Shown in pieces: positions 1-64,000 of a stretch of DNA of 64,000 nt. The position numbers and the translations under genes are program-made. Where the stretch lies: contig NZ_AUWQ01000081.1 in assembly GCF_000455205.1 (NCBI RefSeq), positions 1 to 64,000 of the forward strand, read 5' to 3'. Source of the stretch: Mycobacterium sp. UM_CSW (GTDB lineage Bacteria > Actinomycetota > Actinomycetes > Mycobacteriales > Mycobacteriaceae). Numbering within the stretch: position 1 is the first letter of the stretch; every line of letters begins with the position of its first letter. Under the pieces are notes generated by a model. It was not told the DNA's origin. It searched no databases and saw nothing but the letters and a program-made list of their open reading frames with translations.

Positions 1-2
1 GC

Positions 3-1103
3 AACCTCAACCTCGGCGCCGGAAACGCGGGGAACGCCAACGTGGGCGCCGGCAACGTCGGCAACACGAACGTGGGCATGGGGAACCTCGGCAACGGAAA
101 CGTGGGCAACGGCAACGCCGGCAACAACAACTTCGGCAGCGGCAACAGCGGCGCCGGCAATCTCGGCAACGGCAATCTCGGCAGCGGAAACGTCGGCAGC
201 GGGAACCGCGGCCAGGCCAACATGGGCTTCGGGAACCGGGGAAACAACAACGTCGGCGCCGCCAACACCGGCAACCACGACTTCGGCTTCGGCAACACCG
301 GAAGCAACGACATCGGCTTCGGGCTGACGGGCGACAACCAGATCGGCTTCGGCGCGCTCAACTCCGGCAGCGGCAATCTCGGCTTCGGCAACTCCGGGAC
401 GGGAAACGTCGGGTTCTTCAACTCGGGAACCGGGAACATTGGCTTCTTCAACTCGGGCAGCGGCAATTTCGGCTTCGGCAACGCGGGCGACACCAACACC
501 GGGTTCTGGAACTCGGGCGTCACGAATACCGGATTCGGCAACGCCGGCGAGGTGAACCTCGGCTTCGGCAACGGGGCATCCTTCAACTTCGGCGCCGGGA
601 ATGCCGGCAACTCCAACTTCGGCTTCGGAAATTCCGGCGGCAACAACACCGGCAGCTTCAACACGGGTTTGGACAACACCGGCGACTTCAACACCGGCAT
701 GTTGAACACGGGATGGGCGAACGCGGGGAACACCAACACGGGCGCCTTCAACACCGGCGACCTCAACACCGGCTTCTTCAGCGCGATTACCCCGGCCGGC
801 ATCACCAGCTCCGGCTTCGGTAACACCGGCGCGGGAAGTTCAGGGTTCTTCAACGGGGGTTTCGACAACTCCGGCTTCATGAACACTGGCGCGGGCTTCA
901 ACTCCGGCATCCACAACACCGGCGGCGGCGTCGACGCGGGCATCAACAACTCGGGCGTCTTCGCCGTGGGCATCGGCAACGCGGGCGCCGACGTCACCGG
1001 CATCGGGCTGGCGGGCCTGCTCTCCTCGGGCATCGCGAACCTGGGCAACTTCAGCTCCGGCGGCTTCAACCACGGCAGCTCCCAGGCCGGGTTCTTCCAC
1101 TAG
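3..1103 (+). CDS. PPE-MPTR family protein, C-terminal part (5' end outside window)
   Basis: The open frame runs in from the left edge and ends at TAG 1101-1103. It is made almost wholly of Asn-Gly pentapeptides of the N-x-G-x-G type (for example [18 protein letters not shown]), the major polymorphic tandem repeats of PPE-MPTR proteins. The repeats grade from short GNxGN units to FWNSG/FNTG units and then a less regular tail ending SQAGFFH. The N-terminal PPE domain is not in the window. Family members are ESX-5 substrates placed on the cell surface or secreted; the function of this one cannot be read from the repeats. The family is certain; the true length and start are unknown. Confidence 0.9.
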
Positions 1104-1203
1104 AGGCGTTCCGGCAAATGACGATCTACGACCCCGCACTTCGCGGATCTACGAGTTTTGACCGACGTAGTTCCGTTCACCGCTTCGCATAGTTGGGACC
1201 GTG

Positions 1204-2313
1204 ATGTCGGACTTTTCGTTGTTGCCGCCGGAGATCAATTCGGCGCGAATGTATGCCGGCGCGGGCGCGGGTCCGCTGTTCGTGGCGGCGACGGCCTGGG
1301 ATGGGCTGGCCGCCGACTTGCGGTCGTCGGCGTCGTCGTTCGCCTCCGTTGTCTCGGCGCTGATCGGCGGCCCGTGGATGGGCCCTGCGTCGCAGGCGAT
1401 GGCGGGCTCGGCCGCGCCCTATGTGTCGTGGTTGGCCGGGTCGGCGGTGCAGGCGGAGGGCGCGGCGGCGCAGGCACGGGTCGCGGCGACGGCGTTCGAG
1501 GCGGCGCAGACGGCCACCGTGCATCCGGTCGCCGTCGCGGCGAACCGCGCGCAGCTGATGACGTTGGTGGCCACCAACTTTCTGGGCCAGAACTTCCCGG
1601 CGATCGCGGCCACGGAGTTCCACTACATGGAGATGTGGGCCCAGGACGTCGCCGCGATGGCCGGCTACCACGCCGGCGCGATGTCGGTGGCGTCGTCGTT
1701 GACGCCGTTCGCGGCGCCGCCGGTGGACCTGGCCGGAATGGCGGCGCAGGGCGGCGGGGCGGCGGATCCCCTTTCGGCTCTGGTGGCCGCGCTGCAATCA
1801 CTGGTGTCCGGGGCGCCGCTGTCGTCGTTGTCGTCGCTGGCCCAGGTCGCGACCTTGCCCGTCAGCATGCTGATGTCGCCGATCATGTCGCTCGCGCAGG
1901 GGGCGAACGCCGGCACCGCGGGATTGGCCAACGCCGCGGCGGTGGGGGCCGACGTCCCGAAGTTCGTCGGGAGCACCGCTCCGACGGCGACCCCACTTGG
2001 CGGCGGGGGCGCGGGTTCTGCGATGGCGGCGGGTTTGGGCAAGGCGCGGCTGGTGGGGTCGATGTCGGTGCCTCCGACGTGGCAGGGGTCGATGCCGGCG
2101 CGGATGGTCAGCGCGGCCATGTCGGGGCTGGGCGGCGAAATCCCCGGTGGCGCTGGGGGAGTCGGTTCTGCGGCGGGCGGCATGCCGATGATGCCGATGC
2201 CGATGGGCGGCATGGGCGGCGGAGCGGCGGGTGGGATGTTGGGCCGCGGCGGGGCCAGTCCGCATGTGGTGCAGTCGCGGCCCAGCGTGGTGCCGCGGGT
2301 CGGGGTCGGATAG
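1204..2313 (+). CDS. PPE family protein, PPE-SVP subgroup
   Basis: 369 aa. The PPE motif is at residues 8-10 (LLPPEIN) and the WxG turn of the helical hairpin reads AWDGLAADL. The SVP-subgroup signature appears in the C-terminal half as [10 protein letters not shown], followed by a Gly/Met/Pro-rich tail. I chose ATG 1204; a GTG directly before it at 1201 is equally possible. PPE-SVP proteins are typically exported by ESX-5 as dimers with a PE protein. No PE gene is adjacent; the next genes are an Esx pair 92 bp downstream, an arrangement like the duplicated PE/PPE-esx cassettes of slow growers. Confidence 0.92.
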
Positions 2314-2405
2314 GGCGGGGGTGAGCGGTAAGGCTGTCGAGATCCGCCACCGCGTGTGACGCGGCGGCACAAAGAGATTGATCACTTCTTGAAAGGAGCA
2401 AACCG

Positions 2406-2702
2406 GTGGCTACTCGGTTTATGACCGATCCGTATGCGATGCGGGAAATGGCGAGCCGTTTCTCGGTGCACGCGCAGACGGTCGAGGACGAGGCGCGACG
2501 CATGTGGGCGTCGTCGCAAGACATTTCGGGCACGAGCTGGAGTGGGGCGGCCCAAGCGACGTCCTACGACACGATGGGACAGATGAATCAGGCGTTTCGC
2601 AACATCGTGAGCATGCTGCAGGGCGTGCGCGACGGGCTGGTCCGCGACGCCAACAACTACGAGCAGCAAGAGCAGGCTTCGCAGCAAGCGTTGAGCAGCT
2701 AG
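2406..2702 (+). CDS. ESAT-6-like WXG100 protein (EsxJ/K/M/P/W subfamily)
   Basis: 98 aa, the exact length of the EsxJ/K/M/P/W subfamily, starting at GTG 2406 behind a GAAAGGAG ribosome site. It has the WxG turn (SWSGAA) and a C-terminal export motif YxxxE in NNYEQQEQ. The protein should form an antiparallel helical heterodimer with the product of the next gene and be secreted by a type VII system, most likely ESX-5. It ends ALSS where the Mtb paralogues end ILSS. The subfamily is clear, but assignment to one Mtb paralogue is not possible from sequence alone. Confidence 0.95.
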
Positions 2703-2713
2703 GAGATTTGGCA

Positions 2714-2998
2714 ATGACGATCAATTACCAATTCGGTGATGTGGATTCGCACGGGGCGCTGATCCGGGCCCAGGCGGCGTCGCTGGAGGCCGAACACCAG
2801 GCGATCGTGCGAGACGTGTTGGCGGCGGGGGATTTCTGGGGCGGCGCCGGATCGGTGGCCTGCCAGGAATTCATCACGCAGCTGGGTCGCAACTTCCAGG
2901 TGATCTACGAGCAGGCCAATGCCCACGGCGCCAAGGTTCAGTCCGCGGGCAGCAACATGGCCAGCACCGATTCGGCAGTGGGATCCGGCTGGGCGTGA
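2714..2998 (+). CDS. ESAT-6-like WXG100 protein (EsxI/L/N/O/V subfamily)
   Basis: 94 aa, starting at ATG 2714, 11 bp after the preceding esx gene and behind an AGGAGATTTGGCA ribosome site. The N-terminus MTINYQFGDVDSHGALIRAQ and the WGG turn (DFWGGAG) are typical of the EsxI/L/N/O/V subfamily. It is the obligate partner of the preceding WXG100 protein and the pair should be co-transcribed and co-secreted. Length and sequence are fully standard, with no sign of decay. Confidence 0.95.
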   Translation: MTINYQFGDVDSHGALIRAQAASLEAEHQAIVRDVLAAGDFWGGAGSVACQEFITQLGRNFQVIYEQANAHGAKVQSAGSNMASTDSAVGSGWA

Positions 2999-3055
2999 CC
3001 GGTGCCCCCAGGCGCGGGTAGCACAACGGCGTGCTGCCCGCGTCCTGTCGCAGGC

Positions 3056-4426
3056 CTAAGTGACTGCGGCCGCGGCGGTTTCGGTTGCCATCACCTCGGC
3101 GGCCGCGCGCTCGCCCGAGCGGATCGCGCCGTCTATCCACCCGCACATGACTGCCGAGCTCTCGGTGCCGGCCCAGTGCACGCGGCCGCAGGGCTCCCGC
3201 AGGGTGTAGCCGAATTCGGTCAGCACGCCGGTCGGGGCGTGGCTGATCATGCCGCCACCGGAGTAGCGTTCGGTGGTCCAGTTCTGTTCGTGGAATTCCA
3301 GCGGCGATTTGGCCTTGCCGCCGAACCGATCGACCAGCTCGGCGATCACCGCCGCTTTGCGATCGGACTCGTCCATTTTTGTCAGCCGACGCGCGGCTGG
3401 CCCCTCGGTGATCACGCACATGATGCCGGGGTCAGCGGTGTTCGTGCAGGCGTCGATGGTGAGCGTGGCCGGCGACCCGGGCGCGGCCGACTGGCCGCAT
3501 AATCCGTCGGCACGCCAGAACGGCTCGTCGTAGATGATTGAGATCTTGATGACGGCGCCACTTGGCATGCGCTGGTGTAGAAGTGCCCGGTCCACCGGCA
3601 ACATCGGTTCGTACACAATCGAACTGGCGATGGCAAGCGGGATCGCGACAATGGCCCGCCGCGCCCGCACCGTCAAGCCGTCGGCCGCGACCGTCACGCC
3701 GCCGTCGTCCTGGGTGATCTGCCGGACGGGGCGCGAAAGGTGCAGCGCGTCACCGAGTTCGGCGGCGATCTGCCGGTAGATGGCACCCATCCCGCCGACG
3801 GGCCGGGCGTCCTGGGCGCCGCCCTTGCCCGAGATGACGAAGGTGGGCCCGCCACCCGAGCCCATCTGTAGCAGCGCCCACAGCAGCGACGTCTCCGAAC
3901 CGGCCGAGGTGTACACGCCGGACAGCGCCATGTCCAGCATCTCGCGGGCCTGCTGGGACATGGTGTTCTTGTCGATCCATTCGCCCAGGCTGATGCGGTC
4001 CCACTCGGCGGCGTTCTTCGCCTCCCACGGCGCTTCGCGCGGAATCGATTTGCACATGTTCTCGATCGAGAGCAGACCGACGCCGAGGTTGGCGACCGCC
4101 CACGGGCTCATCGACCAGGGGATGGTGCCACCGTAGCGGTGCTTCTTGCCGTCGAGGACCATCATCGCGTCGCCGTCGTTGTGTTGTTTGTATTCGGGCA
4201 CGCCGAACTCGTCCATCATCGCGTAGATGCGGTCCTGGCCCGGCCCTACCCAGGCGCCGCCGCGGTCGATCCAGGTGCCGTCGTCGCGGGTGACCGTGAA
4301 CGTGCGACCGCCGACTCGGTCACGCGCCTCTAGCAAGGCCACCGAGCGACCGGCTTGCTTCAGCCGCAGGGCGGCCGTCAAACCCGCGAACCCGGCTCCG
4401 ACCACGCAGTAATCGACGTCCGACAC
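3056..4426 (-). CDS. Flavin-dependent amine oxidase (monoamine oxidase family)
   Basis: About 456 aa. The N-terminal FAD-binding fold reads VVGAGFAGLTAALRL, followed by the RVGGR motif, and a C-terminal GRVHWAGTESS plus GAIRSGERAA closes the FAD site, as in MAO/putrescine-oxidase enzymes that oxidise primary amines to aldehyde, NH3 and H2O2. The segment YSGGGMISHAPTG aligns with the MAO YSGGC motif, so the cysteine that holds FAD covalently in MAO-A/B is Gly here and FAD should be non-covalent. GTG 4426 is preferred because AAGGAG sits 8 bp upstream; GTG 4441 would add five residues. The substrate is unknown. The gene is monocistronic and convergent with the esx genes. Confidence 0.88.
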   Translation of the reverse strand: MSDVDYCVVGAGFAGLTAALRLKQAGRSVALLEARDRVGGRTFTVTRDDGTWIDRGGAWVGPGQDRIYAMMDEFGVPEYKQHNDGDAMMVLDGKKHRYGGTIPWSMSPWAVANLGVGLLSIENMCKSIPREAPWEAKNAAEWDRISLGEWIDKNTMSQQAREMLDMALSGVYTSAGSETSLLWALLQMGSGGGPTFVISGKGGAQDARPVGGMGAIYRQIAAELGDALHLSRPVRQITQDDGGVTVAADGLTVRARRAIVAIPLAIASSIVYEPMLPVDRALLHQRMPSGAVIKISIIYDEPFWRADGLCGQSAAPGSPATLTIDACTNTADPGIMCVITEGPAARRLTKMDESDRKAAVIAELVDRFGGKAKSPLEFHEQNWTTERYSGGGMISHAPTGVLTEFGYTLREPCGRVHWAGTESSAVMCGWIDGAIRSGERAAAEVMATETAAAAVT

Positions 4427-4596
4427 GACTGGCTCCTTCACCTGGCCCGCCCCAGCAGCAAACTACACCGATAGCCGTGCCGGCAGTAGCGTGTTCACCC
4501 CGATTTCTCGGGCGATTCAGCGGCTGCTGACCGGTCCGGGCCCGGGGTCTGACCGAGGCGGCTCGGCAAAGCCCTTGTCGCGCTTGGTGGTTGGCG

Positions 4597-5658
4597 TCAA
4601 AGATGATGGGCCTGATTGCCGCCGCGGCGTTTGGCGGTGTACATCGCGCTGTCCGCGACGTCGATGAGTTTTTCGATGAGCCCGGGAATGTCGGACGTTC
4701 CCATCGGGGACAGCTCGGCGGTGGCCGTGCCGATGCTGGCGGTCAGCCCCTGCGGAAGGGCGGCGATGGCGCCGCCCAATCCCGCCGAGATCGCCTCCGC
4801 GTCCGGCGACGGGCCGATGGTGGCGATGAGAAACTCTTCGCCGCCCGCGCGGCACAGCACCGCGGTCGGCGCCGCCTGCTGTTGCAGCACCTCGGCGACG
4901 GCGACCAGCGCGCGGTCGCCCGCCGCGTGGCCGAGGGTGTCGTTGATGCGCTTGAACGCATCCAGGTCGACCATGGTGATGGTCAGATGGGTGTCGTCGG
5001 CGTGCGGATCGCGGAGTCTGCGGGTGAGGGCGGCGATGAACGCCCGGCGGTTGAACAGCCCGGTCAGCGAGTCTTCGTCGGCGAGTTCGGCATAGGTTCC
5101 CATGGCCCGCGACATCCCTCGCATCGCCACGGGGAACGACACATTGAGCATCGCGATCACCCAGAACGCGGCAAGCCCGGTTCCGACGTCCACCTCGCGG
5201 GCCAGGTGCACCGCGGTCGCGACGGTGACGATGCCCGCCAGGCCCGCGCTGAACGCCAGCAATCTGTTGTTGTGGAAAAGGGCGACGTACCCGCTGTTCA
5301 TGGCCATGGCGCAGCAGCCGACGGCCGCCAGGGCGGCGGTTGGCTGGGTCAGGCTCCACCCCGCGATGCATGTCGCCGCGATAACCCCGAAAATCTCCGA
5401 TTGGACCCGCGTGGGCCAGCGCGTCAACCAGTAGACGCTCAGCGCGACGACGAAGACCGCCGCGCCGGCGTCGACGAGCACCACCTCGGCCGTCGGGCGA
5501 CGGGTGCTGAGCATGGTGGCCACCGGTACCAGCGCCGATATCGAGGAGATGACAGCCAGGGTCACCTGTGCCGCGCGAAGCAGTCCGCGCTCGCGCAACG
5601 TGGCCGTGATCCAATCGTAGTGATCGGGCTCGCCGAGCCATGACGTGAACCGGGACAC
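4597..5658 (-). CDS. Membrane-anchored diguanylate cyclase (GGDEF)
   Basis: 353 aa from GTG 5658, chosen for its GGGAGG ribosome site 6 bp upstream. About six hydrophobic segments fill the N-terminal half and probably form a membrane sensor. The C-terminal GGDEF domain runs from DEDSLTGLFNRR through VDLDAFKRINDTLGH to the active site AGGEEF, so it should make cyclic di-GMP from two GTP. The RxxD inhibitory I-site normally just upstream of the active site is absent (the stretch reads AAPTAVLCRAGGEEF), so classical product inhibition is not expected. No EAL phosphodiesterase domain is fused. Confidence 0.9.
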   Translation of the reverse strand: MSRFTSWLGEPDHYDWITATLRERGLLRAAQVTLAVISSISALVPVATMLSTRRPTAEVVLVDAGAAVFVVALSVYWLTRWPTRVQSEIFGVIAATCIAGWSLTQPTAALAAVGCCAMAMNSGYVALFHNNRLLAFSAGLAGIVTVATAVHLAREVDVGTGLAAFWVIAMLNVSFPVAMRGMSRAMGTYAELADEDSLTGLFNRRAFIAALTRRLRDPHADDTHLTITMVDLDAFKRINDTLGHAAGDRALVAVAEVLQQQAAPTAVLCRAGGEEFLIATIGPSPDAEAISAGLGGAIAALPQGLTASIGTATAELSPMGTSDIPGLIEKLIDVADSAMYTAKRRGGNQAHHL

Positions 5659-5739
5659 GCTGCACCTCCCTTCAGGGGATAGCTCAGCACCAAACCGCGC
5701 GCAGCGTTGCAAATCTGACGAAACGGCGACCGCGACCCG

Positions 5740-8364
5740 TCAACCCGATCGATCTTGGCGTAGCAACGCCGCGAGCTCGTCGCGGCTGGTCACGCCCGTT
5801 TTTGCCATCGCCCGGTAGATGTGCCCCTCGACCGTACGGACGGACAGTGTCAGCCGCTCGGCAACCGCTCGGCTGGACAGCCCCTGCCCGAGCAGCATCA
5901 CGATTTCACGCTCGCGATCGGTGAAGGGCAACCGTTCGGTGCCCTGGCGTTGCGCCGGAGTGCGGGCGCCGCCGCACCGGTCGGCCAGCGCGTCCGCTCG
6001 AGCCGAGCACTTCAACGCCGATCCCCGCAAGTCGCCCTTGCGATAGGCGATGGCCGCGTGCGCGGCCGCGTCAACCGCGGCGACCAAGTCCCCTATTTGT
6101 TCGAATTGTTCTGACACCGCCAATAGCTCGGCCCCGTCGCCGGTCCGAAGGGCGTCCGCGAACCGCGCCGCGACGCCGACGCGCGGGCCCTCCACGATCG
6201 CCTCCAGGTCGCGTAGCCGAGACGCACACCTGGTGTCACCGAACTGGGTGGCGGTCTGCAGACACACCACTTCCGCGGCGAATTGCCCATTGACACACGC
6301 TATTTCGGCCGCGGACCGCGCGCCCTTGATCGCTGCACTGACCTCGCCCTGGCATGCGGCCACCCAGGCGTGCGCCAGTTGGCGCTCGTATTCGACGAAT
6401 CCATAGCTCCGGTGGTGTTCGGCTTCGACGGCGCCGAGCGCGGCCACCGCGTCGGCGGTCGAGCCGCGCATTGCCAGCGCCGTGGTGAGCGGGACCAGGT
6501 ATCGGTACCGAAGACCGTTGGAATCGCCGGCAAAGAACTCGACTACGGTCGTCAACAGTGGCGTGGCTTCGTCGAGTCGGCCCGATCCGACCGCGACCCG
6601 GCCCGCGATCGCCGTGCTGATCAGCTGAGCGACGCCGGGAATGTCCACCGTCTCCGCGAGCGCCCGCTGCGCCAACGAATTCGCCTCACCCAACCGGCCG
6701 CACTGCAGAAGCGCGCCGACATGGCGGTCGACGATGAGGAGTCGCATGTGAGCGGCGACCCCGCTGCGCTGCGCGTATGCATAACCGATTTCGGCGGTCC
6801 TGTCCGCCTCGGCGGCGCGCCCCGCATCCCCGTTGGCCACGACCAGCGCCCACGCTGCCGCCGAGCTGATGATCCCGGGCAGCCGCTCGAGATCGACGCG
6901 ATCGCCCGAATTCCGTGCCTTTTCCGGCTGGCCCATGGATGCCCAGTAGACGGTCAGGTAGGCGTCGCTCCAGCTGCGGGTGGACGTCGTTGCGATGCGC
7001 GCGGCTTCGTCGAGAAGCTCCTTCGCCCCCTCGGGATCGGCGAGCCCCCACAGCTTGTTGAACCCGCGATTGCCGAGCAGGTACACCCGGTCGGCCTCGG
7101 TCAGACCCTCGGTGGGCGTCGCGGCGACCATGGCGTCGGCCTCCTCACCGCGGCCCTGCCATGCCAGCGCGAACGAACGGATGTTGTACGCCGGCGCGCC
7201 CGCGCCCGCCCGAATGGCGTCGGCCGCGAGCCGATCTGCCAACGGGGCGTCCGCCAGGAACATGGCGCCTTCGGCGGCTCTGACCAACAAGTCCGGGTCT
7301 GGTCTGAGATCGGAATCAACGGTTAATACCGCTCGTCGCACCAGTGTTCGCACCTCGTCGCGATCTTCCGACGCGGCCAGCTCCTCGGCTACCCGGCCCC
7401 GTAACCGGCGCAGCCTGGTCGAGGGAACCCGATACCGGCGCAGCTCGCCGTACAGGGGATGAGCGAGCCGAACTTCCAGACGTCCGTCGACCTTGCCGAG
7501 CGCGATCAAGCCACGCACGTCAGCGTCCTCGATCGCCGCCGGGTCGGCGATTCGCGCCAACGACGCCAGTTCGATCGGCTCCCCAACCGCGAGCGCGTCC
7601 ACAACATCGCCGACCGCGTCGGGAAGCGTTCCGATCCGCGACTCGATCAGTTCGGCCAGGCTGGGCGGCACGATGGGATCGCCACTCCATCGCCAGTAGC
7701 CGTGCCGTTGCGCCAGCCTTCCGTCGGACACCTCCTGCTCGACGATGTTGCACAGATACAGCGCGTTGCCGCGAGTGAGCTTCCACAGGCGCTGGACGGC
7801 GTCTGGATCCACCGGGCCATCCAGCGCCGCTGACAACAGGGTTGCCGTCTCATCGGCCGAAAGGGGCTGCAAGTCAAGGCGTTCGAACTGGGCGCTGCGC
7901 CACACATCTTGCACCGCGGCGGGAACGGGCTCGCCGCTGCGAATCGTCAATACCACCGTGGCCGCTTGCCGCTGGACGATCTGATGGAGGACGAAGGCCG
8001 ATAAGTCATCGAGCAAATGCGCGTCGTCGATGGCGACGGCCACCGGGGCGTGCGGTGGTGCGGCGGTCACCGACTCGATCACGTCGCGGACGAGATGAAC
8101 CAACTGGCTGTTGTCGGGAGGCGGCGAGTTCGTCCATGCGGCGAACGATCCCAGCGGCAGTGACTGCGCCGACGAAGTGCCTACCGCCCAACGAGTTTCA
8201 CACCCGCGCGAGGCCGCGGCCTCCAGTGCCTCCCGCGCCACCCTGCTCTTTCCGACGCCGGCCGCGCCGGAAACGATGATCCCGGCAGTCGTCGACTCGG
8301 CGATGGCGGCTTCGATGACCGCCATTTCCTGCGCCCGGCCGATCAGCGGCCACGTCAAACGCAA
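5740..8364 (-). CDS. LAL-type (large ATP-binding) LuxR-family transcriptional regulator, downstream copy
   Basis: 874 aa. An N-terminal AAA/STAND ATPase has Walker A GAAGVGKSR and Walker B VAIDDAH. A long helical TPR-like middle follows, and a C-terminal LuxR/GerE helix-turn-helix begins LPFTDREREIVMLLGQGLSS. Such regulators bind an inducer and ATP and then activate transcription. The likely start is TTG 8364, only 3 bp after the stop of the upstream paralogue, so translation is probably coupled. The protein is a clear paralogue of that gene, including near-identical C-terminal domains. Target genes are unknown. Confidence 0.9.
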   Translation of the reverse strand: MRLTWPLIGRAQEMAVIEAAIAESTTAGIIVSGAAGVGKSRVAREALEAAASRGCETRWAVGTSSAQSLPLGSFAAWTNSPPPDNSQLVHLVRDVIESVTAAPPHAPVAVAIDDAHLLDDLSAFVLHQIVQRQAATVVLTIRSGEPVPAAVQDVWRSAQFERLDLQPLSADETATLLSAALDGPVDPDAVQRLWKLTRGNALYLCNIVEQEVSDGRLAQRHGYWRWSGDPIVPPSLAELIESRIGTLPDAVGDVVDALAVGEPIELASLARIADPAAIEDADVRGLIALGKVDGRLEVRLAHPLYGELRRYRVPSTRLRRLRGRVAEELAASEDRDEVRTLVRRAVLTVDSDLRPDPDLLVRAAEGAMFLADAPLADRLAADAIRAGAGAPAYNIRSFALAWQGRGEEADAMVAATPTEGLTEADRVYLLGNRGFNKLWGLADPEGAKELLDEAARIATTSTRSWSDAYLTVYWASMGQPEKARNSGDRVDLERLPGIISSAAAWALVVANGDAGRAAEADRTAEIGYAYAQRSGVAAHMRLLIVDRHVGALLQCGRLGEANSLAQRALAETVDIPGVAQLISTAIAGRVAVGSGRLDEATPLLTTVVEFFAGDSNGLRYRYLVPLTTALAMRGSTADAVAALGAVEAEHHRSYGFVEYERQLAHAWVAACQGEVSAAIKGARSAAEIACVNGQFAAEVVCLQTATQFGDTRCASRLRDLEAIVEGPRVGVAARFADALRTGDGAELLAVSEQFEQIGDLVAAVDAAAHAAIAYRKGDLRGSALKCSARADALADRCGGARTPAQRQGTERLPFTDREREIVMLLGQGLSSRAVAERLTLSVRTVEGHIYRAMAKTGVTSRDELAALLRQDRSG

Positions 8365-8367
8365 CTG

Positions 8368-10989
8368 TCAACTCGATCGATCTGGGCGCAGCAGTCCCGC
8401 GAGTTCGTCGCGGCTGGCGGCGCCCGTCTTGGCCATGGCGCGGTAGATGTGGCCCTCGACGGTACGAACGGACAAGGTCAGCCGCTCGGCAATCGCTCGG
8501 CCGGACAACCCTTGTCCGAGCAGCATCACGATTTCGCGCTCGCGATCGGTGAGCGGCAGCCGCTCACTGGCTTGGCGCAGTGCCGGAGTGTGGGCGCCGC
8601 CGCACTTTTCGGCCAGCGCGTCCGCTCGGGTCGAGCACTTCAACGCCGATCCCCGCAAGTCGCCGCGGCGATAGGCGATTGCCGCGTGTGCGGCGGCGTC
8701 GAGGGCCGCCACGACGTCCCCGATCTCCTCGAAGTCCGATGACACCTTTTCCAATTCGGCTCCGTCGCCGGCGTGCAAGGCGGCCGCGAACCGCGCCGCG
8801 ATACCCGCGCGCGGACCTTCCACGACGGTTTCCAGCTCTCGCAGTCGGGGCGCGCGCCGAGTGTCACCAAACTGGGTAGCGGTCTGTAGGCACACCACTT
8901 CCGCCGCGAATTGCCCATTAGCACAGGCAGTTTCGGCCGCCGACACCGCAATGTCGATCGCTTCACTGACCGCGCCCTGACACGCGGCCACCCAGGCCTT
9001 GGCGAGGCCGCGCTCGTAGTCCAAGTACCGCCAGCTGGGGTGGCGGTGTTGCTCCAGCGTGGCGAGCGCGGCGGCGGCGTCGTCGCCGAGCCCTTGAATG
9101 GCCAGTGCGGTGACGATCGGCAACCGGTACCGGTAGGTGAAGCCGTTTTGTTCGCCGACGGCGACCAAGGTGTCGACGACCGGCGGCAGCAGCCCGCTCG
9201 CCTCGACGAGGCGGCCGGCGCCGAGGGCGGCGCGGCCCGCCAACGCGGTGCTGATCAGCGACGCGGCGCCAGGCAGGTTGGCGGCCTCCTGACCCAGGTG
9301 TTCGGCCAGGCACGTTGCCTCGTTTATCCGGCCGGCAAGCAGGAGTGCTCCCAGGTGCGCATCGGCGATCACGAACCGCATGTGGGCGGCGTCGAACGAG
9401 CGGACCGCAATGGTGTACGCGCGCTCCGCGCCGGCCACCGCCTCGGAGACGCGACCGATGTCGCCCGCGGCGGCGACAATCCCCCAACTTGCCACTGCCC
9501 CAACGACCGCGGGCAGGAGATCGATATCGAGGTTCCGCGCCGATGCCATGGCCCTGTCCGGCTGGCCCATCGCCGCCCAGTACATGGTGCAGGCCGCGTC
9601 AAGATTTCCCTGGGCGCGCGGGGAGGTAGTGGCCCTGGCGTCGTCGATGTGCTGTTTGGCGCCGCCGCCGTCCGCCAGTGACCACAACATGTTGACGGCG
9701 CGCAGGCACGCGCGGCGAGACCGGTTCACGTCATCGAGCTGCGCCAGCGGTATGTTGGCAAGGACATCGTCGGCTTCCTGGCCGCGACTGAGCCACGAAA
9801 GCGCGTGCGCACGAACGAAGTTCGCTTCCGCCCCCGCGCCGGAGCGGATGGCGGCCTCCGCCAGCCTGTCCGCCAGCGGCAGGTCCGCGAGCCACACGGC
9901 ACCCTGTGCCGCGCGGAGGAGCAGATCGGCGTCGGGCGGCAGATCGGAGTCCAGGCTTAACGCCGCCCGGCGCACCACCGTTCGCATGTCATCGCACCAC
10001 TCCGATGAACCGAGTTCGGCGGCGACGAGACCCCGCAAGCGGCGGAGCCTCGTCGGGGCGGTGCGTTGCCGCCGCACCTCGGCGTAAAGGGGATGAGCGA
10101 GCCGCACCTGTGTCCGGTCTTCGACGGTTTCCAGGGTGACGAGGCTGCGCAGGTCGGCCTCCTCGACCGCCGCGGCATCGGTGATTCGCGCTAGTGAACC
10201 CAACTCGATTGGTTCACCGACGGCGAGCAGGTCGACGACGTCGCTGACGGCGGGCGGGACCGCGCCGATCCGGGAGTCGACCAACTCGAGCAGGCTCGGC
10301 GGCAGCACCGGTTCGCCGGTCCAGTGCCAGCAACCGCGCTCGGCCACCAGTCGGCCGTCGGCGAGTTCTCGTTCGACGATGTTGCGCAGATACAACGGAT
10401 TACCGCGGGTCAGCCTCCACAACCATTCGGCCGCATGCGGATCCAGCGGACCGCCGAGGGCGGTCGACACCAGCGCGGTGGTCTCATCCTCCGACAACGG
10501 CTGGACGTCGAGCCGGTCGAACGCGCTTCCCGTCCACAGTTCTTGCGTCGCCGGGGGGATCGGTTCACCGCTGCGAGCCGTCAGGACGAGTTTCGCGGCG
10601 GCCCGCTGGACGATCTGCTGCAACGCGAATGTCGAAAGGTCATCGAGCAGATGCGCGTCGTCGACACCGATGACCACCGGAGCGCCGTTCGGGGAGGTGG
10701 TGAGCTCCTCGATCACCGCGCGGACCAGTTGGAGGCTGTCGACGCCGGCCGGCGTCGTCCACGACGAGAGTGCGCCGAAGGGCAATAACCGGCCCGCGGT
10801 GGTGCCCACTACCCAACGGACGACGCAGCCCTGCGACGTAGCCCCGGCAAGCGCCTCCCCGGCGACTCGGCTCTTGCCGACGCCCGCCGCGCCGCATACG
10901 AGGATGCCTGCAGAGTCAGGATCCGCAATCGCGGTCCCGATGCTCCGCAACTCCTCGGCGCGCCCAGTTAGGGGCCAGGACAAACGCAT
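8368..10989 (-). CDS. LAL-type LuxR-family transcriptional regulator, upstream copy
   Basis: About 873 aa from ATG 10989, placed so that the protein begins MRLSWPLTGRAEEL in register with MRLTWPLIGRAQEM of its tandem paralogue. Walker A is GAAGVGKSR, Walker B is GVDDAHLLDDL, and the C-terminal LuxR HTH begins LPLTDREREIVMLLGQGLSG. The two genes form a two-gene reverse operon and are similar across their whole length, so they arose by tandem duplication. Long identical patches, such as the NGQFAAEVVCLQ block, are kept in both. Function beyond regulation is not inferable. Confidence 0.9.
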   Translation of the reverse strand: MRLSWPLTGRAEELRSIGTAIADPDSAGILVCGAAGVGKSRVAGEALAGATSQGCVVRWVVGTTAGRLLPFGALSSWTTPAGVDSLQLVRAVIEELTTSPNGAPVVIGVDDAHLLDDLSTFALQQIVQRAAAKLVLTARSGEPIPPATQELWTGSAFDRLDVQPLSEDETTALVSTALGGPLDPHAAEWLWRLTRGNPLYLRNIVERELADGRLVAERGCWHWTGEPVLPPSLLELVDSRIGAVPPAVSDVVDLLAVGEPIELGSLARITDAAAVEEADLRSLVTLETVEDRTQVRLAHPLYAEVRRQRTAPTRLRRLRGLVAAELGSSEWCDDMRTVVRRAALSLDSDLPPDADLLLRAAQGAVWLADLPLADRLAEAAIRSGAGAEANFVRAHALSWLSRGQEADDVLANIPLAQLDDVNRSRRACLRAVNMLWSLADGGGAKQHIDDARATTSPRAQGNLDAACTMYWAAMGQPDRAMASARNLDIDLLPAVVGAVASWGIVAAAGDIGRVSEAVAGAERAYTIAVRSFDAAHMRFVIADAHLGALLLAGRINEATCLAEHLGQEAANLPGAASLISTALAGRAALGAGRLVEASGLLPPVVDTLVAVGEQNGFTYRYRLPIVTALAIQGLGDDAAAALATLEQHRHPSWRYLDYERGLAKAWVAACQGAVSEAIDIAVSAAETACANGQFAAEVVCLQTATQFGDTRRAPRLRELETVVEGPRAGIAARFAAALHAGDGAELEKVSSDFEEIGDVVAALDAAAHAAIAYRRGDLRGSALKCSTRADALAEKCGGAHTPALRQASERLPLTDREREIVMLLGQGLSGRAIAERLTLSVRTVEGHIYRAMAKTGAASRDELAGLLRPDRSS

Positions 10990-11110
10990 CGGGACAGCAT
11001 AGGAACACCGGGCCAAGGCCGCGGCGAATTTCAACCATTTGCTTTAAAACATGAGTAATAGGTGACGGCGGTCAGCGAAGCGGCCGTGAACTACTCCGGG
11101 TGGATTCGTG

Positions 11111-11668
11111 TCACGGCAGACGGATCCCAGTCAGGAGCCAGTTAAACCCTGCCCCATTGAGTAGCTGGACTATCAGCACGGCCGCCACGATTATCGCGAT
11201 AATCGCGATGAATGCGGTGATCGCCAAAACGGGCGTCAATGCCGTGACCAACGCACCTCGGAAGGTGCCGATCGTATTGAGTAGCTGGCTCCCGACGGTA
11301 TTGAACAAGCCGATCGCCTGGCCCGGCAAACCCCCGACGGCACCGATAGACCCCGCAACATCGGTGATTGGCGCTAACAACGCGACGTTGGCGGCCTCGC
11401 CGGTGGCGTACGCGCCCGCGCCCGCGGTCAGGTGCTGCACGAACTGATCATGGAATGCCGCGGCCTGCCCGGCCAGCGCCTGATAGCCCTGTGCGTGCTG
11501 GGCGAACAGCTGCGCGACACCCGTCGAGATTTCGTCCGCGGCGGGCGGCAGCACCGCCAGGGTCGGCGTCGCCGCCACCGCATGGGCCGCGTTGAGATTC
11601 AAACCAATGTTTACCAGATCCGTTGCGGCCGAGGACATTGCCTCGGGAACGGCGATTACGGCCGACAT
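11111..11668 (-). CDS. PE family protein with hydrophobic C-terminal segment
   Basis: 185 aa. The N-terminal ~95 residues match the PE domain: AVPE near the start, the DEIS/LFAQHAQGYQAL helical region, and QFVQHLTAGAGAYATGEAAN, which carries the type VII export motif YxxxE. After the PE domain there is no PGRS tail. Instead a ~90-residue region ends in a strongly hydrophobic Ile/Ala/Val stretch (ITAFIAIIAIIVAAVLIVQLL), likely a membrane segment. ATG 11668 follows an AAAAAGGAGGAT ribosome site. No PPE partner is adjacent. The PE assignment is secure; the role is unknown. Confidence 0.88.
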   Translation of the reverse strand: MSAVIAVPEAMSSAATDLVNIGLNLNAAHAVAATPTLAVLPPAADEISTGVAQLFAQHAQGYQALAGQAAAFHDQFVQHLTAGAGAYATGEAANVALLAPITDVAGSIGAVGGLPGQAIGLFNTVGSQLLNTIGTFRGALVTALTPVLAITAFIAIIAIIVAAVLIVQLLNGAGFNWLLTGIRLP

Positions 11669-11700
11669 CGCTATCCTCCTTTTTGCTTTCCCGCTGCTAC

Positions 11701-12138
11701 TCAGCTGAATTCAGGTAGCACACCGATCTGCGTCAACAGCGTGGCGAAGTCCATGTAGACCTTTTCGCACAGCAGTTTGTCGCCGTCGAACTCGAAGATT
11801 CCGGCGACCGGAATTTCTACGCGGCGTCCGGTGGCCGGGATGCCCGCCCATTCCCCGTCGTGGGTGCCGGTGATCAGCGTCTCGCCGAATACGGCGTCGT
11901 CGGCGTGGCGCAGCCTGCCGACTTCCGCGTGCAGATCCGGCAACGCGGTCATCAAGCCCTGCAGCAGTTCTCGGACGGCGGACTCGCCATCGCTGGCTTG
12001 CCCGTTCACCTCGTAACGCGGGTGGTGGAATGTGGCGATTGTCGCCTCGATGTCGTGCCGGTTTTCCGCCTCGGCGTGCCGCATGACGATTTCTTCGCGG
12101 CGCTGACGAAGGCTCGTGATTTCGTCGATCGCGGTCAT
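11701..12138 (-). CDS. SnoaL-like polyketide-cyclase/NTF2-fold protein
   Basis: 145 aa from ATG 12138. The pattern is that of the SnoaL/NTF2 fold: an N-terminal helix RREEIVMRHAEAENRHDIEATIATFHHPRYEV, then GESAVRELLQGLMTALPDLH, and beta strands including GTHDGEWAGIPATGRRVEIP and IFEFDGDKLLCEKVYMD. Family members are cyclases, isomerases or small-molecule binding proteins. The AGGAGCG ribosome site is 10 bp from the stop of the FAD enzyme upstream, so the two are co-transcribed and this may act on the oxygenase product (inference). Confidence 0.82.
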   Translation of the reverse strand: MTAIDEITSLRQRREEIVMRHAEAENRHDIEATIATFHHPRYEVNGQASDGESAVRELLQGLMTALPDLHAEVGRLRHADDAVFGETLITGTHDGEWAGIPATGRRVEIPVAGIFEFDGDKLLCEKVYMDFATLLTQIGVLPEFS

Positions 12139-12148
12139 GGGGGCGCTC

Positions 12149-13561
12149 CTATTCCTGGATACTTGCGAATGGGGTATCGGTGCGGTCGACAACGGCGGAT
12201 CGCGAATGTCGTTGTGCGCCGCGCCGATTGACGGTTGCGACCCGGTAGAGGAACGACGGACGAAGCAGGCGGGTTGGGGGATCGAGAAGCCCGGTGACTC
12301 TGAAGAACTGGGTGCCGACCATGGTGTCGGATTCGGACGCCGCCAGCACGCTTTCCACTAGCCGGTTGGTGATGCGCATCGACGGCGTCCTGCGCCCTTG
12401 GACCTCCGGGAACGTCAGGTCGGAGGTAGCCCCGGTGCGCCAGGCCTGGCCGATTGTTTTGGCCGTGTCGCGAAAGTACCGGCGGGGCAGGTCCCTAACG
12501 CCGCGCCGCAGGCAGTCCCGCAGCGCCACGGCATCCAGCGCCGCCACCGTCATTCCCTGCCCGTAGATCGGGTTGAAGCTGCATATCGCGTCACCGCAGG
12601 CCAGCAGGCCGTCGGGGAGTCGCCGCATTTTGTCGTAGCGCCGCCACTGGCTGGACGGCATCCGATGCTGCACCACCGGCCCCAGCGGTTCGCCGGCGCG
12701 CACCGCCGCGAGCAAGTGAGCCGGGCCGTAATCCTCGGCGTACGAGAGCATCCCGGGCAGGTCGTGCGGCGGCTCATGCCCGGCCAGCGCGTAGACCGTG
12801 AATATCCAGGTGTCGCGCTCGTAGCCGACCAAGAACATGCCCCTTGGCCGGCCCGGCGCGGGGCTGATGACGGCCATCTTTTCCCTCAGGGTGCCGGGCG
12901 GGATCCGCAGCGGTTGGCTGACGTAGGTCGTATGCATGGTGATGTGGTCCTCGGCCGGTCGCCCGTAGCCGAGGTTCTCGAGCAGAGCCGGCGTGTGGGC
13001 CCCGCGCCCCATGGCGTCCATGACCAGGTCTGCCGCAAATTCCTGTGGGGCACCGCCGGCGCGGTCCACCACCCGCACCCCGGTGATGCGACTGCGGTCC
13101 GCGGCCGCCGTCAGTTCGCTGACGTCGTGGCCGGCGTGGATCGTCACGTTGCCGAGCCGCCGCAGGCGCCGCCGAACGTGGCACTCCAAGAGCGGCCGGC
13201 TCGGCATGTACAGGGCCATTTCCGCGTAATCGCCGGTTACGACTCCAGACGACAACATCCGGTGGCCGCTGTAGGACAGGTACGCCTTGGACAGGTCGCC
13301 GTCGTTCCAAACGGGCGCGCCCGCCGCAAGCAGCTCGTCGAGGAGCCCGGGGAAGAGCTCGTCCAGGACACGAGCGCCGCGCGGCAGGAGCGCGTGAACG
13401 TGCCGACCCTGCGGCACCCCCCGCCTGTTGACGGGATCGTTGGTTAGCTCGTCCCGCTCGAACACCGTGACGGTCTCGAAGAAATCGGCCAGCACCCTCG
13501 CGGCGAGCAGTCCGCCCATGCTCGCCCCCAAAACGACCGCGCGCTCACCCAATACCTGCAT
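12149..13561 (-). CDS. FAD-dependent monooxygenase-like oxidoreductase
   Basis: 470 aa from ATG 13561, where an AAAGGGAT ribosome site lies upstream. It begins AVVLGASMGGLLAARVL, a Rossmann FAD motif, followed by VFERDEL and GRHVHALLPRGARVLDELFPG, features of the halogenase/squalene-epoxidase-like branch of FAD monooxygenases. The second FAD motif reads GLLACGDAICSFNPIYGQGMTVAALDA. There is no membrane segment. It should hydroxylate or dehydrogenate a hydrophobic substrate that I cannot specify. The gene overlaps the 3' end of the small HTH-like gene upstream by 17 bp and precedes the SnoaL-like gene, forming a three-gene operon. Confidence 0.85.
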   Translation of the reverse strand: MQVLGERAVVLGASMGGLLAARVLADFFETVTVFERDELTNDPVNRRGVPQGRHVHALLPRGARVLDELFPGLLDELLAAGAPVWNDGDLSKAYLSYSGHRMLSSGVVTGDYAEMALYMPSRPLLECHVRRRLRRLGNVTIHAGHDVSELTAAADRSRITGVRVVDRAGGAPQEFAADLVMDAMGRGAHTPALLENLGYGRPAEDHITMHTTYVSQPLRIPPGTLREKMAVISPAPGRPRGMFLVGYERDTWIFTVYALAGHEPPHDLPGMLSYAEDYGPAHLLAAVRAGEPLGPVVQHRMPSSQWRRYDKMRRLPDGLLACGDAICSFNPIYGQGMTVAALDAVALRDCLRRGVRDLPRRYFRDTAKTIGQAWRTGATSDLTFPEVQGRRTPSMRITNRLVESVLAASESDTMVGTQFFRVTGLLDPPTRLLRPSFLYRVATVNRRGAQRHSRSAVVDRTDTPFASIQE

Positions 13562-13835
13562 TGCGGATCCCTTTCTCGAGTGCGGGCTCGCGTTGCTGTT
13601 GCAGCGCGGTGAGTTTCTGTTCGGCGATCCGGTAGAAGCCGTCCAAGGAAGAGTCATCGACGCCGACGTATTCGCCGATGACCTCGCGCGCCACGCCCGC
13701 CTCACGCAGTCGCAGTGCCAGCGAGTACGGCACCGGCAATCGACGCAGCGCGGCTTCGCGGTCGCTGAGATCATCGGTCACCCGATCAGCATCCGATGAT
13801 GCGGCGGGTCGGGATTGAGTACCGGAGTACTCCAT
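13545..13835 (-). CDS. Small helix-turn-helix-like protein (sigma-region-4 resemblance)
   Basis: 96 aa from ATG 13835 (GTG 13781 is an alternative that would remove a non-conserved-looking leader). The core, [53 protein letters not shown], resembles a sigma-70 region 4 helix-turn-helix: hydrophobic helix, [19 protein letters not shown] turn and recognition helix. No known family is recognised with certainty. It is the first gene of the operon with the FAD enzyme (17-bp overlap), so it may regulate it. Divergent from prpD 35 bp away. Confidence 0.6.
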
Positions 13836-13870
13836 TTGTCGTGGACTGCGCCGTCACGTACTCATTGGTC

Positions 13871-15369
13871 ATGCTGGTGCACACGGTCCGGGCGCGGCTC
13901 AGCTCCGACGACTTCCCGCGCGGGGAACACCTGGCCGCCAAGATCGCGGAGGTCGCGGCCGACCCGGTGGCCGTCGAACCGGCGCCGGCGCAGATGTGGC
14001 CAACCGGATCATCGACAACGCCGCCGTCAGCGCTGCAGCCGTGCTCCGGCGGCCGGTCACCGTGGCCCGCCGGCAGGCGCTGGCGCATCGCACCCAACGG
14101 GGGGCGCGTGTCTTCGGTGTCGCCGGCGCCTATTCGGCGGAATGGGCGGCGTGGGCCAACGGCGTCGCGGTTCGCGAGCTCGACTTCCACGACACGTTTC
14201 TGGCGGCCGAGTATTCCCATCCCGGCGACAACATCCCCCCGCTCGTCGCCGTGGCGCAGCAGCTCGGCGTGGGTGGCGCCGACCTGATCCGCGCGGTGGC
14301 CACCGCGTACGAGGTGCAGATCGACCTGGCCCGCGGAATCTGCCTGCACGAGTACAAGATTGACCACGTCGCGCATCTGGGACCCGCGGTGGCCGCCGGC
14401 CTCGGCACCATGCTGGGCCTGGACACCGAGACCATCTACCAGGCGATCGGGCAGGCTCTGCACCTGACCACCAGTACTCGCCAATCGCGCAAGGGCACGA
14501 TTTCCACTTGGAAGGCGTTCGCGCCGGCGCATGCGGGGAAGGTCGCCATCGAGGCGGTCGACCGGGCGATGCGCGGCGAGCGGTCGCCGGCCCCGATCTG
14601 GGAGGGCGAGGACGGGGTGATCGCCCGGCTGCTGGGCGGGTTCGAGCGCGAGTACCGGGTGCCGTTGCCGGCCCCCGGCGAACCCAAGCGCGCCATCCTC
14701 GACAGCTACACCAAGGAGCACTCGGCGGAATACCAGAGCCAGGCACCGATCGACCTGGCCCGGCGGATGCGTTCCCGGATCGGCGACCTGGACCAGGTCG
14801 CGGCGATCGTGCTGCGCACGAGCCACCACACCCACGTGGTGATCGGGACGGGATCCGGCGATCCCCAGAAGTTCGACCCCGACGCGTCGCGGGAGACGCT
14901 CGACCACTCGCTGCCCTATATCTTTGCCGTCGCGTTGCAGGACGGCACGTGGCACCACGAGCGCTCCTACGCCCCGGAACGGTCCCACCGGCGCGACACG
15001 GTCGAACTGTGGCGCAAGATCTCCACCGTCGAGGACCCGGAATGGACCCGCCGCTACCACTCGACCGACCCGGCCGAGCAGGCGTTCGGGGCCCGCGCGG
15101 AGGTGACGCTCAAGACCGGCGAGGTGATCTGCGACGAGCTGGCCGTGGCCGATGCCCACCCGTTGGGCTCCCGGCCGTTTCGGCGCCCGCAGTACGTGGG
15201 CAAGTTCACCGAGCTCGCCGACGGGATCGTCGATCCGGCCGAGCAGCGCAGGTTCCTGTCCGCCGCGGAATCGCTGGCCGACCTCGAGTCGGTGGATGCG
15301 CTGAATATCGTGATCGACCCAGCCGTGCTGGATGCAGCGCCGGACACTCCGCCGGGGATCTTCGGCTGA
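13871..15369 (+). pseudogene. prpD: 2-methylcitrate dehydratase, broken by a one-base frameshift
   Basis: MmgE/PrpD family; in the methylcitrate cycle it dehydrates 2-methylcitrate during propionyl-CoA disposal. The N-terminus is in one frame from ATG 13871 ([15 protein letters not shown] to [15 protein letters not shown], 13871-13996). The rest is in another frame from about 13998 ([20 protein letters not shown] onward to GIFG). The junction reads cagatgtggccaac; one extra G (atggtggcc) would restore a continuous protein of about 499 residues. The body is otherwise intact, including ELDFHDTF and [16 protein letters not shown]. No prpC follows. This is either a real inactivating deletion or a sequencing error. 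An enzyme starting internally at GTG 13996 would lack about 42 N-terminal residues. Confidence 0.82.
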
Positions 15370-15449
15370 GTTGCATTGCGGCGTAACCGCCCGGCGTGTC
15401 GTCGCCGTGAGTGCACACGCAAAAGCCGTCAGCTCACACGCGCACCCGG

Positions 15450-15668
15450 CTAAGGCGTGGCGGGCCCACCGTACTGCCACACCAGAGAATGGACGCCAGT
15501 CATGGTGGGGTTGCACCACATCGTGCGGCCGTTGGCGTCGGTGGTGGTGGCGTGCAACACGGTGCAGGAATCACCCGGCGCGGGCGCGTCGGCCCGGGCC
15601 ACACCGACGCCGGCGATCGGTGCGGAGGCAGCCATCAACGCCGCGACGAGGTATCGAAGTCTGCTCAT
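15450..15668 (-). CDS. Small secreted protein of unknown function
   Basis: 72 aa from ATG 15668 behind an AGGAGAACTCCACC ribosome site. A signal peptide is evident: MSRLRYLVAALMAASAPIAGVGVARA with a likely cleavage after ARADA. The mature part is about 45 residues, has two cysteines (SCTVLHATTT and MWCNPTMTG) that could form one disulfide, and ends SLVWQYGGPATP. I do not recognise a named family. It lies where prpC would be expected in the Mtb order but shows no relation to citrate synthase. Confidence 0.75.
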   Translation of the reverse strand: MSRLRYLVAALMAASAPIAGVGVARADAPAPGDSCTVLHATTTDANGRTMWCNPTMTGVHSLVWQYGGPATP

Positions 15669-15752
15669 GGTGGAGTTCTCCTAGCGACTTCACGGTATCC
15701 GCCGGTTAACTTGCGGGCAAAAGATTCTTTGCCCCTACCCAAGCCATACGCC

Positions 15753-15766
15753 TAGAACGCGTTCTA
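15753..15766. promoter_or_regulatory. Perfect 14-bp palindrome matching the KstR box
   Basis: TAGAACGCGTTCTA is a perfect palindrome and fits the published KstR consensus TnnAACnnGTTnnA at every fixed position. It lies 12 bp upstream of the DUF3556 start codon, overlapping where the promoter or ribosome site should be, so a bound TetR-family repressor would block expression. KstR itself is not encoded in the window. The palindrome is direct observation; KstR control is inferred. Confidence 0.65.
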
Positions 15767-15778
15767 ACCTGTCAAACC

Positions 15779-17527
15779 ATGGGATTTCTCAAGCCCGAGC
15801 TGCCCCAGCTCGACATGGAGGAATGGAACAAAGGCACCCGCAGCGAGAAGATCCGTCCGATGGCCCGGCACTGGGCCGAGGTGGGCTTCGGCACGCCGGT
15901 CGCGCTGCACCTGTTCTACGTGCTCAAGATCCTGCTCTACATCCTCTTCGGATGGCTGTTCGCCTCGGCCACCAAGGGACTCGGCGGGTTCACCAACGTC
16001 GCGCACTGGTGGTCCGAGCCGATCGTCTTCGAGAAGGTCGTGCTCTACACGATGCTGTTCGAGGTGATCGGGCTGGGCTGCGGCTTCGGGCCGTTGAACA
16101 ACCGGTTCTTCCCGCCCATGGGCTCGATCCTGTACTGGATGCGGTTCGGCACCATCCGGCTGCCACCGTGGCCGGATCGCGTCCCGCTGACCCGCGGCAC
16201 CACCCGCAAGCCGGTGGACGTCTTCCTCTATGCGGCGCTGCTGGTGATGACGCTGTGGACGCTGTTCGTCGACGGGACCGGCCCGGTGCCGGAATTGGGC
16301 ACCAGCGTCGGGCTGCTGCCGACCTGGCGCATCGTGGTGATCCTGCTGATCCTCGCGGCGGCGGGCCTGCGCGACAAGGTCATCTTCCTGGCCGCCCGCG
16401 GCGAGGTGTACGCGGCGATGACCGTGACCTTCCTCTTCGGCGGGGCCGACATGATCGTCGGGTCCAAGGTGGTGTTCCTGGTCATCTGGATGGGCGCGGC
16501 GACGTCGAAGCTCAACAAGCACTTCCCGTTCGTGATCTCCACAATGATGTCCAACAACCCGCTGGTGCGGCCCCGCTGGCTGAAGCGGCAGTTCTTCGAG
16601 AAGTTCCCCGAGGACCTCCGGCCAGGGCGGCTGTCCCGGTTCCTGGCCCACGTGAGCACGGCGATCGAGATGTTGGTGCCGCTGCCGCTGTTCTTCTGCC
16701 ACGGCGGCTGGCCGACGACCGTGGCGGCGTTCGTCATGGTCTGCTTCCATCTGGGGATCCTGTTGTCCATACCGATGGGCGTGCCGCTGGAGTGGAACGT
16801 CTTCATGATCTTCGGTGTGCTGTCGTTGTTCGTCGCGCACGCCCGGCTGGGGTTGGCGGACCTGAAGCATCCCGTGGTGGTGGCGATCCTGTTCGTCGTC
16901 ATCGCGGGAATCGTGGTGCTGGGCAACCTGTTCCCGCGCAAGATCTCGTTCCTGCCGGGCATGCGCTACTACGCCGGCAACTGGGACACCACGCTGTGGT
17001 GCATGAAACCGTCGGCCAACGACAAGATCGGCCGTGGCATCGTGGCGATCGCCAGCATGCCGCAGGCCCAGCTGGAGCGGTTCTACGGCAGCCCGGAAGC
17101 GGCCCAGATCCCCATCTACATGGGGTACGCGTTCCGCGGGTTCAACACGCACGGCCGGGCCCTGTTCACGCTGGCGCATCGCGCCATGGCGGGCCACAAC
17201 GAGGACGACTACATCATCACCGACGGCGAGCGGATCTGCAGCACCGCCATCGGCTGGAACTTCGGTGACGGCCACATGCACAACGAGCAGCTCATCACCG
17301 CCATGCAGCAGCGCTGCCACTTCGCGCCCGGTGAGGTGCGGGTCGTGCTGCTCGACGCGCAGCCGATCCACAAGCAGACCCAGGCCTACCGGTTGGTGGA
17401 CGCGGCCACCGGCGAGTTCGAGCGCGGCTTCGTGCGGGTCGCCGACATGGTGACCCGCCAGCCCTGGGCCGACGACGTGCCGGTCCAGGTGCTGTCGGAT
17501 GAGGCGCCGAGCGTCACGCCAGAGTGA
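15779..17527 (+). CDS. DUF3556 multi-pass membrane protein (Rv1132-like)
   Basis: 582 aa. At least eight hydrophobic segments are visible (for example ALHLFYVLKILLYILFGWLF, LYAALLVMTLWTLF, VVAILFVVIAGIVVLGNLF). A hydrophilic C-terminal ~170 residues begins after FLPGMRYYAGNWDTTLWCMKP and contains GWNFGDGHMHNEQLI. Length and position next to metE match Rv1132 of Mtb as remembered. The function is unknown; an enzyme acting on lipids is possible given the conserved His/Asn motifs but not shown. There is no clear ribosome site, and a KstR-type palindrome is just upstream, hinting at a link with steroid metabolism. Confidence 0.88.
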   Translation: MGFLKPELPQLDMEEWNKGTRSEKIRPMARHWAEVGFGTPVALHLFYVLKILLYILFGWLFASATKGLGGFTNVAHWWSEPIVFEKVVLYTMLFEVIGLGCGFGPLNNRFFPPMGSILYWMRFGTIRLPPWPDRVPLTRGTTRKPVDVFLYAALLVMTLWTLFVDGTGPVPELGTSVGLLPTWRIVVILLILAAAGLRDKVIFLAARGEVYAAMTVTFLFGGADMIVGSKVVFLVIWMGAATSKLNKHFPFVISTMMSNNPLVRPRWLKRQFFEKFPEDLRPGRLSRFLAHVSTAIEMLVPLPLFFCHGGWPTTVAAFVMVCFHLGILLSIPMGVPLEWNVFMIFGVLSLFVAHARLGLADLKHPVVVAILFVVIAGIVVLGNLFPRKISFLPGMRYYAGNWDTTLWCMKPSANDKIGRGIVAIASMPQAQLERFYGSPEAAQIPIYMGYAFRGFNTHGRALFTLAHRAMAGHNEDDYIITDGERICSTAIGWNFGDGHMHNEQLITAMQQRCHFAPGEVRVVLLDAQPIHKQTQAYRLVDAATGEFERGFVRVADMVTRQPWADDVPVQVLSDEAPSVTPE

Positions 17528-17535
17528 CGCTCGGC
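17506..17535. terminator. Hairpin spanning the DUF3556 stop codon
   Basis: A perfect 12-bp stem (GCCGAGCGTCAC paired with its complement) with a 6-base loop, lacking a U tract as is common in mycobacteria. It covers the stop codon of the forward gene and lies 45 bp from the end of the converging metE, so it may end both transcripts. Confidence 0.6.
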
Positions 17536-17579
17536 CTCGAGCGCCACGCCAGCGTGACGTTCGCGCGTAGACCCGCGGC

Positions 17580-19850
17580 CTAGGCGCCCGCCCGGACCTC
17601 CCGCGCCGCGGCGACCATGTTCCGCAGCGACGCGGTCACCTCGTCGGGGTTGCGGGTCTTCAGCCCGCAGTCCGGGTTGACCCAAAGCCGTTGCGGCGGT
17701 ACCGCTCTCAGCGCCGCCCGCAGCGACTCGGCCATCTCGCCCGCGCTCGGCACCCGCGGTGAGTGGATGTCGTACACGCCCGGGCCCACGCTGTTGGCGA
17801 AGCCGACCGAGTTCAGGTCGTCCAGCACCTCCATGTGCGAGCGGGCCGCCTCGAGCGACGTGACGTCGGCGTCCAGGTCGGCGATGGCGCCGATCACCTC
17901 GCCGAATTCCGAGTAGCACAGGTGGGTGTGGATCTGCGTCGAGTCGGCCACGCCGGAGGTCGCCAGCCGGAAAGCCGCCACCGCCCAACGCAAGTAGTCC
18001 TCCTGCTGGGCGCGGCGCAGCGGCAGCAGCTCGCGCAGCGCCGGCTCGTCGACCTGGATCACCGCGATGCCCGCGTCCTGCAGGTCCACCGTCTCGTCGC
18101 GGATGGCCAGCGCCACCTGGTTGGCGGTGTCGGCCAACGGCTGGTCGCCGCGCACGAACGACCAGGCCAAGATCGTGACCGGCCCGGTCAACATGCCCTT
18201 CACCGGCTTGTCGGTGAGTGACTGGGCGTAGCGGATCCAGTCGACGGTCATCGGGTGGGTCCGCGCGACGTCGCCGTACAGGATCGGCGGCCGCACGCAG
18301 CGGCTGCCGTAGGACTGTACCCAGCCGTTCTGCGTCGCGAAGAAGCCCTCCAGCTGCTCTGCGAAGTACTGCACCATGTCGTTGCGCTCCGGCTCGCCGT
18401 GCACTAGCACGTCCAGGCCCAGTTGTTCCTGCAGCGCGATGACGTCGGCGATCTCCTTGCGCATCTTGGCGACGTACTCGGCCTCGTCGATCTCGCCGAC
18501 CCGAAAGGCCGCGCGCGCCTTGCGGATCGCCGACGTCTGCGGGTACGAGCCGATCGTCGTGGTCGGCAGCGGCGGCAGGTGCAGCCGCGCCTCCTGGCTG
18601 GCGCGGCGTTCGGCCGCGTCGCCGCGGTGCGTGCCCGAGGCGATGATCTCGTCGATCCGGGCGCGGACCCCGGCGTTGTGCAGCCGCGGATCGCTGCGAC
18701 GGGAGGCGACGGCGGCGTTGGACGCCGCGATCTCGTCCGCCACGGCGTCGCGCCCGTCACACAGGGCGCGCGCGAGAGTGACCACCTCGCTTACCTTTTC
18801 GGCCCCGAACGCCAGCCAGCTGCGCAGGTTGTCGTCCAGCCCCGTTTCGGGCTCCAGCGAATACGGCACGTGCATGGTGGAGCACGACGTCGAAACCGCC
18901 ACGCTGCCAGCCGAACCCAGCAGGGTCGTCAGCTTGGCCAGCGCCGACTCCAGGTCCGTGCGCCAGACGTTGCGTCCGTCGACGACGCCGGCCACCAGCA
19001 GTTTGCCGGACAGTTCCGGAATGCCCGCCATCGCGGTGCCGGCACCGGCCACCAGGTCGACGCCGATGGCTTCGACGGGCGTGCGGGCCAGCCCCGCCAG
19101 GGCCGCGCCGGGGTCGCCGAAGTAGGTGGCGACGTGGATCGCGGGCCGGTCGCTCACCGAGCCGAGCGCGGCGTAGACGGCCTCAGCCAACGCGGGCGCG
19201 TCGGGGGAGATGTCGGTCACCAGGGCCGGCTCGTCGAACTGCACCCACTGGGCGCCGTGCTCGGCGAGCAGCGAGAGCAGCTCGGAGTAGATCGGCAGCA
19301 GCTCCCGCAGCCGCTCGATCGGCGCGCCGCCGCCGTTGATGCCCTTGCTCAACAGCAGGAAGGTGATCGGACCGATGATCACCGGCCGCGCGGGGATGCC
19401 TTGCGCAAACGCCTCTTTCAGCTCCGAGAGCACCTTGTCGGGGTTCAGCGCGAACCGGGTCGCGGGCTCGATCTCGGGGACCAGGTAGTGGTAGTTGGTG
19501 TCGAACCACTTCGTCATCTCCAGCGGCGTGATGTCGTCGTTGCCGCGCGCGAGGGCGAAATAGCGGTCCAGTTCGTCGGGGACTTCGCCGGCCCGCACCG
19601 GCAGCGCGCCGAGCATGACGGCCGTGTCGAGCATCTGGTCGTAGTAGGAGAAGGTGTTCACCGGCACCGAGTCCAGGCCGGCGGACGCGAGCTGGGACCA
19701 CATATCGCGGCGCAGGGAAGCGGCGACGGATTCCAAGTCCGATCGGCTGGTGCGTCCGGCCCAGTAACCCTCGGTCGCGCGTTTGAGTTCCCGTTTCGGG
19801 CCGATGCGCGGGGAGCCGGTAACCGTTGCGGTGAAGGGTTGCGAGGTCAC
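17580..19850 (-). CDS. metE: Cobalamin-independent methionine synthase
   Basis: 756 aa, full length for MetE (5-methyltetrahydropteroyltriglutamate-homocysteine methyltransferase), which methylates homocysteine without vitamin B12. The N-terminal half starts [18 protein letters not shown]. The catalytic C-terminal barrel carries zinc ligands in [16 protein letters not shown] (His and Cys) and in [10 protein letters not shown] (Cys), plus the substrate segment [23 protein letters not shown] cobalamin riboswitch precedes it on the same strand, so expression should fall when B12 is available to support MetH. Confidence 0.97.
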
Positions 19851-19989
19851 GATTTCGTCCTATCGATCGACGGGTGGATCACCGCCGGCGGACGCAACAG
19901 CCGAGTCCGTCACGGCACACAAGCCGCAACGGCAACGACCAAACGCCCATTCCACGAGGCGATGAGCCGCCGGACGCGGCGCGCCCGGC

Positions 19990-20160
19990 ACCGCTGGCAG
20001 GTCTTCGGACTCGCAGGCGCGCACCGGGCGGTGCTCCTAGTGGCCGTCGCTTCCCAGTCGTGAGACCAGTGCGTGTGACGGCGGTCGTTCCTGCTCACCG
20101 CTGCGGGACAGTCCCGGACTCCCACCGGGTTCCCTCTCGCGAGGCGCGTCTAACGTTGCC
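19990..20160 (-). promoter_or_regulatory. Cobalamin (AdoCbl) riboswitch controlling metE
   Basis: Read on the reverse strand this leader holds the class signature GGGAACCCGGTG, then GAGTCCGGGACTGTCCCGCA and AGCGGTGA, further down GGCCACTAGGAG, and near the 3' side GCGAGTCCGAAGACCTGCCA. These are the conserved core elements of the B12 riboswitch. It ends about 140 bases before the metE start. Mycobacterial metE is known to be under such a switch. The edges are approximate. Confidence 0.92.
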
Positions 20161-20232
20161 TCGCTCGATGCCGGCGCCGCGGTCGCGGCGACGGCAGACC
20201 AGCTGCGCAGCGGAGTCTACCGCGTCGACGGT

Positions 20233-21165
20233 TCAGGCCCTCGCCACCAGCGGCAGCTTCGGCAGCCACAAAGAGTTCTCGGTGTTCGGGAACCCGGCCA
20301 CCGGCCAAAAACCGGGAGCCGGCCCAACATCCCCGGCCCGGTCGAGCCACTCCTCGACCAGCACCCGCAACACCTGTCGGACGATGTGCCCGCCACGGCA
20401 ACGCATCGACCCCGCACCTAGACTCCAATGCCGGTGCGCCCTAACGCCGATCACCAGATCATCGGTGGACATGGCGTCGCTGCCGTCGCGCTGCACCGCG
20501 GCGATGCACAACATCACCACCACGCCGGGCGGCATGTCCACCCCGGCGACGGTCATCGGCTGGGTGACGAAACGTTGGCAGCCCTGCACCATCGGTTCCA
20601 ACCGCAGGATCTCTTCGACGAACTCGCGGATCAGCTCGGGCTGACGTCGAAGCGTGTCGCGCAATTCGGGGCCGCGCGCCAACGTCAACAGGTGCCAGCC
20701 GGCGTGTTTGAACAGGTTGCGGCACGCCTCGGCAAAGACGTGGCCGGACTGCCCGGCCAGGTGTTCGGCGGGCAACAGCCGCAGGCGCGACACGACGTCG
20801 AACAGGGCGCCGGCCATCGGCGCGGTCACATCGGCCACCGCGTCACCGCCGCCGGCGGCGGCGAAACGATCGATCAGCTCGGCGGCGATCGGACGGAACA
20901 CCGCCGCGATCTCGTGCGCTGATTTCGGCGCGAACAGCCGGTCGTGCACCTCGAGATCGCTTTCCGGAAGAGCCCGGGCGCGATCCAACCGCGGATCGTC
21001 CAGGTTCGCCAACACCTGCTCCCGCCCGACGACGAACACCCAGCCGCCCCCGGGGTCTCGCAAAACGGGGCCGGCCTCTCGCGCCAGGCGCCAACCCAAG
21101 CCGCGGTCCGTGCTCAGGGCGGCTGCCGCCTCGGGCGGAAAGACCGGGCAGTCGCCAAGCTTCAC
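20233..21165 (-). CDS. Short, atypical cytochrome P450 (I-helix region missing)
   Basis: 310 aa against a usual ~400. Recognisable P450 parts are the ExxR motif in EEILRLEPMVQG, the RFVTQPMTVAGVDMPPGVVVML strand region and a heme loop SLGAGSMRCRGG that keeps the ligand Cys, but the usual FGxGxHxCxG has become LGAGSMRCRG. Between FDVVSRLRLLPAEH and RGPELRDTLRR the I helix with its A-G-x-D/E-T motif is absent, so normal oxygen activation is doubtful. GTG 21165 has a GGAAGGACA ribosome site. It may be a decayed or repurposed P450. It lies upstream of the metE riboswitch on the same strand. Confidence 0.75.
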   Translation of the reverse strand: MKLGDCPVFPPEAAAALSTDRGLGWRLAREAGPVLRDPGGGWVFVVGREQVLANLDDPRLDRARALPESDLEVHDRLFAPKSAHEIAAVFRPIAAELIDRFAAAGGGDAVADVTAPMAGALFDVVSRLRLLPAEHLAGQSGHVFAEACRNLFKHAGWHLLTLARGPELRDTLRRQPELIREFVEEILRLEPMVQGCQRFVTQPMTVAGVDMPPGVVVMLCIAAVQRDGSDAMSTDDLVIGVRAHRHWSLGAGSMRCRGGHIVRQVLRVLVEEWLDRAGDVGPAPGFWPVAGFPNTENSLWLPKLPLVARA

Positions 21166-21212
21166 GTGCCCTGTCCTTCCATCCCTACGGAAGCCTCCGT
21201 GCGCAGCGGAGT

Positions 21213-21869
21213 TTACTGGTCAGCCAGTGCTTCGGCGATGGGGACGCCGTTCCCCTCGGCGCCGTTGTTGAATTCGATGGTGCGGCCGATGGTCGAGTCG
21301 TCGTGCAGCGACGCGGCCACCGCGAGGGCGACGTCGGCCCGGGAGACCTCGCCTTTCCCCTTGCCGATGACGATGCGTCCGGTCGGCGGTTCCAGGGTGA
21401 GGTGGCCCGGCCCCAGCACCGTCCAGTCCAGGTCGCTGGCGCGCAGGTGCGCGTCCGCGGCGGCCTTGGCCTCCGCGTACGGGAAAAACGAATTCTCGCT
21501 CGGCACACCGTGATCCGGGCCCGCGCCGAAGTAGGACACCATCACGAACCGCCTGACGCCGGCCCGCGCGGCGGCATCGATCACCCGGATCGCGGCGTCG
21601 CGATCGACGGCGTAGGTGCGGGCCGGGTTGCCGCCGCCCGCGCCGGCGGAGAACACGACGGCGTCGTGACCCGCCAGCAGGCGGGCCAGCGCGTCGGTGT
21701 CGAGTTGCTCGATGTCGGCAACCACCGGGGTGGCGCCGGTCGCGGCGACGTCGTCGGAATGGTCGGGGTTTCGGAAGACCGCGGTCACCTCGTCCCCACG
21801 CTCGGTCAGGATGGGGGCCAGCCGCAACGCGACTTTGCCGTGGCCGCCGAAGACGATGACTCGTGCCAT
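21213..21869 (-). CDS. NAD(P)H-binding protein (atypical SDR, NmrA/YwnB-like)
   Basis: 218 aa. It begins MARVIVFGGHGKVALRLAPIL, a Rossmann nucleotide loop of the GxxGxxx type, continues with VVADIEQLD and HDAVVFSAGAGGG, and has a Tyr-containing segment SFFPYAEAKAAADAHLRASDLDWTVLGPG typical of short NAD(P)H-binding SDRs. Such proteins reduce quinones or flavins or act as redox sensors. The substrate is unknown. It is preceded by TetR on the same strand 28 bp away, suggesting co-transcription. Confidence 0.82.
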   Translation of the reverse strand: MARVIVFGGHGKVALRLAPILTERGDEVTAVFRNPDHSDDVAATGATPVVADIEQLDTDALARLLAGHDAVVFSAGAGGGNPARTYAVDRDAAIRVIDAAARAGVRRFVMVSYFGAGPDHGVPSENSFFPYAEAKAAADAHLRASDLDWTVLGPGHLTLEPPTGRIVIGKGKGEVSRADVALAVAASLHDDSTIGRTIEFNNGAEGNGVPIAEALADQ

Positions 21870-21897
21870 GCCCTGACGGTACCCGCGCTAACGCGGG

Positions 21898-22458
21898 CTA
21901 TCTGCGACGCAGTCCCTCGATCGCGAGCTCCATTGTTCGTTTCGCCTGTCGCCTGCCCGCTGCCCCTTCGCCGACCCGCCATAGCGAACTCATGAGCAGC
22001 AGGACATCCGCCGGGTCGAGATCGGGTCGCAAGGATCCGTCCCGCGCGCAGGCATCGAGCAACTGGCCGACCGCGGCGACGACGGGTGCGTATGTCTCAT
22101 TGATCGCGTCCTGGGCCGCCGCGCTGTGCAGGGCGTCGCCCAGGCCGTGTTTGACGCGGACGTAGTCGGCGGCCTTGAAGAACCACATGCGATACGCGTC
22201 CAAGGGCGGATGGGCTCGCAATAGCCTGGGCACCGAATCCACCAGTCGCTGCACGTCGTGGCGGTATACGGCGAGGATCAAGGCTTCGCGGGTGGGGAAG
22301 TGGCGATACAGCGTCCCCGCCCCGACCCCCGCGCGCTTGGCGATCTCGTTGAGAGACGCCGTGCCCGACTGGGCGAAGGCGTCGTGCGCCACCTCGATGA
22401 TGTGCTCTCGGTTGCGCAGGGCGTCGGAGCGAATCCGGGCGACACCGTCGTCTGCCAC
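21898..22458 (-). CDS. TetR-family transcriptional regulator
   Basis: 186 aa from GTG 22458, chosen because AGGAGG sits 9 bp upstream (TTG 22485 would add nine residues before that site). The N-terminal HTH is clear: HIIEVAHDAFAQSGTASLNEIAKRAGVGAGTLYRHFPTREALILAVY. The C-terminal ligand domain resembles the SbtR-like type (YRMWFFKAADYVRVKHGLGDAL). The order aldo/keto reductase, TetR, NAD(P)H-binding protein on one strand suggests it controls these enzymes, perhaps through the palindromes at 23598-23644. Confidence 0.88.
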   Translation of the reverse strand: MADDGVARIRSDALRNREHIIEVAHDAFAQSGTASLNEIAKRAGVGAGTLYRHFPTREALILAVYRHDVQRLVDSVPRLLRAHPPLDAYRMWFFKAADYVRVKHGLGDALHSAAAQDAINETYAPVVAAVGQLLDACARDGSLRPDLDPADVLLLMSSLWRVGEGAAGRRQAKRTMELAIEGLRRR

Positions 22459-22522
22459 AGGCCGCCACCTCCTCGTTCTGGTCAAAACCCCTTTGCCGCA
22501 GCACGAGGATAAGGGGAGATGG

Positions 22523-23572
22523 CTAACTGGCCGTGGACAACTGGGGTATCCGCTCCGCCACCGCCTGCAGCAGGGTGTCGTCGGAGACGCCCTGGAAGTC
22601 GTAGCGCGGTCTGTAGGGGGCTTCCAGCCTGTGCGTTTCGGCTTCGCTGAGCTCGAGGTGAAGCGAGGCGATCGCCTCGTCGATCTGGCCGATGCTGCTG
22701 GCCCCGACGATGGGCGCGGTCACCACGGGTTTGGAGCGCAACCAGGCGAGCGCCACCTGGGCCCGGCTCACGCCGCGCCCCTGGGCGACGGCGCCGACCG
22801 CATCGACGATGGCCTTGTCGGAGTCGTCACCGACACCGGCGTACAGCATGTCGGCAAATCCGTCGTTCGATGCCCGCGCAGTGACTTTGGCGTCCGCCCA
22901 CGATCGCGCGAGCCTTCCGCGCGCCAACGGGCTCCAGACGATGGTGCCCACGCCCTCGTCGAGGCATAGCGGGATCATCTCGCGTTCCTCCTCGCGGGCC
23001 AGCAGGTTGTAGTGATCCTGCATCGAGACAAACCTCGTCCAGTTGTTCGCGCGCTGCAGGTGAAGGGCCTTGGAAAACTCCCATGCCGGCATCGACGACG
23101 CCCCCAGGTAGCGGACCTTGCCGGCCTTCACCAGGTCGTGCAACGCCTCGAGGGTTTCCTCCAGCGGGGTCGTGTGATCGTTGCGGTGAATCTGGTAAAG
23201 GTCGACGTAGTCGGTGCCGAGCCTGCGCAACGAATGGTCGATCTCGGTCATGATCACCTTGCGGCTCAGTCCCTTTCCGTTGGGCCCAGTACGCATCGGA
23301 TGCCTCAGTTTGGTGGCGATGACCACGTCGTCGCGGTTGGCGTAGTCGCGCAGCGCGCGTCCGAGAATCTCTTCGCTGCTGCCCTGCGAGTAGATGTTGG
23401 CGGTGTCGAAGAAATTGATCCCGGCCTCGACCGCATGCTTGATCAGGGGCCGCGATTCGTCTTCGGGCAGCGACCACACGGGATGTCCGCGCTCCGGATC
23501 CCCGTAGGTCATGGCTCCGATCGCCAGGGGGGACACGTCCAATCCCGAGTTGCCGAGCTTGATGTAGCGCAA
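22523..23572 (-). CDS. Aldo/keto reductase
   Basis: 349 aa from TTG 23572, chosen because GAAGGAGA lies 6 bp upstream and the protein then begins LRYIKLGNSGLDVSPLAIG, the usual AKR N-terminus. AKR signatures include FFDTANIYSQGSSEEILGRAL (catalytic Asp and Tyr), the Lys-bearing VVIATKLRHPM, VDLYQIHRND (His) and the NADPH loop PIVGASSIGQIDEAI. It is an NADPH-linked carbonyl reductase of unknown substrate. Divergent from an AraC regulator, with two related palindromes in the spacer. Confidence 0.9.
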   Translation of the reverse strand: MRYIKLGNSGLDVSPLAIGAMTYGDPERGHPVWSLPEDESRPLIKHAVEAGINFFDTANIYSQGSSEEILGRALRDYANRDDVVIATKLRHPMRTGPNGKGLSRKVIMTEIDHSLRRLGTDYVDLYQIHRNDHTTPLEETLEALHDLVKAGKVRYLGASSMPAWEFSKALHLQRANNWTRFVSMQDHYNLLAREEEREMIPLCLDEGVGTIVWSPLARGRLARSWADAKVTARASNDGFADMLYAGVGDDSDKAIVDAVGAVAQGRGVSRAQVALAWLRSKPVVTAPIVGASSIGQIDEAIASLHLELSEAETHRLEAPYRPRYDFQGVSDDTLLQAVAERIPQLSTAS

Positions 23573-23597
23573 TGGTCTCTCCTTCGGGGCAACGTAG

Positions 23598-23611
23598 CGG
23601 AGAATTCTCCG
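23598..23611. promoter_or_regulatory. Operator-like palindrome 1 (AKR/AraC spacer)
   Basis: CGGAGAATTCTCCG is a perfect 14-bp palindrome 25 bp upstream of the aldo/keto reductase TTG start. A second copy of the same arms lies 33 bp away centre to centre, close to three helical turns, which favours cooperative binding of a dimeric repressor. Confidence 0.7.
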
Positions 23612-23630
23612 GTACGATCGTGAAAGATAT

Positions 23631-23644
23631 CGGAGAGTTCTCCG
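23631..23644. promoter_or_regulatory. Operator-like palindrome 2 (AKR/AraC spacer)
   Basis: CGGAGAGTTCTCCG has the same CGGAGA and TCTCCG arms as the site at 23598 with a different central dinucleotide. It is upstream of the AraC-family gene and in the same spacer as site 1. Candidate binding proteins are the TetR at 21898 and the AraC regulator at 23750; the sequence cannot decide between them. Confidence 0.65.
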
Positions 23645-23749
23645 GTTAGCAAGAGCGGAGGAAGATCGAACCCGCTGGACGTTGATGACGTCTACTATGT
23701 GTGGCCCGACCAGGGCACCAGACGATTGGCACCTACCGAACGGGACTCG

Positions 23750-24724
23750 ATGACCGTCATGGCGGACAACTGGTTTCGCACGCGATCGCCGGAGCAGGCT
23801 ATCCACCTTTGCGAGTCGGCTTTTCACTCACACAAGCTCGCACTGCTCGGCCCGCCCGACGGCTTTGGCTTCAGCCAGCGCCTGATCCACGCCGGGCCGA
23901 TCACGCTGGCCGATCTGAGCTACGACACCGATGTGTCACTTCGCTTTTCGGAGGGTCGCGACAGTTACTACGTGCACGTCCCGATCGAGGGCCGGCTGGA
24001 GTCGCGATACCTGGGGCAACGGTGGGTTTCGACTCCCGCGACGGCCACGATCTACGGGCCCGAGGCCGAGATGAGCGTGACTCGCTGGCCCGGGGCGAGC
24101 CGACACCTGGGGGTCAAGATCGACCAACTCGTTGTCGATACCGCACTCGAAACGCTGTTGGGCCACCCGGCAAGATCATCGGTTCCCTTCACCGTAACGC
24201 TGCCGCTGGCCGAGCATGCCGCGCGGAGCTGGGTGGCCCAGGCGCATTGGCTCAATCGGGAGCTCGCCCGTTCGGACAGCCCGATGCGGCATCCGGCGGT
24301 GCTGGATCCGTTGGTGGAGAGCCTGGTGTACGGCCTGCTTCTGGTGGCCGACCATCCCCATCGCGAGGTCCTTTCATCGTCGGTCCGGCCCATCGCCCCG
24401 GCAGCTGTCCGCGAGGCGATGGACATCATCGAGAGCACGCCGCAATCCGCGCTGACGACATCGCGATTGGCGCTCGACTGCCACGTCAGCGTTCGCGCAT
24501 TGCAGGAGGGTTTTCGCCGGCACGTCGGGATGTCACCCATGGCATACCTGCGCGTGGTCCGGCTCCGTCGTGCGCGCGGTGAGCTGCGCTCCGCCGACCC
24601 CTCCCACACCGGCGTCGCCGTGATTGCGCATCGCTGGGGATTCGCGCACCTCGGCCGGTTCGCGGCCGCCTACAAGGCGATGTACGGAGAGTCGCCGCAG
24701 CAGACCCTGCGCGGGGCACGATAA
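23750..24724 (+). CDS. AraC-family transcriptional regulator
   Basis: About 324 aa from ATG 23750; GTG 23699 would add 17 residues. The N-terminal half matches the AraC_binding_2 sensor domain (YYVHVPIEGRLESRYLGQRWVSTPATATIYGPE). The C-terminal double HTH reads LALDCHVSVRALQEGFRRHVGMSPMAYLRVVRLRRARGEL and then AHRWGFAHLGRFAAAYKAMYGESPQQTL. This type activates catabolic operons for aromatic or hydrophobic compounds. The GMC-P450 operon begins 143 bp downstream on the same strand and is the obvious target. Confidence 0.88.
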   Translation: MTVMADNWFRTRSPEQAIHLCESAFHSHKLALLGPPDGFGFSQRLIHAGPITLADLSYDTDVSLRFSEGRDSYYVHVPIEGRLESRYLGQRWVSTPATATIYGPEAEMSVTRWPGASRHLGVKIDQLVVDTALETLLGHPARSSVPFTVTLPLAEHAARSWVAQAHWLNRELARSDSPMRHPAVLDPLVESLVYGLLLVADHPHREVLSSSVRPIAPAAVREAMDIIESTPQSALTTSRLALDCHVSVRALQEGFRRHVGMSPMAYLRVVRLRRARGELRSADPSHTGVAVIAHRWGFAHLGRFAAAYKAMYGESPQQTLRGAR

Positions 24725-24867
24725 CGCTGTCCGGACAGCGCGGACGGATAGCCGAAAACCGCGCACCGAGGCTCCGCAGGTCGCTCGAGCGGCACGGCCG
24801 CCGTAACCATGGAGTATCCGTGGCCGGCCATTTGAGTCGCCAGCTCTACCTGGAAGCGAGAACCTAG

Positions 24868-26496
24868 ATGACATCAACCTCGGTCGAGATCGGCCGTTCC
24901 ACAGCAGAATTCGCCGAACGCGTTCGCCGCAACCAGCGGCGGCTTGGCGCGGAGTTGAAGCCGCAATACGACTTCGTCGTGTGCGGATCGGGATCGAGCG
25001 GTTCGGTCGTAGCCCGGCGCCTCGCCGAAAATCCCAACGTGAACGTGCTGGTGCTCGAGGCCGGCGGCGCCGACGAAGGCCCCGAGATCAGTGAGCCGGG
25101 AATGTGGCTGGCGAACCTCGGCAGCGAGCGCGACTGGAACTTCACCACCGAGCGCAATTGCCACCTCAACGGACGATCAATCCCGTACGCGATGGCCAAG
25201 GTCCTCGGCGGGGGCTCGAGCATCAACGTCATGGTGTGGGCGCGCGGTCACAAAAGCGACTGGGACTACTTCGCGGCCGAGGCCAAAGACCAACGGTGGA
25301 GCTACGATTCGGTACTCGCGATCTACCGGGCGATCGAGGACTGGCACGGGGATCCCGATCCCCGGCATCGCGGCATCGGTGGACCCGTTTACGTCGAACC
25401 CGCCGCCGAACCGAGCCCGATCGCGCGTGCCGGGCTCGAAGCAGGTAAATCGCTTGGCATTCCAGCCTTCGCAAGCCCAAACGGCAGCCTCATGGAGGCC
25501 GCGGGCGGCGGGTCAATAGTCGATCTGCGCATTCGTAACGGACGGCGCGAATCGGTCTTTCGCTCTTACCTTTTCCCGCTGATGGACCGACCCAATGTGA
25601 CCGTCCTGACGGGCGCGTTGGTGACCCGCGTGACGTTCAACGGGTCGCGGGCCACCGGGGTGGAGTTCCTGCACGACGGTGAACTGCGGCGCGTCGGTGC
25701 GGGATCCGAGGTCGTGCTGTCCCTCGGCGCGATTCACACCCCGAAGGTGCTCATGCAATCGGGCGTCGGCGATCAGACTCACCTGAGATCACACGGCATT
25801 GGGATCGTGCAGCATTTGCCCGGCGTCGGCCGAAACCTTCAGGACCACCCTGGCTTTTCGTGCGTCTGGGAATATCGCGAACCCCTGCCCTGGCGCAACA
25901 GCGGCGGCGAGGTGACTTTTTTCGCCAAGAGCGATCCGAGTCTTCCGGCCCCGGATTTGCAGGCTTATCAGCTCGAGTTCCCGTTCTCCAGCGCGGAGAA
26001 CGCGCGGGCGTTCGGTGTGCCCGAGGAGGGCTGGGCCATGTATGGCGCGGTGGTGCGACCGAAGAGCCGCGGGCACATCACTCTTACCGGGCCAAATCCC
26101 TGCGACCCCGTGAGAATCCATGACGGTCTGATGTCGCGCCCTGAGGACATCAAGGCCGCGATCGCGTGCATCGAACTGTGCCGTGAAATCGGCAATGCAC
26201 CAGCCCTTCGTCCCTTCAGCAAGCGAGAGGTCATGCCGGGCAAGCTCGACAACGCCGACCTGGTGCGCTTCATCCGCAACGAGGTCACCACCTATCACCA
26301 CCAGACGTGCACGGCGAAGATGGGCCACGACAAGATGTCGGTGGTCGACGGTTCGCTGAAAGTTTATGGGGTAGAAGGCCTTCGAATCGCGGACGGATCC
26401 ATCATGCCGCGGGTTACCACGGGGAACACCATGGCTCCCTGCGTCATCATCGGCGAGCGCGCTGGGCAGATTCTGCGCCACCACCACGCCCTGTGA
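24868..26496 (+). CDS. GMC-family FAD oxidoreductase
   Basis: 542 aa. The ADP-binding fold is YDFVVCGSGSSGSVVARRLAE, followed by LEAGG. The GMC signature lies in AKVLGGGSSINVMVWARGHKSDWDYF, and the C-terminal catalytic His pair region is TTYHHQTCTAKMG followed by GLRIADGSIMPRVTTGNTMAPCVIIGERA. It is a choline/alcohol-dehydrogenase-like enzyme that oxidises an alcohol to an aldehyde or ketone. The P450 gene starts 17 bp after its stop, so P450 hydroxylation followed by GMC alcohol oxidation is plausible. Substrate unknown. Confidence 0.92.
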   Translation: MTSTSVEIGRSTAEFAERVRRNQRRLGAELKPQYDFVVCGSGSSGSVVARRLAENPNVNVLVLEAGGADEGPEISEPGMWLANLGSERDWNFTTERNCHLNGRSIPYAMAKVLGGGSSINVMVWARGHKSDWDYFAAEAKDQRWSYDSVLAIYRAIEDWHGDPDPRHRGIGGPVYVEPAAEPSPIARAGLEAGKSLGIPAFASPNGSLMEAAGGGSIVDLRIRNGRRESVFRSYLFPLMDRPNVTVLTGALVTRVTFNGSRATGVEFLHDGELRRVGAGSEVVLSLGAIHTPKVLMQSGVGDQTHLRSHGIGIVQHLPGVGRNLQDHPGFSCVWEYREPLPWRNSGGEVTFFAKSDPSLPAPDLQAYQLEFPFSSAENARAFGVPEEGWAMYGAVVRPKSRGHITLTGPNPCDPVRIHDGLMSRPEDIKAAIACIELCREIGNAPALRPFSKREVMPGKLDNADLVRFIRNEVTTYHHQTCTAKMGHDKMSVVDGSLKVYGVEGLRIADGSIMPRVTTGNTMAPCVIIGERAGQILRHHHAL

Positions 26497-26513
26497 GCCG
26501 GGTAGGAGGAGAT

Positions 26514-27719
26514 ATGCGGGCGAAACCCTCGGTGGACCTGACCGGTAGCTTCACCACACGGATGCACGACGTGCTTGCCGAGGCCGCACGACGCGGCCCG
26601 CTGGCCACCGACGAGATCACGGGCGCAACCGTGGTGTTGCGCCACCACGACGTCGAAACACTGGCCCGCGACGAGCGGCTGAACGGAATCGGGCTGGCGC
26701 TGTTCGACGTCATGGGCATCACCGACGGTCCGTTGCGCGACTGGTACAGCAAGCTGATGTTCACCACCGAGGGTGGCTATCATCGCCGCCTTCGGTCGCT
26801 GGTTTCCCGCGCCTTCACCCCGCGCTCGGTCGAGGAGCTGAGGCCGACCGCAGCGGACATGGCCGCCGCCGCCATCGCTTCGGCAACGCGGGACGGGGGA
26901 GACCTGGTGGCTGCCTGCGCCGGACTGTCAACCCGGTTGATCTGCCGCCTCCTCGGCGTCTCGGACGGCGACGTCGGCGTCTTCTCGCGATGGGCGGACG
27001 CCCTGAGCCCGGTGTTCTACGTGATGACTCCCGACCAGATCGCAAAGGCGACCACGGCGATCGTCGAATTGCAGCAGTATGTTGAGGCGTTGGCGCAGCG
27101 TCGGACCGAAGACCCCGGCCCCGATCTCATCACCGGCCTGCTGACCGCCGAGGCCGACGGCGAGCGGCTCACCCGCGACGAGACCGTGGCGATGATCGCG
27201 AACCTCCTTGTCGCCGGCCATGACACGATGGGCAGCCAGATACCCTGCAGCCTGCTGGTGACGCTGCAGTACCGCGACCGCCTCGCCGGGGTAGCCGACG
27301 ATGACGTGCGGCTTGCGAGCGCTGCCGCCGAGACCATTCGCCTCGAGCCCAGCATCCCGCTCATTCCGCGCACTGCCGTCGCGCCAATCGACCTGCATGA
27401 CACGACCATTCCGGCGGGGGCGATGGTGCTGCTGTGCATCGCCTCGGCATGCCGGGACGCCTCGGCATGGCCGTCGCCGGACCGCTTCGATCCCGAGCGG
27501 TTCATGCGTGCGGATACGCCCCGGCTGATGAACTTCGGGGCCGGAGCGCACTACTGCCTGGGTACCTCGCTCGCCAAGGTCGCCGTGGAGGAGTGCGTGC
27601 GCGCCGCGCTCGCCGCACGGCCCGCCCTGCACTTGGGGCAGGACCCCGCCAACATTGCGTGGCGTCGCGTCCTGGGCCGCAGCCCGGAACGCCTGCTCAT
27701 CGGTGTCGACGAGACCTAG
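26514..27719 (+). CDS. Cytochrome P450 (in operon with the GMC oxidoreductase)
   Basis: 401 aa from ATG 26514 with a GGAGGA ribosome site. All diagnostic motifs are present: I helix LLVAGHDTMGSQ, ExxR in AAETIRLEPS, PERF-like DPERFMRAD and the heme loop FGAGAHYCLGTSLAKVAVEE. It is a soluble bacterial class I enzyme needing ferredoxin and reductase, neither of which is nearby. Its stop codon shares the bases CTAG with the stop of the converging SDR gene. The substrate is unknown but probably matches that of the GMC oxidase. Confidence 0.93.
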   Translation: MRAKPSVDLTGSFTTRMHDVLAEAARRGPLATDEITGATVVLRHHDVETLARDERLNGIGLALFDVMGITDGPLRDWYSKLMFTTEGGYHRRLRSLVSRAFTPRSVEELRPTAADMAAAAIASATRDGGDLVAACAGLSTRLICRLLGVSDGDVGVFSRWADALSPVFYVMTPDQIAKATTAIVELQQYVEALAQRRTEDPGPDLITGLLTAEADGERLTRDETVAMIANLLVAGHDTMGSQIPCSLLVTLQYRDRLAGVADDDVRLASAAAETIRLEPSIPLIPRTAVAPIDLHDTTIPAGAMVLLCIASACRDASAWPSPDRFDPERFMRADTPRLMNFGAGAHYCLGTSLAKVAVEECVRAALAARPALHLGQDPANIAWRRVLGRSPERLLIGVDET

Positions 27720-28558
27720 AGCTTCACCCGGCCCATGATCAGGTCGATGATCGGCTTGCCGGGCGGGTAGGCACCGGTCAGCGACGCCATGGTGTGCCCG
27801 TAGTCCACCAGCAGCGTGATGCCGTTGACGCCGAACGCGGCGGCGCTGTTCAGGAACGCCATCACGTCGCCCATCTGTTCGGGGGTGTGCACCTTCGAGC
27901 CGGTCTCGTCGCGGTAGTCCTGCGCGAACGTCAGCCACAGGTCGGCGTTGGCCTGGGCAAGCGGGGTGTCGGTGGGACCCGGGCAGATCGCGTTGATGCG
28001 GATGCCCTTCTTCAAAAGGCGAATGCCCTGCGTTGCCACGTAGGCGTTGACGATCTTCTTGCTGGTGCCGTAGTGGATGATGCCCTCAGACTCGTGCGCC
28101 TTCACCCACTCGACGGCCGCATCGAAGTCGGGCGTCTCGAGGAATTCCAGCAGCAGGTCCAGGTCGTTTTCCCAGCCCATGCCGGCGACCGAGGAGATGA
28201 AGCAGATTGCTGAGCCGGACGGCAGCTGGTTCTTTTCCAGCAGGCGGTCGATGACGTAGCGGTGGCCGATGAAGTTGATCTTCATCAGGTCTACCGTTCC
28301 GTCGGCGATGCCGGCGGCCGAGAACAGTGCGTGGATCGGACCGTCCACCTGGGCGAGCGCGGCGTCGATCGACGCCGGGTCACGCAGGTCGACCTGCACG
28401 GACTGGGCGACGTCGTAGTTCACCGGCGCGTAGTCCAGCACGATGACCTCGGCGCCGAGTTCGGCCGCCGACTTGGCCGCCGCGGCGCCCATGCCGGTCG
28501 CGCCGCCAACAACGAGTGCGCGCTTGCCGTCGTAGCGCAACCGATCGACGATAGTCAT
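27716..28558 (-). CDS. Short-chain dehydrogenase/reductase (coniferyl-alcohol/hydroxysteroid dehydrogenase-like)
   Basis: 280 aa from ATG 28558, with AGAGGA upstream. The NAD loop GGATGMGAAAAK, the VDLRDPASIDAAL segment and the catalytic YGTSKK (Tyr and Lys) followed by INAICPGPTDTPL mark a classical SDR. The pattern, with a large insertion after FISSVAGMGWENDL, is that of the 3-alpha-hydroxysteroid/coniferyl-alcohol dehydrogenase subgroup. One copy of the cluster motif (28614-28634) lies 56 bp upstream, which would link it to the acyl-CoA dehydrogenase cluster. Substrate not known. Confidence 0.88.
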   Translation of the reverse strand: MTIVDRLRYDGKRALVVGGATGMGAAAAKSAAELGAEVIVLDYAPVNYDVAQSVQVDLRDPASIDAALAQVDGPIHALFSAAGIADGTVDLMKINFIGHRYVIDRLLEKNQLPSGSAICFISSVAGMGWENDLDLLLEFLETPDFDAAVEWVKAHESEGIIHYGTSKKIVNAYVATQGIRLLKKGIRINAICPGPTDTPLAQANADLWLTFAQDYRDETGSKVHTPEQMGDVMAFLNSAAAFGVNGITLLVDYGHTMASLTGAYPPGKPIIDLIMGRVKL

Positions 28559-28613
28559 GGAAATCCTCTTCTCGCTCACTGCCAACCCGGTTCTAACTGC
28601 CCAACTGTATGGG

Positions 28614-28634
28614 TAACAGTTATTGGGTTTCAAT
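28614..28634. promoter_or_regulatory. Cluster motif, copy upstream of the SDR (weak match)
   Basis: The segment GTAACAGTTATTGGGTTTCA resembles GGAACAGATATTTGGTCAAC found at other promoters of the cluster, keeping AACAG, TATT and GGT. It lies in the 78-bp gap between the double TetR and the SDR and is the most diverged of the five copies listed. Confidence 0.4.
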
Positions 28635-28636
28635 AC

Positions 28637-29926
28637 CTACTTGCCGCGGACCGCGACTCCGCGCAGGACGGTGTCGCGGGCATGCACCAGCGCGGCGCGT
28701 TTGCCGACGGCGCGCAGGATGTTCTCCGGTATCCACTGCAGGCCGATGACGCATCGCGCCAGCATCGCGGTGGACGGCGCGTCGATCTGGATTTGCCCCG
28801 CCCGGATGCCCTCGGACAGCAGCGATTTCATCTGGCGAAGCCGGGTGGCGTACAGCCAGCCCGGGTTGGGCGTGTTCGGTGGCGATTGGCGCATCCACGC
28901 GAGCTGAATCCTGAACTCGTCGGAGAACCGATCGAGCGCGTTGACGTTGACCCAGCTGAGCGCGTCCAGCTTCTCGACCGCGGTGGCGTCCGCCTGCAGG
29001 ACGCTCACCCAACCGGCCTCCACCTTCCTGCCGAAGGACTCCATGATCGAGGCGAGGAGTTCGTCCTTGGACCCGATCACCCGGTAGACGGTCCCGGTGC
29101 CCAGCCCGGCCGCGGACGCGATGTCCCGGATGGTGGTGACCTCATATCCCTTGCGGCCGAACTCCGTTCGCGCCACCGCGAGGACGTGGGCCGCCTTGTC
29201 GTCGGGATCCGCGTCGCCGTCGTCGGCCCAGGTGTCGATGACGGCGTTTGCGGCCGCGAAGGCCTTGGACCGATTCAACGCCGCGTCGCTGGGCGGCCGG
29301 GCCGCCAATCCCGCCAAGATGATTCGGCACAGCAGCCCGGCGACCTGGTCGGGCGGGGAGTTGTGGCGCATGACGGCCAGCCCGACCTGCAGCATGGTCT
29401 GGCAGATGCGGTCGGCCAACGTGGGCAGGTCGATGTCGGGCTTGATGTAGCCGCTCCACCTGCCGGCGCGCAGCGTCTGCAGCATCGCCTGCTGGACAGC
29501 GGTGGGTGCCTGCTGCGTCAGCTTCATCAGCTCGGGGTCGTCGCCGGGGCCCTCGTAGAACGACATCTGCAACGCGGCGCCGTGTCGGACGGCGCAGTTC
29601 GCGATCGCCGATCCCAGCTCGACGATCTGCTCCGAGGCCGGTCGCGAGTCGGGCTCGTCCAGCCGGGCCTGGGCCTCCTGCCCGATCCGGGTCAGGTCCT
29701 CCTGATAGCGGCGGGTCAGCTCGACCAGGATCGCCTCTTTGGACTCGAAATGGTGATACAGGCTGCCGGGCAGGATGCCGGCCGCGTCCGCGATCTCCTG
29801 CAGCGACGTCCGCAAGCCCGACGACGCGATCAACGACGCCGCGGTCTGCAGGATTTCGGTTCGACGGGTGCCGGAGTCGTCAGCGTTGTTTGCCGGGTCG
29901 GTCGACGGATTCGCGACCTTACGCAT
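28637..29926 (-). CDS. Double TetR-family regulator (two TetR modules in one chain)
   Basis: 429 aa from ATG 29926 with a GGGAGGACGA ribosome site. Two complete TetR-type HTHs are present: residues ~21-70 (ILQTAASLIASSGLRTSLQEIADAAGILPGSLYHHFESKEAIL) and ~243-295 (VLAVARTEFGRKGYEVTTIRDIASAAGLGTGTVYRVIGSKDELL). Each is followed by a helical ligand-binding-like region. A normal TetR is ~200 aa, so this is a tandem fusion that could bind as an intramolecular dimer. It sits between the SDR and the nitroreductase/acyl-CoA dehydrogenase operon on the same strand and is the best candidate for the regulator that reads the shared promoter motif. Confidence 0.88.
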   Translation of the reverse strand: MRKVANPSTDPANNADDSGTRRTEILQTAASLIASSGLRTSLQEIADAAGILPGSLYHHFESKEAILVELTRRYQEDLTRIGQEAQARLDEPDSRPASEQIVELGSAIANCAVRHGAALQMSFYEGPGDDPELMKLTQQAPTAVQQAMLQTLRAGRWSGYIKPDIDLPTLADRICQTMLQVGLAVMRHNSPPDQVAGLLCRIILAGLAARPPSDAALNRSKAFAAANAVIDTWADDGDADPDDKAAHVLAVARTEFGRKGYEVTTIRDIASAAGLGTGTVYRVIGSKDELLASIMESFGRKVEAGWVSVLQADATAVEKLDALSWVNVNALDRFSDEFRIQLAWMRQSPPNTPNPGWLYATRLRQMKSLLSEGIRAGQIQIDAPSTAMLARCVIGLQWIPENILRAVGKRAALVHARDTVLRGVAVRGK

Positions 29927-30016
29927 TCGTCCTCCCGGCCGAACCAAATCTTTGTTAGAGGCTATCAGACCGTGCCGGAACAAATGCGCTGCACAAAAGC
30001 GCCGACGGTGCCCATT

Positions 30017-30664
30017 CTAGAGCGGCGGGCCGTCCCAGGCGTCGCGCGCAACCACTTCGTCGACGGGCCGCCGAGGAGCCGGCCGGAAAGTGTGCCCGGC
30101 GCGTAGCCGGCCCACCGGCAGCAGGCATCCCTGCGCGTAGCTCGGGGGAATACCAAGCAACCGGCCGATCTCCCCCTCGCGGTGCAGGTGCAGCGTCGTG
30201 ATGCAGGTTCCGTAACCGCGGGTGTGCAGGGCGAGCTGAAAGTTCCACACGGCCGGGAAGATCGAGCCGTACAGCGTGGCCTGATGGAACGACTCGTCGC
30301 CGTCGACGCGGGGCAGGTAGGGCTCGTAGCACGGGATCACCAACGCGGGGACCCGGGCCATGTTCTCGACGAGCCACTCCGTCGACGACATGATCCGTCC
30401 CTGCGGCGTGCCGGCGGGAAGCAAATCGGCCAGTAGCTGCCCGCCGACGCGAAGCAGATACGACTCGCGGTACAGCTCGGCGATCTGGTCGCGCAGCGCC
30501 GGGTCGGTCACCACGAGCCACCGCCAGGACTGCTGATTGGAGCCGTTGGCGGCGTGCAAACCGATGCGCAGGCACTCCCGGATGTCGGCGATGTCGACCG
30601 GCGCATCGAGGTCGAGCGACTTGCGGGCCGAACGGGTCGCGGTAAGGAGGTACTCGATGTCCAT
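30017..30664 (-). CDS. Nitroreductase-family flavoprotein
   Basis: 215 aa from ATG 30664. Nitroreductase features include the N-terminal RSARKSLDLDAPVD, AANGSNQQSWRWLVVTDPALR (FMN-phosphate contacts) and the C-terminal GTCITTLHLHREGEIGRLLGIPPSYAQGCLLPVGRL. It is an FMN- and NAD(P)H-dependent reductase; in degradative operons such proteins often reduce enones or enoyl-type intermediates. The start overlaps the stop of the upstream acyl-CoA dehydrogenase gene (TGATG), so it is translationally coupled. Last gene of a three-gene operon. Confidence 0.88.
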   Translation of the reverse strand: MDIEYLLTATRSARKSLDLDAPVDIADIRECLRIGLHAANGSNQQSWRWLVVTDPALRDQIAELYRESYLLRVGGQLLADLLPAGTPQGRIMSSTEWLVENMARVPALVIPCYEPYLPRVDGDESFHQATLYGSIFPAVWNFQLALHTRGYGTCITTLHLHREGEIGRLLGIPPSYAQGCLLPVGRLRAGHTFRPAPRRPVDEVVARDAWDGPPL

Positions 30665-31776
30665 CAAGCGCCCCTCTTGCCCAGGCGCGCACCGATTTCG
30701 GTGAGGTAGCGGTCGGGCCTACCCAGAAGTTCGCTCCAGCTCAGCAAGCGCTTGAGGTACAGATGGGCATCGTGCTCCCAGGTGTAACCGATGCCGCCGA
30801 AAACCTGGATGGCGGTGTCGCCCACGGTCGCCAGCCGCCCTGCGAACGCCTTCGCCCGCAGCGCGGCAAGATGGCGTTCGTCGGACGACGGTTCGTTGTC
30901 GGCGGCCCACAGCGCGTGGATCACACCGCTGCGGGCCAGCTCGACGGTCTCGTACATGTCGACGCACAGGTGTTGGACGGCCTGAAACGAGCCGATAACC
31001 TGGCCGAACTGCTTTCTGACCTTTGCGTATTCGATGGCCAGGTGCATGACGGCGCGCGCGGCGCCCAGCGCGTCGGCGGCGGTGGCGATGAGGATGTCGT
31101 CGATCACGGCGGCAACGTCGTCCGGCGAGGCCGTGGCCAGCCGGTGCGCGGCCGCGCCGTCGAGCTCGACGCGAAAGCGCTTGCGGGTCTGGTCGATACC
31201 GCGCTCGGGTGCGACAGCCACGCCGGACGAGTCGGTCTTCAACGCGTAAAGCCCGATGCCGGACGGGTCAGGCGCGAGCACCAGCAAGGTGTCGGCCGCG
31301 GCGGCGTCGGGCACGCCGGCGATCTCGCCCCGCATCGCGATCTCATCACCGCGGCCGGACACCTCGACGGCGGCGTTCTCCGCGTCCAGGAAGCCCACGG
31401 TGGCGATGGTGCTGCCGTCGGCGATCCCGGCCAAAATCGTTGCGCCAGGAGCATTGTCGGCTAAACGGGTCAGCGCACGCGCCGCGGCGACCGCGCTCGA
31501 CAACCAGGGGCCCGGATGCAGGGCGGCGCCGAGTTCCTCGGCGACCACCCCCGCCTCGACCATCGTCATCCCGGCCCCGCCGTGTTCCTCGGGCACCAGC
31601 AGCCCGGTCACGCCGAGGTCGGCCAGACCCCGCCAGACCGCCTCGTCTTTACCGCCCATGCCGGTCGGATCGTCGAGCAGCGCGCGCACATGCCCCGAAA
31701 TGGGCGCCTTCTCGGCGAGAAAGCGCCGCGTCGTGTCGCGCAGCGCGCCCTGTTCGTCGGTAAGTTCGAGGTTCAT
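30664..31776 (-). CDS. Acyl-CoA dehydrogenase, second subunit or paralogue
   Basis: 370 aa from ATG 31776. Typical ACAD pattern: LTDEQGALRDTTRRFLAEKAP, GVTGLLVPEEHGGAGMTMVEAGVVAEELG, a diverged middle domain, and the C-terminal VRKQFGQVIGSFQAVQHLCVDMYETVELARSG plus QVFGGIGYTWEHDAHLYLKRL. FAD-linked alpha,beta-dehydrogenation of an acyl-CoA thioester. The start overlaps the stop of the other ACAD gene by ATGA, as in actinobacterial alpha2beta2 ACADs of steroid side-chain degradation, so the two products may form a heteromer (inference). Confidence 0.9.
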   Translation of the reverse strand: MNLELTDEQGALRDTTRRFLAEKAPISGHVRALLDDPTGMGGKDEAVWRGLADLGVTGLLVPEEHGGAGMTMVEAGVVAEELGAALHPGPWLSSAVAAARALTRLADNAPGATILAGIADGSTIATVGFLDAENAAVEVSGRGDEIAMRGEIAGVPDAAAADTLLVLAPDPSGIGLYALKTDSSGVAVAPERGIDQTRKRFRVELDGAAAHRLATASPDDVAAVIDDILIATAADALGAARAVMHLAIEYAKVRKQFGQVIGSFQAVQHLCVDMYETVELARSGVIHALWAADNEPSSDERHLAALRAKAFAGRLATVGDTAIQVFGGIGYTWEHDAHLYLKRLLSWSELLGRPDRYLTEIGARLGKRGA

Positions 31777-32918
31777 CGGCGGGGCAATCCCAGCACGCGC
31801 TGCGCGGTGATGTTCTTGTTGATCTGGGTCGTTCCCCCCGCGATGGTCAGCGATCGTGACGTGAGGCGGTAGCTCGCCCACGGGGCGCTGGTGCCGTGGC
31901 TGCCTAGCACGTCGAACGCGAGCGCGGCCATGTCCTGTCCGATCTCACCCCATACGGTCTTGGCCAGGCTGGCCGACGCGAACGGGTCGCCGCCGTGCAG
32001 CGTGGCGGAGATCGACCGCTGGCACAGCACCTCGAGATACTTGATGCGGACGGCGATTTCGCCGAGACGCCGCAGTATCACCGGGTCGTCCAGCGCGTCG
32101 CTTTGGGCGGCGAAGTCGTCCACCAGCTCTTCCAGCCGCACCTGCATCTCGGCGTACAGCCGCGCCGCGCCGGCACGCTCGTGGCTCAGGGTGGTGGTGG
32201 CCACCTGCCAGCCGGCGTTCAGCGGCCCGAGCAACGCATCGGCAGGCACCCGGACGTCGTGAAAGAACACCTCGGCGAAATCGGTGTCGCCGTTGAGCGT
32301 TACGAGTGGGCGCACCTCGATGCCGGGCAGCGACATGTCCACGATGAGGCAGGAGATCCCGTTGTGCTTCGGGGCGTCGGGATCGGTCCGCACGTACAGC
32401 TGACACCAGTCCGCGCGGTGCCCGAGCGAGGTCCAGATCTTCTGGCCGGTGATGACGAAGTCGTCCCCGTCACGCGCCGCCCGCGTGCGCAGCGCGGCGA
32501 GATCGGATCCGGCCTCGGGCTCCGACATTCCCTGGCACCAGATGTCGTCGGCGCGCATCATCCGGGGGAGCAGCGTCGTCTTCTGCTCTTCGGTGCCGTA
32601 CTGCATGATCGCGGGCGCGATGTTGTTCATCCCAATGACGTTGAGCGGCATGGGCGCCCGTGCGCGAGTGGTTTCCTCGGTGTAGACCAGTTGCTCGAGC
32701 ACGGTCGCCCCGCGGCCACCGTATTCGCGTGGCCAGGACACGGCGGCCCATCCCGCGTCGGCCATCGTCGCGCTCCACGTCCGCAGCAACTCGATCCCCG
32801 CGTCGTCCCGCCCGGCGGGCCGGCGGGCGGCCACCAGCTCCTCGGTCAGGTTCGCCGACAGCCAGTCGCGCAGCTCGGTGCGGAACTGTTCGGCTTCCGC
32901 GGGGTAGGAGAAGTCCAT
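31773..32918 (-). CDS. Acyl-CoA dehydrogenase, first subunit or paralogue
   Basis: About 381 aa from ATG 32918 (GTG 32930 would add four residues). It contains WAAVSWPREYGGRGATVLEQLVYTEE, the FAD-site segment WCQGMSEPEAGSDLAALRTRA, DDFVITGQKIWTSLGHRADW and the C-terminal SLTIAGGTTQINKNITAQRVLGLPR. First gene of the operon ACAD-ACAD-nitroreductase. Immediately upstream lie a copy of the cluster motif and then an SDR remnant, so the original operon probably began with that SDR. Confidence 0.9.
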   Translation of the reverse strand: MDFSYPAEAEQFRTELRDWLSANLTEELVAARRPAGRDDAGIELLRTWSATMADAGWAAVSWPREYGGRGATVLEQLVYTEETTRARAPMPLNVIGMNNIAPAIMQYGTEEQKTTLLPRMMRADDIWCQGMSEPEAGSDLAALRTRAARDGDDFVITGQKIWTSLGHRADWCQLYVRTDPDAPKHNGISCLIVDMSLPGIEVRPLVTLNGDTDFAEVFFHDVRVPADALLGPLNAGWQVATTTLSHERAGAARLYAEMQVRLEELVDDFAAQSDALDDPVILRRLGEIAVRIKYLEVLCQRSISATLHGGDPFASASLAKTVWGEIGQDMAALAFDVLGSHGTSAPWASYRLTSRSLTIAGGTTQINKNITAQRVLGLPRR

Positions 32919-32936
32919 TTTTCCGGACACTACGTT

Positions 32937-32956
32937 GGAGCAGATATTAGGTCAAC
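32937..32956. promoter_or_regulatory. Cluster motif, copy upstream of the acyl-CoA dehydrogenase operon
   Basis: GGAGCAGATATTAGGTCAAC, 19 bp upstream of the ATG of the first acyl-CoA dehydrogenase. It differs from the copy at 33146 at only two of 20 positions. The core has an imperfect dyad centred on ATAT, which fits a dimeric regulator. Confidence 0.6.
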
Positions 32957-33074
32957 TAGGCGTTGGCGAGCATCGCCCTGATGCCTCGGCCCTCACGGGT
33001 CCAGCGCGTACGGGTGGCCGGAGCTCGCGGCCGGCGCCGGTGACGAAGGCGACCCGGTCGGCGAAGTCAATCAT
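32956..33074 (-). pseudogene. SDR remnant with the interior deleted
   Basis: Behind a good ribosome site (CCAAGGAGCGCAAC) an ATG at 33074 opens MIDFADRVAFVTGAG, the standard N-terminus and first half of the NAD loop of a short-chain dehydrogenase. Within a few codons this turns into unrelated sequence. In another frame the last ~40 bases read REGRGIRAMLANA and stop, which looks like an SDR C-terminus. About 700-800 bp of the gene appear to be missing. It would have been the first gene of the acyl-CoA dehydrogenase operon. Confidence 0.6.
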
Positions 33075-33145
33075 GTTGCGCTCCTTGGCAAGTGCGACCG
33101 ATGCGCGGGCCGTGATTGACCGTAGGCGGGACCGGGCCCTACGCT

Positions 33146-33165
33146 GGAACAGATATTTGGTCAAC
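33146..33165. promoter_or_regulatory. Cluster motif, copy upstream of the vWA gene
   Basis: GGAACAGATATTTGGTCAAC, 22 bp upstream of ATG 33188, in the divergent spacer between the SDR remnant and the vWA gene. Used here as the reference copy. Nearly the same sequence occurs at 32937-32956, and its reverse complement, almost complete, at 34877-34899. Confidence 0.6.
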
Positions 33166-33187
33166 AAAGCGCACCGATAGGGGGTCG

Positions 33188-34903
33188 ATGGCAAACGACG
33201 CGCATGGCGACCGATTGCAGGCCCTCGGCATGTTCGCGTCCGCGCTCGCGGGCCGGCTCGTCGCGGTCGCCGAATTGCGGCCGGGTGAGCCCCCGTGGAC
33301 GGACGGCCAGACGATCCACGTCACTGCCGCCGGGGCCCGCACGGCGATCGCCGTGCAGGCCTCGATGATCGCGGCGGGCAGCCTGGACGCCGGCGTCGTG
33401 CGTTGCCTGGTGCGCCGTCCCCGGCTGGCCAGGCGCTACCTGGCGGTCGAGGGCCACCGCGCGCTCGTCGCCAACGGTGCGCTGTTGCCGGCCAGCCTGG
33501 CGTTGGGAGACCGCGACATCGCAAGCCGCAGCGACTCGCCCGCCGCGTCGCTGCGGATCGCCGGGGGGAGGGCGGCGATCGACCACCCGGCGCCGGAATT
33601 CGGCGTGATCCGCCCGGCCAAGGTGTTGGCGGCCGCCGGCCGGGCGGGCACAGGGGAGGACGCGAACGCGCGACACGTGCCGCGGGGACAGCCGCGGCAA
33701 CTCGCCGAACTGGACGACGGGCAGGTCGACGATTCCGACGACCCGGACATGTTCACCAGCCCGGTCGGCGGGGGCGGCTTCATCGGCAAGTGGCTGAAGA
33801 AGATGCTGTCGTCCGCGCGCAAGACAGGCAGCGGCGGTGGACCTCCCGGCGCGGATCTCCCGACCCACCGGACGAATTCGGCGAACCGCGGCCTGCACGC
33901 GGTCGCGTCGCTGGCGTCGGCGTCGGGCGATGAGGTCGACGACGAGCAAGCCAGACCCCCCGACGGCGTGACGTATCCCGAATGGGACGTCACCCGCAAG
34001 AGCTACCGGCCCGCGTGGTGCACCGTGCGCGAGGTAGAGCCGACCATCAAGACACAGGCGACGCAGGCCATAGCCGGAGACATTGGCGTCCGCCGCCCGC
34101 TGTCCCGCCTCGGCATGGGACTGCACCGCCGCCACCGCCAGCCGCAGGGCGACGACATCGACATCGACGCCGCGGTGGAGGCCCGGGTGGAGGTGCTGGC
34201 CGGGTCGGTGCCCGACGAGGCGGTGTACCTGGACAGCCTGCGCCGCCGGCGCGACCTGTCGGTGCTGCTCCTGCTCGACGTCTCGGGGTCGGCGGCCGAA
34301 CCCGGCACGGTCGGGCGGACGGTGCACGAGCAACAGCGTGCGGCGGTCGCCAACCTCGCCGTCGCGCTGCACGACCTGGGCGACCGTGTCGCGCTGTACG
34401 CCTATTACTCGCAGGGCCGGCGCGCGGTGAGCATGGTGCCCGTCAAACGATTCGACGAGCACCTCGACTCCCTGGTCATGAGGCGGCTCAACAGCCTGGA
34501 GCCCGGCGCCTACTCCCGCCTGGGTGCGGCCATCCGGCACGGTGCGGCGGTTCTCAAGGCACGCGGGGGTACGTCACGGCGGCTGCTGGTGGTGCTGTCC
34601 GACGGGCTCGCCTACGACCACGGATACGAGCGCCCCTACGGCGCCGCGGACGCGCGCCGCGCCTTGGCCGAAGCCCGCCGCCGCGGCACCGGCTGCGTGT
34701 GCCTGACCATCGGCGCCGGCACCGATATCCAATCGCTGCGCAGGGTCTTCGGCAGCACCGCGCACGCGACGATCGCGCGCCCGGATCAACTCGCCGGCGT
34801 CATCGGGCCGCTGTTCCGGTCGGCGCTGCGCTCGGCCGAGGTCCGCCGCCGGGCGGCCGCGACCGCGCGCCCGTTCGTTGAAACAAACATCTGTTCCGGA
34901 TAG
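33188..34903 (+). CDS. vWA-domain protein of the NorD/CbbO type
   Basis: 571 aa. The C-terminal third is a von Willebrand A domain with an intact MIDAS: LLLLDVSGSA (DxSxS), the Thr/Ser loop in LEPGAYSRLGAAIRHG and VVLSDGLAYDHGYE (Asp). The N-terminal two thirds are helical with an acidic, Gly-rich linker (QVDDSDDPDMFTSPVGGGGF). It pairs with the AAA ATPase 25 bp downstream, as NorD with NorQ or CbbO with CbbQ, complexes that remodel or metallate an enzyme. No RubisCO, NO reductase or CO dehydrogenase is in the window, so the client is unknown. A reverse-oriented cluster motif lies within its last codons. Confidence 0.85.
   Translation: MANDAHGDRLQALGMFASALAGRLVAVAELRPGEPPWTDGQTIHVTAAGARTAIAVQASMIAAGSLDAGVVRCLVRRPRLARRYLAVEGHRALVANGALLPASLALGDRDIASRSDSPAASLRIAGGRAAIDHPAPEFGVIRPAKVLAAAGRAGTGEDANARHVPRGQPRQLAELDDGQVDDSDDPDMFTSPVGGGGFIGKWLKKMLSSARKTGSGGGPPGADLPTHRTNSANRGLHAVASLASASGDEVDDEQARPPDGVTYPEWDVTRKSYRPAWCTVREVEPTIKTQATQAIAGDIGVRRPLSRLGMGLHRRHRQPQGDDIDIDAAVEARVEVLAGSVPDEAVYLDSLRRRRDLSVLLLLDVSGSAAEPGTVGRTVHEQQRAAVANLAVALHDLGDRVALYAYYSQGRRAVSMVPVKRFDEHLDSLVMRRLNSLEPGAYSRLGAAIRHGAAVLKARGGTSRRLLVVLSDGLAYDHGYERPYGAADARRALAEARRRGTGCVCLTIGAGTDIQSLRRVFGSTAHATIARPDQLAGVIGPLFRSALRSAEVRRRAAATARPFVETNICSG
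34877..34899. promoter_or_regulatory. Cluster motif, reverse-oriented copy upstream of the AAA gene
   Basis: Read on the reverse strand it starts GGAACAGATGTTTG and ends TTTCAAC, matching 13 of the first 14 bases of the copy at 33146. It overlaps the last codons of the vWA gene and lies 29 bp upstream of the AAA start codon. Because the bases also encode VETNICSG, chance is harder to exclude here than for the non-coding copies. Confidence 0.4.
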
Positions 34904-34928
34904 GCTCCGGTCGAGGAGAAGGGAAGCT

Positions 34929-35780
34929 ATGGCCAACGAGCCCGGTGTTGGTTACCGGAACGGCGCGACCCCCGAGGCTGAGATGGCACGGCCCTACTAC
35001 CAGGCGATCGGCGGCGAAGAGGCCGTCTTCAAGGCGGCGTACCGCCAAGGGCTGTCGCTCCTCCTGAAGGGGCCGACGGGTTGCGGCAAGACACGATTCG
35101 TCGAGGCGATGGCCTACGACCTCGGCCGGCCGCTGATCACCGTCGCCTGTCATGACGACCTCACCACCGCGGACCTCGTCGGCCGCTACCTGTTGAAGGG
35201 CGACGAGACGGTGTGGGTGGACGGGCCGCTGACCCGCGCGGTGCGCGAGGGGGCGATCTGCTATCTCGACGAGGTGGTAGAGGCGCGGCAGGACACCACC
35301 GTGGTGCTGCACCCGCTCGCCGACCACCGCCGCCAGCTGCCCATCGAGCGTCTCGGGGTCACGCTGGACGCGGCGCCCGGCTTCGGCCTGGTGGTGTCGT
35401 ACAACCCCGGCTATCAAAGCGTGCTCAAGGACCTCAAGGACTCGACACGTCAGCGGATGGTCGCCATCGAATTCGGCTTCCCCGCAGCCGATGTCGAGGA
35501 GTCGATCGTCGCGCACGAGGCCGGCGTCGACGGTGCCACGGCGGCCGAACTGGTGCGTTTCGGGCAGGCCATCCGCCGGCTGGAAACCGGCGGGCTGCGC
35601 GAGGTCGCGTCGACGCGCGTGCTGATCGCGGCGGCCCGGCTGGTGGCAGAGGGTCTGACGACACGCGAGGCGGCCCGGGCCGCGATCGCCGGGCCGCTGA
35701 CCGACGACGCCGCGGTGGGGCAGGGCCTCGGCGAGATGATCGACATCTATCTGGGTGGGCCCGACGGGCGCCATGATTGA
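34929..35780 (+). CDS. MoxR-type AAA+ ATPase of the CbbQ/NirQ/NorQ family
   Basis: 283 aa from ATG 34929 with a GGAGAAGGGA ribosome site. Walker A is KGPTGCGKTRFVE, the CbbQ-type segment is VACHDDLTTADLVGRYLLKGDETVWVDGPLTRAVREG, Walker B is ICYLDEVVEA, sensor 1 is VVSYNPGYQ, and the arginine-finger region is KDSTRQRMVAIEFGFP. It works with the vWA protein as a chaperone that activates a partner enzyme. The pair is flanked by catabolic genes rather than by a known client, which is unusual. Confidence 0.9.
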   Translation: MANEPGVGYRNGATPEAEMARPYYQAIGGEEAVFKAAYRQGLSLLLKGPTGCGKTRFVEAMAYDLGRPLITVACHDDLTTADLVGRYLLKGDETVWVDGPLTRAVREGAICYLDEVVEARQDTTVVLHPLADHRRQLPIERLGVTLDAAPGFGLVVSYNPGYQSVLKDLKDSTRQRMVAIEFGFPAADVEESIVAHEAGVDGATAAELVRFGQAIRRLETGGLREVASTRVLIAAARLVAEGLTTREAARAAIAGPLTDDAAVGQGLGEMIDIYLGGPDGRHD

Positions 35781-35806
35781 CGCTGCCCACGGCCATGACT
35801 AGGGTT

Positions 35807-35826
35807 CAGAACAAATATTAGGTTTG
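35807..35826. promoter_or_regulatory. Cluster motif, copy upstream of the ligand-binding protein gene
   Basis: CAGAACAAATATTAGGTTTG, 36 bp upstream of ATG 35863, matches the reference copy in GAACA, ATATT and GGT. It lies in an 82-bp intergenic gap and marks a probable separate promoter for the operon that runs to the P450 at 40307. Confidence 0.5.
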
Positions 35827-35862
35827 CCGTCGCGCGCGCAATTTTGACGTCCTGGAGGTCAG

Positions 35863-36981
35863 ATGTCCTACGAAAGCAGCGCAGAACCGATCAAGGTCGG
35901 CTACCTGATGGACTTCACGCTGCCACCGGGATTCCCCGAGGAGTTGTTGGCCAGTTTCACGCGGTGCTTCGACCTCGTCTTCGAGGAGGCCAGGGAACAG
36001 GGCCTGATCGATCGGCCGGTGCAAATGATCTACCGCGAGGTAGAGGGGTTGCCCAAGGGATCGGTCAAGTCGGTGATCGATGCCTTCGGGGAGCTCGTCG
36101 ACCAAGGCTGCCTGGTGGTGTTCGGGCCGCACATCACCGACAACTGCGTGCCCACCCGCGAGGCGATCGAGGAGCGGTTCAAGGTGCCCGCGATCAGCGT
36201 CACCGGCACCGACGACTGGTTGGGCGAGTGGACCTTCTCCTTCCCGCAGGGATCGTTGACCGACGAGCCGATCTTCATCGCGGACCTCGTCGCTAAACGA
36301 GGGCTCGCCGAGATCGGGGTCCTCGTCGAGCAGAACCTGATCGGCGAGAGCTATCTGAGGAACCTGCGAAGCGCATGCCGGCGCAAGGGCATTCGCATCG
36401 TCGCGGAGGCGGCGATCGCGCAGACCGCTCAGGACATCAATGGGGCCGTGCGCACCCTGCACGACGCGAAGGCCGAAGCGATCGTGCACCTCGGCTTCGG
36501 CTTCGGGATCGTGTTCATCAACCCTGCGCTCGAGGCCGTCGATTGGGACCCGCCGCGCTTCACCACCACCGCCTTCCAGAACGCGTGGGTGAACCCGATC
36601 ATGTGGAACGCCTTCATGGGTTGGATCGGGGTCGACCAGTACGACGAGGCGAATCGCGTCGGCCAGGACTTCCTCGACCGCTACGCCGCCAGGTACGAGG
36701 GCAGCCGTCCCGAGTATTGCGTGCCCGTGGTCAACCGTGACGTCGCCGCCACGCTCGTGCGCGCATTTGCCGACGCCCACCCGCTCAGCCCGCGCGGGGT
36801 CAAGGAGGCGCTGGAGCGGGTGAAGATGATGCCCGCCGCCTCGGGCGCGCCCGGCACCCGGGTGTCGTTCGGCAAGTGGACGCGGCGGGCGTGGATGGGC
36901 GCGGGCTACCTGGTGGCGCGGACGCTAGACGCCGACGGCGTCAACTCGCGCCTGGTCGACCGCTTCGGGGAGGACGGCTGA
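35863..36981 (+). CDS. ABC-type (branched-chain amino acid-like) ligand-binding protein without signal peptide
   Basis: 372 aa. The fold is that of Peripla_BP_6/LivJ proteins: KVGYLMDFTLPPGFPEELLASF, GEGLPKG-like EVEGLPKGSVKSVIDAFGELVDQGCLVVFGPHITDNCVP, AISVTGTDDWLGEWTFSFPQG and GVLVEQNLIGESYLRNLR. The N-terminus MSYESSAEPIKVGYLMDF has neither a signal peptide nor a lipobox, so it should stay in the cytosol, and no permease or ABC ATPase genes are nearby. It may sense or hold an intermediate for the pathway. ATG 35863 has a GGAGG site. Its stop overlaps the next start (TGATG). Confidence 0.85.
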   Translation: MSYESSAEPIKVGYLMDFTLPPGFPEELLASFTRCFDLVFEEAREQGLIDRPVQMIYREVEGLPKGSVKSVIDAFGELVDQGCLVVFGPHITDNCVPTREAIEERFKVPAISVTGTDDWLGEWTFSFPQGSLTDEPIFIADLVAKRGLAEIGVLVEQNLIGESYLRNLRSACRRKGIRIVAEAAIAQTAQDINGAVRTLHDAKAEAIVHLGFGFGIVFINPALEAVDWDPPRFTTTAFQNAWVNPIMWNAFMGWIGVDQYDEANRVGQDFLDRYAARYEGSRPEYCVPVVNRDVAATLVRAFADAHPLSPRGVKEALERVKMMPAASGAPGTRVSFGKWTRRAWMGAGYLVARTLDADGVNSRLVDRFGEDG

Positions 36982-38117
36982 TGTCGACGGAACAGTCCAT
37001 ACCGCTTGTCGCGGAGGAGAAGTCGGCGGCCCGACCTGACAAGCGCGGCTGGGGCGGCTGGATCGCCGGCGCCGCCTTGGCGGCGTTCACGCTGTTCTTC
37101 ATCGCGAACTGTCGCGTAGCCCTCGACCCGCGCGTCGCCAACCCAAACGTGCAAGGTCGGCCGCGTCCGGTGAAATTCACGTTCGGGCTGGACTACATCG
37201 GATTCCTGGACTGGGCCACCGTGGTGGCGTTGATCGTGCTGCTTTTGGTGTTCATCAGGGGCTGGCGGCGCAATCCGGGCAGCCCGGTGATGTTGATGTT
37301 CCTGTGCACCACGCTGATCGTGTGGCAGGACCCGATCATGAACTGGTCGCCGTTCGCGGTGTACAACCCCGACCTCGTTCACTGGCCGGAGTCGTGGCCG
37401 CTCGTCTCGTTGTCGCCAACGGTCGAGCCGTTCGTGGTGTTCGGCTACGTCATGTTCTATTTCGGCCCTTACTTCCCGGCGGTCTGGATTCTGCGGAAGC
37501 TACAGGCCAAATACGGGCCCGAGGCTTTTGTGTCGCGACACCCCTTGGTTTGCCTCGGCCTGGTCACCATGGTGATCGGCTTTGTCATGGATGCGTTTTT
37601 GGAGAACACCCTCATCCACTGGGGCATGTACATCTACTCGCAGGTGATTCCGTGGGGCTCGGTGTTCACCGGGACGACCTTCCAGTTCCCGCTGATCTGG
37701 GAGTCGTTCTCGGTGACGTTCGTGATGGTGCCCGCGGCGATCCTCTGCTATCGCGACGACACCGGGAAATCGGTGGCCGAGAAGCTGGCCGCCAAGGCCA
37801 GGATCTTCCCCGGCCGCCCGGTGCTCGGCACGTTCCTGGTGATGTTCGCCATCATCAACGTGTCCTACTTCGCCTATGGCGCGTGGTTCTGGGCGATCAA
37901 GGCCAGCCACGCGGCGACCTCGGTGGCCTGCCCGTGGCCGTATCCGGAAGCCAAAGTATATGATCCGCAAGGCTTTTACGAGAAGGCGGGCGCTCAGGGC
38001 CCATACTCCGTCGGCATCTGGTCGACCTGGGCGAGCGGGGAGCCGAACGGGCGCCCGCACGTAGACCCGCCACCGCCCGGTCAAGGCGCCTGCGCCACCG
38101 CGGGCAAGAATGGCTGA
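36981..38117 (+). CDS. AveC-like (spirocyclase-family) membrane protein
   Basis: 378 aa. About six or seven membrane segments are visible (WIAGAALAAFTLFFIANC, ATVVALIVLLLVFIRGW, VVFGYVMFYFGPYFPAVWIL, LGLVTMVIGFVMDAFLENTLIHWG, VTFVMVPAAILCYR, LGTFLVMFAIINVSYFAYGAWFWAI). The mid region FGYVMFYFGPYFPAVWILRK and the family-wide WQDPIMNWSPFAVYNPDLVHWPESWPLVSLSPTVEPF agree with the AveC-like family, whose founder acts in avermectin spiroketal formation. Its chemistry here is unknown. It is coupled to the ligand-binding protein gene upstream and overlaps the SDR gene downstream by 8 bp. Confidence 0.8.
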   Translation: MSTEQSIPLVAEEKSAARPDKRGWGGWIAGAALAAFTLFFIANCRVALDPRVANPNVQGRPRPVKFTFGLDYIGFLDWATVVALIVLLLVFIRGWRRNPGSPVMLMFLCTTLIVWQDPIMNWSPFAVYNPDLVHWPESWPLVSLSPTVEPFVVFGYVMFYFGPYFPAVWILRKLQAKYGPEAFVSRHPLVCLGLVTMVIGFVMDAFLENTLIHWGMYIYSQVIPWGSVFTGTTFQFPLIWESFSVTFVMVPAAILCYRDDTGKSVAEKLAAKARIFPGRPVLGTFLVMFAIINVSYFAYGAWFWAIKASHAATSVACPWPYPEAKVYDPQGFYEKAGAQGPYSVGIWSTWASGEPNGRPHVDPPPPGQGACATAGKNG

Positions 38118-39090
38118 GCCCCGCAGCGTCGTCATCACCGGCGCGTCCCGCGGGCTGGGGTTCGCCTCCGCGGTGCGCCTGTACCGCGAGGGGTGGCGCG
38201 TGGTCGCGGCCATGCGCAACCCCGACAAGGGAATGCCGTTGCTGCGCAGGGAAACCGGCGCGTCGGCCGGTGACGACCGGCTGATCGGTGTGCAGCTCGA
38301 CCTGTTGGACGCGGCGTCGGTCTCGGCGGCCGCCAAGGCGATCGAGGAAGCCGTCGGCACCCCCTACGCGCTCGTGCACAACGCCGGCATCTCCGCCGCG
38401 GGAGTCGTCGAGGAAACCGATATGGCGTTATGGCAGAGGATGTTCGGGACCACCGTCATGGGTCCCGTCGCGCTCACCCAGGCGCTGCTGCCGTCGATGC
38501 GGGCGGCGGGGGAGGGGCGCATCGTCCTGGTATCCAGCGCGGCCGGCGTCCGCGGTCAACCGGGCACCGCGCCGTACGCCGCGGCCAAGGGAGCGTTGGA
38601 GCGGTGGGGCGAGTCGATGGCGGGCGAGATCGCTCCGTTCGGTCTCGGAGTCACCGTCTTGGTGGCCGGCATGTACGACACCGAGATCATCACAGACGCG
38701 GGCACCACCGACAATCGCGACTTCGGCGGCCCGTACGCCCGGTTGCACAACACGATGAACACTCGCGGGCGGTTCGCGATCAGTTTCGCCCGACCACCCG
38801 AGCGCTTCACCGACGGACTGCTCAAGGCGCTGGCCGACCGGGGTGCGTTCCGGCGCCGCGGTGTGGGCGCTGACTCCTCGATGCTTTTGGCGGCCAACAG
38901 GATCCTTCCGGATTCCGGCATGCACCACCTTTCGCGGATCGTGCTGGGCCTTCCCAGACAGGGCGCGATGCGGGGCGGGGCCTGGCCGTTGACTTGGCCC
39001 CAGCGAGCGATGGTGTTGGCGGCGCGCGTTCTTCCGCAGCCGGTGCTGCAGCGCCTTGCCGCGAGACGACAACGAACAGGGGACCAGTAA
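38110..39090 (+). CDS. Short-chain dehydrogenase/reductase
   Basis: 326 aa. NAD(P) loop VVITGASRGLGFASAVRLYREGWRVVAAMR, NNAG-equivalent LVHNAGISAAGVVEE, catalytic Ser in VLVSSAAGVRG and YAAAKGALERWGESMAGE with Tyr and Lys. An Arg in the turn after the first strand (AAMRNPDKG) suggests NADP preference. The C-terminal ~90 residues after FARPPERFTDGLL extend beyond a minimal SDR. The start at 38110 overlaps the AveC-like gene and its stop overlaps the P450 start (TAATG), so it belongs firmly to this operon. Substrate unknown. Confidence 0.88.
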   Translation: MAEPRSVVITGASRGLGFASAVRLYREGWRVVAAMRNPDKGMPLLRRETGASAGDDRLIGVQLDLLDAASVSAAAKAIEEAVGTPYALVHNAGISAAGVVEETDMALWQRMFGTTVMGPVALTQALLPSMRAAGEGRIVLVSSAAGVRGQPGTAPYAAAKGALERWGESMAGEIAPFGLGVTVLVAGMYDTEIITDAGTTDNRDFGGPYARLHNTMNTRGRFAISFARPPERFTDGLLKALADRGAFRRRGVGADSSMLLAANRILPDSGMHHLSRIVLGLPRQGAMRGGAWPLTWPQRAMVLAARVLPQPVLQRLAARRQRTGDQ

Positions 39091-40307
39091 TGGAACAGCT
39101 TTTCGACGACCTGGAGGACTTCGGTGCCTTCGACGACGCGATCTCCGGTGACGTGCGCGATCCGTACACCGAGCTGGCGCGGCTGCGCCGCGAGGAACCG
39201 GTGCAGCGGCTCGAGACGTCGGGAGCGCTTCCGCACGAGGAAGGCCTGCCGATGTTCATCGTGTATCGCCACGAGGACATCCAGCAGATGCTGCGCGACA
39301 ACGAGACGTTCTCCTCGGCCGCCGTCATCGCTGCGTTCGGCCCGGTGCTGGGTGAAGGCGTGATGCTCGGCATGGACGAGCCGATCCACGGCCGGCTGCG
39401 GTCATTGGTGTCGAAGGCCTTCTCGCAGAAGTCATTGGCGCGCTGGCAGGACGAGTTGGTCGGCCGCGTGGCGAACGGCCTGATCGACAACTTCGCGCCG
39501 AACGGCAAGGCGGATCTGGTCAAGGAGTTCACTTTCGACTATCCGAGCCAGATCATCGCGGGCCTGCTGGGCTTGCCGGAGACGGATTACCCGCAGTTCC
39601 AGCGGTGGTCGATTTCGCTGCTGAGTTGGCTGATGAACCCGGAACGCGGGCTTGCGGCCTCGGCCGCGCTGTGCGATTACTTCGCGCCGATACTGCAGGC
39701 CCGGCGTGCCGAACCGCGCGACGACCTGATCAGCGCCCTGGCCCAGGCCGAAATCGACGGCGAGAAGCTCGACGACGAGGAGATCTACTCGTTCCTGCGC
39801 CTGCTGCTGCCCGCCGGGGTGGAGACGACGTACCGGGCCCTGGGCAGCCTGCTGTTGGCGCTGCTGTCGGACCCTGCGCAACTGGATGCCATCCGCGCGG
39901 ACCGGTCGCTGCTGCCGCAGGCGATCGAGGAGGGGGTGCGGTGGGAATCACCGTTGCTGACCATCACCCGGGTGGCGACTCGCGACACCGAACTCGGCGG
40001 CGTGGCGATACCGGCGGGGGCGACGGTCATGCCGATGCTGGGTTCGGCGAACCGGCAAGAGGACCGCTATCCCGATCCGAACAGGTTCGACATCCACCGC
40101 GAGGCCCGGGCGCATCTGGGCTGGGGGCACGGCGTGCACGTCTGCCTCGGCATGCACCTGGCCCGGCTGGAGATGCGCACCGCCATCAACCTGCTGCTGG
40201 ATCGGCTGCCGAATCTTCGGCTGGATCCCGACGCGGACGACCCGCACATCCGGGGCCAAGTCTTCCGGTCGCCGACGTCGGTACCGGTGCTGTTCGACCC
40301 CAGCTAG
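39090..40307 (+). CDS. Cytochrome P450 (last gene of the ligand-binding protein operon)
   Basis: 405 aa. I helix LLLPAGVETTYRALG has A-G-x-E-T in place of A-G-x-D-T, the ExxR is EEGVRWESPL, and the heme loop is LGWGHGVHVCLGMHLARLEMR, all intact. The substrate-entry segment FGPVLGEGVMLGMDEPIHGRLRSLVSKAFS is typical of bacterial class I P450s. Its start codon overlaps the SDR stop. No ferredoxin is encoded nearby. Together with the SDR and the ALDH downstream it could oxidise an alkyl or terpenoid carbon stepwise to the acid, feeding the acyl-CoA dehydrogenases (inference). Confidence 0.93.
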   Translation: MEQLFDDLEDFGAFDDAISGDVRDPYTELARLRREEPVQRLETSGALPHEEGLPMFIVYRHEDIQQMLRDNETFSSAAVIAAFGPVLGEGVMLGMDEPIHGRLRSLVSKAFSQKSLARWQDELVGRVANGLIDNFAPNGKADLVKEFTFDYPSQIIAGLLGLPETDYPQFQRWSISLLSWLMNPERGLAASAALCDYFAPILQARRAEPRDDLISALAQAEIDGEKLDDEEIYSFLRLLLPAGVETTYRALGSLLLALLSDPAQLDAIRADRSLLPQAIEEGVRWESPLLTITRVATRDTELGGVAIPAGATVMPMLGSANRQEDRYPDPNRFDIHREARAHLGWGHGVHVCLGMHLARLEMRTAINLLLDRLPNLRLDPDADDPHIRGQVFRSPTSVPVLFDPS

Positions 40308-40398
40308 ACAGCCCTCGCGAAGGTTGGATATTGCCAATCGGCTACTTTCCAGTAAGGCTCTCTGTAGCCCCTCAACGATTCAGAAGAGAGTGACAAAC

Positions 40399-41883
40399 AT
40401 GACTGAGGCTGTAAAGGTCCGTTTCGAGCCGAAGATGATGATCGACGGCAAGCTCGTCGAGGGCCAGGCCGGCACCTTCACCAACATCAACCCCGCGACC
40501 GAGGAGCCGCTCGGTGAGGTCGCGGACGCGTCGAAGGAAGACATGCACCGCGCCATCGACGCCGCGCGGCGCGCCTTCGACGAGACGGACTGGTCGACCA
40601 ACCGGGAGCTGCGCAAGCGCTGCCTGCTGCAACTGCACGAGGCGATCGAATCGGAGAAGGAAGAGCTGCGCGAGGAGCTCATCCTCGAGGTCGGCTCGCC
40701 GCGGGCCATCACCTTCGGCCCCCAGCTGGACGCCCCACTCGAAGACGGACTGAAGTACCCGGCCAGGTTGATCGACGAGTACGCCTGGGAAACCGACCTC
40801 GGCGACAAGGTGATCAGCCTGACCGGCACGCTGACCACCCGCAAGGTCTGGCGCGAACCCGTGGGCGTGGTCGGCGCGATCGTGCCATGGAACTTCCCGT
40901 TCGAGGTCACCCTCAACAAGCTCGGCCAGGCGCTGGGCACCGGCAACACCGTGGTGCTCAAGCCGGCGCCCAACACGCCGTTCAACGCGACCCGGCTCGG
41001 CAGGCTGATCGCCGAGAAGACCGACATTCCTGCGGGCGTCGTCAACGTCGTGACGGCGTCGGATCACTTTGTCGGCGAGGAACTTACGCTGTCGCCGAAG
41101 GTCGACCTGATCTCCTTCACCGGTTCCACCGTGGTCGGCCAGCGGATCATGGAAAAGGGCGCCGCGACGATGAAGCGGCTGTTTTTGGAGCTCGGCGGCA
41201 AGTCGGCGACGATCGTCTTGGAGGACGCCGACTTCGGCGCGGCCTGCGCGATCGGCATCGCGCCGTGCATGCATGCCGGGCAGGGCTGCGCCAACCCCAC
41301 CCGGATGCTGTTGCCGCGGTCCCGCTACGACGAGGGTGTCGCGATCCTCAAGAGCATCTACGAGAACGTCACGTGCGGCGACCCGCAGGATCCCGGAACC
41401 CTGTGCGGGCCGGTGATTTCGGAGGTGCAGCGCAACCGCGTGATGGGCTACATCCGCAAGGGCGTCGAGGAGGGCGCCACCGCGTTGGTCGGCGGCCCGG
41501 ACGCGCCCACCGGCTTCGACAAGGGATTCTACGTCAGGCCAACGCTTTTCACCGACGTCGACAACTCCATGACGATCGCCCAGGAGGAGATCTTCGGTCC
41601 CGTGCTTGCGGTCATTCCGTACGACGACGAGGAGGACGCGATCCGGATCGCCAACGACAGCAAGTACGGGCTGGCGGGCAACGTGATGTCGGGCTCGCTG
41701 GAGCGTTCGCTGGCGGTGGCCCGCCGGATCCGGGCCGGGTTCATGGGCGTCAACGGCGGCGCTCCCTACGGCGCCGACACGCCGTTCGGCGGTTACAAGT
41801 ACAGCGGGGTGGGCCGGCAGAACGGCGTCGCCGGGTTCGACCAGTACACCGAGATCAAGTCGGTGGCTTACCCCGCCGGGTGA
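40399..41883 (+). CDS. Aldehyde dehydrogenase (NAD(P)-dependent)
   Basis: 494 aa. Standard ALDH motifs: VGAIVPWNFPFEVTLNKLGQALGTGNTVVLKPAPNTP, SFTGSTVVGQRIM, the general base in LFLELGGKSA (Glu264) and the nucleophile in HAGQGCANPTR (Cys297), and EEIFGPVLAVIPYDDEEDAI. It oxidises an aldehyde to the carboxylic acid. It starts 91 bp after the P450 stop, so it may have its own promoter. A strong terminator follows. Substrate not identifiable. Confidence 0.93.
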   Translation: MTEAVKVRFEPKMMIDGKLVEGQAGTFTNINPATEEPLGEVADASKEDMHRAIDAARRAFDETDWSTNRELRKRCLLQLHEAIESEKEELREELILEVGSPRAITFGPQLDAPLEDGLKYPARLIDEYAWETDLGDKVISLTGTLTTRKVWREPVGVVGAIVPWNFPFEVTLNKLGQALGTGNTVVLKPAPNTPFNATRLGRLIAEKTDIPAGVVNVVTASDHFVGEELTLSPKVDLISFTGSTVVGQRIMEKGAATMKRLFLELGGKSATIVLEDADFGAACAIGIAPCMHAGQGCANPTRMLLPRSRYDEGVAILKSIYENVTCGDPQDPGTLCGPVISEVQRNRVMGYIRKGVEEGATALVGGPDAPTGFDKGFYVRPTLFTDVDNSMTIAQEEIFGPVLAVIPYDDEEDAIRIANDSKYGLAGNVMSGSLERSLAVARRIRAGFMGVNGGAPYGADTPFGGYKYSGVGRQNGVAGFDQYTEIKSVAYPAG

Positions 41884-41909
41884 TGGCCGCGAAGCCAAGT
41901 GCGCGGAAA

Positions 41910-41944
41910 GGAGCGGCCCTCGAATCCTCTCCGAGGGCCGCTCC
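41910..41944. terminator. Strong hairpin terminator between ALDH and the tectonin-repeat gene
   Basis: A perfect 13-bp GC-rich stem (41910-41922 with 41932-41944) and a 9-base loop, located between two converging genes (stops at 41883 and 41957), so it probably acts in both directions. No U tract. Confidence 0.75.
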
Positions 41945-41956
41945 CTTGAGCACCTG

Positions 41957-43495
41957 CTACAGAACCGGATTCAGCGGACCGGTGTAGCGCCAGATCATGC
42001 CGGTGCTGTGCAGCTGGTACAGGCTGTTGCCCGACGCGGCGATCGAGACGGAAGCCGCGTTGCCGTCGAGCTGCTGCCAACCGGTGTTAGGCGGGCCGAC
42101 ATATGCCCATATCGCACCGGTGTTGTGAATCTGGAACAGGTTTCCCGAGGCGGCGGCGATCTGCTTGGTTGCCGGATTCTGATCCAGCTGCTGCCAGCCG
42201 GTCATCGGTGTTCCGGTGTAGCGCCAGATCTTTCCCGTGTTGTGCAACTGATACAGGCGGCCCGCGTCGGCCACGATCGACACGGACGCGGAATTCTGGT
42301 CCAGCATTTGCCAGCCGGTTATTGGTGTTCCGGTGTAGCGGAAGATCTTTCCGGTGTTGTGCAGCTGGTAGAGGTTGCCTCCGCTGGCGGCGATCTGCTT
42401 CGTCGCGGTGTTCTGGTCCAGCATTTGCCAGCCGGTTATCGGTGTTCCGGTGTAGCGGAAGATCTTTCCGGTGTCGTGCAGCTGGTTGAGGTTGGACCCG
42501 TCGGCCACGATTGACACGGTGGCGGGGTTTTGGTCCAGCAGTTGCCAGCCGGTTATTGGTGTTCCGGTGTAGCGGAAGATCTTTCCGGTGTTGTGCAGCT
42601 GGTAGAGGTTGCCGCCGCTGGCGGCGATCATCTTGGTGTCGGGATTCTGGTCTAGCATTTCCCAGCCGGTGATCGGTGTTCCGATGTAGCGAAAGATCTT
42701 TCCGGTGTCGTGCAACTGGTAGAGATCCGCGCCGTCAGCCACGATGGCTATGGTCGCCGGATTGTGGTCGAGCTGCAGCCAATCCGGCCAGTGGGCGACG
42801 GAGACGGTTGTCGGGGTGCGCAACCACGCCTCATAGGTGATTGCCCGCATGGATGGTTCGTCGATGATGCCGATCGAGTCCCAGGTGAACAGCGCGTAGC
42901 CGACCCTCGTGCCGTCCACCCCACTGGGCACCGAGACTTGAAGCTGCTCGGCTAGCCAACTCATCGTGCCGTAGCCGCACAAACTGACGCAGTGGTTTTC
43001 GTTCTTGTCGACGTTGTAGCTCGTCGCAAACCAACCGCTCTTCCCGTCGTTGGCGCGCCAGGTGTTGAGCAGCTGCTCTCCGGCGACGCCGATCTTCACC
43101 GGGCCTTGTGAAATCGCGTTCTGCAAGGTGTCGGAGTTGCTCCAGTCGACCGAGACGTACTTTCCGTCGTCGTAGGTCGCGGACGGGCCGGAGAACCCGT
43201 CGGACTGCATGAAGTCCAACACCTCGACCAGTGTTGCGCCCTCGAGAACCCCGTGCCGGGTGGCCCATGCGATGACATCGGCTTCGCTGATGAAGATTTC
43301 GGGGTTGTTGCACGACTTGGCGAAGGCTTCTTCGGCGGTGACGCAGTCGCCGTGGACGTCGTTGCCCCAGATGGACAATTGCGACGGCACGACGATGCTG
43401 TTCGGCGGTGTCAGCGCCGTCGCCACGTGAGGCGTCGCGGCTGCCAGGGCATGCCGTGGTGACGGAATTGCACCAAACTTCGGATCTGTGGTCAT
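41957..43495 (-). CDS. Papain-like domain fused to seven tectonin-type beta-propeller repeats
   Basis: 512 aa from ATG 43495. Residues ~1-235 hold a Cys51 (GNDVHGDCVTAEEAF), a His168 (NENHCVSLCGYG) and a WDSIG (W205, D206) in the order expected of a papain-like cysteine peptidase. Residues ~237-512 are seven 39-residue repeats of the form LYQLHNTGKIFRYTGTPIT-GWQMLDQN, each with conserved Trp and Leu-Tyr-Gln-Leu-His, matching tectonin/lectin-type beta-propeller blades. There is no signal peptide. A role in binding sugars or cell-surface material is possible. Repeat types alternate, see the repeat entry. Not a family I can name with certainty. Confidence 0.8.
   Translation of the reverse strand: MTTDPKFGAIPSPRHALAAATPHVATALTPPNSIVVPSQLSIWGNDVHGDCVTAEEAFAKSCNNPEIFISEADVIAWATRHGVLEGATLVEVLDFMQSDGFSGPSATYDDGKYVSVDWSNSDTLQNAISQGPVKIGVAGEQLLNTWRANDGKSGWFATSYNVDKNENHCVSLCGYGTMSWLAEQLQVSVPSGVDGTRVGYALFTWDSIGIIDEPSMRAITYEAWLRTPTTVSVAHWPDWLQLDHNPATIAIVADGADLYQLHDTGKIFRYIGTPITGWEMLDQNPDTKMIAASGGNLYQLHNTGKIFRYTGTPITGWQLLDQNPATVSIVADGSNLNQLHDTGKIFRYTGTPITGWQMLDQNTATKQIAASGGNLYQLHNTGKIFRYTGTPITGWQMLDQNSASVSIVADAGRLYQLHNTGKIWRYTGTPMTGWQQLDQNPATKQIAAASGNLFQIHNTGAIWAYVGPPNTGWQQLDGNAASVSIAASGNSLYQLHSTGMIWRYTGPLNPVL
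41960..42787 (-). repeat. Seven tandem 117-bp coding repeats (tectonin blades)
   Basis: Each unit encodes 39 residues. Units alternate between an IVADG-type and an IAASGG-type strand (odd copies read SIVADG or AIVADG, even copies IAASGG), which suggests growth by duplication of a two-unit block. The inner units are nearly identical in DNA, for example the recurring GGTGTTCCGGTGTAGCG and AAGATCTTTCCGGTGT blocks on the forward strand. Such identity invites copy-number change. Confidence 0.85.
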
Positions 43496-43775
43496 TGGTC
43501 GCTCCTCGGACCTGGTTGGGTATTGCTCTCCTGGCTGGATTCGGGAGGTCGCTTTGCCCGTAGGACCACCCACTCACAGATGGTGTCCAACGCGATCCGG
43601 TCTTGGCGTGCGTAGTGGGCTACTCCAATGCTTCTTCGGGGTGCTACTCGAATTCATCTTGAACTCGGTCGTTCGTCTTTTCGGCTAGGTCGGCGAGGAA
43701 AACCACCCCGCCCCACTCCCTCCCAACCGCCTGGTTGACAATCGACGCAGACCCCAAGTCAAAGGAGACACCACC

Positions 43776-44930
43776 ATGGCTGAAGCCGTCATCGTCGAGG
43801 CCGTCCGATCCCCGCTCGGGAAGCGCAACGGCGGGCTGTCCGGCGTGCACTCGGCCGACCTGTCCGCGCAGGTCCTCAATGGGTTGGTCGACAAGGCCGG
43901 CATCGACCCCGGGCTCGTCGACGACGTCATCTGGGGCTGCGTCAGCCAGGCCGGCGAACAGGCCATCGACATCGCCCGCACCGCGGTGCTGGCGGCCGGC
44001 TGGCCCGAGACCGTCCCTGGCGTGACCGTCGACCGCCAATGCGGGTCGAGCCAGCAGTCCATCCATTTCGCCGCGGCCGGCGTGGTGGCCGGGCACTACG
44101 ACGTCGTCGTCGCCGGCGGTGTCGAGTCGATGTCGCGCACTCCGATGGGGTCGTCGCTCGCCAACGGCGGCAACCCGTACCCGCAGGCCTTCAAGGACCG
44201 CTACCACCGCACGCCGAATCAGGGCATCGGCGCGGAGATGATCGCCGAGCAGTGGGGCTTCGACCGGCTCGCGCTCGACGAGTTCTCCCTGGGATCGCAC
44301 GAAAAGGCTGCCGCCGCACAGGATTCCGGCGCGTTCGACGACCAGATCGTGGGCATCAACGTGGCCGACGGCCACGAAAAATCAACAGTCTTGAAGGACG
44401 AGGGCATCCGCCGCGGCACCCCGATGGAAAAGATGGCGTCGCTGAAGCCCGCGTTCAAGGAGGACGGCGTGATCCACGCCGGCAACTCCTCGCAGATCAC
44501 CGACGGCTCGGCCGCGATCCTGTTCATGTCCGCCGAGAAGGCCAAGGAACTGGGCCTCACCCCGATCGCCAAGGTGCACACCGCCGTACTGGCCGGCGCC
44601 GACCCGGTGATCATGCTGACCGCGCCCATCCCGGCGACCCAGAAGGCGCTGAAGAAATCCGGGCTCTCGATCGGCGACATCGGGGCCTATGAGGTCAACG
44701 AGGCGTTCGCGCCCGTCCCGCTGGCGTGGCTAAGGGACATCGGGGCCGACGAAAAGAAGCTCAACCCCAACGGCGGTGCCATCGCGCTGGGCCACCCGCT
44801 CGGCGGCTCGGGGGCGCGACTGATGACCACGCTGCTGTACCACATGCGCGACAAGGGAATTCGCTACGGACTGCAGACGATGTGTGAGGGCGGCGGTCAG
44901 GCCAACGCCACGATCGTGGAACTGCTGTGA
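43776..44930 (+). CDS. Acetyl-CoA acetyltransferase (thiolase)
   Basis: 384 aa, full-length thiolase. Nucleophile Cys89 in VDRQCGSSQQ, His340 in NPNGGAIALGHPLGGSGAR and the acid/base Cys370 in TMCEGGGQA are all present. It cleaves or forms 3-ketoacyl-CoA. ATG 43776 has an AAAGGAGA ribosome site. The start of the enoyl-CoA hydratase overlaps its stop (GTGA). As remembered, the equivalent Mtb place holds short fragments (Rv1135A, Rv1136), so the pair may be intact here and decayed there. It may feed on products of the cluster upstream. Confidence 0.93.
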   Translation: MAEAVIVEAVRSPLGKRNGGLSGVHSADLSAQVLNGLVDKAGIDPGLVDDVIWGCVSQAGEQAIDIARTAVLAAGWPETVPGVTVDRQCGSSQQSIHFAAAGVVAGHYDVVVAGGVESMSRTPMGSSLANGGNPYPQAFKDRYHRTPNQGIGAEMIAEQWGFDRLALDEFSLGSHEKAAAAQDSGAFDDQIVGINVADGHEKSTVLKDEGIRRGTPMEKMASLKPAFKEDGVIHAGNSSQITDGSAAILFMSAEKAKELGLTPIAKVHTAVLAGADPVIMLTAPIPATQKALKKSGLSIGDIGAYEVNEAFAPVPLAWLRDIGADEKKLNPNGGAIALGHPLGGSGARLMTTLLYHMRDKGIRYGLQTMCEGGGQANATIVELL

Positions 44931-45730
44931 CCGAAGCTGGCAACGGCCAGCCGGGAGCCCTCGTCGAGCACCGCGGCAACGTGATGGTCATAACCATCAA
45001 CCGGCCGGAGGCCCGCAACGCGGTCAACGCGGCCGTCAGCATCGGCGTCGGGGATGCGCTGGAGCAGGCGCAACACGACCTCGACGTGCGGGCGGTGGTG
45101 ATCACCGGCGCCGGGGACAAGTCGTTCTGCGCCGGCGCGGACCTCAAGGCGATCTCGCGTCGGGAGAACCTGTATCACCCCGAGCACGGCGAGTGGGGCT
45201 TCGCGGGTTACGTGCACCACTTCATCGACAAGCCGACGATCGCCGCGGTCAACGGCACCGCACTGGGCGGCGGCACCGAACTCGCGCTGGCCAGCGACCT
45301 GGTGGTCGCCGACGAGCGCGCCACGTTCGGGCTGCCGGAGGTGAAGCGGGGGCTGATCGCGGCCGCCGGCGGCGTCTTCCGGATCATGGACCAGCTGCCC
45401 CGCAAGGTGGCCATGGAATTGCTGTTCACCGGCGAGCCGATCACCGCGTCCGACGCCCTGGAATGGGGGCTGATCAACCAGGTGGTCAGCGAGGGTTCGG
45501 TGCTGGACGCCGCGCTGGCCCTGGCGGCGCGGGTGACCGCCAACGCGCCGCTGTCGGTGCAGGCCAGCAAGCGCATCGCCTACGGCGTCGACGACGGCGT
45601 CATCGTCGGCGACGAACCCGGTTGGGAGCGCACCATGCGCGAGATGCGGACCCTGATCCGATCCGAGGACGCCAAGGAAGGACCCTTGGCGTTCGCCGAG
45701 AAGCGGGAACCCGTCTGGAAGGCCCGCTAG
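44927..45730 (+). CDS. Enoyl-CoA hydratase/isomerase
   Basis: 267 aa from GTG 44927. Crotonase motifs: NRPEARNAVNAAVS, the first oxyanion-hole segment CAGADLKAISR, the second in AAVNGTALGGGTELALASDLVVAD, and FGLPEVKRGLIAAAGG with the acidic catalytic position. It hydrates 2-enoyl-CoA in beta-oxidation. It is translationally coupled to the thiolase, giving a two-gene operon for the last steps of a beta-oxidation round. Confidence 0.92.
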   Translation: MTEAGNGQPGALVEHRGNVMVITINRPEARNAVNAAVSIGVGDALEQAQHDLDVRAVVITGAGDKSFCAGADLKAISRRENLYHPEHGEWGFAGYVHHFIDKPTIAAVNGTALGGGTELALASDLVVADERATFGLPEVKRGLIAAAGGVFRIMDQLPRKVAMELLFTGEPITASDALEWGLINQVVSEGSVLDAALALAARVTANAPLSVQASKRIAYGVDDGVIVGDEPGWERTMREMRTLIRSEDAKEGPLAFAEKREPVWKAR

Positions 45731-45781
45731 CCCGGTGACGATGCACGCCGGAACGGCGGGCTGAGGAGGCGGGCAATCGAG

Positions 45782-46798
45782 CTAGCGCGCGAGCGTGTTC
45801 ACCGCGCGGTCGAACACGCCCGGTAGCAGCGTGCACGCCGGGACGATGGCGCGGCGGGCCACGCGCGGCGCGCTACCCAGCACCAGCGCCCGGGTGAGCA
45901 GCCGGTAGTTGCGGGTGACCCGGTGCCATGCGGCCTCGTACGACGACGGGGCGTCGTTGGCGATGGCGTCGACCGCCGCGGCCGCCTGCTTGACCGCGAG
46001 GCTGATGCCCTCGCCGGTCAGGGCGTCCTCGTAGCCGGCCGCGTCTCCCACCAGCAGCACCCGGCCCGCGACGCGGCGGGAGACCACCTGGCGCAGCGGG
46101 CCGCAGCCGCGGGGGTGCCCGCGCTCCGCGCCCTGCAGGTGGCGGGCCAGCCAGGGGAACCAAGCCAGGTCGGGTCGCCCGCCGGAGAGGATCGCCACGC
46201 CGACCAGGTCCGGCTCCACCGGGGTCACGTAGGCCTCACCCCAGCGGGACCAGTGCACCTCCACGAACTCCGACCACGCCGGCACCTTGAAGTGCCACCG
46301 CACGCCGTGGCGCCGGGGCGTTCCGGCCTTGGCCTGGATTCCGACGGCGCGGCGCACCGGCGAGTGCAGCCCGTCGGCCGCCACCAACCATTTCGCGCGC
46401 ACCCCCGCGGCGGTCACGCCGTGCGCGTCCTGCTGGACGCTGGTCACGCGGGCCCGGATCCACTCGGTGTCTTCCTCTTTGGCGCGCGCCGCCAGCGCCG
46501 CGTGCAGCGTCGTGCGTCGCACGCCCCGGCCCGGCCCGCTGCGGAACCGCGCCTCCGCCCGGCGTTGTTCGTTCACGTAGGCGATCCCGCGGAAGGCCAT
46601 CCCGGCCGGATCGACGCCGAGCGAGGTCAGCTCGGCCAGACCGCCGGGCATCAGGCCCTCGCCGCAGGCCTTGTCGATCGGGCCCTCGCGGGACTCGGCC
46701 ACGATCACCGAAAGCCCTTGGCGGCGAGCGTGTAACGCCGTGGCGAGGCCGCCTGGGCCGCCGCCGACGATCAGCAGGTCGGAGTCGTAGGCGCTCAT
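45782..46798 (-). CDS. FAD-dependent oxidoreductase (geranylgeranyl-reductase-like; Rv1138c-like)
   Basis: 338 aa from ATG 46798. The FAD fold is DLLIVGGGPGGLATALHARRQG followed by KACGEGLMPGGLAELTSLGVDPAG, a hallmark of the geranylgeranyl-reductase/hydroxylase branch, and the second FAD motif is GRVLLVGDAAGYEDALTGEGISLAVKQA. Its start overlaps the stop of the methyltransferase-like gene (ATGA). With a type III PKS in the same operon it probably hydroxylates or reduces the polyketide product, like SrsC in Streptomyces (inference). Confidence 0.88.
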   Translation of the reverse strand: MSAYDSDLLIVGGGPGGLATALHARRQGLSVIVAESREGPIDKACGEGLMPGGLAELTSLGVDPAGMAFRGIAYVNEQRRAEARFRSGPGRGVRRTTLHAALAARAKEEDTEWIRARVTSVQQDAHGVTAAGVRAKWLVAADGLHSPVRRAVGIQAKAGTPRRHGVRWHFKVPAWSEFVEVHWSRWGEAYVTPVEPDLVGVAILSGGRPDLAWFPWLARHLQGAERGHPRGCGPLRQVVSRRVAGRVLLVGDAAGYEDALTGEGISLAVKQAAAAVDAIANDAPSSYEAAWHRVTRNYRLLTRALVLGSAPRVARRAIVPACTLLPGVFDRAVNTLAR

Positions 46799-47295
46799 GC
46801 GTATCCCAGGGCCGAGTTCTCCACCCGCAGCCGCACGCGCAGCAACAGCGCGTTGGCCAGCGTGAAGATGATCGCCGTCAGCCACGCGGTGTGCACCAAG
46901 GGCAGCGCGAACCCCTCGGCCACCACGGCGACATAGTTCGGGTGGTGCAGCCAGCGGTAGGGGCCCCGGACCACCAGCGGCGCGTAGGGCAACACGATCA
47001 CCCGGGTGTTCCACCTCCGGCCCAGCGTCCGGATGCACCACCAGCGCAGCCCCTGGCTGGCCGCCAGCACGACCACCATCGGCCAGCCCAGCCAGGGGAT
47101 GAACGGGCGGTGCAGCGCCCAGGGTTCGATGAGGCAACCGAACAGCAGCGCGGTGTGCAGCGCGACCATCACCGGGTAGTGGTTCTGGCCAAACTCCTTG
47201 CCGCCCTGGGCAAAAGACCATCGCGCGTTCCGTTGGGCGACCACCAGCTCGGCGAGCCGTTCGACGCCCACCGCGAGAATCAGCAAGTAATACAT
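46795..47295 (-). CDS. Isoprenylcysteine-carboxyl-methyltransferase-like membrane protein (Rv1139c-like)
   Basis: 166 aa with about four membrane segments and the ICMT/PEMT core: LGRRWNTRVIVLPYAPLVVRGPYRWLHHPNYVAVVAEGFALPLV, in which RGPYRWLHHPNY is the SAM-binding signature. In type III PKS operons the homologous proteins (BpsB, SrsB) methylate alkylpyrones or alkylresorcinols rather than prenyl-cysteine. It lies between the PKS (14 bp) and the FAD enzyme (ATGA overlap), so an O-methyltransferase role is the best guess. Confidence 0.88.
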   Translation of the reverse strand: MYYLLILAVGVERLAELVVAQRNARWSFAQGGKEFGQNHYPVMVALHTALLFGCLIEPWALHRPFIPWLGWPMVVVLAASQGLRWWCIRTLGRRWNTRVIVLPYAPLVVRGPYRWLHHPNYVAVVAEGFALPLVHTAWLTAIIFTLANALLLRVRLRVENSALGYA

Positions 47296-47309
47296 AGCTG
47301 TATCGCGCC

Positions 47310-48413
47310 CTACCAGCTCAGCAGGACGAGTTCGGCGGAAAAGCCCGGTCCCATCGCGATCATCAGCCCGATGGAGCCCGGCGACGGTGGGTCGGCCATG
47401 GTGGCGTGCAGTATATCAAGCACCGAGACCGACGAAAGGTTTCCGTTGTTGCGCAACGAGTTTCTGGTGTGCGCGAACGCATCCGGGGGCAACTCCAACA
47501 CGTCTTGGACCGCGTCGATCACCTTCGGACCGGCGGCGTGCAACAGCCACGTCGACACGTCGGTTGTGCTCAGCCCGTGGTCGGCGAGGAAGTCGCGGAT
47601 GTCGTCGCCCAGGTACTTCTCGACGATGGTCGCAATCTCCACGGACAGCACGATCTGAAACCCGCTGCTGCCGATGTTCCAGCCCAACACGTCCTCGGTG
47701 TCCGGGTAGGTCCGGCTGCGGGTGGCCAGCAGCTTGGGCCCGGCCCCCGATCTGGACGCGCGGTCGGCGCCCACGGCGACGACGACGCCGGCACCATCGC
47801 CAAACAGGCTGGAAGCCACCAGATTTGGGAGCGAATGGTCCTGGCGCTGCACGGTCAGCGAGCAGAGCTCGACCGCCAGCAGCACCGCCACGTCAGTGGG
47901 GAATGCGCGCAGGTAGTCGTGCACCCGGGCCATGCCGGCCGCGCCGGCGACGCAACCCAGGCCGAACAGCGGAACCCGCTTGACGTCCTGCCGAAATCCG
48001 AGTCGTGTGGCCAGCCGCGCCTCCAGCGACGGGACCGCTAACCCGGTCACCGTGGTCGAAAAGATGGCGTCGACCTCCGACGGCTTGACATTGGCCTGGT
48101 CAAGCGCGGTGAGCATCGCCTCCTCGGCCAGGTCGAGCGCTATTTCGATGTAGGCATCGTTGGCCTCGGTGAAGCCGCTCAGCTCTCCGTATCGCGACAG
48201 TGGTAGGGCGATGTTTCGGAACTCAACGCCGCTGCTCCGGGCGAACTTCCGAAATTCCGGACCCGCGAACTCGGTCAACGCGCCGATGGTCTCATCCTGC
48301 GTGTATCGATTGGGTGGGAACTTTACTGAAACTCCTGCGACGGACGGAACCGCCTCGGCTGTGAGCGTCCTCGATCTTGGCCGAACCGAATTACCCCCGA
48401 TTATCTCCTCCAT
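47310..48413 (-). CDS. Type III polyketide synthase (chalcone-synthase family, Pks10/Pks11-like)
   Basis: About 367 aa from ATG 48413 (TTG 48449 or GTG 48425 are alternatives). The catalytic triad is visible: Cys154 in VPLFGLGCVAGAAG, His292 in WLLHAAGPKVID and Asn325 in RNNGNLSS, and the C-terminal GLMIAMGPGFSAELVLL is the family GFGPG loop. The His motif is HAAGPK instead of the usual HPGGPK. Substrates are probably long-chain acyl-CoA starters and malonyl-CoA, giving alkylpyrones or alkylresorcinols. First gene of the PKS-methyltransferase-FAD operon. Confidence 0.9.
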   Translation of the reverse strand: MEEIIGGNSVRPRSRTLTAEAVPSVAGVSVKFPPNRYTQDETIGALTEFAGPEFRKFARSSGVEFRNIALPLSRYGELSGFTEANDAYIEIALDLAEEAMLTALDQANVKPSEVDAIFSTTVTGLAVPSLEARLATRLGFRQDVKRVPLFGLGCVAGAAGMARVHDYLRAFPTDVAVLLAVELCSLTVQRQDHSLPNLVASSLFGDGAGVVVAVGADRASRSGAGPKLLATRSRTYPDTEDVLGWNIGSSGFQIVLSVEIATIVEKYLGDDIRDFLADHGLSTTDVSTWLLHAAGPKVIDAVQDVLELPPDAFAHTRNSLRNNGNLSSVSVLDILHATMADPPSPGSIGLMIAMGPGFSAELVLLSW

Positions 48414-48840
48414 GTAGGGGGTCACGTTACCGCCGTCCGACAGGTTCAATGTGCGCTACGCCACAGCGTTGGGAATGCGAATTCCGGGCAGGCTGATGCG
48501 GCCCGCGCCGACAGCGCCGATGGCACCGGCATTCAACGAGACCCCAAAAAGCCTGGCCCGCAACGATTCTTCAATGCCGCATAACGGAGAGGACGTCGCG
48601 CTTGTTTCGCTGCGAGAGGCCATCGGAATCATCGTTGCCCGCGTTGTGTATTTCCCGATTTGATGCACACGAGTTCAATATGCTGCGTTTTAGCCTTTTG
48701 CACTCGAGTTGAATAAGCACGCCTTACGCGGCCCACGTTGCCGATGCCGGTATTGGTAATTCCGCGATATAAACCGCTCTAACTTTTCCGGATCAGCGAA
48801 GCGATCGGCATGCGCCCGCATCGTCGGTAGGGTCGGGAGT
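48414..48840. other. Intergenic stretch, two direct repeats, no convincing gene
   Basis: The 427 bp between the divergent PKS and epimerase-like genes are locally AT-richer. Short open frames exist on both strands but none has a ribosome site or coding-like composition. A direct repeat is listed separately. Promoters for both divergent genes should be here. Confidence 0.6.
48664..48715. promoter_or_regulatory. Direct repeat TGCACwCGAGTTsAATA, two copies
   Basis: TGCACACGAGTTCAATA (48664-48680) and TGCACTCGAGTTGAATA (48699-48715) match at 15 of 17 positions and start 35 bp apart. They lie between the type III PKS operon (reverse) and the SDR gene (forward), in non-coding DNA, and look like binding sites for an activator or response regulator. 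Confidence 0.5.
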
Positions 48841-49989
48841 ATGCGGATTCTGGTCACCGGCGCCACCGGTTATGTCGGTTCGCGCCTGGTCACAGCGCTG
48901 CTGGAGGAGGGGCATCAGGTCGTGACCGCCACCCGAAACCCGGAGCGGCTCAAACGATTAGGGTGGTTTGACGACGTGTTACCCGTCACCCTTGACGCGT
49001 CCAATCCAACATCTGTACAGCAAGCGATGGACGCCGCCGGCCCGATCGACGTGCTGTATTACCTGGTGCACGCGATCGGCCAGCCCGGCTTCCGCGACGC
49101 CGACCGGGCCGCGGCCACCAACGTCGCGGTGGCGGCCGGGGACGCCGGCGTGCGGCGCATCGTCTACCTCGGCGGCTTCGTGCCGGCCGACGAGGCCCTG
49201 TCCGAGCACCTGACCAGTAGGGCCGAGGTGGCCGAGGCCCTCACGGTCGAAGGCGGCCCCGAGCTGGTGTGGCTGGGCGCGGCGATGATCATCGGAGCCG
49301 GCTCGACGTCGTTCGAGATGATGCGCTACGTGGGCGACCGGTTCCCGCTCATCCCGATACCGAACTGGATGGACAACCCGATCGACCCGATCTCCATCCG
49401 CGACGTCCTGCACTATCTCGTCGCCGCGGCGGACCCGGAGCGGGTGCCCGCGGGTGCGTACGACATCTCCGGGCCCAGCACGACCTCCTACCGTGAGCTG
49501 CTCAAGACATATGCGCGGATCTCCGGCAGGTGGCACGCCGCCCTCCCGGTCGGCCGGGTCGACACCGGCCTGGCATCGCTGGTCACCGGGGTGGCGCTGC
49601 CGGTGCCCCCGGGACTGGCCGCGGATTTGGTCGAATCGCTGGACCATCCGATGGTCGCGTCCGTCAGCGGCCTGCGCGATCGGGTGCCCGACCCGCCGGG
49701 GGGCCTGCTCGGCGTCGAGGACGCCATCACCCTGGCCTTGGCGGACCGGTCGGGCCGCCGCCCCAGGCCCGTCAACGCCTTGACCGATCCCCACCAGCTG
49801 GCCGACAGCGACCCCGCGTGGGCCGGCGGCGACGCCCTGCGCATCCGCCGCCTGGCCCGCGCGATCACCCCGCGCGTCGCGCGGCCCACGCTGCGGCTGG
49901 TCAACAATGTCCCCGGACCGCTGGCCGGCGCGGTGCGCACCGGCCTCGACATCGTGCTCGCCCTCAACGCGAAAGTACGCCCGGCATGA
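48841..49989 (+). CDS. NAD(P)-dependent atypical SDR (epimerase-like)
   Basis: 382 aa. N-terminal Rossmann fold MRILVTGATGYVGSRLVTALLEEGHQVVTATRNPERL, then VLYYLVHAIG and RIVYLGGFVPADEALSEHLTSRAEVAEAL. It is of the same type as the gene at 50671 on the other strand but lacks the DUF2867 C-terminus of that protein. The C-terminal part (RARIMRRL-like DALRIRRLARAITPRVARP) is not recognised. Its stop overlaps the CPBP gene start (ATGA). Confidence 0.82.
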   Translation: MRILVTGATGYVGSRLVTALLEEGHQVVTATRNPERLKRLGWFDDVLPVTLDASNPTSVQQAMDAAGPIDVLYYLVHAIGQPGFRDADRAAATNVAVAAGDAGVRRIVYLGGFVPADEALSEHLTSRAEVAEALTVEGGPELVWLGAAMIIGAGSTSFEMMRYVGDRFPLIPIPNWMDNPIDPISIRDVLHYLVAAADPERVPAGAYDISGPSTTSYRELLKTYARISGRWHAALPVGRVDTGLASLVTGVALPVPPGLAADLVESLDHPMVASVSGLRDRVPDPPGGLLGVEDAITLALADRSGRRPRPVNALTDPHQLADSDPAWAGGDALRIRRLARAITPRVARPTLRLVNNVPGPLAGAVRTGLDIVLALNAKVRPA

Positions 49990-50708
49990 CCCAGTCGACC
50001 ACCCCGTATCGCGCCAGCGTCACCTCGGAATTGCGCCGTGCCCTCACCAATGTCGCTGTGCCCCACAACGAACCGCCCGGCGTGGTGCGACGCCGGCGCG
50101 TCGTCGTCGCCATCACGCTCGCGATCGGCGCGGCGGTGCTCGGGTTCTCGTTGCGCCGCCACCCGGGCGACTCGAGTTTCTATTGGCTGACACTGGTGCT
50201 GGCGGCGGTGTGGCTCACCGGCGGATTCCTCTCGGGCCCTTTGCATCTGGGAGGAATCTGTTGGCGCGGGCGCAACCAACGGCCCGTCATCACGGGCACG
50301 ATCGTCGGCCTGCTCCTCGGCGGCGCCTTCCTGGTGGGCGGACTGATCGCCCGCGAGATCCCCGCGGTCGCCGCATTGATCACGCGGGTGCTGCTGTACG
50401 CCCATCACGGGTATCTGCCGTTCATCGTGGCGATCACGGTGATCAACGGTGTGGCCGAGGAGATCTTCTTCCGCGGCGCGCTCTACACCGCGCTGGGCCG
50501 GCGCCGTCCGGTGGTGATTTCGACGCTGCTGTACGTCTGCGCGACCCTGGTCAGCGGGAACCCGATGCTCGGGTTCGCCGCTGTCATCCTGGGAACGGTG
50601 TGCGCGCTGGAACGCCGGGCGAGCGGCGGGGTGCTGGCACCGGTGCTGACGCATTTCGTGTGGGGCCTGATCATGGTGCTCGCACTGCCCCCGCTGTTCG
50701 GTGTCTGA
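49986..50708 (+). CDS. CPBP-family intramembrane metalloprotease
   Basis: 240 aa from ATG 49986, with five or six hydrophobic segments. The CPBP (CAAX protease/bacteriocin-processing) signature VAEEIFFRGALYTALG (EExxxR type) and a later THFVWGLIMVL with the metal-binding His are present. Such proteases act in the membrane on prenylated or peptide substrates. Coupled to the SDR upstream (ATGA). Its last 38 bp overlap the 3' end of the gene on the opposite strand. Confidence 0.88.
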   Translation: MTQSTTPYRASVTSELRRALTNVAVPHNEPPGVVRRRRVVVAITLAIGAAVLGFSLRRHPGDSSFYWLTLVLAAVWLTGGFLSGPLHLGGICWRGRNQRPVITGTIVGLLLGGAFLVGGLIAREIPAVAALITRVLLYAHHGYLPFIVAITVINGVAEEIFFRGALYTALGRRRPVVISTLLYVCATLVSGNPMLGFAAVILGTVCALERRASGGVLAPVLTHFVWGLIMVLALPPLFGV

Positions 50709-52035
50709 CCGGCGCCACCGCGGCGCGCGCCAGCGCGCGCAACGCGGTAGTCCGTAAGGGCCGCAACATAACCCAGTGCAGCTGACCCGGCAGGCCGCAC
50801 GGCACGAAGATCATCCGCTGCGTGTAGTCGCTTCCCCCGTCGTCCCGGGGCGTGACGCTGATCTCGAGCCACCGCTGGCCCACCGAGCGCGACCGGGCGC
50901 GCAACAGCAGCCGGCTGCCCGGCTCACGCTCCTGCACGCTCCAGCCGCGAAACGGGCTGCGGGCGAGCGCATTCTCGGTCGACTGCCAGACCTCGCCGGG
51001 TTGCGCGGCGGTCTGCGCGGTCCGCACGTCGCTGTGGATGATCTCGCCGGCCCAGTCCGGGTCGCTCGGCAGCGGCTCGGCGGGGTCCGACCGCAGGGAC
51101 GCCCAGGTGGCCCCGTCGAGCCCGCGCGTCGCGCGGTCGAGCGCGAGTTCGACGGCGCGGCGGTAGCCCGTGAGGCCGCCCGCCGGCGGCACGATGATGC
51201 CGTCGACGTCCGAATTGCGCATCACCGCATCGCATTCCAGGGATTCGATCAGCGGTCGCGCCAGGCCGGGCGGGATGGGGGTGACGGCCCCGATCCAGAG
51301 GCTCGCGATGGTCGGTGTCAGAAACGGCAGCACGATCAGACGCCGCTTCCCCAGCCCCGCGACCTCGGCGTAGCCGCGCATCATGTCGCCGTACTCCAGT
51401 ACGTCGGGTCCGCCGATGTCCCACGTCCGCGACGCCGGGACGGCCGCCGTCGCCGCGGCGGCGAGGTAGTGCAGCACGTCGCGTACCGCGATGGGCTGAA
51501 TCCTGTTGCGCACCCACTTCGGCGTGGTCATCACGGGCAACCGGTCGCTGAGGTGCCGGATCAATTCGAACGACGCCGAGCCCGACCCGATAACAACGCC
51601 GGCCTGCAGCACGACCGTCTCGATGCCCGAGTCGATCAAGGCCCGGCCGACGGCCGCGCGCGACTCGAGGTGTGCGGAGAGCTTGGTGCCCTCGGGATGC
51701 AGCCCGCTGAGGTACACCACCCGTCGCACCCCGGTGCGGCGAGCGGCCGCCACCACGTTGCGCACGGCGCGGTCTTCCTCGGCGGCGAAATCCTTGGCCG
51801 AGCCCATCGAATGGACCAGGTAATAGACGACGTCAATGCCATCGAACGCCGCCGTCAGCGAGTCGGCGTCGCCGAGGTCGCCCCGGGCCACCTCCACCCG
51901 ATCGCGCCACGGCACGCCGGCCAACTTGCCGGGGTCGCGCGCCAAGGCGCGAACCTCGTGGCCCTCGTCCAGCAAGCGAGGCACCAGCCGGGCACCTATG
52001 TAGCCGGTCGCTCCGGTCACCAGGCAGCGAACCAT
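50671..52035 (-). CDS. Atypical SDR with C-terminal DUF2867-like domain
   Basis: 454 aa. N-terminal MVRCLVTGATGYIGARLVPRLLDEGHEVRALARDPGKL, VVYYLVHSMGSAKDF, VVYLSGLHPEGTKLSAHLESRAAVGRAL. The C-terminal ~130 residues (GEVWQSTENALARSPFRGWSVQEREPGSRLLLRARSRSVGQRWLEISVTP) agree with DUF2867, usually fused to such SDRs. It resembles the gene at 48841 in the first half, so the two flank the CPBP protease as convergent paralogues. Function unknown, perhaps acting on a lipid-linked sugar or quinone. Confidence 0.85.
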   Translation of the reverse strand: MVRCLVTGATGYIGARLVPRLLDEGHEVRALARDPGKLAGVPWRDRVEVARGDLGDADSLTAAFDGIDVVYYLVHSMGSAKDFAAEEDRAVRNVVAAARRTGVRRVVYLSGLHPEGTKLSAHLESRAAVGRALIDSGIETVVLQAGVVIGSGSASFELIRHLSDRLPVMTTPKWVRNRIQPIAVRDVLHYLAAAATAAVPASRTWDIGGPDVLEYGDMMRGYAEVAGLGKRRLIVLPFLTPTIASLWIGAVTPIPPGLARPLIESLECDAVMRNSDVDGIIVPPAGGLTGYRRAVELALDRATRGLDGATWASLRSDPAEPLPSDPDWAGEIIHSDVRTAQTAAQPGEVWQSTENALARSPFRGWSVQEREPGSRLLLRARSRSVGQRWLEISVTPRDDGGSDYTQRMIFVPCGLPGQLHWVMLRPLRTTALRALARAAVAPVRHRTAGAVRAP

Positions 52036-52111
52036 GCGACCTCCTTCCCTCGTGTGGGTATTCGGACCCGACGCGAGGAAGGATTACCGGTTCTGGGGGG
52101 AAGTAAGCCCT

Positions 52112-52924
52112 TTAGCGGTCGGTGAAGGTGGCGGCGCGGCGCTCCTGGAAAGCCGTTGTGCCTTCCTTGAAGTCGTGCGACACCAGCAGGCGCGACTGTC
52201 CCTCGTATTCACGGTCCAGGGCGGCGTCCAGCTCGGTAAGGGTGGCCGCGTTGATCGCCTGCTTGGTCTTGGCGAACGCCACGGCCGGGCCCGCCAACAG
52301 CCTCTCGATCACCTTGTCCGCCTCGGCCTCGAACTCGTCCGCCGGATAGACCGCGGTGACCAGTCCCCAGGACAGGGCCTCGGTGGCCGGCAATCGCTCG
52401 GGCAGCAACGCCATCTGCATCGCCCGGATCCGGCCGATCGCGGCGGCGATCAACGCCGACGCGCCGCCGTCGGGCATCAACCCGATCTTGGTGAAGGCGA
52501 GCATGAAAAACGCTTTGTCGGAAGCCAATACGACGTCACTGGCCAGCGCGAGGGACACGCCTACGCCGGCCGCCGGGCCCTGCACGACCGCGACCACCGG
52601 GTGCGGCACCGCGGCGATGGCCCGCACCAGCCGGTTGATCTCCAGGACGATGTCGTCCGGCGGGACGCCGCCGCTGCCGGACATGTCGTCGGCGCTGATG
52701 CCCGCCCCGGAGCAGAAGCCGCGGCCGGCCCCGCCGAGGCGCACCACCCTGACGTCGGGGTCGGTGGCCGCCCGTTCCATCGCGTCGGCGATGCCGGTGA
52801 TGACCGGGATCGTCAGGGAATTCAGGCTGTCGGGGCGGTTGATGGTCACCGACAGCACGCCGTCGGTCAGCGTGACGTCGAGGCCCGCGACGGGTGCGAG
52901 CGTGGCGATCCCAGATTCCGGCAT
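52112..52924 (-). CDS. Enoyl-CoA hydratase/isomerase (position of Mtb echA10/echA11)
   Basis: 270 aa from ATG 52924 (ATG 52936 is a near alternative). Crotonase pattern: VTINRPDSLNSLTIPVI, FCSGAGISADDM in place of the common C-A-G-A-D loop, and VVQGPAAGVGVSLALASDVVLASDKAFFMLAFTKIGLMPDGGAS. Family role: hydration or isomerisation of enoyl-CoA. Divergent from mcr, the same layout as Rv1142c/Rv1143 in Mtb as I recall it. Only one hydratase gene is present here. Confidence 0.9.
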   Translation of the reverse strand: MPESGIATLAPVAGLDVTLTDGVLSVTINRPDSLNSLTIPVITGIADAMERAATDPDVRVVRLGGAGRGFCSGAGISADDMSGSGGVPPDDIVLEINRLVRAIAAVPHPVVAVVQGPAAGVGVSLALASDVVLASDKAFFMLAFTKIGLMPDGGASALIAAAIGRIRAMQMALLPERLPATEALSWGLVTAVYPADEFEAEADKVIERLLAGPAVAFAKTKQAINAATLTELDAALDREYEGQSRLLVSHDFKEGTTAFQERRAATFTDR

Positions 52925-53017
52925 GCGGCTCACCATATGTGACCGGAGTGCGCGGCCGCAGGGCGCGGCTGCGAAGATGCGATGGACGTCAGAGCGGACG
53001 AAAGGTCGGGTGCACCA

Positions 53018-54100
53018 ATGGCGGGACCGCTGCAGGGATTGCGTGTTGTCGAGTTGTCCGGCATCGGGCCCGGCCCGCACGCCGCGATGATCCTCGGGGA
53101 CCTCGGCGCGGACGTGGTCCGCGTCGATCGGCCCTCCGGGGCGCCGGGCGGGGTCGTGAAGGATTCCATGAGCCGAAATCGGCGCGTGGTGACCGCCGAC
53201 CTCAAGTCCGACGAGGGGCGCGACCTGGTGCTCCAGCTCGTCGCCAAGGCCGACGTGTTGATCGAGGGCTACCGGCCCGGCGTCACCGAGCGGCTCGGCC
53301 TGGGCCCCGAGGACTGCGCGAAGGTCAACGAGCGCCTGGTCTATGCCCGCATGACCGGCTGGGGCCAGACCGGCCCGCGCAGCCAGCAGGCGGGCCACGA
53401 CATCAACTACATCTCGCTGAACGGGATCCTGCACGCCATCGGGCGGGCCAACGAGCGGCCGGTGCCGCCGCTGAACCTGGTCGGTGACTTCGGCGGCGGC
53501 TCGATGTTCTTGCTGGTCGGCATCCTGTCCGCGCTGTGGGAGCGGCAGACCTCCGGCAAGGGACAGGTCGTCGACGCCGCCATGGTCGACGGGTCCAGCG
53601 TGCTGATCCAGATGATGTGGCAGATGCGGTCGTCCGGCATGTGGACGGACGTGCGCGGGACCAACATGCTCGACGGCGGCGCCCCCTACTACGACACCTA
53701 CGAGTGCGCCGACGGGCGCTACGTCGCCGTCGGCGCCATCGAGCCCCAGTTCTACGCGGCGATGCTGGCCGGGCTGGGCCTGGACGCCGCCAACCTGCCG
53801 CCGCAGAATGACGCTGCCCGCTGGCCCGAGCTGCGGGCGGTGCTGACCGAGACGTTCGCCAGCCGCGACCGCGACCACTGGGCCAAGGTGTTCGCCGACT
53901 CGGACGCCTGCGTGACGCCGGTGCTCGCGTTCGGGGAGGTGCAGACCGAGCCGCACATCACCGAGCGCAACACCTTCTACGAGGTGAACGGCGGCCTGCA
54001 GCCGTTGCCGGCGCCGCGGTTCTCCCGCACCGCACCGGACATTCCCCGCCCGGCGGAGCCGACGCCCGACATCCAATCGGTCCTCGCGGACTGGGTATAG
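53018..54100 (+). CDS. mcr: Alpha-methylacyl-CoA racemase
   Basis: 360 aa from ATG 53018, the same length as Mtb MCR as remembered. CoA-transferase family III fold beginning [39 protein letters not shown]. The racemase residues are present in [11 protein letters not shown] (His) and [12 protein letters not shown] (Asp). The enzyme equilibrates (2R)- and (2S)-methylacyl-CoA so that methyl-branched and steroid side-chain acyl-CoAs can enter beta-oxidation. The SDR gene follows 43 bp later. Confidence 0.95.
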
Positions 54101-54102
54101 TC

Positions 54103-54120
54103 GCCAACCAACTGGTTGGC
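54103..54120. promoter_or_regulatory. Inverted repeat GCCAACCA-AC-TGGTTGGC
   Basis: Perfect 8-bp arms with a 2-bp spacer, starting 2 bp after the mcr stop and ending 23 bp before the SDR start. The placement over a short intergenic promoter suggests a TetR-type operator. A weak transcription-attenuation hairpin is the alternative. Confidence 0.55.
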
Positions 54121-54143
54121 TGGACGAGAGGAAAAGAACCCGC

Positions 54144-54896
54144 ATGGAGATCAAGGACGCCGTAGCCGTCGTCACCGGGGGAGCGTCGGGCCTGGGCCTG
54201 GCCACCACCAAGCGGCTCCTCGACGCCGGCGCGCAGGTCGTGGTGCTGGACCTGCGGGGCGAGGAGGCGGTCCGCGAGCTGGGGGAGCGCGCCCGCTTCG
54301 TCGAGGCCGACGTCACCGACGAGGCCGCCGTCTCCAAGGCGCTGGATGTGGCCGAATCGCTTGGCCCGCTGCGCGTCGACGTCAACTGTGCCGGCATCGG
54401 CAACGCCATCAAGACGCTGTCCAAGGACGGCCCCTTCCCGCTGAACGGCTTCAAGAAGGTGGTCGAGGTCAACCTGATCGGCACGTTCAACGTGCTCCGG
54501 CTGGCCGCGGAGCGCATCGCCAAGACCGAGCCGCTCGGTGAGGAGCGCGGCGTCATCATCAACACCGCCTCCGTCGCGGCGTTCGAGGGCCAGGTTGGCC
54601 AGGCCGCCTACTCGGCGTCCAAGGGCGGCGTGGTCGGCATGACGCTGCCGATCGCCCGCGACCTGTCGCGCGAGCTGATCCGGGTGGTGACGATCGCGCC
54701 GGGGCTGTTCAAGACCCCGCTGCTGGGTTCGCTGCCCGAGGAGGCGCAAAAGTCGCTGGGCAAGCAGGTGCCGCACCCGGCCCGGCTCGGTGACCCCGAC
54801 GAGTACGGCGCGCTCGCGGTGCACATCGTCGAAAACCCGATGCTCAACGGCGAAGTCATCCGCCTGGACGGCGCCATTCGGATGGCCCCCCGCTAA
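54144..54896 (+). CDS. Short-chain dehydrogenase, 3-hydroxyacyl-CoA dehydrogenase type II-like (Rv1144-like)
   Basis: 250 aa. NAD loop [69 protein letters not shown] with Ser, Tyr and Lys in place, and [19 protein letters not shown]. This is the 17-beta-HSD10/HADH2 type that oxidises 3-hydroxyacyl-CoA. It follows mcr as in Mtb. A strong terminator directly downstream ends the unit. Confidence 0.93.
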
Positions 54897-54906
54897 GCGG
54901 GTGAAA

Positions 54907-54939
54907 CGAAAACCCCCCGCGATGCGCGGGGGGTTTTCG
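54907..54939. terminator. Perfect 15-bp stem terminator
   Basis: Arms CGAAAACCCCCCGCG and its complement with a 3-base loop, starting 10 bp after the SDR stop codon, with the T-rich right arm (GGTTTTCG) giving an intrinsic-terminator shape on the forward strand. It may also act on transcripts from the right. Confidence 0.85.
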
Positions 54940-55026
54940 TCTTAAGCAAGATCAGTCGCTATCGACGGAACCATCGGGTGATGGCGGGTTCGGCCATCAG
55001 CAGCCGTGCTAGCACGCTCATGGCGG

Positions 55027-55158
55027 TCAGCTTGCCGTAGGCAGCGTGTGCTGGTCTTCGAACTGCTCGGAGGTCTCGCCTTCCACCAGCACGTCGCCGT
55101 GGTAGAGAGCCTCGAAGTCAGCCTTGATGACGTCGGCACTCGAGTCGTCGATCCACAT
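55027..55158 (-). CDS. Possible small acidic protein, 43 aa
   Basis: ATG 55158 to TGA 55027-55029: MWIDDSSADVIKADFEALYH and so on, ending EQFEDQHTLPTAS. It is acidic, and codon third positions are mostly G or C, as in real genes here. No strong ribosome site is visible. A further 20-codon frame (54959-55021, MSVLARLLMAEPAITRWFRR) follows on the same strand. I do not recognise a family; it may be the remnant of a longer gene. Confidence 0.35.
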   Translation of the reverse strand: MWIDDSSADVIKADFEALYHGDVLVEGETSEQFEDQHTLPTAS

Positions 55159-55489
55159 GACTATGAGCGTATGGGCCGCCTCTAAGGAATCGATGAGTCA
55201 CGATTCGGAAAATAATGGCAATTTACCGGCGGGTAGGTTTCCGGCGGGTAGGCCGGTGGCCGCCGGGCGGGATTGCCGCCGTGACCGGCACGGATCCCGG
55301 CCATTTTCTGGGCCGAACCAATAGCCGCCGCACCGAAAACGAAGGGTTTCGGCCCGTTTGAACCATCCGACCGCGGGGAGCCGTGTTTATGGATAGTGTT
55401 GTTTGACACCTGTCAGTTATCGCTGATAAGTTACCGCCCAGTCAGTGGCGGCCCAGCGAGACCGGCACGGCGGCGGGAGGACCGGGGAC
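55159..55489. other. mmpL13 upstream region with repeats and inverted repeats
   Basis: About 330 bp without a convincing gene. It holds a 12-bp direct repeat CCGGCGGGTAGG (55226-55237 and 55241-55252) and two inverted repeats listed separately. It should contain the promoter of the mmpL13-TetR-methyltransferase operon. Confidence 0.6.
55404..55429. promoter_or_regulatory. Two adjacent inverted repeats upstream of mmpL13
   Basis: TGACA-cc-TGTCA (55404-55415) and TTATC-gct-GATAA (55417-55429) lie side by side, 61 bp before the mmpL13 ATG. Both are short but perfect. The TetR encoded at 57807, downstream in the same operon, is the likely binding protein (autoregulation, inferred). Confidence 0.5.
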
Positions 55490-57814
55490 ATGCTTCAAGC
55501 GATCGCTCGACTGGCTATTGCTGCGCCACGACGGATAATTGCGATCGCGATCCTGGTCTTCATCGGCGCAGCCGTCTTCGGCATCCCCGTCGCCAAGAGC
55601 CTGTCGCCTGGGGGCTTCCAAGACCCCAACTCGGAATCGGCGCACGCCATCCAGATCCTCACCGACAAGTTCGGGCAGAGCGGACAGCAGATGCTGGTCA
55701 TGGTGACCTCGCCGGCGGGCGCCCAGAGCGACCAGGCGCGCAAGGTGGGCATCGACCTCGTCCGCGACCTGCAAGGGTCGTCGTTGGTCTACAACGTGAC
55801 CTCAGCCTGGACCGCACCACCGCAGGCCGCCGCCGACCTGATCAGCAAGGACGGCAAGTCGGGGATGATCGTCATCAACCTCAAAGGCGGCGAGAACTTC
55901 GCGCAGAGCAACGCCCAAACCCTGGCGGACCAATTCGTCCACGACCGCGACGGTGTCGCCGTCCGCGCCGGCGGCCCGGCGATGCAGTACGCGCAGATCA
56001 ACAAACAGAACCAGGAAGACCTGGTGGTCATGGAGATGATCGCGCTTCCGCTGAGCTTCCTGGTGCTGATCTGGGTGTTCGGTGGGCTGCTGGCGGCCGC
56101 GCTGCCGATGGGCCTCGGCGCGCTGGCCGTGGTCGGTTCGATGACGGTGCTGCGGCTGATCACGTTCACCACCGAGGTGTCGATCTTCGCGCTCAACCTC
56201 AGCACCGCCCTGGGCCTGGCGCTGGCGATCGACTACACCTTGCTGATCGTCAGCCGATACCGCGACGAGCTGGCCGAGGGCAGCGACCGGAACGAGGCGC
56301 TGATCCGGACCATGGCCACGTCCGGGCGCACCGTGCTGTTCTCCGCCGTCACCGTGGCGTTGTCGATGTCGGCGACGGTGGCGTTCCCCATGTACTTCCT
56401 GAAGTCCTTCGCCTATGCCGGTGTGGCCACCGTGGCCTTCGTCGCCACCGCATCCATCGTGGTGACCCCGGCCGCGATCGTGCTGCTGGGGGACCGGCTG
56501 GACTCGCTGGACGTGCGCCGGCTGATCCGCCACGCCCTGCGCCGGCCCGATCCGCTGCACCGGCCGGTCGAGCAGTGGTTCTGGTACCGGTCGAGCAAGT
56601 TCGTGATGCGGCGCTGGGCGCCGATCGGCCTGGCCGTCATGGCGCTGCTGCTGTTGCTGGGGCTGCCGTTCTTCTCGGTCAAGTGGGGCTTCCCCGACGA
56701 CCGGGTGCTGCCGCGTTCCGCGTCGTCGCATCAGGTCGGCGACGAGTTGCGCACCGGGTTTGCGCACGACTCCGCCACCGCGGTGCCCGTGGTCGTCCGA
56801 GACGTCCGCGGACTGAACCCGGGGGATCTGGACAAGTACGCTGCCGCCCTGTCCCGCGTTCCCGACGTCTCGGGCGTCTCGGCGCCGGGCGGGACCTTCG
56901 TGAACGGAAACCCGGTGGGCGCGCCCGCCGCTGCCACGGGGTTGGTCGACGGCAGCGCGTTCTTGACGGTCAACAGCACGGCGCCGCTGTTCACCCAGGC
57001 CAATGACACGCAGCTCAAGCGGTTGCACGGGGTGCCGGGGCCCGGCGGCCGACCCGTCGAAATGGGCGGCGTCGCGCAGGTCAACCGGGACAGCGTCGAC
57101 GCGGTGACCGACCGCCTTCCGCTCGTGCTGGGGCTGATGGCCGCCGTCACGTTCGTGTTGCTGTTCCTGCTCACCGGCAGCGTGGTGCTGCCGCTGAAGG
57201 CGTTGGTGTGCAACGTGCTGTCGCTCAGCGCGGCGTTCGGGGCGCTGGTATGGATTTTCCAGGACGGCCACCTCGGCGCGCTCGGCACCACGCCCAGCGG
57301 GACGCTGGTGGCGAACATGCCAGTGTTGTTGTTCTGCATAGCCTTTGGGCTGTCGATGGACTACGAGGTGTTCCTGATCTCCCGCATCCGGGAGTACTGG
57401 CTGGAGTACCGACCGGCGAACCCGACCGGAAAAGACGCGCACGCCGCCAACGACGAAGCGGTGGCGCACGGCGTCGCGCGCACCGGACGGGTGATCACCG
57501 CGGCCGCGTTGGTGATGTCGATGTCGTTCGCCGCGCTGATCGCCGCGCACGTGTCCTTCATGCGGATGTTCGGCCTCGGCCTGGTGCTCGCCGTGTTCGC
57601 GGACGCCACCCTGGTCCGCATGGTTTTGGTCCCGGCCTTCATGCACGTGATGGGCCGCTGGAACTGGTGGGCGCCAAAGCCTTTGGTATGGGTGCACGAA
57701 CGGTTCGGCATCAGCGAGGCGCCCTCCGAGATCGCCCTCCACCCCGAGCCGACCGGGGAGCCGGTGCAACACAACGGGCACCCGGTCCACGAATCGGTGA
57801 CCCGCATTGGTTGA
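55490..57814 (+). CDS. mmpL13: MmpL-family RND transporter, intact
   Basis: 774 aa from ATG 55490 (GTG 55445 would add 15 residues). About twelve membrane segments in the MmpL arrangement: TM1 at LAIAAPRRIIAIAILVFIGAAVF, then a periplasmic loop, five grouped segments (VLIWVFGGLLAAALPMGL, LGLALAIDYTLLIVSRYRDEL with its conserved Asp-Tyr pair), a second loop and a second set ending FGLSMDYEVFLISRIREYW. Such proteins export lipids or lipopeptides using the proton gradient. The gene order after the SDR matches Mtb Rv1145/Rv1146, where as remembered mmpL13 is split in two; here it is continuous. TetR follows directly. Confidence 0.93.
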   Translation: MLQAIARLAIAAPRRIIAIAILVFIGAAVFGIPVAKSLSPGGFQDPNSESAHAIQILTDKFGQSGQQMLVMVTSPAGAQSDQARKVGIDLVRDLQGSSLVYNVTSAWTAPPQAAADLISKDGKSGMIVINLKGGENFAQSNAQTLADQFVHDRDGVAVRAGGPAMQYAQINKQNQEDLVVMEMIALPLSFLVLIWVFGGLLAAALPMGLGALAVVGSMTVLRLITFTTEVSIFALNLSTALGLALAIDYTLLIVSRYRDELAEGSDRNEALIRTMATSGRTVLFSAVTVALSMSATVAFPMYFLKSFAYAGVATVAFVATASIVVTPAAIVLLGDRLDSLDVRRLIRHALRRPDPLHRPVEQWFWYRSSKFVMRRWAPIGLAVMALLLLLGLPFFSVKWGFPDDRVLPRSASSHQVGDELRTGFAHDSATAVPVVVRDVRGLNPGDLDKYAAALSRVPDVSGVSAPGGTFVNGNPVGAPAAATGLVDGSAFLTVNSTAPLFTQANDTQLKRLHGVPGPGGRPVEMGGVAQVNRDSVDAVTDRLPLVLGLMAAVTFVLLFLLTGSVVLPLKALVCNVLSLSAAFGALVWIFQDGHLGALGTTPSGTLVANMPVLLFCIAFGLSMDYEVFLISRIREYWLEYRPANPTGKDAHAANDEAVAHGVARTGRVITAAALVMSMSFAALIAAHVSFMRMFGLGLVLAVFADATLVRMVLVPAFMHVMGRWNWWAPKPLVWVHERFGISEAPSEIALHPEPTGEPVQHNGHPVHESVTRIG

Positions 57815-58514
57815 CGTATCGGCCGACGGTCTGCGACGCGCCCGGGCCCCTCGCGGCTCGGGCGAGCGCCTGCACGACGAGATCCTGGACGCGACCACCG
57901 AGCTGCTGCTGGAAACCGGGCACGCGGGGTCGGTGTCGATCCGTTCGGTCGCACAACGCGTCGGCGTCACGCCGCCGTCGATCTATCTGCATTTCGCCGA
58001 CAAGGACGCCCTGCTGGACGCGGTGTGCGCGCGCTACTTCGAAAAGCTGGATCCCGAGATGCGGCGCCTGGCCGCCGCGCACACCTCCCCGGTCGAGGTC
58101 TTGCGCGCGCAGGGGCTGGCCTACGTCCGGCTCGCGGTCCAGACCCCGGGGCTGTATCGCATCGCCACGATGGGTGAGTGGCGCTCCGGGAGCAGCGTCG
58201 ACACCACGCTGAGTAACTCCGCGTTCAAGCACATCCGCGCCACCGTGCAGCGGCTGATGGACGACGGCACCTACCGCCCGGTCGACCCGACAACCGTCGC
58301 GCTGGAATTGTGGAGCGCGCTGCACGGCGTCGCGGCCATGTTGATCGCCAAGCCACACCTGCCGTTCGGCGACGCCGAGGCGTTTGCCGACCGAGTGCTG
58401 TCCTCCGTGTTCTGTGGGCAATTGGTAATGGGATACTGCGGCCGAGACGCCACACCCCAGATGTTGGCGGCATGGGTGGCGGCGCATCGGCCGCCGGAGG
58501 AGTCGCGGAAATGA
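57807..58514 (+). CDS. TetR-family transcriptional regulator
   Basis: 235 aa, probable TTG start at 57807 overlapping the mmpL13 stop by 8 bp; no better in-frame start precedes the HTH. HTH: ILDATTELLLETGHAGSVSIRSVAQRVGVTPPSIYLHFADKDALLDAV. The C-terminal domain VLRAQGLAYVRLAVQTPGLYRIATMG is of the TetR_C_13 (WHG) type. It very likely regulates mmpL13 and itself. Its stop overlaps the methyltransferase start (ATGA). Confidence 0.88.
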   Translation: MVDVSADGLRRARAPRGSGERLHDEILDATTELLLETGHAGSVSIRSVAQRVGVTPPSIYLHFADKDALLDAVCARYFEKLDPEMRRLAAAHTSPVEVLRAQGLAYVRLAVQTPGLYRIATMGEWRSGSSVDTTLSNSAFKHIRATVQRLMDDGTYRPVDPTTVALELWSALHGVAAMLIAKPHLPFGDAEAFADRVLSSVFCGQLVMGYCGRDATPQMLAAWVAAHRPPEESRK

Positions 58515-59152
58515 CGCAGGCAGCCGAGCGCACGATCGACAACCCGTTCTTCGCGCGTGTTTGGCCCGTCGTCGCCGCCCACGAGACCGAGGCGGTTCGG
58601 GCGCTGCGCCGCGAGAACGTGGCCGGGCTGTCGGGGCGGGTGCTGGAAATCGGCGCTGGTGTCGGGACGAACTTCGCCAACTATCCGCCGACGGTCGAGC
58701 AGGTGATCGCCGTCGAGCCCGAGCCCCGGCTGCGAGCCCACGCCCGCGTCGCGGCCGCGGCGGCGCCGGTGCCGGTCGTGGTGATCGGGGAGACTGCCGA
58801 GGCGTTCAGCGACGGCGAGCTCTTCGATGCCGTCGTGTGCTCGCTGGTGTTGTGCTCGGTGCGCGACGTTCCCGGGGTGCTGGGCCGGATGTACTCGCTG
58901 CTGCGGCCGGGCGGCGAGCTGCGATTCCTCGAGCATGTGGCCAGCGCCGGCGGGCGGGGCCGGCTGCAACGGTTTGCCGACGCGACGCTGTGGCCGAGGC
59001 TGTTCGGCAACTGCCACACCCATCGCGACACCGAGCGCGCGATCGTCGACGCCGGGTTCGAGGTGGACACGTCGCGGCGGGAGTGGACGCTGCCGATATG
59101 GGCGCCGTTGCCGGTGTCGGAGCTGGCGCTGGGCCGCGCCCGGCGGCCCTAG
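58511..59152 (+). CDS. Class I SAM-dependent methyltransferase (Rv1147-like)
   Basis: 213 aa. SAM motif I is VLEIGAGVGTNFANYP, followed by VIAVEPEPRLRAHARV, motif II FDAVVCSLVLCSVRDV and LLRPGGELRFLEHVASAG. It resembles the phosphatidylethanolamine-N-methyltransferase-like group. Third gene of the mmpL13-TetR-methyltransferase operon, coupled by ATGA, so it may modify the exported lipid (inference). Confidence 0.9.
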   Translation: MTQAAERTIDNPFFARVWPVVAAHETEAVRALRRENVAGLSGRVLEIGAGVGTNFANYPPTVEQVIAVEPEPRLRAHARVAAAAAPVPVVVIGETAEAFSDGELFDAVVCSLVLCSVRDVPGVLGRMYSLLRPGGELRFLEHVASAGGRGRLQRFADATLWPRLFGNCHTHRDTERAIVDAGFEVDTSRREWTLPIWAPLPVSELALGRARRP

Positions 59153-59222
59153 TTTTTTCGCCGGGACTGCGCTCAGCGCGTCGGTCGGGGGGTAAATCGC
59201 GATCTGTGCGCAGTCTCGAGGG

Positions 59223-59942
59223 CTAAGCAGAATTAAGCAGCGCCGGGAGCCGCTGCAGCAGCTCCGGCAACGCCTGGCTCGCGCTCTCGCGGATGCTGAT
59301 CGTGGCGCTGCGGGTGAGCGGCGTCGGCTCGGGGTTGACCTCGACGACGACGGCGCCGCGGGAGAGCGCCAGGTCCGGCAGCCCGGCCGCCGGGTAGACG
59401 ATCGCCGAGGTCCCCACCACCACCATCACGTCCGCGGACTGGGTCGCATCCACCGCGTGCTGCCACGGCTCGTCGGGCAGCGGCTCACCGAACCACACGA
59501 TGTCCGGCCGGATCAGGCCGCCGCAGTGGCACACCGGGGGTTCGACCTCTACGGCCGGCTCGGCCATTCGGGGCAGCGGCCCGGTGTAGTCCATACCGCA
59601 ACGGTCGCAACGGAATTCGAAGAGGCTGCCGTGCAAGTGGTGCACCGGGGAGCTGCCGGCGCGCTCGTGCAGGTCGTCGACGTTCTGGGTGACCACGGTG
59701 ACATCCGCGTGGTCCTGCCACGCGGCGATGGCGAGGTGCCCGGCGTTGGGTTCGACGTCGGCGACGAGATAGTGGCGCCACAGATACCAGCCCCAGACCC
59801 GTTCCGGGTTCTTGCGCCACCCTTGCGTGCTGGACAGCTCGTAGGGATCGAAGCGGGCCCACAATCCGTTCTTGTCATCCCGGAATGTCGGCACGCCGCT
59901 CTCCGCGGAAATCCCCGCGCCGCTGAGCACAGTTACTCGCAT
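59223..59942 (-). CDS. cobB: NAD-dependent protein deacylase, sirtuin
   Basis: 239 aa from ATG 59942. NAD pocket [27 protein letters not shown], catalytic His104 in [10 protein letters not shown], and a zinc site with Cys112, Cys115, Cys138 and Cys140. The YLWR segment (Tyr53, Arg56) matches the YxxR motif of class III sirtuins, so it may remove succinyl or malonyl as well as acetyl groups. It corresponds to Rv1151c as remembered. Divergent from the GntR gene with a 37-bp spacer. Confidence 0.94.
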
Positions 59943-59979
59943 CCCACAAAGATAGTCGTGCTTGGGACATACTGAAGAA

Positions 59980-60345
59980 GTGGAGCTGCGGGATTGGCTG
60001 AAGGTCGACGTGAAGGCGGGCAAACCGCTGTTCGACCAGCTCAGAACCCAGGTCATCGACGGGGTTCGGGCGGGTGCCTTGCCGCCCGGTTCCCGGCTCC
60101 CGACGGTGCGTGACCTGGCGGGCCAGCTCGGGGTCGCGGCAAACACCGTGGCGCGGGCCTACCGCGAGCTGGAGTCGGCGGCGATCGTCGAAACCCGCGG
60201 GCGCTTCGGCACTTTCATCTCCCGTTTCGACCCGACCGACGCCGCGATGGCGGCGGCCGCCAAGGAGTACGTCGAGGTGGCCAAGGCGCTGGGGCTGACC
60301 AAGTCCGACGCGATGCGCTACCTCACCAGCATGCCTGACGAGTGA
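59980..60345 (+). CDS. GntR-family regulator (Rv1152-like, YtrA type)
   Basis: 121 aa from GTG 59980 (TTG 59962 would add six residues). Winged [67 protein letters not shown], then a short helical tail ending SMPDE rather than a large effector domain, which marks the YtrA-like subgroup. Length equals that of Rv1152 as remembered. It shares a very short divergent promoter region with cobB. Confidence 0.9.
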
Positions 60346-61356
<1,011 letters not shown>

Positions 61357-61398
61357 AAACCACAAGCCAGCCGCGGCCGTCCAGGCTAGGCTGCCGGT

Positions 61399-61575
61399 AT
61401 GGCCGAATCCAACCCGCAAGAAGAGGACGACACGAAGCGCAAGTTCCGTGAAGCCCTCGATCGCAAGAAGGCGAAGTCGTCGGGCGCTTCGGAGCACAAA
61501 GACGGCGGCGACAAGCACCCGCGCGCGCACGGCCCCGTGGAGAGCCGCCGCGAATTTCGCCGCAAGAGCGGCTAA
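61399..61575 (+). CDS. DUF5302-like small charged protein
   Basis: 58 aa: MAESNPQEEDDTKRKFREAL, then DRKKAKSSG and SRREFRRKSG at the end. Rich in Lys, Arg, Glu and Asp, with no hydrophobic core, so it is probably disordered. It matches the short DUF5302 type of actinobacterial proteins. It lies 42 bp after the F420 enzyme, and its stop codon overlaps the stop of the converging gene by 4 bp. Confidence 0.8.
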   Translation: MAESNPQEEDDTKRKFREALDRKKAKSSGASEHKDGGDKHPRAHGPVESRREFRRKSG

Positions 61576-62651
61576 TTCACCTGCGCCCTGTCCACCAGCT
61601 GCGGGGTCAGGCCGAATCGATCGACGAGCAGCAGCCAATCGCCGGCCGCGACCGAATAATCGGCCGGCCGGTTCACCCGATCCGGGACCGTGCCGCGCCA
61701 CGCGAACCGCGATGAGAAGTCCAGCATGCCGCGGTACTCCTGGCATCCGATCGGCATGGGCTCCACGCCGGGAACGCACAGCACGAGAACGGGCGACGGC
61801 TTGGGTTGCTTGTAGGACGGGCCGTTTCGCCACCGCCGGCATTTGTAGGTTTCCGGCGTCGCGGTCACCTGCGCAGTAGGAGCCGTCGCGATGACCGCCC
61901 CGTTGCTCGCGTCGAGCACGCGGATGGAATCCGCGTTCAGCTCCAGGGCCACCAGTGGTTGCGAGGCCGACGCGAAGAGTCGTTGTTTGCCCACCACGGA
62001 CCACGTCGACATCTGTTGCGCCAATTCCATGTTGGGATACAGCAGACAGCGAGTGAGTTCCGTCGGCCCGGGTTGGTGCGCAGCCATGCGACTTCGGCGG
62101 CCGACGATGGCGAGCAGCTCGTCGAAATCCGACGGCCACAACCAGGCGTCGACGTAGCCCTGGGGCGGCTCGTCGAGCCGCGTTCCGGCGGCCACGCGAT
62201 GATCCCGTCCACCGAGGACAAAGTGATGGCTACCGGACCGCAGATGCAGCGCGCTACCCATGACCTTGGTCGCGCTGCCGTACGCCCAGAGGCCAAGCGT
62301 CGCATCACTGAACGAGAAGACACCACCGTGCCGCTTCTTGACGGTGACCTCGTCGCCCGTGATGGAGATGCGGACCTCCCCGGTGGCGCGCCAACCGACA
62401 TAGAGCAGCGCGATCACGACGAGGACGACGCCGACCACTGCTGCGGTGGGCGTGTGCTCCCATCCCGCCGGGGCGTGGTCCGCCAGGTAGATGCCCCCGT
62501 AGACCGCGGCCAGCGCCACCCCCATGACGATGAAGTAAATCCAGTTGGGTCGCGCCTCGTCGGTGATCATTTTCGACATCGCTTTGGACAGCGGGAACGG
62601 GAGCTTGGCCACGAACTGCCGTCCGGCGGTCGACTCGTCCCGCACGCTCAT
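61572..62651 (-). CDS. Conserved membrane protein, unknown function
   Basis: 359 aa from ATG 62651. Two membrane segments near the N-terminus (WIYFIVMGVALAAVYGGIYLA and TAAVVGVVLVVIALLYVGW) are followed by a PH-like beta-rich region (EVRISITGDEVTVKKRHGGVFSFSDATLGLW and HHFVLGGRDHRV). A second soluble domain of ~170 residues ends WLLLVDRFGLTPQLVDRAQ. No enzymatic motif is visible. Followed on the same strand only by its convergent neighbour. Confidence 0.75.
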   Translation of the reverse strand: MSVRDESTAGRQFVAKLPFPLSKAMSKMITDEARPNWIYFIVMGVALAAVYGGIYLADHAPAGWEHTPTAAVVGVVLVVIALLYVGWRATGEVRISITGDEVTVKKRHGGVFSFSDATLGLWAYGSATKVMGSALHLRSGSHHFVLGGRDHRVAAGTRLDEPPQGYVDAWLWPSDFDELLAIVGRRSRMAAHQPGPTELTRCLLYPNMELAQQMSTWSVVGKQRLFASASQPLVALELNADSIRVLDASNGAVIATAPTAQVTATPETYKCRRWRNGPSYKQPKPSPVLVLCVPGVEPMPIGCQEYRGMLDFSSRFAWRGTVPDRVNRPADYSVAAGDWLLLVDRFGLTPQLVDRAQVN

Positions 62652-62672
62652 GCCGAGAAGGATGCCACCGGT

Positions 62673-63200
62673 TCAGTCGGGTGTGAACAGGCCGATCGAC
62701 GGGTCGGCCTGGCCGGGCTGCCCGCGCAGGCTGCCGCGGGTGCTCGGGTGTCCGAAGTCCAGTTCCGACGGGTCCTTCTGGTACGCCCAGTCCGCCACGA
62801 TCGTGCGTTGACCGAACTTCCAGCGGCCGTCGTGTTTGAGGTACCGATCCAGATACCGGCCGCCGATTATGACGTCGATGTCGTGTTCGGGACCGGCGAA
62901 GGTGTGAAACACCAGGCAGTAGATTTCACCGCGGCCCGCGTCGCCCTCGATCACGAAATTCGTTGTGGTGACGTTGTGTTGGGAGACCCGCACGTAGGGT
63001 TCCGCCGCGCGCAGCTGGTCGATGAACTGCTCGACGCCACCCGTCGAGAACGAGCCGTGTGAGTCGGTCGCGTCGGGGTGGTAGAGGGCGCGCAGCGCTT
63101 CATAATCGGCGCGGTCGACGGCGCGGCAGTAGGCATTGACGAGCTGATGCAGTTCGTCCCGGGCCAGCATCAGTTCCAATTTGGCCTCATCCACCACCAC
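62673..63200 (-). CDS. SnoaL-like (SnoaL_4) NTF2-fold protein
   Basis: 175 aa; the start is one of several GTG codons near 63200. Pattern LHQLVNAYCRAVDRADYEALRALYHPDATDSHGSFSTGGVEQFIDQLRA, VTTTNFVIEGDAGRGEIYCLVFHTF, GGRYLDRYLKHDGRWKFGQRTIVADWAYQKDPSE. Typical of the SnoaL_4 group near dehydratases and steroid or aromatic enzymes; an active-site Asp-His pair (HPDATDSHG) is present. Co-directional with the membrane protein 21 bp downstream. Confidence 0.85.
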   Translation of the reverse strand: MVVDEAKLELMLARDELHQLVNAYCRAVDRADYEALRALYHPDATDSHGSFSTGGVEQFIDQLRAAEPYVRVSQHNVTTTNFVIEGDAGRGEIYCLVFHTFAGPEHDIDVIIGGRYLDRYLKHDGRWKFGQRTIVADWAYQKDPSELDFGHPSTRGSLRGQPGQADPSIGLFTPD

Positions 63201-63239
63201 GCCACGATAGCCCGGTGGTCAGGGCGCTAGAGTCGGCGT

Positions 63240-63821
63240 ATGTCGAAGCTCTGCCTGGCGCAGCAGCCCGAGGCCGACGCGCTGCTGGAAGACGACCCGT
63301 TCGCGTTGCTGATCGGCATGCTGCTGGACCAACAGGTGCCGTTCGAAACCGCGTTCGCGGGGCCGAAGAAGATCGCGGACCGGATGGGCGGCCTGGACGC
63401 CGGCGAGATCGCCGCCTACGACCCGGACAAGTTCGCCGCGTTGTGCGCGGAAAGTCCTGCGGTGCACCGCTTCCCGGGATCGATGGCCAAGCGCATCCAA
63501 GCCCTGGCGCAGATCATCGTGGAGGACTACGACGGCGACGCCGCCGGACTGTGGAAGGCCGGTAAGCCCAACGGCAAGGAGTTGCTGCGCCGGCTCAAGG
63601 GGCTGCCCGGTTTCGGCGAGCAGAAGGCGAAGATCTTCCTGGCGTTGCTCGGTAAGCAGTACGGCGTGACGCCGACGGGCTGGCGCGAGGCGGCCGGCGA
63701 TTTCGGCAAGGCGGGCACGCACCTGTCCGTCGCCGACATCGTCGACGCCCATTCCCTTGGACAGGTGCGGTCGTATAAGAAGCAGATGAAGGCAGCAGCG
63801 AAGGGAAAGGCGGCAACGTGA
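63240..63821 (+). CDS. HhH-GPD-type base-excision repair protein (Rv1156-like)
   Basis: 193 aa. The N-terminal helices LLEDDPFALLIGMLLDQQVPFETAFAGPKKIADRMG and the helix-hairpin-helix LLRRLKGLPGFGEQKAKIFLALLGKQYGV match the HhH-GPD DNA-glycosylase superfamily. The catalytic Asp is not obvious in the usual GPD position, so activity is uncertain. Length is like Rv1156 as remembered. Its stop overlaps the next start (GTGA). Confidence 0.88.
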   Translation: MSKLCLAQQPEADALLEDDPFALLIGMLLDQQVPFETAFAGPKKIADRMGGLDAGEIAAYDPDKFAALCAESPAVHRFPGSMAKRIQALAQIIVEDYDGDAAGLWKAGKPNGKELLRRLKGLPGFGEQKAKIFLALLGKQYGVTPTGWREAAGDFGKAGTHLSVADIVDAHSLGQVRSYKKQMKAAAKGKAAT

Positions 63822-63964
63822 AGACACACATCACGTGTCCATGCGGCGAAGCCATCACGGGCAAGGACGAGGACGAGCTGGTCGAGCTCACCCAGGCTCA
63901 CCTCGCCAGCGCCCACCCGGGCCTCGAGTACGACCGTGACGCCATCCTGTTCATGGCGTACTAG
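63818..63964 (+). CDS. DUF1059 small protein, 48 aa
   Basis: GTG 63818 to TAG 63964: MKTHITCPCGEAITGKDEDE and so on, ending ILFMAY. The CPCG pair, the ELVELTQAHLASAH helix with a His, and the 48-residue length fit DUF1059, small proteins that may bind a metal through two Cys and His. Coupled to the HhH-GPD gene by GTGA. The last 36 bases of the window after this gene hold no recognisable feature. Confidence 0.82.
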   Translation: MKTHITCPCGEAITGKDEDELVELTQAHLASAHPGLEYDRDAILFMAY

Positions 63965-64000
63965 CTAGCCTCCGTCCGTCGCCGACAGCTGCTGCAGGAC

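Follow-up and report, generated by a model that had tools for sequence, protein, structure and literature searches.

Pairs of a MoxR ATPase and a VWA protein are common, and few of their clients are known. Nitric oxide reductase (NOR), RuBisCO and fumarate reductase are the clients named in the excerpts of PMC9976466 at hand, and in the NorQD model given there the MIDAS of NorD binds D220/E222 of NorB, with specificity coming from the N-terminal domain. Mce3R, a double TetR of M. tuberculosis, is described with non-palindromic 25-bp sites in the available part of PMC11667970, and a survey of mycobacterial TetRs presents its motifs, in the part at hand, as pictures (PMC4482099). Avermectin AveC is described as a spiroketalisation/dehydration enzyme; in the accessible sections of the 2026 AveC paper (PMC13303154) structural information is said to be lacking and the word "metal" was not found. 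In the open-licence literature, we found no account linking AveC, NorQ/MoxR-vWA and mycobacterial oxidation genes, and among the double-TetR matches listed, none by title concerns the regulon reported here. The locus lies in a stretch of 64 kb of mycobacterial DNA, referred to as the window.

The gene content claimed in an earlier note on this DNA was borne out by Pfam: ACADs, a nitroreductase fold, SDRs, P450s, an aldehyde dehydrogenase (ALDH), two TetR_N stretches, VWA_2, AAA_5 with CbbQ_C, Peripla_BP_6, and AveC_like. On the reverse strand are the short-chain dehydrogenase SDR1 (27716..28558), the double TetR regulator dTetR (28637..29926), a nitroreductase-fold protein (30017..30667), ACAD1 (30664..31776), and ACAD2 (31773..32918). 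On the forward strand, these are followed by the vWA protein (33188..34903), the AAA ATPase (34929..35780), the Peripla_BP_6 ligand-binding protein LBP (35863..36981), the AveC-like membrane protein (36981..38117), SDR2 (38110..39090), P450b (39090..40307), and ALDH (40399..41883); the starts at 28558, 29926, 32918, 33188, 34929, and 40399 were read from the sequence. The closest solved structures to ACAD2 are 6wy9, 6wy8, and 4x28 (E 1e-62 or better), presumably steroid-type two-subunit ACADs, which the window also resembles in its two adjoining ACAD genes; unlike these, the window ACADs reach no curated NCBIfam cut-off, the best match of ACAD1 being IpdE2 at 150 bits under a cut-off of 450.

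The proposed ATPase/vWA pair of NorQ/NorD type is supported by its matches to solved NorQ (E 7.3e-94) and solved NorD (E 2.6e-38). The AAA protein has intact Walker A and B motifs, as a NorQ-type ATPase does, and the adjacent vWA partner carries a MIDAS with D364xS366xS368 (DxSxS) and D472, S443 being read where T is usual. In these features, the pair resembles the NorQ/NorD maturase of nitric oxide reductase as presented in the available parts of PMC9976466 and PMC13036017, and a membrane-protein target is likely a further likeness. It differs in its NorD N-terminal domain and its AveC-like partner, and no NOR gene was seen in the window cluster.

What ties the cluster together is an asymmetric 23-bp operator, a pseudo-palindrome with the approximate consensus GGAACAnATnTTTGGTYcAA. 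A matrix scan of the 64 kb gave six copies in total. The earlier note had counted four to five, at 32937, 33146, 34877, 35807, and weakly at 28614; all of these are real and found at the unit starts, and a sixth before dTetR had been overlooked. The copies at 33146 and 32937 are indeed identical at 18 of 20 positions, and no other stretch of the window matches with three or fewer mismatches (100 shuffles gave an expectation of 0). Scored with the full matrix, the operators are located before SDR1 (28611..28633, forward strand, the gene being on the reverse; 24.5 bits), about 12 bp before the dTetR start (29938..29960, reverse; 22.7 bits), before the reverse-strand unit ACAD2-ACAD1-nitroreductase (32935..32957, forward; 31.1 bits), before vWA (33144..33166, forward; 35.4 bits; abutted by the −10 box TACGCT, 33140-33145), before AAA within the 3' end of the vWA gene (34877..34899, reverse; 29.4 bits; then TAGGCT, 34901-34906), and before the LBP operon (35806..35828, forward; 29.7 bits; abutted by TAGGGT, 35800-35805). 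A leave-out matrix, trained without the window and five near relatives, ranked the same six on top: 33144 (35.1 bits), 32935 (31.2), 35806 (29.3), 34877 reverse (29.1), 28611 (24.1), and 29938 reverse (22.2), the next unrelated window match scoring 13.8 bits; the best score in 20 second-order Markov simulations was 19.6 bits with the full matrix. The motif-linked cluster is real and stronger than first stated. In the source genome, a loose pattern gave 30 matches, of which only eight reach 21 bits: the six in the window and two at one other, unlinked oxidation locus.

In relatives, the operator stands at the same six starts: vWA in 119/123, LBP in 110/119, AAA in 105/123, SDR in 56/56, ACAD in 57/73, and dTetR in 79/108, compared with just 2/585 for six other genes of the cluster. 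Please note that the 124 loci are partly redundant; they give 114 distinct vWA start regions, so some genomes are counted twice, and 40 of the ACAD2 operators are shared with vWA in other species. The earlier note had made its reading depend on the motif being present at orthologous promoters; the search was run, the motif is there across relatives, and the reading was not refuted. It appears, from genome sequence, that in many environmental mycobacteria a double-TetR repressor governs a conserved set of lipid-oxidising genes along with an ATP-driven activator. The operator is polar (median forward minus reverse score 9.0 to 20.9 bits by class, with a minimum below 0 for a few LBP/dTetR sites) and holds a fixed spacing to the −10/−35 boxes, placed either between the −35 and −10 boxes or immediately after the −10. 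The motif could be simply a strong shared promoter, or be read by another factor with dTetR as a passenger; since its GGTCAA edge, in reverse orientation, doubles as a TTGACC-like −35 box, part of the motif conservation is promoter conservation. At vWA, LBP, and dTetR, however, where the motif has the other orientation, this edge follows the −10 and is not the −35 of the gene in question, yet it is still conserved. Moreover, dTetR and the sites agree in 15/15 genomes tested: dTetR is in 9/9 site-bearing genomes and 0/6 site-free ones, a whole-genome pattern search of the latter six giving 0 matches. A site is also upstream of 5/6 dTetR genes beyond the fetched flanks, and we consider both the promoter-only and the passenger account very improbable. 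Because its presence tracks the sites in this way, dTetR is most probably the regulator of the operator-bearing genes, with the 29938 operator as a candidate autoregulation site. Among the relatives' loci, 29/108 dTetR genes lack a site reaching 18 bits, and in L239 the site lies solely behind the dTetR gene.

The presence of two TetR DNA-binding domains within one chain makes dTetR like Mce3R, as do the predicted asymmetric operator and the lipid-related targets. Unlike the Mce3R sites of the consulted sections (PMC11667970), the dTetR operator is a short pseudo-palindrome, and no mce genes are among those listed for the dTetR cluster. In phmmer, dTetR and Mce3R aligned only over residues 28-117, the first HTH region (E 5.8e-11), and 2ibd and KstR2 score better.

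Which cluster protein may the NorQ/NorD pair serve? A soluble client, i.e., the P450 or the ACAD pair with AveC as a mere neighbor, deserves attention in that P450b is present in 106/109 full-length loci, nearly matching AveC (107), a P450 is found some kilobases away from L090, a minimal locus, and ACADs, judged from first residues alone, are near several AveC-NorD loci. However, ACAD genes are found in only 66/109 full-length loci; AveC stays beside the pair in class I loci and in 10/10 class II loci despite the different gene order of the latter; and in the near-minimal loci L090 and L096, AveC, vWA, and AAA are together with other cluster genes not beside them, the L096 contig stopping just past AAA. 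We consider a soluble client unlikely. In the distant actinobacteria L192 and L195, AveC also adjoins the pair, and in distant genomes with both genes, a CbbQ_C gene is at most 7 kb from the AveC gene (9/9). A profile of the NorD N-terminal domain was found in 17/17 NorDs with AveC within about 3 kb and in 0/11 other NorD-like proteins. This adjacency in reordered operons, near-minimal loci, and distant actinobacteria, together with the shared NorD domain, marks AveC as the constant partner, so NorQ/NorD probably has this membrane protein as its partner, and not the P450 or the ACADs. A CbbQ_C gene is absent from 6/15 distant AveC-bearing genomes, and therefore AveC-like proteins are not always NorQ-dependent.

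The AveC-like protein matches AveC_like (PF17198) at 217.8 bits against a curated cut-off of 26.6 (E 1.9e-64), a likeness to avermectin AveC as described in the available text of PMC13303154, from which it differs in sitting among oxidation genes with NorQ/NorD. Its structure model has a pLDDT of 86.6, and comparison with solved folds, MvINS (Insig fold) included, gave no clear match. Of 149 AveC sequences, 84 were left after removal of near-identicals, and 73 of these plus the window were used further. D204 and E208 are lost in 5/5 short AveC paralogues without an adjoining NorQ; the acids are kept in the copies of L194, L197, and L198, which are not beside NorQ. Sequence sets from 41 loci comprised 32 vWA, 38 AveC, and 38 LBP, proteins with internal stops or low identity being left out. 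LBP lacks a signal peptide, as had been claimed: a hydrophobic leader is in 0/38 orthologues, and the N-terminus MSYES(S/T)AEPIK(V/I)GY is in 29/38. AveC, NorQ/NorD, and the cytosolic LBP might form an uptake or lipid-sensing device, not an enzyme with its maturase, to which we assign a low probability. We tentatively propose, at somewhat below even odds, that AveC-like proteins of this type are metalloenzymes of a new, integral-membrane class, carry a carboxylate-rich outer-face site, are matured by a dedicated NorQ/NorD branch with its own NorD N-terminal domain, and are switched by dTetR together with the pathway.

The whole scheme, to which we give a probability of roughly 60%, is as follows. 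dTetR would repress from the asymmetric pseudo-palindrome, one half-site for each non-identical HTH, shutting the six window promoters, its own included, and the second locus elsewhere in the genome, until a hydrophobic inducer frees it from the operators. The derepressed enzymes would oxidise a bulky alicyclic lipid that may resemble a steroid, through P450 hydroxylation, SDR and ALDH oxidation, and acyl-CoA dehydrogenation. NorQ/NorD would serve the AveC-like protein as its own ATP-driven maturase: the special N-terminal domain of NorD may recognise it, the NorD MIDAS may grip its cytosolic acid pair D259/D260, and the NorQ ATPase may open it so that an acidic membrane pocket (D117, E149, D204, and E208) reaches its final form, which may include a metal. 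The computed results in this scheme are the conservation of the motif and its overlap with promoters, the co-occurrence of motif and dTetR, the homology to NorQ/NorD, the AveC-NorQ/NorD linkage, and the common N-terminal domain; around these we infer the repression, the inducer, the client relation, the MIDAS contact, the metal, and the substrate. The earlier idea of an oxidation regulon in which the ATPase/vWA pair activates a cluster enzyme is upheld as to a conserved regulon, by the sites at orthologous starts and the dTetR co-occurrence, and refined as to the likeliest partner, the AveC-like protein in place of a P450 or ACAD.

If this is true, the AveC-like protein is a new kind of target for NorQ/NorD-type machines, and the branch-marking NorD domain and the mutable acid pair offer a testable client prediction for MoxR/VWA proteins. 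The compact double-TetR regulon, with its very well-defined operator, would be a model for how two differing HTH heads read one site, and the locus would provide a first handle on AveC-like proteins.

The two copies of a short sequence that the earlier note had placed at 32937 and 33146 are the sole matches in the 64 kb at three or fewer mismatches, with zero expected. A perfect 16-base core precedes the NorD-type gene (vWA) in 29 of 30 orthologous loci, the window included, L050 being the exception. Briefly, a 23-column matrix of the asymmetric site was built with equal weight for the six gene classes; the 124 loci behind it, 79 of them named and the window among the remaining 45, have 114 distinct vWA start regions. 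With a retrained matrix that left out the window and five near relatives, six window sites score 22 to 35 bits and the next unrelated match 13.8; the sixth site (29938-29960, about 12 bp before the start of the double TetR regulator gene, dTetR) had been overlooked. The motif is present at the orthologous promoters of other species: at 18 bits, across the 124 loci, we found it at vWA (119/123), the ligand-binding protein gene LBP (110/119), the NorQ-type ATPase gene AAA (105/123), SDR1 (56/56), ACAD2 (57/73) and dTetR (79/108). The matrix was trained on the same site classes, so these counts describe conservation, and the retrained scan and the comparison genes serve as controls; among the latter, no site at 18 bits belongs to the AveC-like gene (0/118), P450b (0/117), ALDH (0/100) or ACAD1 (0/73), and one each to SDR2 (1/115) and NitroR (1/62). 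Forty sites are common to vWA and ACAD2, and 63 of 564 have no gene assignment. By eye, a broken SDR-like remnant lies in reverse at 32960-33080, between the ACAD2 and vWA sites; its presence could account for the two separate sites of the window, since many relatives have a single shared one.

At vWA, LBP and dTetR, the site's GGAAC edge directly adjoins the end of a TANNNT -10 box. At AAA, ACAD2 and SDR1 the spacer is occupied by the site; read in reverse, the GGTCAA edge supplies a -35 of TTG(A) type, and the -10 comes after the opposite edge. A loose box test, requiring TANNNT at the edge and TTG 16-19 bp upstream of it, detects both boxes for sites in the usual orientation at vWA (115/125), LBP (107/109), AAA (102/105), ACAD2 (56/61) and SDR1 (56/56). 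The dTetR sites have the -10 alone in 64/64 when in the usual orientation; of 17 in the other, four have both boxes, one the -10 alone and 12 neither, and neither box accompanies five vWA, LBP or ACAD2 sites in unusual orientation. Sites placed in this way are typical of repressors. The site is also polar, with a median forward minus reverse score of 9.0 to 20.9 bits by class; in the LBP and dTetR classes the lowest values are negative. Such polarity fits a regulator with two different HTH heads in one protein, as shown for Mce3R (PMC11667970).

The regulator does carry the two TetR_N stretches that its earlier description as a double TetR calls for. Among 15 genomes chosen for the test, nine encode dTetR (at least 66% identity), and six give no match at E 1e-20. 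In whole-genome searches the consensus pattern occurs 1 to 9 times per genome in the nine and not at all in the six, namely G028 and G371 (AveC-vWA-AAA only) and G301, G142, G101 and G169 (class II pair, see below); the reversed pattern gave none in any of the 15. Six of the nine were picked since dTetR lies beyond the fetched flank, at a distance of about 12-15 kb in three genomes (G079, G971, G972) and at another location in the remaining three (G969, G970, G973); five of these six have an upstream site (18.8 to 24.0 bits). The sole dTetR-associated site of locus L239 is behind the gene. In L237 and L238, dTetR was relocated together with SDR1, NitroR and ACAD1 and has thus kept part of its surroundings. 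The regulon and its regulator are well supported (probability about 0.9). A second dTetR (L247, G969:C1:2378735-2379961, about 53% identity) adjoins a second class I vWA (57%); the fetched piece has no site at 15 bits, but the consensus pattern recurs in the genome, at 2382018 and near 2398110. Is this a duplicated regulon?

The home genome, mycobacterial and 6.39 Mb, has 30 loose-pattern matches, a search that sites diverging more from the pattern would escape, and only eight reach at least 21 bits: the six window sites and two on contig C28. One of the latter precedes a luciferase-like monooxygenase gene by about 12 bp, and the other separates two divergent genes of the 2,4-diaminopentanoate dehydrogenase type; alongside are two P450s and a short paralogue of AveC. 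Relatives of the C28 genes occur in 13 to 21 of the 124 loci, the short AveC in four. A further P450-like gene starting MS(D/E)FESVDFF (L140 near 20019, L116 near 18952) lies at the distal end of a dozen loci; it has a strong site, scoring about 32 bits, and is probably an additional regulon member.

The genes named earlier in the window were borne out by Pfam. Among 109 full-length class I loci (vWA-AAA-LBP-AveC, then SDR2, P450b and ALDH in varying order), LBP is found in 108, AveC in 107, P450b in 106, SDR2 in 104, dTetR in 101, ALDH in 94, ACAD2 in 66 and SDR1 in 54. Adjoining the cluster at 23699-27719 are an AraC regulator, a GMC oxidoreductase (choline dehydrogenase/MftG-like) and a second P450, each in just six of the 109; the Tectonin-domain protein behind ALDH (41957-43573) was counted in one, the window itself. 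LBP begins MSYES(S/T)AEPIK(V/I)GY in 29 of 38 orthologues. It had been read as lacking a signal peptide, and because none of the 38 has a hydrophobic leader, it is probably cytosolic.

The proposed NorQ/NorD-type pair holds against solved structures (ATPase to NorQ, E 7.3e-94; VWA part to NorD, E 2.6e-38). Class II loci are ordered AveC-AAA-vWA, with AAA 64-70% identical; in class III, AAA is about 50% and AveC is not adjacent. At L104 (G000:C74:74000-93999), a second NorQ/NorD-like pair, of class III and lacking AveC, is found close to several P450 matches. AveC adjoins the pair in 10/10 class II loci (L097-L103, L203-L205), none with a site above 15.1 bits. L090 and L096 have AveC-vWA-AAA without the operator and without adjacent LBP, SDR2 or ALDH; the L096 contig stops directly after AAA, and L090 has a P450 several kilobases off. 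Two distant actinobacteria have the orders AveC-NorD-hydrolase-NorQ (L195) and AveC-NorD (L192). One class II locus has two AveC-like genes (L101:10598-13659), with TetR-like genes, judged from first residues, between and beside them.

Class I AveC (E 1e-40) and class I vWA occur in the same 20 of 249 genomes of the order sample. AveC_like was found in 37 of 394 genomes class-wide: all 22 in the window's family have NorQ, and of 15 outside it nine have a CbbQ_C gene, in every case with one within 7 kb of AveC (same strand in seven), and six have no CbbQ_C gene. Twenty AveC-negative genomes (19 of the window's order) gave two CbbQ_C matches, a weak one and a stop-containing fragment. This NorQ type thus accompanies AveC, and some AveC-like proteins manage without NorQ. 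A profile of class I NorD residues 1-150 matches all 17 NorDs with AveC within about 3 kb (E 6e-23 or better), those of class II and the distant loci among them. At E 10 it hits none of the 11 other NorD-like proteins; two of these (the L094 first copy and that of L193) have AveC at a distance of roughly 7-11 kb, and six (L105, L107-L111) were judged AveC-free by our own profile, not PF17198. The VWA profile matches all 28. For the NOR system, PMC9976466 proposes client specificity for the NorD N-terminal domain and binding of the NorD MIDAS to NorB D220/E222. A functional link of NorQ/NorD to AveC is likely; metal insertion is a tentative, reasoned guess. No description of the regulon or of this link was found in the open-licence literature searched.

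The nearest solved structures to ACAD2 are 6wy9, 6wy8 and 4x28, which we take to be steroid side-chain enzymes, and the best NCBIfam model for ACAD1 is IpdE2, far under cut-off. Together with P450, SDR and ALDH, these matches suggest that a bulky alicyclic lipid would be oxidised to a CoA ester and then dehydrogenated.
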